From a virus, in the IMG/VR virus record IMGVR_UViG_3300036398_003287, positions 1 through 31,938 of that record: a stretch of 31,938 bases of DNA; one strand, 5' to 3'. The notes under the pieces are model-generated. The model saw nothing but the letters and a program-made list of their open reading frames with translations. It made no database searches and was not told where the DNA came from. Below, piece by piece: positions 1-31,938 of the stretch. The number at the start of each line of letters is the position of its first letter. Positions within the stretch are counted from its first letter, which is position 1. The position numbers were made by a program, and so were the translations under genes.

Positions 1-187
1 CAAGCCGAATAGCCTTGATGGAAGCGATCCGGTTGTCGGTAGTCATTCCGCCGGTAATGGTCACCGTTCGGTGCTGGTTCACACCCAAAGCAATCTCAAA
101 AGCGTTCACGATCCGCTCGTAAATATCCAGATTGCAGTTAGTCGCAAGATTCATAGCCTCACGAACCGTCAGTTCCAACTTAATCAT
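1..187 (-). CDS. partial hypothetical protein (N-terminus only)
   Basis: The first 62 codons of a leftward gene are present; the rest lies beyond the left edge. It begins MIKLELTVREAMNLATNC and has no stop inside the window. AAAGGA lies 7 nt before the ATG, within the last codons of the upstream gene, whose TGA (189-191) is just before this ATG, so translation is probably coupled. The fragment looks like a helical N-terminus followed by a basic stretch (GVNQHRTVTITGGMTTDNR). No family is recognised. It shares the transcription unit that starts at the promoter near 609-645. Confidence 0.7.
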   Translation of the reverse strand, partial: MIKLELTVREAMNLATNCNLDIYERIVNAFEIALGVNQHRTVTITGGMTTDNRIASIKAIRL

Positions 188-188
188 C

Positions 189-602
189 TCAAATCCTTTC
201 TTCCAAAACGTAAACTTGCTTGCCTTGTGTAATTAAAGTAGCGTATTCGCTATCGTCCCAAATAAACTCGTTGCTATCACTTTCTCGTCGCCAGTGTGGG
301 TCACGAATCGGATTATAGTATACCTTTTCAAGATTGTCAACAGGCAAATCCTTGCGAAGCATCACTTCCTCACACTTTACCCATCCACTAACATCATGCA
401 CACCAGCCTCAAATACCTGTTTAGCCTTATTCGGTCTGTTCCACAATATACAACCCCTCATTTCCAACTGATATTCTTTGGGGTCGTAATAGTATACATC
501 AACAGTTTTTCCACCTTGTTTAACCTTAACTTGCCAATGCATATAATGATCCCCTTGGCTAAGATGGAATCTAACTTCGGCGTGTAGTGGTTTCGGTTTC
601 AT
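189..602 (-). CDS. hypothetical phage protein, possibly leaderless
   Basis: 137 residues starting MKPKPLHAEVRFHLSQGDHY. The frame extends 30 codons further upstream, but that extension covers the promoter, so the start at 602 is preferred. The -10 box (609-614) lies only 6 nt before this ATG, which would give a leaderless mRNA if the sigma70-type promoter is used. An internal ATG at 542 with AAGGGG 8 nt upstream is an alternative start. The pattern HYMHWQVK...VYYYDPKEY...MRGCILWNRPNKAKQVFEAG resembles small uncharacterised phage proteins; this is recollection of a family type, not a search. Function unknown. It is first in its unit and is followed directly by the partial gene at the left edge. 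Confidence 0.65.
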   Translation of the reverse strand: MKPKPLHAEVRFHLSQGDHYMHWQVKVKQGGKTVDVYYYDPKEYQLEMRGCILWNRPNKAKQVFEAGVHDVSGWVKCEEVMLRKDLPVDNLEKVYYNPIRDPHWRRESDSNEFIWDDSEYATLITQGKQVYVLEERI

Positions 603-608
603 ACTTAT

Positions 609-646
609 ACTATACCTTATCGGCCAAATCTTGTCAAGTCCTTTAG
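609..646 (-). promoter_or_regulatory. promoter P1, interleaved sigma70 and sigma28-type (register A)
   Basis: Read on the minus strand. Sigma70-type: TTGACA (632-637), 17 bp, TATAGT (609-614). Sigma28-type: TAAAG (TAAA at 642-645), 17 bp, GCCGATAA (617-624). The GCCGATAA is far from the TTGACA here, yet its distance to TAAA is kept, which argues that TAAA and GCCGATAA belong together. Confidence 0.75.
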
Positions 647-1038
647 AATTTATTTGTAAAATCTTTCGAGATGCCCATCTGCTCTTGCACATCGCTATCT
701 GTTAGCACGTCCTCGTCCATCATAAAATCCATATCATCAAAAAAGATTTCAATATCAACTTCCCCATTGGGATTAAAAAGCCAAGCAAAATTCATGATCA
801 TAAAATATGCCGTAGCCTGAACCCAAGATTCCACCTCTCCGGAATGCAGTTCGATAGTATTGCGGTTTTGGTAGACATACTCTATGGCAGCCCGCTTAGT
901 ATCGCTGTTCATATTATTCCAAACAGGAATATCAAACTTATTTAGTTCGCTAAACAGACTCCCGTCAACAGACCACTCATTCTTATATGTATTATAAGTT
1001 TCTTCGATCATCCCAACAGCAATAGCACGACACTGCAT
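643..1038 (-). CDS. hypothetical acidic protein, 131 aa
   Basis: The start at 1038 is set by AGGAG 6 nt before the ATG. The protein has an aromatic middle (SWVQATAYFMIMNFAWLF) and a very acidic C-terminal third (DIEIFFDDMDFMMDEDVLTD), with a short basic end. No family is recognised. The stop lies just upstream of the next promoter (P1), leaving no room for a separate terminator. The gene is the second frame after P2, behind a broken small frame (1091-1204). Confidence 0.75.
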   Translation of the reverse strand: MQCRAIAVGMIEETYNTYKNEWSVDGSLFSELNKFDIPVWNNMNSDTKRAAIEYVYQNRNTIELHSGEVESWVQATAYFMIMNFAWLFNPNGEVDIEIFFDDMDFMMDEDVLTDSDVQEQMGISKDFTNKF

Positions 1039-1059
1039 AATATACTCCTATTGTTCACT

Positions 1060-1096
1060 GACTACAGCCACACCAGCCAAATCCGAAGGATTAGGT
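1060..1096 (-). repeat. shared 3'-end hairpin element, copy 1
   Basis: 37 bp with 35 identities to 4192-4228. On the minus strand it reads ACCTAATCC-TTC-GGATTTGG and then a GT-rich tail; the first part folds into an 8-bp stem with one mismatch. In both copies the TAA is an in-frame stop of the preceding small frame, so the element marks a gene 3' end. No U-tract follows, so it is not a classical intrinsic terminator. Confidence 0.6.
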
Positions 1097-1204
1097 CAGA
1101 CAGATAGATTGGGTTATGCCATACTCGGCCTTGCATTTAACCGCGGCTTCTTTGATATCATTCTGCCAACGGCCCTCATCTATCGCCTGTATCTAAGTGT
1201 ACAT
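1091..1204 (-). pseudogene. small frame interrupted by TAG at codon 4 (relic or recoded)
   Basis: ATG at 1204, three codons (M-Y-T), TAG at 1193-1195, then 33 open codons reading IQAIDEGRWQNDIKEAAVKC... to TAA at 1091-1093. The TAA coincides with the stop position in the hairpin element shared with the intact gene at 4223-4390, which supports this as a true coding frame. Either the start has decayed, translation starts at an ATA after the TAG, or TAG is read through. No CUA-anticodon tRNA is visible. The frame is otherwise part of the ~150 nt leader between P2 and the gene starting at 1038. Confidence 0.35.
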
Positions 1205-1237
1205 CTATTATCGGGTCTTGTCAAGAGAATTCTTTAG
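1196..1237 (-). promoter_or_regulatory. promoter P2, interleaved sigma70 and sigma28-type (register A)
   Basis: Minus strand: TTGACA (1219-1224), 17 bp, TACACT (1196-1201). Interleaved: TAAAG (TAAA 1233-1236), 17 bp, CCCGATAA (1208-1215). Drives 1091-1204 and 643-1038. Confidence 0.7.
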
Positions 1238-1250
1238 AAGAAAATTTCAA

Positions 1251-1323
1251 TAGGAGCGGTGGGACTCGAACCCACACTGGAAGGATTTTAAGTCCTTTGA
1301 CTCTGCCATTGGTCTACGCTCCC
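1251..1323 (-). tRNA. tRNA with UAA anticodon (reads UUA, Leu) but short variable loop
   Basis: 73 nt fold as a cloverleaf: acceptor GGGAGCG/CGCTCCT with one G-U pair, discriminator A, anticodon stem AAGGA/TCCTT with loop CTTAAAA (anticodon TAA), T stem GTGGG/CCCAC with loop TTCGAGT. The D arm is weak (3 pairs plus a C-A mismatch). The variable loop is only 5 nt (CCAGT), whereas leucine tRNAs normally have a long variable arm. CCA is not encoded. The anticodon loop sequence is typical of tRNA-Leu(UAA), and UUA is a common codon in the AT-rich phage genes. Charging identity is uncertain. Confidence 0.85.
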
Positions 1324-1333
1324 GAGTCGGTCT

Positions 1334-1374
1334 ATCATACTATGATATTCGTCATTTGTCAACCGATTCTTTAA
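1334..1374 (-). promoter_or_regulatory. promoter P3 of the tRNA
   Basis: Minus strand: TTGACA (1357-1362), 17 bp, TATGAT (1334-1339); the mature tRNA 5' end (1323) is 10 nt past the -10. An upstream TAAAG (TAAA 1370-1373) is present, but the partner is degenerate (GACGAATA), so the sigma28-type half is only partly kept here. Confidence 0.75.
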
Positions 1375-1379
1375 TTTTT

Positions 1380-1463
1380 CCTAAGTCCTTTCGGGATAAC
1401 GACTTACGATGAACGCGGCCCGCCCGATTTGCTCTAAGTGCTTTGGTAATCAGGAGTTACCGA
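1380..1463. repeat. intergenic double-palindrome element R1
   Basis: Two ~29 bp quasi-palindromic units of the CTAAGT...ACTTACG type flank a GC-rich core (ACGCGGCCCGCCCG). It lies between the stop of the Zn-ribbon gene and the tRNA promoter. The right unit overlaps the 3' end of the gene at 1450. Confidence 0.7.
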
Positions 1464-1575
1464 TATACCACCAATGGCATCGTTGGCAAAACAACCAAAT
1501 AATACCATTATGGTCGTATTTCCACACCAGATTATCACACGCGCCACACGGGCAAATATCACTAAGAGTTTTCAT
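1450..1575 (-). CDS. 41-aa zinc-ribbon-like small protein
   Basis: Starts MKTLSDICPCGACDNLVWKY and ends FCQRCHWWYIGNS. Four cysteines in CPCGAC and CQRC pairs about 20 residues apart suggest a single zinc ribbon; zinc binding is inferred. The start at 1575 overlaps the upstream gene by 14 nt. Its stop codon lies in repeat R1. Last gene of a six-gene unit of tiny proteins. Confidence 0.6.
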   Translation of the reverse strand: MKTLSDICPCGACDNLVWKYDHNGIIWLFCQRCHWWYIGNS

Positions 1576-1735
1576 AAACTAACTTCACATACTTGTCCAC
1601 AAGTTCGGATACTGCGATCTCATGAGTAGAAATAAGTTCTTTAACTTGGCTCACATTATGCTTATTTACAGCGGCCATTCTATTTCTGAAAAAACTCAGA
1701 ATATAAACCATAGCCTTATCTCTATCCTCAGTCAT
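1562..1735 (-). CDS. 57-aa hypothetical helical protein
   Basis: Start MTEDRDKAMVYILSFFRNRM at 1735, because GAGGG lies 4 nt upstream and the ATG overlaps the TGA of the preceding gene by 8 nt; the longer frame to 1831 would lie inside that gene. Predominantly helical, ending VDKYVKLVYENS. Ends TAG TGA, a double stop. Function unknown. Confidence 0.6.
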   Translation of the reverse strand: MTEDRDKAMVYILSFFRNRMAAVNKHNVSQVKELISTHEIAVSELVDKYVKLVYENS

Positions 1736-2045
1736 ACAACCCTCTAGTATATTCTTCTGGAATAATTGGACACCAACTCTTAGCCCGTTCCTCATCGTAT
1801 GGAAGCCAGAACGGAGCATCACAAGCGTCACAAGTCCACGGTTTGGCTTGGTTGGTAAAAACGTGCTGGCAAATCTCTATCTCTTTATCTACAACCTTTT
1901 CATTATTTTCATTATAATAGTATGTTTCAATCTTGCGATCTGGATGATAAGAATAGTGACCAATCCCTATACCAATATTGGGACCAAAGTAATAAACCCT
2001 CTGCCCAACAGCAGGCGGATTCTTATGAGAGTTATTCCACTCCAT
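1728..2045 (-). CDS. hypothetical protein, 105 aa, possible beta fold with Cys pair
   Basis: Begins MEWNNSHKNPPAVGQRVYYF; AAGGAG lies 10 nt upstream. The NPPxxGQRVYYFGP opening followed by Gly-rich strands and a TCDACDAPFWLPYD segment resembles small phage proteins built on a short beta domain, but no named family is claimed. One CxxC plus a C-terminal WCP could bind metal. The downstream gene overlaps its stop. Confidence 0.7.
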   Translation of the reverse strand: MEWNNSHKNPPAVGQRVYYFGPNIGIGIGHYSYHPDRKIETYYYNENNEKVVDKEIEICQHVFTNQAKPWTCDACDAPFWLPYDEERAKSWCPIIPEEYTRGLYD

Positions 2046-2048
2046 TAT

Positions 2049-2273
2049 TTACCTACTCCTTCCAACAATCACACATTTCATACTAATATCACTATCAGTA
2101 TACTTAACACACTCATGAGGTCCATAATACCACTTATCTTCATCGTTCACATTCAATACAATATCCTCAGTTCTCAGGCTAAGGTCATTAAACCCACCCT
2201 CATAACCGAGAGTAAGAACCCGCATATCGGACGGATAGTTCTTCAACTGCTCAATAAGTTCGTTAACGGTCAT
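2049..2273 (-). CDS. 74-aa phage protein, EQLKNYPSDMRV type
   Basis: Begins MTVNELIEQLKNYPSDMRVL; start 2273 is chosen because AGGTGG lies 5 nt upstream and the ATG overlaps the stop of the upstream gene (TAATG). The opening (xELIxxLxxxPxDxxVxxxGYEGG) is a very common N-terminus of small uncharacterised phage proteins. The middle is acidic with aromatic residues. Function unknown. Confidence 0.75.
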   Translation of the reverse strand: MTVNELIEQLKNYPSDMRVLTLGYEGGFNDLSLRTEDIVLNVNDEDKWYYGPHECVKYTDSDISMKCVIVGRSR

Positions 2274-2389
2274 TATTTCCACCTAAAAGTAAATTTAGTA
2301 GCCTCATTATCACAAACGAAAGTGAAGTATGCTAGAAAGAACATGGTCAAAGACGGGAAAAATAGAATTATCTTACGAAAGATTCTCAT
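2273..2389 (-). CDS. 38-aa single-span membrane peptide
   Basis: MRIFRKIILFFPSLTMFFLA then YFTFVCDNEATKFTFRWK. A basic start, one ~20-residue hydrophobic stretch and a polar tail suggest a membrane peptide with the N-terminus inside. Its start lies 3 nt after the TAA of the upstream gene, and its TAA shares two bases with the next ATG. Function unknown. Confidence 0.5.
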   Translation of the reverse strand: MRIFRKIILFFPSLTMFFLAYFTFVCDNEATKFTFRWK

Positions 2390-2391
2390 GC

Positions 2392-2529
2392 TTAGTCCTC
2401 AGTAGCATCATCAATATACCACTCGTATCCTAGTTCGTCAATAGTATCTTCTAATACTTCAATAATATCATCAGCATCTTCAGAATCTAGATCAATTCCC
2501 GGTATATCAAAAACAACATAAACCTTCAT
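2392..2529 (-). CDS. 45-aa very acidic small protein
   Basis: MKVYVVFDIPGIDLDSEDAD...ending EWYIDDATED, with about one third Asp/Glu and a likely strand-helix layout. AAGGAAAATGAA precedes the ATG. First clear gene of the six-gene train 2529-1450. Function unknown; small acidic phage proteins often act as inhibitors or DNA mimics, but nothing here proves that. Confidence 0.55.
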   Translation of the reverse strand: MKVYVVFDIPGIDLDSEDADDIIEVLEDTIDELGYEWYIDDATED

Positions 2530-2544
2530 TTCATTTTCCTTGTA

Positions 2545-2754
2545 TTAAAACCAGCGGAACCATTTACGATCCGGTTCCTATAGCCCACACCTATAACTTT
2601 CAAGGTTTGGAAACCGCCCACGCTGCTTCACTGCTTTCGGGTACCTAATATCAGGCAGTTTATCAGAGGCAACGGTTACTGGTTGTATTGGTCGTGGTGA
2701 GGATGCTATCCCCCATAGATTGGCATTACTATACAACGTATAAGCCCGTTGTCA
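2545..2754 (-). other. leader region with a long frame lacking a good start and broken by TAG
   Basis: No clean gene is seen between 2530 and 2727. On the minus strand one frame is open from the TGA in the -35 of P4 to TAG at 2578-2580. It reads protein-like text (WGIASSPRPIQPVTVASDKL, then RYPKAVKQRGRFPNLESYRC) and after the TAG continues EPDRKWFRWF to TAA at 2545-2547. It has no ATG. GGAACC/GGTTCC around 2556-2578 forms a short hairpin. This may be a decayed gene or a structured leader of the downstream train. Confidence 0.3.
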
Positions 2755-2755
2755 A
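2728..2755 (-). promoter_or_regulatory. promoter P4, sigma70-type only
   Basis: Minus strand: TTGACA (2750-2755), 16 bp, TATAGT (2728-2733). Unlike most promoters of this array it has no TAAA/GCCGATAA pair. Likely drives the gene train 2529-1450. Confidence 0.65.
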
Positions 2756-2845
2756 CCCCGGCGATTGCTTCGCTGAACGGGAGGTTTATCGTAATGGCTT
2801 ATCCCAACCTAGTCCCTGAGCATGGACCCACGAAAGTTTGTATTG

Positions 2846-2944
2846 TTAGGACCGATTGTAGAAGACGTTTCCTAGGACATCAATTACCGCTTTTACCGGC
2901 TACTCGGCCCGACATAACCAACAAGCGTTTGCTTGTTCTTTCAT
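2846..2944 (-). other. possible 14-aa CWLC peptide, or 32-aa protein if TAG is read through
   Basis: Downstream of P5 the minus strand reads MKEQANACWLCRAE, TAG (2900-2902), then PVKAVIDVLGNVFYNRS and TAA (2846-2848). A perfect 7-bp hairpin (AACAAGC-AAAC-GCTTGTT) covers the start of the frame. No Shine-Dalgarno site. The stretch 2756-2945 otherwise shows no gene. Confidence 0.25.
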
Positions 2945-2945
2945 C

Positions 2946-2987
2946 ATTCTACTATCTATTATCGGCTTGTCAAGAGGGTTTCTTTAA
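2946..2987 (-). promoter_or_regulatory. promoter P5, interleaved sigma70 and sigma28-type (register A)
   Basis: Minus strand: TTGACA (2968-2973), 16 bp, TAGAAT (2946-2951); TAAAG (TAAA 2983-2986), 16 bp, GCCGATAA (2959-2966). The -35 overlaps the stop codon of the PEP-CTERM gene. Confidence 0.7.
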
Positions 2988-3269
2988 AAATTTTTTGATG
3001 ACGAAAAACGCAACTAACCCAAAGCCCAACAGTACAAGAGATGAAGGCTCTGGCACAGGATTGATAGGGGTATGATCCTTAAGAACCGCATTATAAAACA
3101 AATACAAGGCTTGACCACCATCATTATAAACATACAAAGAGTCGTACTCGGTTTGTATGAGTCTATCTGTAGTAAAATCAGAATATAGACTATATGGGTC
3201 TGAATACCAAGTACCGGTGTTTATCCACACCCCATTCTCATACCCGTATCCATACAGAGGATAATCCAT
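2970..3269 (-). CDS. PEP-CTERM-like C-terminally anchored small protein
   Basis: 99 residues beginning MDYPLYGYGYENGVWINTGT. The C-terminus has the PEP-CTERM layout: VPEPSS, a hydrophobic helix (LVLLGFGLVAFFVI) and a basic end (KKFLKK). In bacteria this tail is recognised by exosortase/EpsH sorting systems. The frame extends to 3305, but that covers promoter P6; the -10 (3277-3282) lies 7 nt before the ATG at 3269, so the mRNA may be leaderless. No N-terminal signal peptide is seen, which is unusual for a PEP-CTERM protein; it could instead be a tail-anchored membrane protein. The middle is Tyr/Asp/Ser-rich. Confidence 0.7.
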   Translation of the reverse strand: MDYPLYGYGYENGVWINTGTWYSDPYSLYSDFTTDRLIQTEYDSLYVYNDGGQALYLFYNAVLKDHTPINPVPEPSSLVLLGFGLVAFFVIKKFLKKPS

Positions 3270-3276
3270 GCTTGCC

Positions 3277-3316
3277 ATTATATAATGTATCGTCGGTTTT
3301 GTCAATCACTCTTTAA
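3277..3316 (-). promoter_or_regulatory. promoter P6, interleaved sigma70 and sigma28-type (register A)
   Basis: Minus strand: TTGACA (3300-3305), 17 bp, TATAAT (3277-3282), the best -10 in the region; TAAAG (TAAA 3312-3315), 17 bp, GACGATAC (3287-3294). Confidence 0.75.
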
Positions 3317-3330
3317 AAAATATTTTTGTG

Positions 3331-3418
3331 ATGTAAGTCGTTGTGATATAAGCACTTGCGACGAGCGGGGCAGCGCAAACTCGCCCTAAGTCCCCTTGGG
3401 CAAAGAACTTAGAGCGAG
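3331..3418. repeat. intergenic double-palindrome element R2
   Basis: Left unit GTAAGTCGTTG..ATAAGCACTTGCG, GC core (GCGGGGCAGCGC), right unit CCTAAGT...ACTTAGAGCG. Lies between the stop of the Api92-like gene and promoter P6. Confidence 0.75.
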
Positions 3419-3424
3419 CCGCGT

Positions 3425-3907
3425 TCAGATACCGGCTTCTTCTGGATCGTCTTTGAAGAATTCAGCCATATCAAACTCATTCCACAACGCAACAGGAATC
3501 ATATCCTTACTAGGATAGTCCACATAATTATCAGCACCATTATCCCAAATACCGCAAAAGGCAATACCCGGTTCCCAATAACTAGCCTTCACATTATATC
3601 CCAACTCTACCAGTTTGTCATACAAGCCAACAGGAGGACTCCACGCACTATCAAAAGAACAATTTACTTCATTACCAACCCTAGTGGCCTTCAGCCCATG
3701 TCTCTCCTCTTTATCTGTACCAATATCCGCCCCAATATCCCACTTAGTTCCCCAATTATCTATTTGCCAACTATACCAATCTTCTCCTTCTGGCAGAGGC
3801 AAAAACTCCGCACAGGCCTTACCTAAATTATAGGCTTTCTCAAAACGATCAACCATAGCAGAATCAGTATGCTCAACAGTCAATTTGTTCAAACACCAAT
3901 TTGGCAT
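3425..3907 (-). CDS. Api92-like / YubB ferredoxin-like-domain protein
   Basis: 160 residues opening MPNWCLNKLTVEHTD, the hallmark MPNWCxNxLTV start of the Api92/YubB (DUF1281-type) phage and plasmid family, with the further family features FLPLPEG, NWGTKWD and FDSAWSPP. The family has a ferredoxin-like alpha/beta fold without a known metal centre or reaction, and is typical of mobile elements. AAGGA lies 9 nt before the ATG, in the 11-nt gap after the upstream gene. Role in the phage unknown. Confidence 0.85.
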   Translation of the reverse strand: MPNWCLNKLTVEHTDSAMVDRFEKAYNLGKACAEFLPLPEGEDWYSWQIDNWGTKWDIGADIGTDKEERHGLKATRVGNEVNCSFDSAWSPPVGLYDKLVELGYNVKASYWEPGIAFCGIWDNGADNYVDYPSKDMIPVALWNEFDMAEFFKDDPEEAGI

Positions 3908-3918
3908 TGCCGGTATCC

Positions 3919-4125
3919 TTAGTTATTGGAAGGGGTCACAGAGTTCTCACACTTTTCAATAATTTTGCTCATAATAAACTTATGAAACAGACTCTCTACT
4001 GCAAAAATAGAATCGGCTCTAACAGAAACAGGTACATCCCTCATTTCAGTAATACCAACAATAGTTTCGGTAAAAGCACTAATATCCTGAGCAATCAGAT
4101 CATACTCTGTAGATACGGCTTGCAT
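3919..4125 (-). CDS. 68-aa hypothetical protein
   Basis: Begins MQAVSTEYDLIAQDISAFTE and is mainly helical, with a C-terminal FHKFIMSKIIEKCENS segment. A strong AAAGGAGG lies 5 nt before the ATG. Co-transcribed with the Api92-like gene from P7. No family recognised. Confidence 0.7.
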   Translation of the reverse strand: MQAVSTEYDLIAQDISAFTETIVGITEMRDVPVSVRADSIFAVESLFHKFIMSKIIEKCENSVTPSNN

Positions 4126-4144
4126 AGCAGCCTCCTTTTGATAC

Positions 4145-4188
4145 AGTTTACACTAACTATTATCGACTGTCAAGACCACATAACTTTT
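4145..4188 (-). promoter_or_regulatory. promoter P7, sigma70 plus imperfect sigma28-type
   Basis: Minus strand: TTGACA (4168-4173), TAAACT (4145-4150), spacer 17; GTCGATAA (4160-4167) with AAAAG instead of TAAAG at the expected place about 17 bp upstream. Confidence 0.65.
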
Positions 4189-4191
4189 GCT

Positions 4192-4228
4192 GACTACACC
4201 CACACCGCCCAAATCCGAAGGATTAGGT
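4192..4228 (-). repeat. shared 3'-end hairpin element, copy 2
   Basis: Near-identical to 1060-1096. Here CACACC on one side and GGTGTG on the other extend the stem. The TAA stop of the 55-aa gene is inside it (4223-4225). Position between a gene end and P7 suggests a 3'-end processing or stability structure. Confidence 0.6.
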
Positions 4229-4390
4229 GTGACCAACTAACAGACTTCTCTCTATCCTTGTGTTAGACCCGAATTTTTCAAACGCTTTTCGTAATGCGTC
4301 AATTTCACTTGGAGATATGACGTATCCTACAAACTTATTATCTTTGAACACTATCCAAGATTGTCCAATGCTATGGTCTTGTGTTTGCAT
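4223..4390 (-). CDS. 55-aa hypothetical protein, possibly leaderless
   Basis: MQTQDHSIGQSWIVFKDNKF, then GYVISPSEIDALRKAFEKFG, ending VGHT. A short strand pair followed by a helix. The -10 of P8 (4397-4402) is only 6 nt before the ATG and no Shine-Dalgarno site is present, so a leaderless or very short leader mRNA is likely. Function unknown. Confidence 0.6.
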   Translation of the reverse strand: MQTQDHSIGQSWIVFKDNKFVGYVISPSEIDALRKAFEKFGSNTRIERSLLVGHT

Positions 4391-4396
4391 GTTTTG

Positions 4397-4439
4397 ATTC
4401 TACAAGTTATTATCGGTTTGTCAATAGAGAAAACTTTAT
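4397..4439 (-). promoter_or_regulatory. promoter P8, interleaved sigma70 and sigma28-type (register A)
   Basis: Minus strand: TTGACA (4419-4424), 16 bp, TAGAAT (4397-4402); TAAAGTTT (4431-4438), exactly the sigma28 -35 consensus, 17 bp from TAAA to ACCGATAA (4410-4417). The clearest single example of the dual arrangement. Confidence 0.8.
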
Positions 4440-4442
4440 TTG

Positions 4443-4528
4443 TCGTAAAGCATTTGGAGACAAGTACTTATGTCGAATTTTGCGGCGCCCCTCGGCCCTA
4501 AGTGCTGCCGTAGCAACAACTTAGGGTG
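4443..4528. repeat. intergenic double-palindrome element R3
   Basis: Left unit CGTAAAGCATTTG...ACTTATG, core TTGCGGCGCCCCTCGG, right unit CCTAAGTGC...ACTTAGGG. Between the membrane-protein gene stop (4559) and P8. Confidence 0.75.
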
Positions 4529-4558
4529 AGGGTTTCACCGATTGGCGAAGAAGACAGT

Positions 4559-4999
4559 TTAGATAAGGTGAGCCAGACCCGTAGCAAAGAGAGCCTGAGC
4601 CCCAACCGGCTTGCGGCACTTTTCAGTACGCTCCGCATAGAAGTTGCGAACCGTACCATTGGGCATTTCGCAAGTCACAAGGTGGCGAGTACGCTGAAAC
4701 TCGGGATCATTCGCACGATAGCGACTGCGAGCATTCAGCCTACGAATAGAGTAGTCATCCAGAGTGTGGACTTCCACAACCTTTGCCAGATAACGCTCCG
4801 GCTCGCCCTGCAACGGCTGCTTATAGATGAAGTTGTAGATTTCACCCGGCTTAGCAGACGCGAGCGTACCACGAACACCACCATAAACAGCATAGGCAAG
4901 AGCAGCAATCAGAACAGCAGTAACACCAGCCAGAATACCACCAAACAGAAGAACATCGTTCATAAAAACCCTTTCAGTTAGAAAACCCTCAATCAACAT
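4559..4999 (-). CDS. membrane-anchored hypothetical protein
   Basis: Up to 146 residues. Two starts compete: the ATG at 4999 is 6 nt after the -10 of P9 (leaderless type), and the ATG at 4963 (MNDVLLFGGILAGV) has AAAGGG 5 nt upstream; the second is the better ribosome site and gives 134 residues. One N-terminal transmembrane helix (LLFGGILAGVTAVLIAALAY) is followed by a basic soluble domain with FIYKQPLQGEPERYLAKVVE and Arg-rich text. GC content is higher than in neighbouring genes. Function unknown. Confidence 0.75.
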   Translation of the reverse strand: MLIEGFLTERVFMNDVLLFGGILAGVTAVLIAALAYAVYGGVRGTLASAKPGEIYNFIYKQPLQGEPERYLAKVVEVHTLDDYSIRRLNARSRYRANDPEFQRTRHLVTCEMPNGTVRNFYAERTEKCRKPVGAQALFATGLAHLI

Positions 5000-5005
5000 A
5001 CCACA

Positions 5006-5047
5006 AGTCTACACTATGTATCGACTCTTGTCAAGCCTCAACATTAG
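5006..5047 (-). promoter_or_regulatory. promoter P9, sigma70 plus imperfect sigma28-type
   Basis: Minus strand: TTGACA (5029-5034), 17 bp, TAGACT (5006-5011); GTCGATAC (5018-5025) with TAATG in place of TAAAG 17 bp upstream. The -35 contains the TGA stop of the preceding gene (5031-5033). Confidence 0.7.
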
Positions 5048-5267
5048 AAAAATTTTCGGTCCAAAACTCTTTGAGTTCGTCCAGATCAATTCCGCTATCG
5101 TTCCACGCCACATTATCTAAAGTTTCAATAGAGCCCATCTCTCGCATTTGTTCTACGAAATCCGAATAATCGTCACAACTTCTAGCAAGGTTATATAAAC
5201 CCTCGTCGTTTGCAATCCAGAGTTGAACGTTCCATGTCTGATAGTTTTTGCAGCCGTTGTAAGTCAT
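5031..5267 (-). CDS. DUF7249-like small phage protein
   Basis: 78 residues from MTYNGCKNYQTWNVQLWIAN; start 5267 is set by AAAGGG 6 nt upstream. The NYxTWNVxLWxxNDEGLY opening is characteristic of a widespread phage family (I recall it as DUF7249) of unknown function. C-terminal half is acidic and helical (DLDELKEFWTENF). Single-gene unit driven by P10. Confidence 0.75.
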   Translation of the reverse strand: MTYNGCKNYQTWNVQLWIANDEGLYNLARSCDDYSDFVEQMREMGSIETLDNVAWNDSGIDLDELKEFWTENFSNVEA

Positions 5268-5292
5268 CTTTTTCCCTTTCGTGTGTGCCGTA

Positions 5293-5334
5293 ATCATACC
5301 ATATAGATCGGCAAATGCAAGAGGAAATCTTTAG
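5293..5334 (-). promoter_or_regulatory. promoter P10, weak sigma70 with good sigma28-type
   Basis: Minus strand: TTGCAT (5315-5320), 16 bp, TATGAT (5293-5298); TAAAG (TAAA 5330-5333), 17 bp, GCCGATCT (5305-5312). The sigma70 -35 is poor while the TAAA/GCCGAT pair is intact. Confidence 0.65.
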
Positions 5335-5348
5335 AAAAATTTTTTAGA

Positions 5349-5431
5349 CGTAAAGCGTTGTAGCATAAGTAGTTACGTCGAGGCCGGCGGCGCCCGCTCG
5401 CCCTAAGTGCTTATGCACAAAGGGTTTGCGG
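5349..5431. repeat. intergenic double-palindrome element R4
   Basis: Left unit CGTAAAGCGTTGTAGCATAA...GTTACGTCGA, core GGCCGGCGGCGCCCGCTCG, right unit CCTAAGTGCTTATGC. Between the stop at 5439 and P10. Confidence 0.8.
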
Positions 5432-5438
5432 AGAGCTT

Positions 5439-5669
5439 TTATTCGAAGTCTACGAAAATTACTTGATTGTAGCCGCGAGGCTTAATCTTGAAACTATCGC
5501 CATAATCTTCGGTTTCTGCCTTTACGCCCGTAAACCCGGCCAATTCCTTAGCCTTCTTCACAATGCTACGCTGCGAAGCGTCACGCTTGGGAATAAACTC
5601 GTAACGGTTTACCCAGCCGTAGTTAGCCTCGCCACCAAAAAGATCCGTATGGGTCACAACGCACTTCAT
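5439..5669 (-). CDS. 76-aa hypothetical protein
   Basis: Begins MKCVVTHTDLFGGEANYGWV; GGAG lies 7 nt upstream of the ATG at 5669. The LFGGEANYGWVNRYEF...RSIVKKAKELAGFTG layout is a beta-hairpin followed by a helix and a basic strand region; similar small proteins occur in other phages. Second gene of a two-gene unit from P11. Confidence 0.75.
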   Translation of the reverse strand: MKCVVTHTDLFGGEANYGWVNRYEFIPKRDASQRSIVKKAKELAGFTGVKAETEDYGDSFKIKPRGYNQVIFVDFE

Positions 5670-5680
5670 GCTCAATCTCC

Positions 5681-5884
5681 TTACAGGCTCACGGTTTCAG
5701 AACGAAAAGAACACACACTTAGGCCACTAGCAGCCACAACAGTATCCAACATATCACCGATCAGTTCTGCTCTTTCCATAGCAGTTGACGTATCGCGATC
5801 AGCAACTTCCAACACAAACTCTTGGTCGATTGACTGTTCGCCATTCTCGTTTTCAACCACAATATCAAAGAAGCGGTACTTCAT
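5681..5884 (-). CDS. 67-aa hypothetical protein
   Basis: Begins MKYRFFDIVVENENGEQSID; GAGG lies 5 nt before the ATG. The pattern DREVADRD...AMERAELIGDML suggests two strands then a helix. No family recognised. Precedes the 76-aa gene with an 11-nt gap. Confidence 0.75.
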   Translation of the reverse strand: MKYRFFDIVVENENGEQSIDQEFVLEVADRDTSTAMERAELIGDMLDTVVAASGLSVCSFRSETVSL

Positions 5885-5910
5885 ATGATCCTCTCTTTCA
5901 GATATAGACT

Positions 5911-5952
5911 AGTTTATACTACTAAGATCGGCTTGTCAAGCGGTTATCTTGA
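5911..5952 (-). promoter_or_regulatory. promoter P11, interleaved sigma70 and sigma28-type (register A)
   Basis: Minus strand: TTGACA (5934-5939), 17 bp, TAAACT (5911-5916); GCCGATCT (5925-5932) with TCAAG about 16 bp upstream. An A/T tract (AAAAAAATTTTTT) lies farther upstream, like an UP element. Confidence 0.7.
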
Positions 5953-5966
5953 AAAAATTTTTTTGA

Positions 5967-6051
5967 TGCAAACCCTTATGAGATAACGAGTTAGGACAAA
6001 TTTTCGCCGCCCGCCTCGTCCTAAGTCCTTTGGTGGTAAGGATTTGTGTCG
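5967..6051. repeat. intergenic double-palindrome element R5
   Basis: Left unit GCAAACCCTTATGAGATAAC..GTTAGGAC, core TTTTCGCCGCCCGCCTCG, right unit CCTAAGTCC...ATTTGTGTC. Between the stop at 6054 and P11. Confidence 0.7.
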
Positions 6052-6053
6052 AA

Positions 6054-6308
6054 TTATTCTCCGCCGTAATAATCTTCGCCTAGCGGGGTGTCATCACCAT
6101 AATATCCATAATCCTCATCGGTTCCCCATCCTGCGGAAGCGAGGCCACTCTCATGATCCCCATCCATACTATCATCATACGAATCATCCCAACTGTTCTC
6201 CAATTCATCCGCGTCAACTTCCCCGTAGTGAAAATCGTTGTAATCGTCGTAGTTCATATCGTCCTCGCAAGAGTTATCGGGATCATAGCACGGGTCAGGA
6301 TGGCTCAT
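6054..6308 (-). CDS. 84-aa highly acidic protein, MSxPDPxYD type
   Basis: Begins MSHPDPCYDPDNSCEDDMNY and is almost entirely Asp/Glu/Tyr/Gly/Ser, with repeated DDYxDxxY text and no hydrophobic core. The opening is shared with the 28-aa protein at 9674-9760 (MSCPDPLYD...). GAGG lies 8 nt before the ATG. Likely intrinsically disordered; a DNA-mimic or Ca2+-binding role is only a guess. Confidence 0.7.
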   Translation of the reverse strand: MSHPDPCYDPDNSCEDDMNYDDYNDFHYGEVDADELENSWDDSYDDSMDGDHESGLASAGWGTDEDYGYYGDDTPLGEDYYGGE

Positions 6309-6330
6309 TTCTTTTTCCTCTTTACTAGTG

Positions 6331-6367
6331 TTATCGGGATTCTATCCTAAAAACTTTAGGCTGTCAA
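6331..6367 (-). promoter_or_regulatory. promoter P12, interleaved sigma70 and sigma28-type (register B)
   Basis: Minus strand order is TTGACA (6362-6367), TAAAGTTT (6351-6358), TAGAAT (6339-6344), CCCGATAA (6331-6338). TAAA to CCCGATAA spacing is 16; TTGACA to TAGAAT is 17. The sigma28-type -10 abuts the sigma70 -10 on its downstream side, the reverse of register A. Confidence 0.75.
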
Positions 6368-6370
6368 GCC

Positions 6371-6568
6371 CTATTCCACAATCCACGTTTCGCCGTTTTC
6401 ATCCATCATCTCGACAGGGGCAAAATCATCCACACAACCCACAACATCTGCCCAATCCCAAAAGTTGACTTCCACGCCGGGGTCGTCAATAGGCTCGACC
6501 ATAGGCTCAATCGTACCGTCTTGGGCCATTTGATCCAGAATCAAGTTGATTTCTTCGAAAGAATACAT
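6371..6568 (-). CDS. 65-aa acidic hypothetical protein
   Basis: Begins MYSFEEINLILDQMAQDGTI and ends ENGETWIVE. The frame is open to 6817, but that extension would cover promoter P13 and repeat R6; GGAAGTCAAAA before the ATG at 6568 supports the short form. Helical N-terminus, then Pro/Asp-rich text with FWDWADVVG. Function unknown. Confidence 0.7.
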   Translation of the reverse strand: MYSFEEINLILDQMAQDGTIEPMVEPIDDPGVEVNFWDWADVVGCVDDFAPVEMMDENGETWIVE

Positions 6569-6605
6569 TTTTGACTTCCTTTGGGGTTTCACTTGTGATA
6601 CTCGA

Positions 6606-6647
6606 ATTATACATAGTATATCGGCCAAGTCAATAGCGTATCTATAA
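6606..6647 (-). promoter_or_regulatory. promoter P13, interleaved sigma70 and sigma28-type (register A)
   Basis: Minus strand: TTGACT (6628-6633), 16 bp, TATAAT (6606-6611); GCCGATAT (6618-6625) with TATAG in place of TAAAG 17 bp upstream. Confidence 0.65.
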
Positions 6648-6670
6648 AAAATCCAAAAAAAATTTTGTTG

Positions 6671-6756
6671 ATGTAAAGTGTTGCAGTATAAGGAGTTACG
6701 ACGCGGCGGGCGGCGCGGCCTCGCCCTAAGTCGTTTAGCGACAAGGCTTTGCGTCA
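6671..6756. repeat. intergenic double-palindrome element R6
   Basis: Left unit TGTAAAGTGTTGCAGTATAA..GTTACGACGC, core GGCGGGCGGCGCGGCCTCG, right unit CCTAAGTCG...TTTGCGTC. The stop codon of the 103-aa gene lies at its right edge. Confidence 0.75.
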
Positions 6757-7065
6757 ATTTCCTACGACCATGCCATCCATAAAAGGATAGGATTTGTCGT
6801 TGATTTTCACAAACCATTCAAAATTCTTTTGATACACATAACGTGGGCTATACTGGTTGATACGATCCTTAGTGGTCAGAGTTTGCCAGCCGCCACTATT
6901 CAGCGTATAGGTACCATCTTCGTGAATCTTGACCACATAGGTACTGTGCAGCATAATCCCAACCGAGCCATCATGCAGAATTTCCGCATAGGTATTATTA
7001 CCAACCTTGCGACGAGTAGCATTACGCTTGCCGCGAACCATAGTAACCGCTTCGGCGTGTGTCAT
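6754..7065 (-). CDS. 103-aa conserved phage protein, NTYxE...TLNSGGWQT type
   Basis: The core is RRKVGNNTYAEI...HSTYVVKIHEDGTYTLNSGG, then WQTLTTKDRINQYSP. This combination is a familiar uncharacterised phage domain that is all-beta by pattern (alternating strands ending in a TTKDRIN turn). AAGGG lies 9 nt upstream of the ATG at 7065. It sits alone between P14 and R6. Function unknown. Confidence 0.8.
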   Translation of the reverse strand: MTHAEAVTMVRGKRNATRRKVGNNTYAEILHDGSVGIMLHSTYVVKIHEDGTYTLNSGGWQTLTTKDRINQYSPRYVYQKNFEWFVKINDKSYPFMDGMVVGN

Positions 7066-7100
7066 TTTGTTTTCCCTTAGTGTTTATTGATACGATTAGG

Positions 7101-7128
7101 ATTTTACTAGATAAACTTTATTTGTCAA
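7101..7128 (-). promoter_or_regulatory. promoter P14, sigma70-type with partial sigma28-like -35
   Basis: Minus strand: TTGACA (7123-7128), 16 bp, TAAAAT (7101-7106). TAAAGTTT sits inside the spacer as in register B, but no GCCGATAA follows. The TGA stop of the upstream gene (7125-7127) is within the -35. Confidence 0.65.
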
Positions 7129-7412
7129 GCACTATTTCTACGCATATCATTATCCTGACCAAGAGCGGAGAAGTTGACCATATCGGTACTTGAAGAAAGA
7201 TTTTCGATCTGCTCCAGAACCTCAGCAACACCAGAAAAGTCTAGCCAGCCGATAACATTATTCGTGACAGGAGTGGTATAGTCGAGATCGCCATCTTTAC
7301 CAATAACAGCAACCTCGAAAAGCCCATTCTTTCCACCATATGACCCAAGATGAGAAACCACACTAGCCCCATAACCATTATCAAACTTATAGATTTTTTG
7401 ATAGTTAGACAT
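7125..7412 (-). CDS. 95-aa conserved phage protein, FDNGYGASVV type
   Basis: Begins MSNYQKIYKFDNGYGASVVS; the FDNGYGASV...HLGSYGG..GLFEVAV...TPVTNNVIGWLDF string is a recurring small phage family, likely all-beta with a C-terminal helix, of unknown function. AAGGA lies 9 nt upstream of the ATG. The ATG overlaps the TAA of the upstream gene. Confidence 0.8.
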   Translation of the reverse strand: MSNYQKIYKFDNGYGASVVSHLGSYGGKNGLFEVAVIGKDGDLDYTTPVTNNVIGWLDFSGVAEVLEQIENLSSSTDMVNFSALGQDNDMRRNSA

Positions 7413-7545
7413 TTTTCTTTTCCTTCATTTCCTTATAAAGTTTTTCCAGAAACTTGACTTGAGCCAAAGCACGGCATGTTTCCTGCTTCATTCTGGCTTC
7501 TGTTTTCTGAAATCCGCTTACTGGCTTCTTCTTCGTTTTCATCAT
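7405..7545 (-). CDS. 46-aa basic helical small protein
   Basis: Begins MMKTKKKPVSGFQKTEARMK and ends YKEMKEKKNV. Very Lys-rich and helical. AGGAG lies 4 nt before the first ATG (7545) and 7 nt before the second (7542); either could be used. The longer frame to 7590 covers the promoter. Translationally coupled to the 95-aa gene by overlap. Confidence 0.6.
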   Translation of the reverse strand: MMKTKKKPVSGFQKTEARMKQETCRALAQVKFLEKLYKEMKEKKNV

Positions 7546-7561
7546 CTTTCTCCTACACTCG

Positions 7562-7603
7562 ATTGTATAGTATAGATCGGCAAGAGTCAAGCATAATCTT
7601 TAG
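7562..7603 (-). promoter_or_regulatory. promoter P15, interleaved sigma70 and sigma28-type (register A)
   Basis: Minus strand: TTGACT (7585-7590), 17 bp, TACAAT (7562-7567); TAAAG (TAAA 7599-7602), 17 bp, GCCGATCT (7574-7581). Confidence 0.75.
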
Positions 7604-7620
7604 AGGATTTTTATTTTGTT

Positions 7621-7705
7621 CGTAAAGTATTGCCGCATAAGGAGTTACGTCGAGCGGGGCGGCGCCGGCTCGCTCTAAGTCTTTTAGCAGTAAGGGTTTA
7701 GGTTC
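7621..7705. repeat. intergenic double-palindrome element R7
   Basis: Left unit CGTAAAGTATTGCCGCATAA..GTTACGTCGA, core GCGGGGCGGCGCCGGCTCG, right unit TCTAAGTC...TTTAGG. Between the stop at 7730 and P15. Confidence 0.8.
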
Positions 7706-7729
7706 AGTTTTTTGTTCAGTGGTGAACGA

Positions 7730-8071
7730 TTATTCATCGCTCCCCTTGAACGCAAACGGTGAAACTTCCTCATCACAAGCCAGAATCGCACCATATTGGT
7801 GAGCAAGAGCCTCAACCCGTTCCTTTGAACCCGGCTTTCCAGCCTTTACGATCATGGTATCCTCACCACCCACAAATCGCGGATCGGACTTCTCTTTCTT
7901 CACTTTGCCAAGGTTGCGAAGTGCCTTGCGGTTGAACTTCAAAACCTTTTCACTCTTGATCGGCCCATACTCACCATCCGCAAGAGAGGGTTGGTGGGGA
8001 ATCGCAATCCCGAGAAAGCACATACGAGCCTGTTTCTTAGCGTTTTCGATAATCTCAAATTTCTGTTTCAT
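7730..8071 (-). CDS. 113-aa hypothetical basic protein
   Basis: Begins MKQKFEIIENAKKQARMCFL; AAAGGG lies 5 nt before the ATG at 8071. The centre is Lys-rich (KVLKFNRKALRNLGKVKKEK) and the C-terminal part reads as strand-turn-helix with KAGKPGSKERVEALAHQYGA. No family recognised. Single-gene unit. Confidence 0.7.
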   Translation of the reverse strand: MKQKFEIIENAKKQARMCFLGIAIPHQPSLADGEYGPIKSEKVLKFNRKALRNLGKVKKEKSDPRFVGGEDTMIVKAGKPGSKERVEALAHQYGAILACDEEVSPFAFKGSDE

Positions 8072-8094
8072 GTTTTCCCTTTCGTGTTGGTCTG

Positions 8095-8124
8095 ATTCTA
8101 GCAAAACTCTTTGGTGAGTGTCAA
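8095..8124 (-). promoter_or_regulatory. promoter P16, sigma70-type only
   Basis: Minus strand: TTGACA (8119-8124), 18 bp, TAGAAT (8095-8100). No CCGATA partner. Confidence 0.65.
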
Positions 8125-8127
8125 GCC

Positions 8128-8316
8128 CTACTTTGAATAATTGTAGGCATCCAAACCCAACTTGCGACGAATCACGCGAATCGTTTCCAGATCCTCAATG
8201 AGCATCTTGGTCAGATTCTCACTTACTCCGCTTTCCACCAGAGAAGCCATATTTTGCTCACTGGTTTTCAGCAGAGCAGCCACAACGATTTCTTCACTCA
8301 CAGTCAACTTTTCCAT
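8128..8316 (-). CDS. 62-aa helical hypothetical protein
   Basis: Begins MEKLTVSEEIVVAALLKTSE and is amphipathic helical throughout, with a basic RVIRRKLGLDAYNYSK end. GAGAG precedes the ATG. Stop TAG just upstream of P16. Function unknown. Confidence 0.7.
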   Translation of the reverse strand: MEKLTVSEEIVVAALLKTSEQNMASLVESGVSENLTKMLIEDLETIRVIRRKLGLDAYNYSK

Positions 8317-8343
8317 CTTTCACTCTCTCTTTCTGTACCAACT

Positions 8344-8372
8344 ATTCTACCAAACTTTTCCCGCCTCGTCAA
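8344..8372 (-). promoter_or_regulatory. promoter P17, sigma70-type only
   Basis: Minus strand: TTGACG (8367-8372), 17 bp, TAGAAT (8344-8349). AAAAGTTT lies in the spacer, but no CCGATA follows. Confidence 0.6.
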
Positions 8373-8392
8373 CCCCTATTTCGGGGGAAGCC

Positions 8393-8599
8393 TTAGATTT
8401 TCCAGTGTGAAAACTTCAGCGTGAACACCTGATTAGGATACTTGCTAGCGATATACGCTTGTGCAGTTTCCTTCCGATTGTCGGAAGCCGAAACACCCTG
8501 AACAACCGTACCGTTGATAATCACACTCCACACACGACGCTTACGAATCTTCGGGAGGCTAGCAATCAAACCGTTCACACTCATAACCTTTTCCATCAT
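8393..8599 (-). CDS. 68-aa hypothetical protein
   Basis: Begins MMEKVMSVNGLIASLPKIRK; GAGAG lies upstream of two adjacent ATGs (8599 and 8596). The body (VWSVIINGTVVQGVSASDNR...AYIASKYPNQVFTLKFSHW) looks like a compact alpha/beta domain that may bind nucleic acid, judged only from its basic N-terminal part. Function unknown. Confidence 0.7.
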   Translation of the reverse strand: MMEKVMSVNGLIASLPKIRKRRVWSVIINGTVVQGVSASDNRKETAQAYIASKYPNQVFTLKFSHWKI

Positions 8600-8626
8600 C
8601 AACTCTCTCTTTCTTTCTTATGCTGA

Positions 8627-8668
8627 ATTATACCTTAATTATCGTCAAAAGTCAAATGGAATCTTTAG
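8627..8668 (-). promoter_or_regulatory. promoter P18, interleaved sigma70 and sigma28-type (register A)
   Basis: Minus strand: TTGACT (8650-8655), 17 bp, TATAAT (8627-8632); TAAAG (TAAA 8664-8667), 17 bp, GACGATAA (8639-8646). Confidence 0.75.
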
Positions 8669-8684
8669 AAAATTCTCGGATTTT

Positions 8685-8716
8685 CCCTAAGTCCTTATTT
8701 GGCCTAGAGTTGCGCC
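8685..8716. repeat. truncated copy of the double-palindrome element (R8')
   Basis: A single unit CCTAAGTCCTTATTTGGCCT..GTTGCGCC without its partner, 70 bp from full copy R8. The stretch between them (8717-8769) shows no gene; it includes a short frame ending TIPSVHCAT that is not convincing. Confidence 0.5.
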
Positions 8717-8769
8717 GACCCGCTTCGTTTAGGTAGCACAGTGGACAGATGGTATCGTGAGAAATCGCT

Positions 8770-8854
8770 CGTAAAGCGTTGCTATCAAACAACTTACGGC
8801 AAATTTTGCGGCGCCGGCTCGCCCTAAGTCTTTATGTGTCAACCACTTAGGTTA
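8770..8854. repeat. intergenic double-palindrome element R8
   Basis: Left unit CGTAAAGCGTTGCTATCAAA..ACTTACGG, core TTGCGGCGCCGGCTCGC, right unit CCTAAGTCTTTATG...ACTTAGG. Directly follows the stop of the 25-aa gene. Confidence 0.8.
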
Positions 8855-8929
8855 AGAGTTAATCACCCAAGCAACCACACAACCGAAAGCAAAGGATACA
8901 GAAAGCACTACCTTATCGTAAAGATTCAT
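8852..8929 (-). CDS. 25-aa single-span membrane peptide
   Basis: MNLYDKVVLSVSFAFGCVVA then WVINS: almost wholly one hydrophobic helix. AAGGA lies 8 nt upstream, and the ATG overlaps the TAA of the preceding gene (TAATG). Fourth gene of the unit from P19. Confidence 0.45.
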   Translation of the reverse strand: MNLYDKVVLSVSFAFGCVVAWVINS

Positions 8930-9036
8930 TATTTCTTCCTTACTGGAAAAACAAGATCACAAACAAACCAAGAACAACCAATACCAACAACAAATCCCAC
9001 ACCCATCCACATCCAATCTATATTTAGATCGACCAT
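8929..9036 (-). CDS. 35-aa single-span membrane peptide
   Basis: Starts MVDLNIDWMWMGVGFVVGIG, continues CSWFVCDLVF and ends basic (PVRKK). One Gly/Val-rich hydrophobic helix with a basic C-terminus. AAAGGA lies 8 nt before the ATG. Coupled to the 25-aa peptide; such pairs sometimes act in membrane or lysis functions, which is a guess here. Confidence 0.5.
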   Translation of the reverse strand: MVDLNIDWMWMGVGFVVGIGCSWFVCDLVFPVRKK

Positions 9037-9051
9037 CCCTGATTCCTTTCT

Positions 9052-9258
9052 TTAATCCTTTTTATATCCTACGAGCCACCTAGTACCATCCTCATCCGTA
9101 CGAATAAATCCATCGGATTCAAACCCTGCGTCACTCAATTCCTTTTCGGCCATTCGCTTCACTATAGTATCACCTACAGCCAGGACAGCACAAACCACGC
9201 CCATGATAACTATACCAACCATAAACAGGAAAATCATCGTGATTAGTTCAGGACTCAT
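9052..9258 (-). CDS. 68-aa membrane protein with cytoplasmic tail
   Basis: Begins MSPELITMIFLFMVGIVIMG; one transmembrane helix continues to about residue 28, followed by an acidic/basic soluble tail (ELSDAGFESDGFIRTDEDGT). The start at 9258 is chosen because ATGA overlaps the stop of the upstream gene. Function unknown. Confidence 0.65.
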   Translation of the reverse strand: MSPELITMIFLFMVGIVIMGVVCAVLAVGDTIVKRMAEKELSDAGFESDGFIRTDEDGTRWLVGYKKD

Positions 9259-9446
9259 TTGGTAAGATTCCAAGTATAGACGTTATCGTTCACCTTTACG
9301 CATCTTACATCAGAGATCGGCAAATGTCCAGTACGAACATTAGAGCAATCTGGAAAGAACTCTCGCACAATCTTATATGCTTCAAGCGTATTCTTAGCAC
9401 GAACGAAACCAACAGCCGAACCATTCTGATAAACTTCCAAAGTCAT
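9255..9446 (-). CDS. 63-aa hypothetical protein
   Basis: Begins MTLEVYQNGSAVGFVRAKNT; GAGG lies about 9 nt before the ATG at 9446. The longer frame to 9470 would start at the predicted transcription start, leaving no ribosome site. Compact alpha/beta pattern with a helix AYKIVREFF. First of the four-gene unit from P19. Confidence 0.7.
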   Translation of the reverse strand: MTLEVYQNGSAVGFVRAKNTLEAYKIVREFFPDCSNVRTGHLPISDVRCVKVNDNVYTWNLTK

Positions 9447-9476
9447 CTTCTTTTCCTCTTTCTTTCTCATACCATT

Positions 9477-9505
9477 ATTCTACACTACTAATATCGGCTT
9501 GTCAA
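9477..9505 (-). promoter_or_regulatory. promoter P19, sigma70-type with CCGATA only
   Basis: Minus strand: TTGACA (9500-9505), 17 bp, TAGAAT (9477-9482), with GCCGATAT (9491-9498) in the spacer. No TAAAG at the expected upstream position, so the sigma28-type half is incomplete. Confidence 0.75.
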
Positions 9506-9544
9506 GCCTAGCCACATGAATTTTTTCAGATTTTTTATTTTGCG

Positions 9545-9628
9545 TTGTAAGTCTATATGTAGCATATACTTACGTCGAATTTCGCGGCGCCGGCTCGCCC
9601 TAAGTGCTTACGCAGCAACTACTTACGT
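9545..9628. repeat. intergenic double-palindrome element R9
   Basis: Left unit GTAAGTCTATATGTAGCATA..ACTTACG (itself a good hairpin, ATATG-TAG-CATAT inside GTAAGT/ACTTAC), core TTCGCGGCGCCGGCTCGC, right unit CCTAAGTGCTTACGC...ACTTACG. The right unit supplies the TAG stop of the 30-aa gene. Confidence 0.85.
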
Positions 9629-9711
9629 TTACTATTCATATCCTTAAGAATAGCAACAATCATAGCCAATTCGTTACTCGTCTGATTCGGATTCATCATA
9701 TTCCCTTTCAT
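9619..9711 (-). CDS. 30-aa hypothetical peptide overlapping the 28-aa gene
   Basis: MKGNMMNPNQTSNELAMIVA then ILKDMNSKRK. AAAGGG lies close before the internal MM, so the real start may be at the second or third Met. Overlaps the acidic 28-aa frame in another frame. Stop is in repeat R9. Confidence 0.4.
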   Translation of the reverse strand: MKGNMMNPNQTSNELAMIVAILKDMNSKRK

Positions 9712-9760
9712 CTTCTTCGAGCCAATCAGCATAATCATACAGTGGGTCAGGGCAACTCAT
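9674..9760 (-). CDS. 28-aa acidic peptide, MSxPDPxYD type
   Basis: MSCPDPLYDYADWLEEDERE then YDESESDE. Shares the MSxPDPxYD opening and acidic nature with the 84-aa protein at 6054-6308, so the two are likely paralogues, this one much shorter. GGAG lies about 7 nt before the ATG. Confidence 0.5.
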   Translation of the reverse strand: MSCPDPLYDYADWLEEDEREYDESESDE

Positions 9761-9781
9761 CTCTTTTCTCCTTTACTTCTT

Positions 9782-9817
9782 ATATCGGTATTATACAGGA
9801 AAATCTTTAGGGGTCAA
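9782..9817 (-). promoter_or_regulatory. promoter P20, interleaved sigma70 and sigma28-type (register B)
   Basis: Minus strand order: TTGACC (9812-9817), TAAAG (TAAA 9806-9809), TATAAT (9790-9795), ACCGATAT (9782-9789). TAAA to ACCGATAT 16 bp. The TGA in the -35 is the stop of the 58-aa gene. Confidence 0.75.
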
Positions 9818-9990
9818 TACTGAACATTTGTTTTTTCTAGAATAGAATCTAAATGAATTTCCCCATTCTCTACAACCCACCCATATTCCTTAGTAGGTGT
9901 ATACGTCCCAAGATAATATTTCCCATCACTATATCCCTCGTATCCAACCCCAAATCCCATGAACGTGATAGCCAAAATCATATCGTACAT
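9814..9990 (-). CDS. 58-aa hypothetical protein with hydrophobic N-terminus
   Basis: MYDMILAITFMGFGVGYEGY then a soluble part SDGKYYLGTYTPTKEYGWVV...LEKTNVQY. The N-terminal 16 residues are hydrophobic and could be a weak membrane anchor. GAGAGG lies before the ATG. Driven by P21. Function unknown. Confidence 0.55.
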   Translation of the reverse strand: MYDMILAITFMGFGVGYEGYSDGKYYLGTYTPTKEYGWVVENGEIHLDSILEKTNVQY

Positions 9991-10016
9991 TATAGCCTCT
10001 CTTTCTTATACATACA

Positions 10017-10045
10017 ATATCGGCTAATCCCCATACATACTTTAG
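10017..10045 (-). promoter_or_regulatory. promoter P21, sigma28-type without a sigma70 -35
   Basis: Minus strand: TAAAG (TAAA 10041-10044), 16 bp, GCCGATAT (10017-10024). At the position where TTGACA should be the sequence is GGGATT, so only the sigma28-type pair is intact. This is the best single argument that the pair is a functional promoter on its own. Confidence 0.6.
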
Positions 10046-10059
10046 AGATATTTATTGGT

Positions 10060-10142
10060 CATAAACCCTTACTGCATAAGTACTTAGGACAAATTTTGCG
10101 GCGCCGGCTCGCCGTAAGTCCTTTATTCACAACACCTTACGA
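10060..10142. repeat. intergenic double-palindrome element R10
   Basis: Left unit CATAAACCCTTACTGCATAA..ACTTAGGAC, core TTGCGGCGCCGGCTCGC (same as R8), right unit CGTAAGTCC...CCTTACG. The right unit supplies the TAA stop of the gene at 10137. Confidence 0.8.
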
Positions 10143-10334
10143 TGCGTGAACAAACACTTCCTTAGAGGGTTGGCCTACTGAACAAATGGTCACAAGCCAA
10201 TTCTTCCCACTACCATCTTCAGGCCGAATACCATTCACAAGCCCCTTAACAGGCTTACAGTCGTGATTCACAAGAATAATCTCACGACGAGTACGCATAG
10301 ATTCCACAATCCAATTCAAAGAATAGACGCTCAT
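10137..10334 (-). CDS. 65-aa hypothetical protein
   Basis: Begins MSVYSLNWIVESMRTRREII and continues LVNHDCKPVKGLVNGIRPED; alternating strands with a Gly/Lys loop. AGGG lies 6 nt before the ATG. Function unknown; the basic patch could fit nucleic-acid binding. Confidence 0.7.
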   Translation of the reverse strand: MSVYSLNWIVESMRTRREIILVNHDCKPVKGLVNGIRPEDGSGKNWLVTICSVGQPSKEVFVHAS

Positions 10335-10359
10335 TTGTTTCCCTAAGTTATCTTATGCC

Positions 10360-10388
10360 TAATCGATCAATACTATACAAACGTTTAG
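10360..10388 (-). promoter_or_regulatory. possible promoter P22, degenerate
   Basis: Minus strand: TAAA (10384-10387), 16 bp, ATCGATTA (10360-10367), with TATAGT (10372-10377) between, as in register B. No TTGACA-like -35 is visible. Confidence 0.4.
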
Positions 10389-10534
10389 AGGATCGTACCA
10401 TCACCACGAATACGATACATGATACCACCGATACTATACAGGCTAATACCCTCGCCCATATGCTGAACAAACGTAGCCGAGTAACCGTGTCGAGCAACCA
10501 ACCTGCGAATCGTATTTTGCACTTGGATTGTCAT
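10385..10534 (-). CDS. 49-aa hypothetical protein
   Basis: MTIQVQNTIRRLVARHGYSA then TFVQHMGEGISLYSIGGIMY...GDGTIL. Basic N-terminal helix followed by beta strands. AAAAGGA lies 7 nt before the ATG. Driven by P23. Confidence 0.55.
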   Translation of the reverse strand: MTIQVQNTIRRLVARHGYSATFVQHMGEGISLYSIGGIMYRIRGDGTIL

Positions 10535-10560
10535 TTGTTTTCCTTTTCTCTTGTGTTCCT

Positions 10561-10597
10561 ATTATACAGTATCGGTTATGTGTTTGTCAAGCGTTAG
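10561..10597 (-). promoter_or_regulatory. promoter P23, sigma70 plus imperfect sigma28-type
   Basis: Minus strand: TTGACA (10585-10590), 18 bp, TATAAT (10561-10566); ACCGATAC (10569-10576) with TAACG in place of TAAAG 16 bp upstream. Confidence 0.7.
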
Positions 10598-10740
10598 TTT
10601 TTCATACTCTCAAAAAACTTCTTTACGCTTTCATCATTCATTCTCATATCCTTATTCACAATCGGCATAGCATATGCCTTTTCACGAATCTCAAGATTCT
10701 TGATTCTCTTACTTGCATTCTTCATAGTCTTATTCATCAT
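10594..10740 (-). CDS. 48-aa basic hypothetical protein
   Basis: MMNKTMKNASKRIKNLEIRE then KAYAMPIVNKDMRMNDESVK...SMKN. Met/Lys-rich helical peptide. Two adjacent ATGs (10740, 10737) follow a GAGAGAAAGAAG leader. Driven by P24. Confidence 0.5.
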   Translation of the reverse strand: MMNKTMKNASKRIKNLEIREKAYAMPIVNKDMRMNDESVKKFFESMKN

Positions 10741-10769
10741 CTTCTTTCTCTCTTTCTTTCTTACTTCTT

Positions 10770-10805
10770 ATATCGACATTATACCAAAGATTCTTTAAAA
10801 GTCAA
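10770..10805 (-). promoter_or_regulatory. promoter P24, interleaved sigma70 and sigma28-type (register B)
   Basis: Minus strand order: TTGACT (10800-10805), TAAAG (TAAA 10794-10797), TATAAT (10778-10783), GTCGATAT (10770-10777); TAAA to GTCGATAT 16 bp, TTGACT to TATAAT 16 bp. The rightmost promoter of the array. Confidence 0.7.
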
Positions 10806-10833
10806 TACTATACAGATGTTTTTTAAAAAATAG

Positions 10834-10919
10834 ACATAAGTTGTTGTCAGATAAGCACTTAGGATCAGTTTTGCGTAGGTAATTATGCGTAAGTTGTTGT
10901 TCTATATACACTTAGGGGG
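10834..10919. repeat. intergenic double-palindrome element R11, direct-repeat variant
   Basis: Here the two units are in the same orientation (CATAAGTTGTTGTCAGATAA.. and CGTAAGTTGTTGTTCTATAT..), each ending CACTTAGG, and the core is AT-richer (TTTTGCGTAGG). It marks the boundary between the small-gene array and the subtilase. 10920-11029 holds only a CCCCACAGG/CCTGGGG stem-loop (about 10947-10973) and no gene. Confidence 0.7.
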
Positions 10920-11029
10920 TTTTTTCGTTTTAATCAACCCATTTTCCCCACAGGCAAAAATCCTGGGGTGGTATATACTAAATAAGGACCACATAGATCA
11001 TAATGTAGTACCTAAACTATTAGGATAGC

Positions 11030-12274
11030 CTATAACACCCTTCTGATTCTCTTGTATCCTATAAGCTTAAGCTCTCCCGTTTCCTTATTTTCTGCTACGA
11101 CTTTAACCTCATTCCATCCCCTAACAAACATCCTGCGATTTAATCCAACATCAAACCCATGGTATCTGTCGCCCCATTGAACCAAATTAGCTCTATATCT
11201 ATTAGCGTCAGTAACCACTACCTCTCTACCATTGATCAGAATCTTGACCCTAACTCTATCATGGATATTTTGAGAATCCAGGCTCCATCCTCTTACCCTA
11301 TTAATATTCATTATATCCACAGCGCCCGCTACTCTCTCATTCCAGCTTTTAACCACAATAGGCATTGACGGAGCCACTACTTTAAAAGAACTTTCCCCCA
11401 AGGCCCCCTTAACATTTAAAGATCCGCCCGTTAACACCTTATCTCTTAGACCTTCACTAAAACTCACACTAGAGAATATTTTTGACCTAATTTCCCCAAT
11501 ACTCATAGACCCATACTTCCTGCATAATGCCGATATGGTTCCGGTTACTTGAGGAGCAGCCATACTAGTTCCACTCAGACTACCATATCTATTACCGGGT
11601 AGTGTTGAATATACGGCCGTTCCCCTAGCTGCCAAATCCACACTATTTTTTCCATAATTAGAAAACCCCGCTAGAGTCATATTATCTGACCCACAAGCTG
11701 CCACAGCTATAACATTATCAATATTGTAAGAGCTAGGATATCTAGGTACAGAGTCATTATCCGACCCACTATTTCCTGCAGCACTTACAAAAATTATATT
11801 TGCCTCATTAGCCCTAGATATGGCCCCCTCTAAAGCACTAGAATATCCAGTGGTCCCACCCCAACTATTATTAATAGCAACCACATCCACCCCAAAATTC
11901 TTTTTCATCATCACAATATAATCTATAGACCTTATAGCATCGCCCGTAAAACCAAATCCACTATCATCCTGAAATTTTAAAACCATTATGGAGACCGCCC
12001 CATAACTAGCCACTATTCCACCCACATGAGTACCATGACCGTACCCATCCTGCACCACATTATTATTTCCGCTAAAATTCCACCCATAGATATCGTCAAC
12101 ATATCCATTACTATCATCATCAATATTATTGGCCACTATCTCCCCAGGATTTTTCCACAAACTATTTTTTAAAGCTTCATGATTAATATCTATTCCACTA
12201 TCTATAATAGCAACTATTGGAGCTAAAAGAGACCTATTTTCCAGACTTTCTATCCCTAGAGCGCTCTTTTTCAT
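11030..12274 (-). CDS. subtilisin-like serine protease (S8) with planctomycete-type N-terminal motif
   Basis: 414 residues. The catalytic triad is visible: Asp25 in IIDSGID, His80 in GHGTHVGG, Ser237 in GTSMAAPQ, with oxyanion Asn168 in AAGNSG. The N-terminus MKKSALGIESLENRSLLA matches the LExRxLL motif that opens many planctomycete exported proteins; the catalytic domain follows within a few residues, so there is no inhibitory propeptide. Residues about 300-414 form a beta domain (VDIMNINRVRGWSLDSQN...HGFDVGLNRR) of a type seen in planctomycete surface proteins. AAAGGA lies 8 nt before the ATG. It may process host surface or virion proteins; acquisition from a host is the simplest origin. 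Confidence 0.9.
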   Translation of the reverse strand: MKKSALGIESLENRSLLAPIVAIIDSGIDINHEALKNSLWKNPGEIVANNIDDDSNGYVDDIYGWNFSGNNNVVQDGYGHGTHVGGIVASYGAVSIMVLKFQDDSGFGFTGDAIRSIDYIVMMKKNFGVDVVAINNSWGGTTGYSSALEGAISRANEANIIFVSAAGNSGSDNDSVPRYPSSYNIDNVIAVAACGSDNMTLAGFSNYGKNSVDLAARGTAVYSTLPGNRYGSLSGTSMAAPQVTGTISALCRKYGSMSIGEIRSKIFSSVSFSEGLRDKVLTGGSLNVKGALGESSFKVVAPSMPIVVKSWNERVAGAVDIMNINRVRGWSLDSQNIHDRVRVKILINGREVVVTDANRYRANLVQWGDRYHGFDVGLNRRMFVRGWNEVKVVAENKETGELKLIGYKRIRRVL

Positions 12275-12319
12275 AATCGAGTCCTTTCGTTTTTTTGTGA
12301 CAATTTTTTGCCAAAGCTC

Positions 12320-12347
12320 AGCCTACCACAAGAAAAATTGAAGTCAA
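12320..12347 (-). promoter_or_regulatory. promoter of the subtilase gene
   Basis: Minus strand: TTGACT (12342-12347), 16 bp, TAGGCT (12320-12325). No TAAA/GCCGATAA pair. The rest of the divergent gap to 12424 is very AT-rich and shows no clear rightward promoter. Confidence 0.5.
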
Positions 12348-12424
12348 CCGGATTGCTACTACGGGGTGTATATTACTATATTACTAATATTAATAACTTT
12401 TTTTAGTAGGACAATTTATTATTT

Positions 12425-12952
12425 ATGCCGTGCGAACAATTTTTCGTTAATAATCCCCCGTTAAACCCTGTTAGTGGACCATACAACAGTCTAGAGGAGT
12501 GCGAGCAGGGGTGTAATAGTATTGAGTGTAGCGAAATAAAAAATTATAACGCTTCTATTGGAGGGCTTCAAATAAACACAACTTGGCCCTATCCTCCGTG
12601 CGTAGGACATACTAATTGTTATTCAACTCTTGGTGGATATAGAGCAGCTATTTTGAATATTTGTAATGGCTGGAATGTGCAATTGGCTCATGGTAATACG
12701 CATTTTTGTAATGCAAATGGAATGTTTGGAGCCGTGGGAGTTTTAGTTTGGTCTGGTGCGTACAATAGTAGTAGTAGTATTATTAGATACAGAAAGAATT
12801 GGGTCTGGCAAAACATAGCTCCGAAAACAGGATCAATATCCATAAATGAAGTAATCGAAAATACAATTATAGGTAGTCCTTTAGATGCTCAATGCGAATC
12901 TGCTATTGCTCCTTATATATCCGATAAACCGACAGTAGAAGTTATTACATAA
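12425..12952 (+). CDS. conserved-head Cys protein 1
   Basis: 175 residues. Residues 1-30 are the shared head (MPCEQFFVNNPPLN...SGPYNSLEECEQGC) found in five genes here. The tail has scattered cysteines, HTNCYSTLGGYRAAILNICN and an aromatic KNWVWQNIAP segment, unlike the other four tails. No signal peptide and only a weak Shine-Dalgarno site (AGGA 14 nt upstream). The head's Cys spacing faintly recalls the end of Kunitz domains (TLEEC...C), probably by convergence. Function unknown; a virion or surface role with the head as a docking module is an inference. Confidence 0.75.
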   Translation: MPCEQFFVNNPPLNPVSGPYNSLEECEQGCNSIECSEIKNYNASIGGLQINTTWPYPPCVGHTNCYSTLGGYRAAILNICNGWNVQLAHGNTHFCNANGMFGAVGVLVWSGAYNSSSSIIRYRKNWVWQNIAPKTGSISINEVIENTIIGSPLDAQCESAIAPYISDKPTVEVIT

Positions 12953-12994
12953 AAATAGAATTACTATCTTTTAAAATAGTAAAAAAATCTAAAT

Positions 12995-13441
12995 ATGCCG
13001 TGTCAACAATTTTCACTCAATAATCCTCCGTTAAACGCTATAAGCGGACCATACAACAGTCTAGAGGAGTGTAATCAGGGGTGCTCCGGATGTCCATCGG
13101 GTCAAGAATGCAAGGCGTTTGTTGACGGCCAAGTTGCTTGCGTTAAGATAAATGGAGAGTGGCAGAGATACCAAACCCTCTCACCCCAGCCGCTACCTTG
13201 CGGTTGTCCCAACGGATTTGCCGAAGAGCTATTAGAGGAGACGGGGCCTCCGCCGTGGGATGACTCAGGAACAATACAAGCCTACAAACTCATTCGATGC
13301 ACCGGCGAGGCATCCGCCGATTATGCTACTTGCTGCGTCCCAGGTTCTAATCTAGGCGATTGTGCCGCATACCAACAGCTATTAGTAGCGGCTACAAATA
13401 GTCTCGACCACCCTGTGAACGGCGGAGCAATTTGTGTCTAG
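12995..13441 (+). CDS. conserved-head Cys protein 2
   Basis: 148 residues: head MPCQQFSLNNPPLNAISGPY..SLEECNQGC, then a tail with 10 or more cysteines (SGCPSGQECKAFVDGQVACV, CGCPNGF, TCCVPGS). The DNA for SGPYNSLEE is identical to that of the first gene for over 20 bases, while the tail is visibly GC-richer than the head and the neighbours. A short AT-only stem (TACTAT/ATAGTA, about 12960-12985) precedes it. Ends TAG. Function unknown. Confidence 0.75.
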   Translation: MPCQQFSLNNPPLNAISGPYNSLEECNQGCSGCPSGQECKAFVDGQVACVKINGEWQRYQTLSPQPLPCGCPNGFAEELLEETGPPPWDDSGTIQAYKLIRCTGEASADYATCCVPGSNLGDCAAYQQLLVAATNSLDHPVNGGAICV

Positions 13442-13576
13442 CTCGAACCCAACACCACGATCTTTTGTTTGAGTATATAAAAATTAAGACTTGAACGAAT
13501 CTCGTTTCGTGTATTACAATATGTTATTGGCGTAGCCCCGACAACTCAATCATGTTTTTTAGGTAAATTAAATCTT

Positions 13577-14080
13577 ATGAGCATTTTCAATATTTTTAAT
13601 AATTCAAACAAACCATCTAATAAAGCTAATGTTAAATATCAAGAACAAATCATATCTAATGATAAATCGGCTAAAACCAATAAAAACACTAAAGCTACTC
13701 ATAATTCATTAGATTTTTTGAATTTTATATCATTAAGTATAGGCAATACTGAAAATCAGATATATAATCCAATTTTTGCGAATGGGTCTGTTCCTGATGC
13801 GGGAAACGCGTATAACTTATCATCTTTTATAAATAGGCACATCAATAATGCTGTTACTAATGCTACCAATACCATTTTTACAAATTCTAATGTGTCTTTA
13901 GACCCAAATCAAATATCTAATTATATGACAGAATTTGACCAAAGAATCAACGCTATAATAGAAGATGAGATGGAACATATGACAAATTCAAAGATGGTAA
14001 TGTTATTATATGAAAATCTATATGATCCAGATAAAGAATTACTAAATATTATAGGTCCCGCTAATTATTATGGTGAGTAA
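13577..14080 (+). CDS. Asn-rich hypothetical protein, 167 aa
   Basis: Begins MSIFNIFNNSNKPSNKANVK; very rich in Asn, Ser, Thr and Ile, with a helical C-terminal third (FDQRINAIIEDEMEHMTNSK). AT-rich, like the virion genes. Its stop is 2 nt before the 454-aa gene, so they are probably one unit. The preceding 135 bp holds a TATATAAAAA string and no gene. No family recognised. Confidence 0.75.
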   Translation: MSIFNIFNNSNKPSNKANVKYQEQIISNDKSAKTNKNTKATHNSLDFLNFISLSIGNTENQIYNPIFANGSVPDAGNAYNLSSFINRHINNAVTNATNTIFTNSNVSLDPNQISNYMTEFDQRINAIIEDEMEHMTNSKMVMLLYENLYDPDKELLNIIGPANYYGE

Positions 14081-14082
14081 TT

Positions 14083-15447
14083 ATGAGTGAACCGTGTACT
14101 GGAGCCAAAAGAGACTTAGGTATATTACTGTACCCTCCTACGATTCCTCCTCCTTGCGATTGCTACGTAGATGTTTTATTTCCCGTTGGATCAATATTTG
14201 GTATATTTAGGAATGCTGGTCGAAAGTTTTTTGCTAAACAACTATTATCTTATCAATTAACATTATTAAGAACACCACTGGCTAACGCTGTAGTTATTAG
14301 AACATATGCGAGTGGAATTTTATCGTCACTTAAAAGTAAAACATATGGGATTATAACAGAATTACAAGATATTGCAGATAAAATCAGAACAGCTACTCAG
14401 CAAGCAAAGTATTTGTTTCAAGATATTAAACAAACGATGATAAACATACAAACAAATACCAAACTGGCTTCTCAGTATAGAATTTTAATTGATCAATATT
14501 CAGGCGGGCTTGTTCAATGGAGTCCTAATGGCTCGCCAATTGTTCCTAATGTTATTACTCCACAAATTGCAACATTATTATCAAACTATAATAGCACTAG
14601 AGCTCAATTAATTCCGCTTAAGCAACACCTGGCCTCACTAGAACTAGGTCTTCAATTTAGCGAAGATGGATATAAATTTTTATTAGCTAAACAAAAGGCC
14701 TTGAATACCAGTTTACAGTCTATGCATGGGCCTTCCATATCTATAGGAAATCATACTATCGGCGAAAATACGATTTTAAATCAAATAACAGAATTAGAAA
14801 ATTTAACATCAGTTCTTAAAGCAGATGAAGATAGCATCAATAGTATTATCAAGAAAGGCAGGGAGACCATTGCAGGAGGTAACCAAAATAATATGGTCGC
14901 TGTCGCGGATGAAATAGGAGGAAGATGGAGCGAGATAGGAGCCAGGGCCGCGGATTTATTACTAGATTTATTGGCCTCATTAAGCATTGTTGAAAAAGTA
15001 AACTGCATGGAAGAGTCCATGTTAAATGAAGAAACTTGTGAATGCACTGAATGTCCTTCTAATAAAGTGTTGTGTAGTAAACCAAGCGGATGGCTATCGT
15101 CCTATTTACCTCAGCTTCCTGGTATAAGATCCGGTACCGAATGGAATACTTGTGTTGATCCGTGTTGCCCCGGTATGGAACTAGTTCCTGGTGTTAGCGC
15201 AGGAGTATGCGAGTGTTTTTGCTCAGATCCGAATAAAATAGTTAAACCTTGTCAAACGGCGGATTGTGTAGGTAAGGTCGTATGCACGGATCCAGAACCA
15301 GATTCTGGTGAGCTGGGTTGGTTTGGGTCTTCGAAATATAGATGGGACGAGAATGCTTGTGAATGGGTTTGTAAGAATTCTTGCCCTAATGGACAGGAGC
15401 AAGATCCTGACACTTGCGAATGTAAACAATACTATTGTGTAGCATAA
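14083..15447 (+). CDS. coiled-coil protein with Cys-rich EGF-like C-terminus
   Basis: 454 residues in three parts: an N-terminal segment with a hydrophobic stretch (VDVLFPVGSIFGIF) after PPPCDCY; a long helical/coiled-coil middle (about 60-310); and a C-terminal Cys-rich region (about 315-454) with at least 25 cysteines in CECTECPSNKVLC, CVDPCCPG, GVCECFCSDPNK and CPNGQEQDPDTCECK motifs resembling EGF-like or follistatin-like repeats. No signal peptide is obvious. It lies among the five conserved-head genes, which share its cysteine style. A fibre or surface-binding role is likely but not shown. Confidence 0.75.
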   Translation: MSEPCTGAKRDLGILLYPPTIPPPCDCYVDVLFPVGSIFGIFRNAGRKFFAKQLLSYQLTLLRTPLANAVVIRTYASGILSSLKSKTYGIITELQDIADKIRTATQQAKYLFQDIKQTMINIQTNTKLASQYRILIDQYSGGLVQWSPNGSPIVPNVITPQIATLLSNYNSTRAQLIPLKQHLASLELGLQFSEDGYKFLLAKQKALNTSLQSMHGPSISIGNHTIGENTILNQITELENLTSVLKADEDSINSIIKKGRETIAGGNQNNMVAVADEIGGRWSEIGARAADLLLDLLASLSIVEKVNCMEESMLNEETCECTECPSNKVLCSKPSGWLSSYLPQLPGIRSGTEWNTCVDPCCPGMELVPGVSAGVCECFCSDPNKIVKPCQTADCVGKVVCTDPEPDSGELGWFGSSKYRWDENACEWVCKNSCPNGQEQDPDTCECKQYYCVA

Positions 15448-15458
15448 GGCGTTAAAAC

Positions 15459-16127
15459 ATGGCTTGTCAACAGTTTCCAGTAAATAATCCCCCGTTAAAC
15501 GCAATAAGCGGCCCATATAATACTCTATCAGATTGCGAGCAAGGGTGTGTGGTGAGCGGAGCCTGTTGCCAAACCTGTCCCGCAATTTGCATCGAGGTAA
15601 CCGCTGAAGAATGCGCAGGTGCCGGTGGAGACTATCGCGGAGATGGCTCAAGATGTCAAGAGGAATGTCCGCCAGTATTCGGCGCCTGCTGTAATCTATC
15701 CCCTCCTAATGAGCCGTGTGAGCAACTTCAGGAGTGTGATTGTGATTTTAGAGGAGGTACATACCAGGGAGATCTTACAAACTGCGGCGATTGCCCCACA
15801 GTTTGTCCGGCTTATCCCGTTACGTGTTATCGTACTGGAGGCGCGGCTAACTCAGCTGGTTATAGTTCGGTAGAAGTTCAGTGTGTGGACTCAAATGGTA
15901 TTCGTGTTTTTGATGGACGCAGCCATAACGGCGGAGCAACTACTGGTAGTTGGTCATTTGCTGGATGCGGCGCTTCTGCTGTGGGGACTATTGCTGGACC
16001 TGACGGAGCTTCTGTTTCAGTTTGTTGGGGAGGTCATTGTATTTCGGTTAGTCCGGGCAATTTAACATGTTGCGCCGCTTTTGGCGGTGGAGGTATTTGG
16101 TGTAACGAACAGATTGGTTCTTGCTGA
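15459..16127 (+). CDS. conserved-head Cys protein 3 with two GACC-type repeats
   Basis: 222 residues. Head MACQQFPVNNPPLNAISGPY..TLSDCEQGC. Then two repeats: SGACCQT...CIEVTAEECAGAGGDYRGDGSRC and FGACCNL...CDCDFRGGTYQGDLTNC, the GACC..C......C..GG.Y.GD...C layout common in large planctomycete proteins. The last 90 residues are Gly/Ser-rich with CAAFGGGGIWCNEQIGSC. AAGG lies 9 nt before the ATG, 11 nt after the previous stop. Function unknown. Confidence 0.75.
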   Translation: MACQQFPVNNPPLNAISGPYNTLSDCEQGCVVSGACCQTCPAICIEVTAEECAGAGGDYRGDGSRCQEECPPVFGACCNLSPPNEPCEQLQECDCDFRGGTYQGDLTNCGDCPTVCPAYPVTCYRTGGAANSAGYSSVEVQCVDSNGIRVFDGRSHNGGATTGSWSFAGCGASAVGTIAGPDGASVSVCWGGHCISVSPGNLTCCAAFGGGGIWCNEQIGSC

Positions 16128-16169
16128 TACGTCAATTTTAGTGTATTTAATTTATAAGAGACATTAATC

Positions 16170-16664
16170 ATGCCATGCGAACAATTTTCAGTAAATAATC
16201 CACCACTCAACCCTAAAAGCGGTCCGTATAATACTTTGGAGGAGTGTCAAGCGGGATGTTCAAGCGGAGCCTGCTGTGATGCGTGGGGTGGCTGCCAAGA
16301 TATGCCTAATGAGAATCACTGCACAAAGTTTGAAGCTTGGTGTGATGAATGGAAGTACATAGGCGCCGACGAGGAGTGCGATGCGTCAGAAGGCTGGGTG
16401 CCGACCTGGGATGGAGAACCCCTACCAGACGGGCCATACGCGGGGAAAAAACATTGTAATAGGACAAGGTTGTATCGCTGGCTTGACGCAGCACCAGACC
16501 CGAACAGTTGCGGCTGCCTGCCCACGCCACCGCCGGGAGAATTCCCGCTTGAAGGAGGCAATTGCCTGGTGAGGGAGCCCTATCCGGGGAACGTCTGGAA
16601 GCCCGGTGTTGCGTGCGTAAGAAACGAAAACAATATTATTATTTGTCCTCCTGATGAGGTTTGA
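16170..16664 (+). CDS. conserved-head Cys protein 4
   Basis: 164 residues. Head MPCEQFSVNNPPLNPKSGPY..TLEECQAGC, then SGACCDAWGGCQDMPNENHC and WKYIGADEECD, one GACC-type repeat, and a Pro/Gly/Trp-rich tail (GCLPTPPPGEFPLEGGNC). The tail is clearly GC-richer than the head, as in protein 2, suggesting recent joining. Function unknown. Confidence 0.75.
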   Translation: MPCEQFSVNNPPLNPKSGPYNTLEECQAGCSSGACCDAWGGCQDMPNENHCTKFEAWCDEWKYIGADEECDASEGWVPTWDGEPLPDGPYAGKKHCNRTRLYRWLDAAPDPNSCGCLPTPPPGEFPLEGGNCLVREPYPGNVWKPGVACVRNENNIIICPPDEV

Positions 16665-16707
16665 GATTTATTGCTATTTTCAGAGCAAATAGTATAAAGG
16701 TTATATT

Positions 16708-17136
16708 ATGCCATGCGAACAATTTTCAGTAAATAATCCCCCATTAAACTCTATAAGCGGCCCGTATAATACCTTGGCGGAATGCCAGCAGGGATGTGAT
16801 GATTCTCCTTGTGTGCCTACCCCTGCGATTCGTTGTTGTGTCTATGAGGGAGAAGACGGATGTATAACAGGCACTACCGATACATGTAGCCAATGCCCTC
16901 CATCCTCTAATGGCATAGCTCTTTCTGTATTTAGAGATATTTTAGCGACTGGTGGTCAGGGGTCGTGCAATGATTTTTGTTATATTAATTATGATGTTGA
17001 AACATGCTGTTATTACAGCGCTTTGGACGGGACCACAGGAGCATATGCTTATCCTGGTGTTGTTCCGTGTCTATATATTCCTAATTTAACATTGATAAGT
17101 AGCGAAATAGGACCCGTTGGATCTTGTATCGTTTGA
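16708..17136 (+). CDS. conserved-head Cys protein 5
   Basis: 142 residues. Head MPCEQFSVNNPPLNSISGPY..TLAECQQGC, tail with CVPTPAIRCCVYEGEDGC, DTCSQCPP and CNDFCYINYDVETCCYY. The leader TATAAAGGTTATATT resembles that of the tail-fibre gene (TATATAAAGGTTAAATATC), and AAAGG serves as ribosome site 8 nt upstream. A CTATTT/AAATAG stem lies just upstream. Last of the family, convergent with the next gene. Confidence 0.75.
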   Translation: MPCEQFSVNNPPLNSISGPYNTLAECQQGCDDSPCVPTPAIRCCVYEGEDGCITGTTDTCSQCPPSSNGIALSVFRDILATGGQGSCNDFCYINYDVETCCYYSALDGTTGAYAYPGVVPCLYIPNLTLISSEIGPVGSCIV

Positions 17137-17160
17137 TTAGATTTGGAATTCGTTAATCAA
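17133..17160. terminator. possible bidirectional stem between convergent genes
   Basis: TTGATTA (17133-17139) and TAATCAA (17154-17160) form a 7-bp AT-rich stem across the convergent 3' ends of the genes at 16708 (+) and 17157 (-). No GC-rich stem or clear U-run, so activity is doubtful. Confidence 0.3.
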
Positions 17161-17468
17161 TAGTTTAAATTAATACAACATCTTCTATAGCTATAAAGTC
17201 GTATAGAAGTATAATTAGGTATAACTTCCACGTATCTCACAATGGGATAATATACTACCGGAACAGGAACCGGTACTATAGTCTGTACAGGAACAAAAAC
17301 CGTTTGTACCGTATTAACGTATTGTGTTTGAACGGTATTAACCGGGAACAATAAGGGCTGCGCTGGTTGTGGAAAACTATTATAGCTTACCCAATCATTA
17401 GCATAAGATCTATCACAAACCACGCTCAACATAATCATCAACATAACCATAAAAATAGACTTAATCAT
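17157..17468 (-). CDS. exported small protein, Val/Pro-rich
   Basis: 103 residues. A signal peptide is clear: MIKSIFMVMLMIMLSVVCDR then SYA as the cleavage motif. The mature part is Val/Pro/Thr-rich (QTVFVPVQTIVPVPVPVVYY), with a PVPVPVVYYPIVRYVEV run and a final RRCCINLNY. Similar VPVPVVxY strings occur in planctomycete exported proteins. AAGGA lies 9 nt before the ATG. Function unknown; an envelope location in the host is expected. Confidence 0.7.
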   Translation of the reverse strand: MIKSIFMVMLMIMLSVVCDRSYANDWVSYNSFPQPAQPLLFPVNTVQTQYVNTVQTVFVPVQTIVPVPVPVVYYPIVRYVEVIPNYTSIRLYSYRRCCINLNY

Positions 17469-17502
17469 TTAATTATTTCCTTATATTAGAGAGAGTATAA
17501 AT

Positions 17503-17531
17503 AAAAAGGGCAAGCCATTCCCTGCTCGCCC
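17503..17531 (-). terminator. intrinsic terminator after the HTH gene
   Basis: Minus strand: GGGCGAGC-AGGGAATG-GCTTGCCC followed by TTTTT. An 8-bp stem with one G-U pair and a U-run, a textbook layout. It separates the HTH gene from the exported-protein gene. The presence of this normal terminator contrasts with the repeat elements used in the left array. Confidence 0.8.
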
Positions 17532-17565
17532 TCTTTAATAGATTGATAGTTTCTATAGAAATCAT

Positions 17566-17796
17566 TCAGATATTGACTGATTCACTAGTTTCGCCCAAAT
17601 TGGTCTTATTCTTACTTGGACGACCTCTACTCTTTTTCAGAGCAAGCTTTCGTCTTTGACGACGCACCATAGCGGTACTAACATTTTGGCCGGTCATTTG
17701 GCTTAACTTAGCGGCCAAAGCCTCATCACATAGCACATTATGGTTATCTTTGATAAAATCTGTTTCGGAATTTGTCCACTTTTTATAATTAGCCAT
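17566..17796 (-). CDS. helix-turn-helix DNA-binding protein with AT-hook
   Basis: 76 residues beginning MANYKKWTNSETDFIKDNHN. WTxxExxFIKDN...LAAKLSQMTGQNVSTAMVRRQRRKL is a Myb/HTH-like helix-turn-helix of phage type; KKSRGRPSKNK is an AT-hook. AAGGAATA lies before the ATG. It is transcribed leftward from a promoter that overlaps the rightward late-region promoter, so it is well placed to control that switch; this is inferred from position only. Confidence 0.75.
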   Translation of the reverse strand: MANYKKWTNSETDFIKDNHNVLCDEALAAKLSQMTGQNVSTAMVRRQRRKLALKKSRGRPSKNKTNLGETSESVNI

Positions 17797-17815
17797 ATTT
17801 TTTATTCCTTCTATA

Positions 17816-17846
17816 TTGACATATTTTCTCGACCCGTTACTATAGT
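17816..17846 (+). promoter_or_regulatory. rightward promoter of the morphogenesis region
   Basis: TTGACA (17816-17821) with TACTAT (17838-17843, spacer 16) or TATAGT (17841-17846, spacer 19) as -10. It lacks the TAAA/GCCGATAA pair. It overlaps the leftward promoter at 17842-17869. Confidence 0.55.
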
Positions 17847-17869
17847 ATGGTATTGGTAAGTTTAGTCAA
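17842..17869 (-). promoter_or_regulatory. leftward promoter of the HTH gene
   Basis: Minus strand: TTGACT (17864-17869), 16 bp, TACTAT (17842-17847). Its -10 overlaps the -10 of the rightward promoter, so the two polymerases would exclude each other. Confidence 0.55.
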
Positions 17870-17878
17870 GGAGTTAAA

Positions 17879-18088
17879 ATGAGCTACGAACAACACAATC
17901 AAGATCTTCCAATAGTCCCTTCTGTGTTAAAGACCAGGGCTTCAGAAGAATGTGAAGCTAGCGCACAACAAGATTTGGAGTTACAAGAAGAAGGCAAATC
18001 TATAGCAGAACTATTAAATGAAGAAAAAACAAATACAGAAGAACAACAAGAAGAAAACAAAAATAGTCAAGAAAAAGAGCAAGAATAA
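17879..18088 (+). CDS. 69-aa acidic disordered protein
   Basis: Begins MSYEQHNQDLPIVPSVLKTR and ends in Glu/Gln/Lys-rich text (EEQQEENKNSQEKEQE). AAGGAG lies 5 nt before the ATG, the strongest ribosome site near this promoter. Its last 70 bases overlap the start of the sigma gene in the +1 frame. Function unknown. Confidence 0.65.
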   Translation: MSYEQHNQDLPIVPSVLKTRASEECEASAQQDLELQEEGKSIAELLNEEKTNTEEQQEENKNSQEKEQE

Positions 18089-18719
18089 AGACGGCTTACA
18101 TGGTGTTTCACAAGAAGAATTTTTAAAAGTTTTAGAGAATATAGGCAAAAGACTTGGTCATAAATTTAAATTTGGATATCACAGCTTCGATGATATGAAA
18201 CAACAAGCCGCTATCTTTGCACTAGAAGGACTAGAGAGATACGATCATTCTAGGCCACTAGAGAATTTTCTATGGACTCATGTTAGAAATAGACTATTTA
18301 ACTATAAACGTAACCATTATCAAAGACCGGATAAGCCGTGTTTAAGTTGTCCATTTTTCGATAAAACATATAAATGCTCCAATAATCAGTGTACAGAATT
18401 CACTAATAAAAAAGATTGTGAACTATACGCAGCATGGGCTAATAGGAATGAAGCTAAGAAAAATATTATGCAGCCGTCTGGTATAGAAGTTGAGGTTCCC
18501 ACTAGAAATTTATTGGATCCACACAATTTAGTAGCAAACAAAGAAATTGTAGACTTTTTAGACCAGAATATACAAGCAGAGTTTAGAGAATCATATCTCA
18601 AACTCAAACACGGAAACAAAGTATCTAGGCACGATATCTTAAAACTACAATCACACATAGCCGAACTTATGGAGAATAAAGAATGGATAAATCAGGACCT
18701 AAAAAACGAGGACAATTAA
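18018..18719 (+). CDS. phage late sigma factor, T4 gp55-like, with Cys cluster
   Basis: 233 residues. The N-terminal 25 are almost pure Lys/Asn/Gln. Region 2 is recognisable: YHSFDDMKQQAAIFALEGLE, then RYDHSRPLENFLWTHVRNRL and NYKR, aligned by eye with the T4 gp55 core (MIADGIEASIKGLHNFD...YITQACFNAFVQRIKKE). Next comes an unusual cysteine block CLSCPFFDKTYKC..NQC...DC that may bind zinc. A C-terminal helical part follows; regions 3 and 4 are not obvious. No Shine-Dalgarno site precedes the ATG. It should direct host RNA polymerase to late promoters; overlap with the HTH gene downstream (37 nt) ties it to the packaging genes. Confidence 0.75.
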   Translation: MKKKQIQKNNKKKTKIVKKKSKNKDGLHGVSQEEFLKVLENIGKRLGHKFKFGYHSFDDMKQQAAIFALEGLERYDHSRPLENFLWTHVRNRLFNYKRNHYQRPDKPCLSCPFFDKTYKCSNNQCTEFTNKKDCELYAAWANRNEAKKNIMQPSGIEVEVPTRNLLDPHNLVANKEIVDFLDQNIQAEFRESYLKLKHGNKVSRHDILKLQSHIAELMENKEWINQDLKNEDN

Positions 18720-19498
18720 GTCTTGATGAAGAAAAATTCATAAGAGAAAATTATGCCTCTTTAACAGTACAGCAGATTGCAGACTCGTTAAATAGGAATA
18801 TTGCTCCTATCCAGAGATATGTAAACGAGAATAAGCTTATAGCATCACAGGAAGAAGCCAAAGATTCAGAGATCCTCAAACATAAACTCCATACAAAAAC
18901 ATTTTGGCCAGAAATTGTTCGACAGTTTGATAGCGAAAGTGGAGAACTAGAATATTTTGAGGATACGTGGGTGGGATTAATTAAGCAGTTTAGGGAAGAC
19001 GTGTTACCCGCAGAAGAACTCCAGATTAAACAATTTATCACAATAGATATTTTGATTAATAGATCTATGAAAGAGCGCAAAAGACATATTGCTGAAACAG
19101 ATAAGCTACAAAAACTAGTAGATCAAGAATACAGCAAACCAGAACCAGAGAGAGACATCCCGAAGCTAGCTAATCTAGAAACTCAACTGAGCTTTGCTCG
19201 CAATAGCATTGCTAATTATACTAATGAATATACGAAACTATTAAACGAACAACAAAAGATTAGCAAAGACCTTAAAGCGACAAGAGAGCAGAGAATTAAG
19301 CGTATTGAGGACGGAAAAAGCAGCTGGACGGGGCTTATTAGAATGCTAGAGGACGAAGAGATCAGAGAGAAAGAGGGTAGAGAAATTGAGATTTTGGCCA
19401 TGGCTACTGAAAAAGCAAAGGCTAAAATGCAAGAATATCATAACTATGCAGATAACGTGGTAGACAAACCTTTTTTAACGCCAGAGAGTGTGGACTAA
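18683..19498 (+). CDS. HTH coiled-coil protein, candidate small terminase
   Basis: 271 residues. The N-terminus has a helix-turn-helix (LSLDEEKFIRENYASLTVQQ then IADSLNRNIAPIQRYVNENK) like the HTH protein at 17566. Then a helical region with FWPEIVRQFDSESGELEYFE, and a long charged coiled coil (about 125-250). HTH plus coiled coil and a position in the head-packaging region fit a small terminase, but three genes and a dehydratase separate it from TerL, so another DNA-binding role is possible. GGAG lies about 9 nt upstream, inside the sigma gene. Confidence 0.6.
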   Translation: MDKSGPKKRGQLSLDEEKFIRENYASLTVQQIADSLNRNIAPIQRYVNENKLIASQEEAKDSEILKHKLHTKTFWPEIVRQFDSESGELEYFEDTWVGLIKQFREDVLPAEELQIKQFITIDILINRSMKERKRHIAETDKLQKLVDQEYSKPEPERDIPKLANLETQLSFARNSIANYTNEYTKLLNEQQKISKDLKATREQRIKRIEDGKSSWTGLIRMLEDEEIREKEGREIEILAMATEKAKAKMQEYHNYADNVVDKPFLTPESVD

Positions 19499-19514
19499 AT
19501 AATAGGAGCAAATA

Positions 19515-20513
19515 ATGACAAATAAATTAGCGCTAGTATCCGGTATTACTGGTCAGGATGGTTCTTATTTGGCCGACCTATTAATAGATAAGGGATATAG
19601 GGTTGTTGGCCTACATCGTAGAAATAGTACTAATAATTTAGATAGAGTATCTCATCTTATAAATCACGAACTATTTAAGCTAGAAGAATTTGATTTAACA
19701 GATCCCGCAAACTGTATGAAGATCATAGATTCTTACCAACCAGACGAATTCTACAACCTAGCTGCTCAAAGTCATGTTGGCACCAGTTTCAAACAACCCA
19801 CAGCGACTATTCAAATAGATACTATCGGAGTAGTAAATATACTAGAGGCTATTCGCCACTGCTCTTCTGCTACAAAATTTTATCAGGCTAGCACTAGCGA
19901 AATGTTTGGTCGTAGTTATAATGTTGATTCAAATACTCAAGAAAAATATCAAGATGAAGACACCTCTCTATTGCCTCAAAGTCCTTATGGAGTAGCTAAG
20001 TTAGCAAGTCATCGTTTAGTACAGATTTATCGCGAGGCATACGGTATTTTTGGTTGCAGCGGTATACTGTTTAATCACGAGAGTCCTCGTAGGGGCGAAA
20101 ATTTTGTTACGCGTAAAATAACAAAATATATTGGCCAAGTTATTAATCGCACAACTAATACCACCCTAAAGCTTGGTAATCTAAACGCAAAGAGAGATTG
20201 GGGCCACGCTAAAGATTATGTATACGCCATGTATCTTATGCTACAGACAGATGCTCCACAGGACTATGTAATATGTACGGGTAAAACGTGGAGTATCTTA
20301 GATTTTCTGCAAAAATCGTTTAGCTATGCCGGATTAAACTATAAAGAATATGTAGAGATAGATCCCGACTTATACAGACCAGCAGAGGTAGAATATCTAT
20401 GCGGTAGAAATCAAAAGGCCAAAAAAGAATTGGGGTGGGAGCCATCCATAACTTTTGATGATTTGGTTCAAGATATGGTAGATAGCGACATTAAGGCATA
20501 TGCCAATGCCTAG
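19515..20513 (+). CDS. gmd: GDP-mannose 4,6-dehydratase
   Basis: 332 residues, full length for the short-chain dehydratase family. It converts GDP-D-mannose to GDP-4-keto-6-deoxy-D-mannose, the precursor of GDP-fucose, rhamnose and related sugars. Visible: nucleotide-binding GITGQDGSYL (residues 10-19), LHRRNS for NADP binding, catalytic STSEMFG (Thr127/Glu129), YGVAK (Tyr158, Lys162), and the RGENFVTRKI substrate region. GGAG lies 8 nt before the ATG. It sits between candidate TerS and nuclease genes; no other sugar gene is in view. Likely alters host surface glycans or supplies a sugar for virion or DNA modification; which one cannot be told. Confidence 0.95.
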   Translation: MTNKLALVSGITGQDGSYLADLLIDKGYRVVGLHRRNSTNNLDRVSHLINHELFKLEEFDLTDPANCMKIIDSYQPDEFYNLAAQSHVGTSFKQPTATIQIDTIGVVNILEAIRHCSSATKFYQASTSEMFGRSYNVDSNTQEKYQDEDTSLLPQSPYGVAKLASHRLVQIYREAYGIFGCSGILFNHESPRRGENFVTRKITKYIGQVINRTTNTTLKLGNLNAKRDWGHAKDYVYAMYLMLQTDAPQDYVICTGKTWSILDFLQKSFSYAGLNYKEYVEIDPDLYRPAEVEYLCGRNQKAKKELGWEPSITFDDLVQDMVDSDIKAYANA

Positions 20514-20775
20514 AGACTTTAAAGACCCAGCCTATGTACAGTGGAGAAAAAAGGTATATCAGAGAGATAATTTTACATGCCAGTGGCCAGGGTGTACGAA
20601 AAAGAATAAGCTTAACGCTCACCACATTCAGATTTGGGCCCATAATCCTGGGTTAAGATTCGATATTAATAACGGTATAACATTATGCTACAATCATCAC
20701 AAAATGATCAGGGGTATGGAAGAAATATACGCTTCTGTTTTCCTTAAAATATTAGCCAATAAACGATTACTATGA
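20500..20775 (+). CDS. HNH endonuclease
   Basis: 91 residues. Zn-type HNH motif: CQWPGC (two Cys), LNAHHIQIW (His-His), then NNGITLCYNHHKMI with the final Asn/His and C..HH. Small size fits phage HNH enzymes that work with the terminase in DNA packaging, as known for some HK97-like phages; homing or defence roles are alternatives. Start at 20500 or 20506 inside the end of gmd; AAGG lies just upstream. Overlaps the next gene by 4 nt. Confidence 0.85.
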   Translation: MPMPRDFKDPAYVQWRKKVYQRDNFTCQWPGCTKKNKLNAHHIQIWAHNPGLRFDINNGITLCYNHHKMIRGMEEIYASVFLKILANKRLL

Positions 20776-21266
20776 ATAAATACGATTTTACAATAGTAGT
20801 AGACACCAGAGAACAACAACCATGGGAGTTTCCTAACTATACAATAGCTAATAGAAAATTAGATACTGGTGATTATAGTATAGAAGGATTAGAGAATATA
20901 TTATGCATAGAGCGTAAAAAGAGCTCTAGTGAATTTGCTAATAATATTGTAGAAAGTAGATTTAAAGATGTTATCGAGAGAATGAGTAATATAAAATACG
21001 CTTTTTTATTACTAGAGTTTGATCTAAAAGATTTATTGGTTTATCCTATTGGGTCCACCGTGCCAAGAAGAATGTGGGATAAAATTAAGATTAGTCCAGC
21101 GTTTTTATTAAAGAACATTTTAGAGTTGCAATTGAACCATAATATTATAGTATATTTTTGTGGAGACGCTGATAACGCTGGAAAGATGGCTGAGCATATA
21201 TTAAAAAAGATACATTATATAGAAGTAGTTAAAAACAAAGGAGTACCAAGCAATGATCCTAAATAA
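20772..21266 (+). CDS. ERCC4-type (XPF-like) nuclease
   Basis: 164 residues. Motifs of the ERCC4 nuclease domain: VDTREQQPWEF (residues 10-20), LDTGDYSIEG (30-39) and CIERKKSSSEF. The usual ERKxxxD is altered: the position of the last Asp is Ser, with Glu next to it. Phage proteins of this type are single-domain structure-specific nucleases acting on branched or flap DNA. Overlaps HNH by ATGA and the next gene by 14 nt, so the three are one unit. Probably resolves DNA before or during packaging. Confidence 0.8.
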   Translation: MNKYDFTIVVDTREQQPWEFPNYTIANRKLDTGDYSIEGLENILCIERKKSSSEFANNIVESRFKDVIERMSNIKYAFLLLEFDLKDLLVYPIGSTVPRRMWDKIKISPAFLLKNILELQLNHNIIVYFCGDADNAGKMAEHILKKIHYIEVVKNKGVPSNDPK

Positions 21267-21828
21267 CCCTATCGTACTGACACAACCTCCCTATGCTGAT
21301 CAGACAGGAAAAACTATAACACCGGGACCTATCGTATTGAATGAGTTAGATGTAACTTACCATATTAATCCTAAAGCAAAAAATATATATGCTACTATTC
21401 TAAAGGTGCCATCGCCAATCTCATTGGCTACTCCGGCAGATTTTCACGAAGTAACCGATCTATCTATTGCTGCTTTGGAAGGGTCTCTCAGAGAAAAAAT
21501 TGGAGAAAATGCTCAAGCGTATTTACAGTCTTTATTTCCTAGAACGCTAGAGTCTGATCCTAACGGCCCGGGCACTATCTTATCAGGTATGATTAGCGCA
21601 TTAGGTATCCACTCTACTCCAAATTGTAGTTGTAGGCGCCACGCTTTACAAATGAACGCCAGTGGCCCAGATTGGTGCGAGCAAAACATGGATACTATTC
21701 TTGGTTGGCTGAAAGAAGAAAGCTCGAAGAGAAAATTACCATTTGTCGAAACCGTGGCTAGATTAATGGTGCAACGAGCTATTAATAAATCTCGAAGATT
21801 ACTAGCCAAAGTCCAAAAGCAGAGTTAA
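21253..21828 (+). CDS. hypothetical protein with CSC...C motif domain
   Basis: 191 residues. N-terminal part beta-like (VLNELDVTYHINPKAKNIYA); the C-terminal half carries NCSCRRHALQMNASGPDWCE then QNMDTILGWLKEESSKRKLP. The CxCxxxAxxMNxxGPxxCExNxxxIlxWL string is, from memory, a recurring domain of phage and planctomycete proteins with no assigned function; the three or four Cys could bind a metal. Stop is 3 nt before the GTG of TerL. Confidence 0.65.
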   Translation: MILNNPIVLTQPPYADQTGKTITPGPIVLNELDVTYHINPKAKNIYATILKVPSPISLATPADFHEVTDLSIAALEGSLREKIGENAQAYLQSLFPRTLESDPNGPGTILSGMISALGIHSTPNCSCRRHALQMNASGPDWCEQNMDTILGWLKEESSKRKLPFVETVARLMVQRAINKSRRLLAKVQKQS

Positions 21829-21831
21829 TTT

Positions 21832-23859
21832 GTGTCTATAAAAAATTCTATATATGATGACGCATGGTTAGGACTGGGTGATCTATCTCTATTGTCTGTT
21901 GATCATAAAAATCTTATGATTAATAGAACCGAGGAAGATATAGAGAGACCAGATCTTCATTTGATGAAGATTTTAAGAGGTCCTAGGCATATTGGTTCGA
22001 CCTGCAAATTATTATTTAATATAGAATTACACCCAATACAAATAGCTATTATACAAGAGTTTTGGATAAGAGCTTTTCCTATGTATATCGCCAGTCGAGG
22101 TTGGGGAAAGTCTTTTTTGTTATCTTTGTACTGCGTACTCAGAATGACATTTTATCCTGGAACTAAAATTGTTGTTGTTGGAGCAGCTTTTAGACAAAGT
22201 AAAATTATTTTTGAATATATGGAAACTATTTGGAGGAATAGTCCTATACTTCGTAGTATTTTTAATGGTAATGACGATGGTCCTAGAAGAGATGTTGATC
22301 GTTGCACTATGAGATTAGGAGATAGTTGGACTATAGCTATTCCTTTAGGCGATGGTAGTAAGATTAGAGGATTAAGAGCACATATTATTATTGCTGATGA
22401 ATTTGCTTCTATATCTCCGGATATTTATGAAACAGTAGTATCTGGTTTCGCAGCGGTATCAGCCAGTCCTATTCAGAATGTTAAGGAACAAGCCAAACAA
22501 ACAGCGTTGAAAGAAGCAGGATTATGGAATGAAGATTTAGATATATTAAATACTAAAATGGGTAATCAGGCTATTATATCTGGCACGGCAGATTATGGTT
22601 TCAAACACTTTGCCCAATACTGGAAAAGATATAAGAATATTATCGAAAGTAAGGGAGATAGGAAAAAACTAGAAGAAATATTTAAAGGAGAGGTTCCAGA
22701 TAATTTTAATTGGAGAGACTACTCCATTATACGTATTCCTTATGAATTAATCCCAAAAGGCTTCATGGATGACAAGCAGGTTTCTAGAGCAAAAGCGACT
22801 ATTCATACTGGTATATATAATATGGAGTACGCTGCTTGTTTTATTAATGATAGTGAAGGATTTTTTAGGAGAAGTCTTATAGAAAGTTGTGTGGCCAACG
22901 ATTCTTCTCCTATAATTCTTGGAGACAAGAAAATTACCTTTGAGGCCACAACAACAGGTAACCCAACAGGCAAATACATATACGGAATCGATCCAGCATC
23001 CGAGCAAGATAATTTTAGCATTGTAGTTTTAGAGATGCATCCGGATCACAATAGGGTCGTATATTGCTGGACTACTAATAGGAGTAACTTTAAAGAACGA
23101 CTCAAAACAGGATTAGTTACAGAGCACGATTTTTATGGTTTTTGTGTGAGAAAAATACGAAATCTCATGAAAACGTTTCCGCCGGTAAGAATCGGTATGG
23201 ATGCTCAGGGAGGAGGAGTGGCTATCGAAGAGGCTTTTCATGACCCTTCTAAGCTTGAAGAGGGAGAAATATTGATTTGGCCAGCCATAGATCCCGCTAA
23301 AAGCAAAGATACAGATAATCAAGCCGGTCTACACATATTAGAACTTGTTCAATTTGCTAAGGCCGATTGGACCAGTCAGGCTAACCACGGTCTTAGGAAA
23401 GACCTAGAAGATAAGGTATTATTATTTCCAAGATTCGATAATTTAACGCTTGGCTTGGCTCTAGAAGCAGAAAATAAAGATATCATGTCATCTGAGTTGA
23501 ATCCTATTTATGATAGTTTAAGCGAATGTATACTAGAGATAGAAGAGCTTAAAAATGAACTCACAACTATAGTCATGACACAAACGAGTACTGGTCCAAA
23601 TGCTAGAGACAGATGGGATACTCCAGAGGTTAAGCTTAGCGGAGGTAAAAAGGGAAGATTAAGAAAAGATAGATATAGCTCATTAGTAATAGCTAATATG
23701 TTAGCTAGACAATCCCAAAGGGCTTTAAAACCAATAGAATATGAAGTTATCGGAGATAATGCTCGAAATGTAGCTAATAATACTGGTCAAATGTATAAAG
23801 GACCCGAATGGTTTATAGCTGGAGCTAATGACGATATTTATACGGGTATTTATAGATAA
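21832..23859 (+). CDS. terL: terminase large subunit
   Basis: 675 residues, GTG start. ATPase part: Walker A variant SRGWGKS (88-94), Walker B HIIIADE (184-190) with catalytic Glu190, followed by FASIS. Nuclease part: RNase H-like fold starting YIYGIDPASEQDNFSIVVLE (Asp387), IGMDAQGGGVAIEEAF as the second acidic strand, and KDRYSSLVIANM near the end as the third. It is the motor and nuclease that packages DNA through the portal. Length is typical to slightly long. No strong ribosome site precedes the GTG; coupling to the upstream gene (3-nt gap) is likely. Confidence 0.95.
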   Translation: MSIKNSIYDDAWLGLGDLSLLSVDHKNLMINRTEEDIERPDLHLMKILRGPRHIGSTCKLLFNIELHPIQIAIIQEFWIRAFPMYIASRGWGKSFLLSLYCVLRMTFYPGTKIVVVGAAFRQSKIIFEYMETIWRNSPILRSIFNGNDDGPRRDVDRCTMRLGDSWTIAIPLGDGSKIRGLRAHIIIADEFASISPDIYETVVSGFAAVSASPIQNVKEQAKQTALKEAGLWNEDLDILNTKMGNQAIISGTADYGFKHFAQYWKRYKNIIESKGDRKKLEEIFKGEVPDNFNWRDYSIIRIPYELIPKGFMDDKQVSRAKATIHTGIYNMEYAACFINDSEGFFRRSLIESCVANDSSPIILGDKKITFEATTTGNPTGKYIYGIDPASEQDNFSIVVLEMHPDHNRVVYCWTTNRSNFKERLKTGLVTEHDFYGFCVRKIRNLMKTFPPVRIGMDAQGGGVAIEEAFHDPSKLEEGEILIWPAIDPAKSKDTDNQAGLHILELVQFAKADWTSQANHGLRKDLEDKVLLFPRFDNLTLGLALEAENKDIMSSELNPIYDSLSECILEIEELKNELTTIVMTQTSTGPNARDRWDTPEVKLSGGKKGRLRKDRYSSLVIANMLARQSQRALKPIEYEVIGDNARNVANNTGQMYKGPEWFIAGANDDIYTGIYR

Positions 23860-23917
23860 CAGTGTACTATTGTATTAGTATTGCGGTTGTATTGCGATCC
23901 TATTATTATTATAAAAT

Positions 23918-26107
23918 ATGAGCAAAAAATCAAATAATCAAAATAATTCTATTCCGAACGCCGAGCCCAAAAATCCCGAAGCGTATGTTGCCTGGGGTGA
24001 GGATTTAGCCAGTAAACAAGCGGCGATGCAGTCTTGTTCGGATTCTCTGGACGAATTTACAGGTATTCAAAAAGCGGAAGCGAGATGGCGACGAGATTTT
24101 TCTAATCTTGATGGCAATATTTCTAGTCGTCCCGGATTGACTCGTTTTGATTATGATCAATTTAGAGCAGACGAGGCCGTACCTACAAAAATCAAGCCGG
24201 TCATACGCAGAGCAGAAGACATATATCAAAGAGTTGGTCTTGTAAAAAACGTTATAGATCTCATGGGCGATTTTGCGGTTCAAGGTATAAGACTGGTACA
24301 TAAGAACAAGAGAGTTGAAAGATTCTATCGCAAATGGTTTCAAAAAGTAAGAGGCAAAGACCGTTCAGAAAGATTTCTAAACAATTTATATAAAACAGGT
24401 AATGTTGTATTAAATAGGCAAACAGGAAAACTTAATACTAAAGTAACGGAACAACTATATAGGGCTGTGGCTTCTCCAGATATGCAGATATCTGATCTAG
24501 ATATCAATAATCTAGAAAAAAGAGAAATACCCTGGAAATATACATTTATTGATCCTGTATTTGTCGAGGTGGCCGCTGGGGCCTTATCTTCATTCGTACA
24601 AGAAAAACAGTATCAGTTGATTTTACCATCCGATCTTAGAAAAACAATTAATTCTCCCAAAACTGATTCAGAAAGAGAAGTGATTGCTAAGTTACCATCA
24701 GCTATTATAGAAGCAGCTAAAACCAGAAAGCCTTATCCATTAGACAAAGACAAAACACTTGTTTTTCACTATAAAAAAGATGATTGGCAGACATGGGCCT
24801 ATCCTATGATTTATGCTATCATGGATGATATAACCGTTATAGAGAAACTCAAACTAGCCGATATGGCCGCTCTTGATGGTGCTATTTCTAATATTAGAAT
24901 TTTTAAACTAGGCAGCCTAGAGCATAAAATAGCTCCTACTAAAGCGGCTACAGCTAAACTAGCACAGATCTTAGGCAATAATGTCGGTGGCGGAACTATG
25001 GATGTGGTTTGGGGTCCCGATATAGAATTATTAGAATCCAACACTAACGTACATAATTTTTTAGGAGAAGGCAAATACGTTCCGCATCTTAATGCCGTAT
25101 ATGCTGGTTTAGGTATTCCTCCTACTCTTACTGGTACTTTTGGAGCGTCTGGAACCACAAATAACTTTATAAGTCTCAAAACCTTAACTCAAAGACTTCA
25201 GTATGGCCGAGATATTTTAGTAGAGTTTTGGGATAAAGAAATCGCGCTAGTACAAAAAGCTATGGGTTTTAAATACCCAGCCAAAATAGAATTTGACAGA
25301 ATGGATCTAAGCAATGAGGATGCTGAAAAAGCCCTATTAGTCCAGTTAGCTGATAGAAATCTTATATCGGACGAGCTATTGCAAAGCCGTTTTGGTTTCG
25401 ATCCAGATATGGAAAAATCTAGACTAAATAGAGAAAACAGAGAGAGAAAGAGCGATAGAATGATACAAAAATCTGGACCTTGGCATGACCCACAATTTCA
25501 AAATTCTCTTAAAAAGATAGCACTACAAATAGGTACGGTTACGCCTAGTCAAGTTGGCCTGGATTTGCCCCCAAGAAAGAAAGGAGAGCAAACGGCCCTA
25601 GATATGAAGCAGCAGCAGAAACAACCAACGCAGTTGGGAAACGATTTGCCAAAATCGTTACCTGGACAGCCGGGCGAGGGAAGACCCAAATTAAGCAAGG
25701 ATACGGAAAAAAGAAAAACAAAAGTATTTTCCCCACAGACAGGAGCAAGTTTGGCCATATGGGCCTCACAAGCACAAGAAGATATAGCTCAAATATTAAA
25801 CCCAATAATGTTAGAGTTTTATCAGAAAAAAAATCTAAGAAGTCTTTCTAGTAAGGAATATCAAGAATTAGAAGATATAAAAACCAAAACACTTTTCTGC
25901 ATCAAACCATTCTCTAAAATTGACTCTTCAATAGAGGGCATAATGAGTAGTATAAACTCTAAAGCGAGTTTAGATACTATTTCTTTATATAATAATTGGC
26001 TAAAAACATTAGAACTAGATCTAGGTAGTCAATTAAATTCTGATCAACAAAAGCAAGCCAAAGCATCTTTTTACGCTATGGTGTATGATTCTCTTGAAAC
26101 CGACTAA
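23918..26107 (+). CDS. portal protein
   Basis: 729 residues. The core matches portal proteins: VPTKIKPVIRRAEDIYQRVG, then NVIDLMGDFAVQGIRL, KTGNVVLNR, FHYKKDDWQTWAYPMIYAIM and LGEGKYVPHLNAVYAGLGIP with FISLKTLTQRLQYGRDILVE. This is the dodecameric ring for DNA entry and tail attachment. The N-terminal 35 residues are Asn/Pro-rich; after residue 520 a Gln/Pro/Lys-rich linker leads to a helical C-terminal domain (about 610-729) that is longer than in most portals. No ribosome site is evident; a TTATTATTATAAAAT run precedes the ATG. Confidence 0.9.
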   Translation: MSKKSNNQNNSIPNAEPKNPEAYVAWGEDLASKQAAMQSCSDSLDEFTGIQKAEARWRRDFSNLDGNISSRPGLTRFDYDQFRADEAVPTKIKPVIRRAEDIYQRVGLVKNVIDLMGDFAVQGIRLVHKNKRVERFYRKWFQKVRGKDRSERFLNNLYKTGNVVLNRQTGKLNTKVTEQLYRAVASPDMQISDLDINNLEKREIPWKYTFIDPVFVEVAAGALSSFVQEKQYQLILPSDLRKTINSPKTDSEREVIAKLPSAIIEAAKTRKPYPLDKDKTLVFHYKKDDWQTWAYPMIYAIMDDITVIEKLKLADMAALDGAISNIRIFKLGSLEHKIAPTKAATAKLAQILGNNVGGGTMDVVWGPDIELLESNTNVHNFLGEGKYVPHLNAVYAGLGIPPTLTGTFGASGTTNNFISLKTLTQRLQYGRDILVEFWDKEIALVQKAMGFKYPAKIEFDRMDLSNEDAEKALLVQLADRNLISDELLQSRFGFDPDMEKSRLNRENRERKSDRMIQKSGPWHDPQFQNSLKKIALQIGTVTPSQVGLDLPPRKKGEQTALDMKQQQKQPTQLGNDLPKSLPGQPGEGRPKLSKDTEKRKTKVFSPQTGASLAIWASQAQEDIAQILNPIMLEFYQKKNLRSLSSKEYQELEDIKTKTLFCIKPFSKIDSSIEGIMSSINSKASLDTISLYNNWLKTLELDLGSQLNSDQQKQAKASFYAMVYDSLETD

Positions 26108-26122
26108 CATATGGAGATTATT

Positions 26123-27625
26123 ATGGAAGTTTTTCCAGCAGAAATAGAAGACGGCTTACAAGAAATTGTCTCCTCGAAGGCTTGTGTGACTTACGCTACT
26201 CAGGCTATTCCGTATAATGACACTATAGTGGCCGGTAAGCACTTTAAAAGCTTAGCGTCTATGTCTGATGAAGATCTGTATTATGTACAGTCTATTTTAG
26301 TTAGTTCCTCATGGAATAAAAATGATGATATATTTGATAAGGCCGAGGTTTGGAGCGCCAAGCACACACCAGAAGATAAGCCTACAAACTTAGAGCATGA
26401 TGAAAATACTATTATAGGACATATAGTCTCTAATTATCCCATCACGGAAGATGGTATCCTTATAGATGAAAATACCCCAATAGAAAACCTGCCAAATAAA
26501 TACCATATATTAACAGGATCAGTTATTTATAAGGGGTTTAGTAATCCAGAATTACGAGGCAGAGCAGATAAGCTAATATCAGAAATAGAGTCTGGTGAAA
26601 AATATGTAAGTATGGAGTGCTTTTTTAAGGGCTTTGATTATGGATTAGTTAATCAGTCCAATGGTAGTTATCAAATTTTACCAAGAAATAAAGAAACAGC
26701 TCACTTAACTAAACACCTTAGAGCATATGGTGGACAAGGAGAGCACGAGGGCTTTAAAATAGGTAGAGTTTTAAGAGGCATTACGTTTTCTGGTAAGGGA
26801 TTTGTTAATAAACCAGCTAATCCTGACAGTATTATTTTTACTGAAAATTCTATTCAAGTAGATATTCCAGAAAAAAAAGAGCAAAAAAATAACGATTTAT
26901 CGATTGCGGGTGTATCAAATAATCAGTTAACCTTTAATTCGGAGAATAATACTATGAGTTTAGAAACAGAAACGACGGGCCTAACAGAGAAAGTTGAATC
27001 AACGACCGACTGCTCGGAGGCCGTCAAGGAAGCACAGGCTACTGCTAACGAACTTAAAGAAAAAACAATCGCTCTTGAAACAGCCATCGAGACGAATGAG
27101 ACCATCCTTACCGAGACTAAGGCTCAGCTCGAAGCAGCTCTTGCAGAAAAGGAAGAAGCCGCTAAAAAGTGGTATGAAGAGATGAAGAAAAAGGAAGAAG
27201 AGAAAGACAAGATGAAGGCAGCTCTTGACGAAGCTCTTGAAGCTTTAGCTGGATACAAAGCCAAAGAAGAAGAGATGTTAAAGAAGGAAAAGAAGATGAA
27301 AAGAATCGCCTCTCTTCTCGAAGCAGGTATTGCTAATGAAGTAGCAGCCTCAACAGTTGATAAGTTTGAAGGTTTAGAAGACGACGCTTTCGAAGCTATG
27401 ACCGTTCTTTTAGCTTCTAAGTCACCGGTTTCTATACCAGCCGAACCAGTTATAGCCACAGAAGAGCCAGTAGTAGATACAGCTGATGCTTCTGTACTAG
27501 ACACGGTTGAAACAGTCGAGGAAGTTAATCTTGGTGTCGGAGGCGACTCAGACAATTCAGTTGAATCAACTCGTGCAGCTCTTGTCGAGTATGTTTGCAG
27601 TAGATTAGGTAAAAAAGCACAATAA
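26123..27625 (+). CDS. head maturation protease with fused scaffold-like domain
   Basis: 500 residues from the ATG at 26123 (GGAG 6 nt upstream; the ATG at 26111 contains that site). Residues about 1-245 look like a prohead protease: LYYVQSILVSSSWNKNDDIF, NLEHDENTIIGHIVSN, SGEKYVSMECFFKGFDYGLV and GRVLRGITFSGKGFVNKPAN. The rest is a long charged coiled coil (KEEAAKKWYEEMKKKEEEKD) and a Val/Glu/Thr-rich acidic end, as in scaffolding proteins. An in-frame ATG at 26954 with its own GGAG could produce the scaffold alone. Precedes decoration and capsid genes, the usual order. Confidence 0.8.
   Translation: MEVFPAEIEDGLQEIVSSKACVTYATQAIPYNDTIVAGKHFKSLASMSDEDLYYVQSILVSSSWNKNDDIFDKAEVWSAKHTPEDKPTNLEHDENTIIGHIVSNYPITEDGILIDENTPIENLPNKYHILTGSVIYKGFSNPELRGRADKLISEIESGEKYVSMECFFKGFDYGLVNQSNGSYQILPRNKETAHLTKHLRAYGGQGEHEGFKIGRVLRGITFSGKGFVNKPANPDSIIFTENSIQVDIPEKKEQKNNDLSIAGVSNNQLTFNSENNTMSLETETTGLTEKVESTTDCSEAVKEAQATANELKEKTIALETAIETNETILTETKAQLEAALAEKEEAAKKWYEEMKKKEEEKDKMKAALDEALEALAGYKAKEEEMLKKEKKMKRIASLLEAGIANEVAASTVDKFEGLEDDAFEAMTVLLASKSPVSIPAEPVIATEEPVVDTADASVLDTVETVEEVNLGVGGDSDNSVESTRAALVEYVCSRLGKKAQ
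26954..27625 (+). CDS. nested in-frame scaffold product (internal start)
   Basis: ATG at 26954 is in frame with the protease gene, with GGAG at 26941-26944, 9 nt upstream. The product would start MSLETETTGLTEKVESTTDC and span the whole coiled coil (223 residues). Base and codon use change at this point: upstream codons are AT-rich, while those after it resemble the capsid gene (CTT, GAC, GTC, CTC used more). This fits high separate expression, as for lambda C/Nu3. Confidence 0.5.
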   Translation: MSLETETTGLTEKVESTTDCSEAVKEAQATANELKEKTIALETAIETNETILTETKAQLEAALAEKEEAAKKWYEEMKKKEEEKDKMKAALDEALEALAGYKAKEEEMLKKEKKMKRIASLLEAGIANEVAASTVDKFEGLEDDAFEAMTVLLASKSPVSIPAEPVIATEEPVVDTADASVLDTVETVEEVNLGVGGDSDNSVESTRAALVEYVCSRLGKKAQ

Positions 27626-27640
27626 ATAAGGGAGAAACAC

Positions 27641-28099
27641 ATGGCTCTTAAACCAGATCGTATCGAAAGTTACACAGATATTTCCTATTTCATGAATGTT
27701 GTTGGCGAAAGAGGTGGCGTTGTTGTTCACGGTACCTCTGGTGCCGGCGCATCGACAGATGACGCTGGGGCTACAGTTGCCTATCCAACAGGCGTTGTTT
27801 CAGGCACTAAGCCAGCCGGAGTATTGCTAAACGATGTCGTTAATCTTGATCTAACCAGACAGCATCTTAATTATCATAGAGACGAGATGCAGCTTGGCGG
27901 CAAGGTCACACTACTTCGTCAGGGCCAGGTTACAACAAACATGGTCGCTACGGGAGTAACACCCGCTGCTGGGTCCGATGCATACTATGACGGTAATGGA
28001 TTATTTACAACCACCAGTACCGGTAGTACTAAAGTTGGTAGATTTTTGAGCAGCAAAGATTCTGATGGTTATGTCAAAGTAGATGTCAATATTACCTAA
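27641..28099 (+). CDS. probable capsid decoration (cement) protein
   Basis: 152 residues: MALKPDRIESYTDISYFMNV then Gly/Ala/Thr-rich beta text (GGVVVHGTSGAGASTDDAGA...VGRFLSSKDSDGYVKVDVNI). The position between scaffold and major capsid, the size, and the VLLNDVVNLDL/KVTLLRQGQVTTN barrel-like pattern suit a head decoration or DUF2190-like cement protein; this is by context and pattern. GGAG lies 6 nt before the ATG. Codon use is of the highly expressed type. Confidence 0.65.
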   Translation: MALKPDRIESYTDISYFMNVVGERGGVVVHGTSGAGASTDDAGATVAYPTGVVSGTKPAGVLLNDVVNLDLTRQHLNYHRDEMQLGGKVTLLRQGQVTTNMVATGVTPAAGSDAYYDGNGLFTTTSTGSTKVGRFLSSKDSDGYVKVDVNIT

Positions 28100-28112
28100 T
28101 AGGGAGAACAAA

Positions 28113-29120
28113 ATGTCAACGAAAACTCAGTTTCAACCTTCGCCAGAACTAACAGATCTTCTCGTTCGCTCTGGCTCACCAGATAGACAAGTTGCCTTAG
28201 CAGCCAACAGAGAGTTTGCTAAAGCACTAGAATTACCTTTACGTCAAGGTCTACTCAGTGGAGATATCCTAGACGGCATCTTCGAGCCAATTCAGCTCCA
28301 GCCCGGTGCCACTCCAGAATTCCCACTAGATTTTCTTGCCCCTGGCACAGAAAAAGACTTTGTGGCTTACACTATCCCTAACCACGGTTATATTCCAGAG
28401 CGTCATGTCGAAGGCGATTATGTCATGGTTCCAACCTATGACATCGGTGCCTCGATTGATTATCTCCTAAAGTATGCTCGTGACGCTCGCTGGGACGTTG
28501 TGGGTCGCGCTATGGAAGTGCTAGAAGCTTCGTTCGTAAAGAAAATGAACGACGACGGCTGGCACACACTCTTGGCCGCTGGTGTTGATCGCAATATCGT
28601 TGTGTTCGACAGCGACGCTGCATCAAATCAGTTCACCAAGAGACTAGTCAGTCTCATGAAGACTGTTATGCGTAGAAACGGTGGCGGTAATAGCGCTAGT
28701 GTCAACAGAGGTATGCTAACAGACCTCTATGTTTCACCAGAAGCTATGGAAGATATCCGCAACTGGGGTCTTGATCAGGTTGACGAAGTAACACGCAGAG
28801 AGATCTACACAGCCGCTGATGGTACTCTCAACCGTGTTTTCGGCGTTAATCTTCACGACAGAGACGAGCTTGGTGTTGGTCAAGAGTATCAGCTATTCTA
28901 TAGCAACGTACTCAATGGCACACTACCAAGTGGAGATACAGAAGTTGTTGTTGGTCTTGATCTACGCAAGAGAGACAGCTTCATTATGCCAGTTCGTGAA
29001 CAGGTTCAAATCTTCGAAGACGAAACACTACATCGTCAGAAGAGAGCCGGTTTCTACGGCTGGAGCGAGCAGGGCTTTGCGGTTCTAGATAATCGCAGAG
29101 TTATTCTCGGCTCTCTCTAA
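28113..29120 (+). CDS. major capsid protein, HK97-like
   Basis: 335 residues from the ATG at 28113 (GGAG 7 nt upstream); the frame opens at 28083 inside the previous gene, which is not used. Visible: an N-terminal helical arm, IFEPIQLQPGATPEFPLDFL, the E-loop-like YIPERHVEGDYVMVPTYDIG, a spine helix (AMEVLEASFVKKMNDDGWHT), GGNSASVNRGMLTDLYVSPE and the VVGLDLRKRDSFIMPVREQV C-terminal P-domain text. GC-richer codons than neighbours, as expected for the most abundant virion protein. A terminator follows. Confidence 0.85.
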   Translation: MSTKTQFQPSPELTDLLVRSGSPDRQVALAANREFAKALELPLRQGLLSGDILDGIFEPIQLQPGATPEFPLDFLAPGTEKDFVAYTIPNHGYIPERHVEGDYVMVPTYDIGASIDYLLKYARDARWDVVGRAMEVLEASFVKKMNDDGWHTLLAAGVDRNIVVFDSDAASNQFTKRLVSLMKTVMRRNGGGNSASVNRGMLTDLYVSPEAMEDIRNWGLDQVDEVTRREIYTAADGTLNRVFGVNLHDRDELGVGQEYQLFYSNVLNGTLPSGDTEVVVGLDLRKRDSFIMPVREQVQIFEDETLHRQKRAGFYGWSEQGFAVLDNRRVILGSL

Positions 29121-29154
29121 TTTAGACTCTACAATCAGTTACTATCTAAAGATA

Positions 29155-29187
29155 GGGCCGGGAGAATATCCTGGCCCTTCTTTTTTT
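29155..29187 (+). terminator. intrinsic terminator after the capsid gene
   Basis: GGGCCGGGA (29155-29163), loop GAATA, TCCTGGCCC (29169-29177), then TTC and seven Ts. A 9-bp stem with one G-U pair. Ends the head gene transcript. Confidence 0.9.
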
Positions 29188-29266
29188 ATATATGTATTAA
29201 AGGTGTATCTATAATCAGCAGGGCATTTTTCTGCCAAGTAAAAACTATATCAAAGGCATATAATAT

Positions 29267-29671
29267 ATGGCAGCTAGTAAATATGATTTCGCTATAGAAC
29301 AAGGGACATCTTTTAAATTATCGTTAATATATAAAGACGCTAATGGAACGCCCGTAAATCTAACAGACTGGTGCGCTAGAATAGTATGGAAAACCAATAC
29401 TGGTATTATTCAAACCTTTTCTTCTGACAACATAGATCATAGTGTATATAAATTTACTATTGATGATACTAATGGTAAATTAACATTATTACTGCCTGTA
29501 TCTACAACCAATGGGTTTAATTTTAATACGGCTAAATATGATCTAGAGCTACAATCTCCAGAAGATATTTATGCTGGCGGAGGCAAATATACTACGAGGC
29601 TATTGTTTGGTACTATAAGTATAGTCAAGAGATTTAGTCAAGCAGGTTCTTCATTGGAGTGTTCTACATGA
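29267..29671 (+). CDS. small beta-sandwich virion protein (BppU N-terminal-like)
   Basis: 134 residues: YDFAIEQGTSFKLSLIYKDA, GTPVNLTDWCARIVWKT, then FTIDDTNGKLTLLLPVSTTN and AKYDLELQSPEDIYAGG. The pattern (F.I.QG.TF....Y.D..G.PVDLT.....M.....G.I.L......T......Y.Y.L.L) belongs to small Ig-like phage proteins found at baseplates or near tail genes (BppU N-terminal type). No strong ribosome site; the ATG follows CATATAAT. Confidence 0.65.
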   Translation: MAASKYDFAIEQGTSFKLSLIYKDANGTPVNLTDWCARIVWKTNTGIIQTFSSDNIDHSVYKFTIDDTNGKLTLLLPVSTTNGFNFNTAKYDLELQSPEDIYAGGGKYTTRLLFGTISIVKRFSQAGSSLECST

Positions 29672-29931
29672 GTAATTTTATTTTGGAAATACTTGACCCT
29701 CAGATACATCTTATAGAAGTAGAAACCAGTTTTGTTGATAATCTGAACAATATTGAGATAGAAAGATCAGAATCTTTTAATATTGAATTAATTAATACAG
29801 AAAAAATTTTGGCAAGCGACTTACCAGATAACATACCCATGAGTAAAATAGTAGGTAATTTAGATGTTGCTAGAATTAGTGGGTTGTCTGAGTATTTAGA
29901 TGAGTATGAATTTGATTGCGGTACACCATAA
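29668..29931 (+). CDS. 87-aa hypothetical virion-region protein
   Basis: Starts MSNFILEILDPQIHLIEVET at 29668, overlapping the stop of the previous gene as ATGA. Strand-rich N-terminus (EIERSESFNIELINTEK) and a C-terminal helix-linker motif (KIVGNLDVARISGLSEYLDE) that resembles the LxxARIxGLxEYLD text found in phage tail fibre proteins, so it may be an accessory fibre or adaptor. Function inferred only. Confidence 0.65.
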   Translation: MSNFILEILDPQIHLIEVETSFVDNLNNIEIERSESFNIELINTEKILASDLPDNIPMSKIVGNLDVARISGLSEYLDEYEFDCGTP

Positions 29932-29972
29932 CTATTTTTTATTCACATAAACATATATAAAGGTTAAATATC

Positions 29973-31938
29973 ATGGCAGTTCAAACAAGAATTCAGGTTC
30001 GCAGAGGAACTTTATCGCAATGGAACACAGCCGCAGCAGTGGCTGGTCAAGGTATTTTATACCAAGGAGAAATTGGATACGAAACAGATACTGGTCGGTT
30101 TAAAATAGGAGATGGAACTACTGCTTGGGGTAGTTTGTCATATGCTAGTGTTCTACCTTCTAATTTTGTTGCTGGAAGCGGCATCTCTTTAACCCCAGGC
30201 CTAAACGGCAGCACTATGACTATTAGTCTTAGTGATCCAACCATACAAGTAGGAGATATAACAGATTTCGCCGAGGGCGTAGACGATAGAGTTGCGTCGC
30301 TACTACAAGCTGGAAATAATATCTCTTTAACTTATAATGATACTGCTGGTACTTTAACTATTAATAGTAGTCTTGGTTTAGAAGAAGTACAAGACGCTAT
30401 CGGAGCCCATATTGTCGGAGGCTCTGGTATTAGCGTTAACTATAATGACACTAGCGGCAATACAACCATTAGCTTGAGTGATCCTACTATTCAAGCTGCT
30501 GATGTTACGGATTTTAGCGAGGCTGTAGATGATAGAGTATCTAATCTATTAACAGCTGGTTCTGGTATAGGTTTGACCTATGACGATAATGCTAATTCTC
30601 TACAGGTTCGTGTCACTGGAATTCCTAGTAGTTTAATAACAAACTTTACATCTAGTGTTAATGATCTTATCGACGGAGCTGTTAGCACAAGTATTGTTGC
30701 TGGTAGCGGTGTTGATATTATTTATAATAGTGGCAACAATACGCTAAGTATTAGTAGCGCTTTAACTGCTGGTAGTGGTATTGCTCTTACTCATTCTAGT
30801 GGAGCTTATGTCGTATCTCTAAGCGATCCTTCTATTCAGCTTGTGGATATTACAGATATGACCACAGCAGTTAGAAACTTTTTAACAACACCATCTAGTG
30901 CTAATTTAGGATCTTTAGTTAGCGACGAAACGGGCACGGGCTCGCTAGTATTTGCTAATAATCCTACTATGAGCGGGGTGACAGTCAATGGAAATCTTAC
31001 TGTTAGTGGTAGTGGTCTAGTTGCTAGTAATATAAATAACTTTGACTCTCAAGTAAGAACCAGTCGTTTGGACCAAATGGCTGTTCCAACAACCAGCGTG
31101 TCTCTGAATAGTCAAAGAATTACTAGTTTGGCCGATCCTGTTGCTGACCAAGATGCTGCAACAAAAGCTTATGTTGATGCTGCTCGCAGCGGATTGGACG
31201 TAAAACAAAGTGTTAGGGTGGCTACTACCGTAGCATTGACTCAAGAAGGAGAGCTTTCTTCTGTTTTTGCAAATTCTGGAGGAGCGGGCAATGGTAGTGG
31301 TTCCGGATCAGGATTTTTTATAATTGATGGAGTATCATTGAATGTTGGTGATAGGGTGTTAGTTAAAAATCAATCAGATGCTACAAAAAATGGTATTTAT
31401 AATGTTACTCCAAGCCCCACATATTCTGGACAGCAAATACTATCAAGGGCGCCAGATGCCAATAGTGATGCTGAAGTTACCGCTGGTATGTTCGTATTTG
31501 TTACAGAAGGTACTGTCAATGCCGATAGTGGTTGGGTACTTACAACAAATGATACTATTACGCTTGGAACAACAGCTCTAACTTTTGCTCAATTCTCTGG
31601 TGCTGGTCAGATTACTGCTGGTGCTGGTATGGTCAAGAGCGGCAATACTCTAGATGTTGGTACTGCCAGTACTAGTCGAATTGTTGTAAACGCAGACAAT
31701 ATTGATCTTGCTACAGTTACTCAGTCTGATGGTAGCGGATCAGCAGGCTCTACATTTGTTCAATCTGTTACTAGAGATAGTTATGGTAGAGTCACAGGAG
31801 TCACAACAGCGGCCGTGCAAGACGCAACAACTTCGGTTAAAGGTATTGCTAGTTTTGATACCGGAGACTTTAGCGTTAGCGGCGGTGCTGTTAGTATTAA
31901 AACCGGAGGTGTCGATAATAGTCAGCTTGCTAATAGTT
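29973..31938 (+). CDS. tail fibre protein, partial (C-terminus beyond the edge)
   Basis: 655 codons without a stop to the window end. The N-terminus (AVQTRIQVRRGTLSQWNTAA, then GEIGYETDTGRFKIGDGTTA) is the Mtd/hyaluronidase-like N-terminal module of phage fibres. Next come at least three imperfect repeats of about 70 residues built on AGSGIxLTYNDxxGTLTIxLSDPTIQxxDITDFxEAVDDRV. Then RITSLADPVADQDAATKAYV (about 387-406) and NVGDRVLVKNQSDATKNGIY (about 457-476), both typical of cyanophage and other T4-like fibres, and a Gly/Ser/Thr/Val-rich shaft ending near GVDNSQLANS. The ATG has AAGG 9 nt upstream. Confidence 0.85.
   Translation, partial: MAVQTRIQVRRGTLSQWNTAAAVAGQGILYQGEIGYETDTGRFKIGDGTTAWGSLSYASVLPSNFVAGSGISLTPGLNGSTMTISLSDPTIQVGDITDFAEGVDDRVASLLQAGNNISLTYNDTAGTLTINSSLGLEEVQDAIGAHIVGGSGISVNYNDTSGNTTISLSDPTIQAADVTDFSEAVDDRVSNLLTAGSGIGLTYDDNANSLQVRVTGIPSSLITNFTSSVNDLIDGAVSTSIVAGSGVDIIYNSGNNTLSISSALTAGSGIALTHSSGAYVVSLSDPSIQLVDITDMTTAVRNFLTTPSSANLGSLVSDETGTGSLVFANNPTMSGVTVNGNLTVSGSGLVASNINNFDSQVRTSRLDQMAVPTTSVSLNSQRITSLADPVADQDAATKAYVDAARSGLDVKQSVRVATTVALTQEGELSSVFANSGGAGNGSGSGSGFFIIDGVSLNVGDRVLVKNQSDATKNGIYNVTPSPTYSGQQILSRAPDANSDAEVTAGMFVFVTEGTVNADSGWVLTTNDTITLGTTALTFAQFSGAGQITAGAGMVKSGNTLDVGTASTSRIVVNADNIDLATVTQSDGSGSAGSTFVQSVTRDSYGRVTGVTTAAVQDATTSVKGIASFDTGDFSVSGGAVSIKTGGVDNSQLANS

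Follow-up and report, generated by a model that had tools for sequence, protein, structure and literature searches.

The window, the whole 31,938-nt stretch of DNA analysed here (IMGVR_UViG_3300036398_003287), is assigned to an uncultured aquatic phage: IMG/VR files it as a virus, and it has matches to terminase, portal and tail fibre. This confirms the phage context in which an earlier, sequence-only reading had placed the gene studied below. The terminase (positions 21832-23859, plus strand) belongs to a large uncultured phage group with contigs of up to 238 kb; an IMG/VR scan returned 126 relatives, of which 80 were kept, and no phage record matched it above 60% identity. Positions 1-10800 form an early arm on the minus strand with many TTGACA-N16-18-TAnnnT promoters, many of which precede small genes; for five genes of this arm a leaderless transcript is predicted, with the ATG 6-7 nt past the -10 box, and the layout is common to related phages. 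On the plus strand, tandem Cys-rich paralogues (12425-17136) start with MPC[EQ]QF.xNNPPLN..SGPYN, and those scanned with Pfam and NCBIfam gave no match.

The ORF at 2970-3269 (minus strand) encodes 99 aa, comprising an acidic, Tyr-rich N-tail of 71 aa and a PEP-CTERM-type tail. This tail is composed of a VPEPS motif (3042-3056), a hydrophobic helix of 15 residues, SLVLLGFGLVAFFVI (2997-3041; mean Kyte-Doolittle value 2.73), and a basic end, KKFLKKPS (2973-2996; net charge +4), all on the minus strand, and the C-terminus VPEPSSLVLLGFGLVAFFVIKKFLKKPS thus has the layout VPEPSS-hydrophobic helix-KKFLKKPS. A sigma-70-like promoter, TTGACA-17-TATAAT, precedes the gene at 3277-3305 (minus strand), and further 5' an intergenic hairpin read from the sequence (3380-3418, minus strand) separates it from 3425-3907. 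Copies of an intergenic repeat lie near this hairpin; the family, with units of ~75-130 bp, has many copies in the window (3316-3392, 5302-5427, 6658-6753, 7571-7699 and others) and in the related contig G001, some with a hairpin nearby. The next promoter, TTGACA-16-TAGAAT (2946-2973, minus strand), overlaps the stop codon of the gene, and directly behind it lies a mini-ORF (2944-2843, minus strand). Its counterpart in the related contig L241 (about 3428-3528) encodes 33 aa with a CWLC motif, and at the position of a CAG codon in L241 the window copy carries an in-frame TAG.

Relatives, start codon and coding pattern

IMG/VR scans with the window protein found a homologue that is 82% identical on a 153.6-kb contig (G001/L001). 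Another relative, on a 20.7-kb contig (G002/L002), is cut by the contig end, and a third, 54% identical on a 100.5-kb contig (G082/L241), was found by a DNA pattern that combined VPEPS with a terminal KK. In-frame scanning for this pattern gave 16 stretches, among which only L241, L242 and G001/L247 look like genuine PEP-CTERM ends. A final scan with the L241-extended alignment brought no further members, and the family stands at four member sequences, one of them incomplete. The window protein and its 31-aa tail had no tblastn match in 50,697 phage records, a search of cellular genomes with the protein alignment gave 25 pattern stretches and no relative, and a PDB profile search returned nothing. 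A match to phrog_31620 was discarded as chance: only the G001 member hit it (E 0.0045), again alone among 27 records.

Between the window and G001, dN is 0.088 and dS 0.423 (dN/dS ~0.21) and indels are in-frame only; between the window and L002, 3 of 178 bases differ, all at third positions. In-frame indels and this low ratio among the relatives on three other phage contigs mark the ORF, judged by its coding pattern, as a real gene. Its reading frame is open as far back as a TTG at 3305, and the earlier choice of start holds up: translation probably begins with the ATG at 3269, since the alternative ATG at 3278 sits within the -10 box and the L241 homologue begins at the equivalent residue, with no possible start 5' of it. 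Only GAT-AGA-CTT, three non-start codons, separates the L241 ATG from the preceding in-frame stop, so no leader can be encoded there.

Each of the four phages has a sigma-70-like promoter from which transcription is expected to start at the ATG itself. The layout of G001 is that of the window; the spacer is 16 in G002, and L241 differs in its spacer, in its -10 box (TAGGAT) and in the ATG, which lies 6 nt past this box. Since the window ATG begins 7 nt past the -10 box, a leaderless mRNA is expected, and no Shine-Dalgarno site is present at the gene. Other early-arm ATGs (9470, 4999, 4390 and 602) also lie 6-7 nt past a promoter, so that a lack of 5' leaders seems to be usual for early mRNAs in this phage group.

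A PEP-CTERM-type tail without a signal peptide

According to an estimate in PMC1569441, 97% of PEP-CTERM members carry an N-terminal signal peptide. The window protein does not: averaged over 15 residues, Kyte-Doolittle hydropathy peaks at 0.34-0.38 in the N-tails, and this maximum of 0.38, with the lack of an upstream start in L241, agrees with the earlier claim that a signal peptide is absent. The sorting tail proposed at the other end is equally borne out by the TIGRFAM model scan suggested for it. From the ATG at 3269 the protein scores 24.9 bits with TIGR02595 (cut-off 16) and 28.1 bits with PF07589 (cut-off 20.7), and the TIGR02595 match runs to residue 93 of 99, at the extreme C-terminus. 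The G001 homologue reaches 24.7 and 24.5 bits with the two models (cut-offs 16 and 20.7); the L241 homologue is under the cut-off of both, its helix lacks the GxG, and its record searched with TIGR02595 gave no match. The composition of the N-tail resembles that of PEP-CTERM bodies, which have few basic residues, very little Cys and more Thr, Ser and Asn (PMC1569441, section 5), in all but Ser: K+R amount to 2.8%, Cys is absent, Thr is 8.5%, Asn 7.0% and Ser, not raised, 5.6%; Thr is 3.1% in L241. We file the protein as a PEP-CTERM variant and not as a regular member, since it has the tail and fails in the signal peptide.

Could the ORF be untranslated, or the tail match be a chance match of a hydrophobic C-terminus? 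Such a reading would accord with the missing Shine-Dalgarno site and with the use of a single short model of 24 positions, TIGR02595, which in control genomes gives matches at E<=1 in 7 of 14 and above the cut-off in 2. However, a six-frame search of the window has the tail of this gene as its sole TIGR02595 match at E<=1 (5.4e-7), and among the 80 terminase-family records only G001 matches (0 of the 79 others, many of which are fragments). PEP occurs in 4 of 72 hydrophobic-plus-basic ORF ends in four phage contigs, three of these being the homologues and the fourth an unrelated G001 end with LPEPK. Together with the in-frame indels, the dN/dS and the third-position differences given above, this makes the reading very improbable, and the codon pattern has already largely refuted it. 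A home-made PEP-CTERM profile also places the window tail top among 5,040 ORF ends, taken from the window and from DNA of related phages, at 30.8 bits versus 5.7 for the best unrelated end, with a bias toward the window because the profile was built from tails picked by LLGxG, which the window fits too; G001 and L241 score 7.0 and 4.8 bits.

The comparison with L241 points to selection on the PEP motif itself and is the strongest sign of it. PVPEPS is identical in the window, G001 and L241, and between the window and L241 all six of its codons differ, synonymously. Identity between these two is 38/62 in the body and 5/23 in the helix and tail, versus 6/6 in PVPEPS (Fisher p=0.001 for motif versus helix and tail), so that residues kept through changed codons amid diverged surroundings suggest that the motif is what is retained. 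The failure of L241 and its record with the models is a counterpoint to this suggestion.

Distribution in phage contigs and the question of the host

A family profile finds the gene in 4 of 27 chosen records. An early-arm marker gene is present in 10 of the 27, and the PEP gene in 3 of these 10; the early regions of 6 of the other 7 marker-bearing records have promoters and leaderless genes and no such protein. The gene is accessory and belongs to one clade.

The earlier view that such tails are rare in phages stands for the terminase family of the window, where none of the 79 others matched, but not for IMG/VR contigs at large, where PEP-CTERM ORFs are common. The pattern VPEPx4LLGxG has at least 123 matches in at least 120 stretches, and among the 123 matches listed 107 are C-terminal PEP-CTERM-type ORF ends; out-of-frame background patterns gave 18 and 5 matches. 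After 16 of the listed matches were dropped as not C-terminal or shorter than 60 aa and 12 for an open 5' end, 95 complete ORFs were left, counted on the contigs as filed with viral origin presumed at each spot, and 91 of these 95 have a signal-like segment by our own hydropathy rule, which is not SignalP. Among the four signal-less ORFs, L126 is convincing, the N-terminus of L217 looks disrupted, L192 is doubtful, and L215 was rejected, having no convincing PEP-CTERM end.

The L126 gene (672-1214 of its contig, minus strand) encodes a signal-less protein of 180 aa that scores 28.8 bits with PF07589 and 17.6 bits with TIGR02595. An AGGAG site lies 5' of its ATG, and this ATG overlaps the stop codon of a primase-helicase gene by one base, its A being the final base of that stop; the ten best matches of this primase among cultured or sequenced phages are 48-52% identical over 92-100% of the length. 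The L126 protein had no match when compared with phages and shows by eye no resemblance to the window protein, and no PEP end is seen in the ORFs listed after the primase of three phage relatives. From its sequence and position, L126 makes a convincing candidate for a second, independent signal-less PEP-CTERM gene, here in a phage replication cluster. In the parts of the open-licence literature covered, PMC11980579, PMC12078418, PMC7293339 and PMC5312081 among them, no report of phage-encoded PEP-CTERM proteins was found; PMC12642866, as far as covered, concerns Microcystis genes.

The window record has no exosortase. A related capsid gene occurs in only four metagenome bins of cellular contigs (Alphaproteobacteria, Flavobacteriales, Chitinophagia and SAR202), and exosortase matched in 0 of these 4 bins of conflicting phyla; because of this conflict no host is assigned. 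Plasmid and phage matches were uninformative in this respect. The subtilase of the window (11030-12274, minus strand), with a similar one in G001, has an N-terminal ESLENRSLL that presumably recalls planctomycete surface proteins, and NCBIfam found no planctomycete-type surface domain in it.

Possible use of the exosortase pathway and known systems

The three full-length members have N-tails with net charges of -7, -7 and -6 and C-tails of +4 each, and the N-tails are 64-75 residues long, acidic and Tyr-rich. By the positive-inside rule, this acidic N-tail and basic C-tail predict the N-out/C-in topology of a processed PEP-CTERM protein; the PEP motif would then face the periplasm, as PMC1569441 proposes for PEP-CTERM proteins. 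Two AlphaFold runs (mean pLDDT 50.8 and 52.9) gave no confident N-domain, and helix 77-95 was the sole part modelled confidently (block pLDDT 85 and 70).

The single C-terminal helix and the lack of a signal peptide are also what a plain C-tail-anchored inner-membrane protein would have, its PEP being a helix cap or left over from a host tail once captured, with no part for exosortase. The free drift of the helix, the scores of L241 below both models and the capsid-bearing bins without an exosortase match all accord with such an anchor. We nevertheless regard it as unlikely, for PVPEPS stayed intact although all six of its codons changed synonymously and the residues around it diverged, and the charges favour N-out where usual tail anchors are N-in.

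The reading we prefer, at a probability of roughly 0.4, is that this small membrane protein, made early by the phage, makes use of the exosortase pathway of its host without a signal peptide. The C-terminal helix would serve as a reverse signal anchor and, once synthesised, the acidic N-tail of ~70 residues would cross the inner membrane, as do the N-tails of proteins inserted with the help of YidC/Sec, for example Pf3 coat and ProW. The resulting N-out/C-in protein would present its PEP motif at the periplasmic face and may there engage exosortase, most probably as cargo, which would be released or displayed on the envelope and could there hide receptors or keep out other phages; competition with host exosortase substrates is a second choice under the same mechanism. 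In favour of this reading are the model scores of the window and G001, the retained PVPEPS, the charges and composition of the N-tail, the L241 start that leaves no room for a leader, and the L126 gene; against it are the L241 scores and missing GxG, the capsid-bearing bins without an exosortase match, the low AlphaFold confidence of the N-domain and the small number of members. Taking all versions together, the sequence evidence puts engagement of exosortase a little short of an even chance, and engagement specifically as cargo is rather doubtful.

Cargo seems likelier than a mere decoy, since conservation is stronger in the N-domain. As a dedicated inhibitor or decoy, a role that the earlier reading had suggested next to that of a tail-anchored protein, the membrane-held PEP tail would occupy the enzyme and block the sorting of host surface proteins during infection. 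An early-type promoter, a takeover-like gene neighbourhood and a tail kept in its motif and not in its helix would suit this role, yet the N-domain is constrained more than the tail (dN/dS of 0.15, versus 0.43 in the helix, and 38/62 versus 5/23 identical to L241). Such constraint implies that the N-domain has a job of its own and argues against a pure decoy needing only the tail, a role that we hold to be quite improbable.

More generally, and as a tentative idea well below even odds, phages may repeatedly have made signal-less PEP-CTERM proteins that reach exosortase by their own C-terminal helix, bypassing signal-peptide export, with the window family and the unrelated L126 as two independent origins and with cargo or inhibitors as products. 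Exosortase/PEP-CTERM sorting is widespread in environmental bacteria, and substrate delivery is known mainly by signal peptide. If the idea is true, exosortase is a pathway exploited by phages, and a signal-less phage protein that keeps the motif is a minimal probe of what exosortase requires.

Among known systems, PEP-CTERM/exosortase (EpsH) sorting shares with the window protein the PEP motif, helix and basic end at the extreme C-terminus, a Cys-free body low in basic residues, and scores above cut-off (window and G001). Unlike PEP-CTERM proteins, the window protein comes from an early phage gene and lacks a signal peptide, and no exosortase gene is known near it or in its host. Its acidic N-tail, single helix, positive C-side and lack of a signal peptide are those of the N-out/C-in YidC/Sec proteins, whereas its tail of ~70 residues and exosortase-type motif set it apart from Pf3 coat and ProW, and its insertion route is a predicted one. 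Classical C-tail-anchored proteins likewise have a single C-terminal helix and no signal peptide, but the topology predicted here from charge is the opposite, and the PEP motif is conserved in the window family. Phages also place surface lipoproteins for superinfection exclusion, such as T5 Llp, phi80 Cor and TP-J34 Ltp. These are small early proteins, and the window protein would similarly borrow an envelope-sorting route of the host; they use a signal peptide and lipobox, and exclusion by the window protein is hypothetical.
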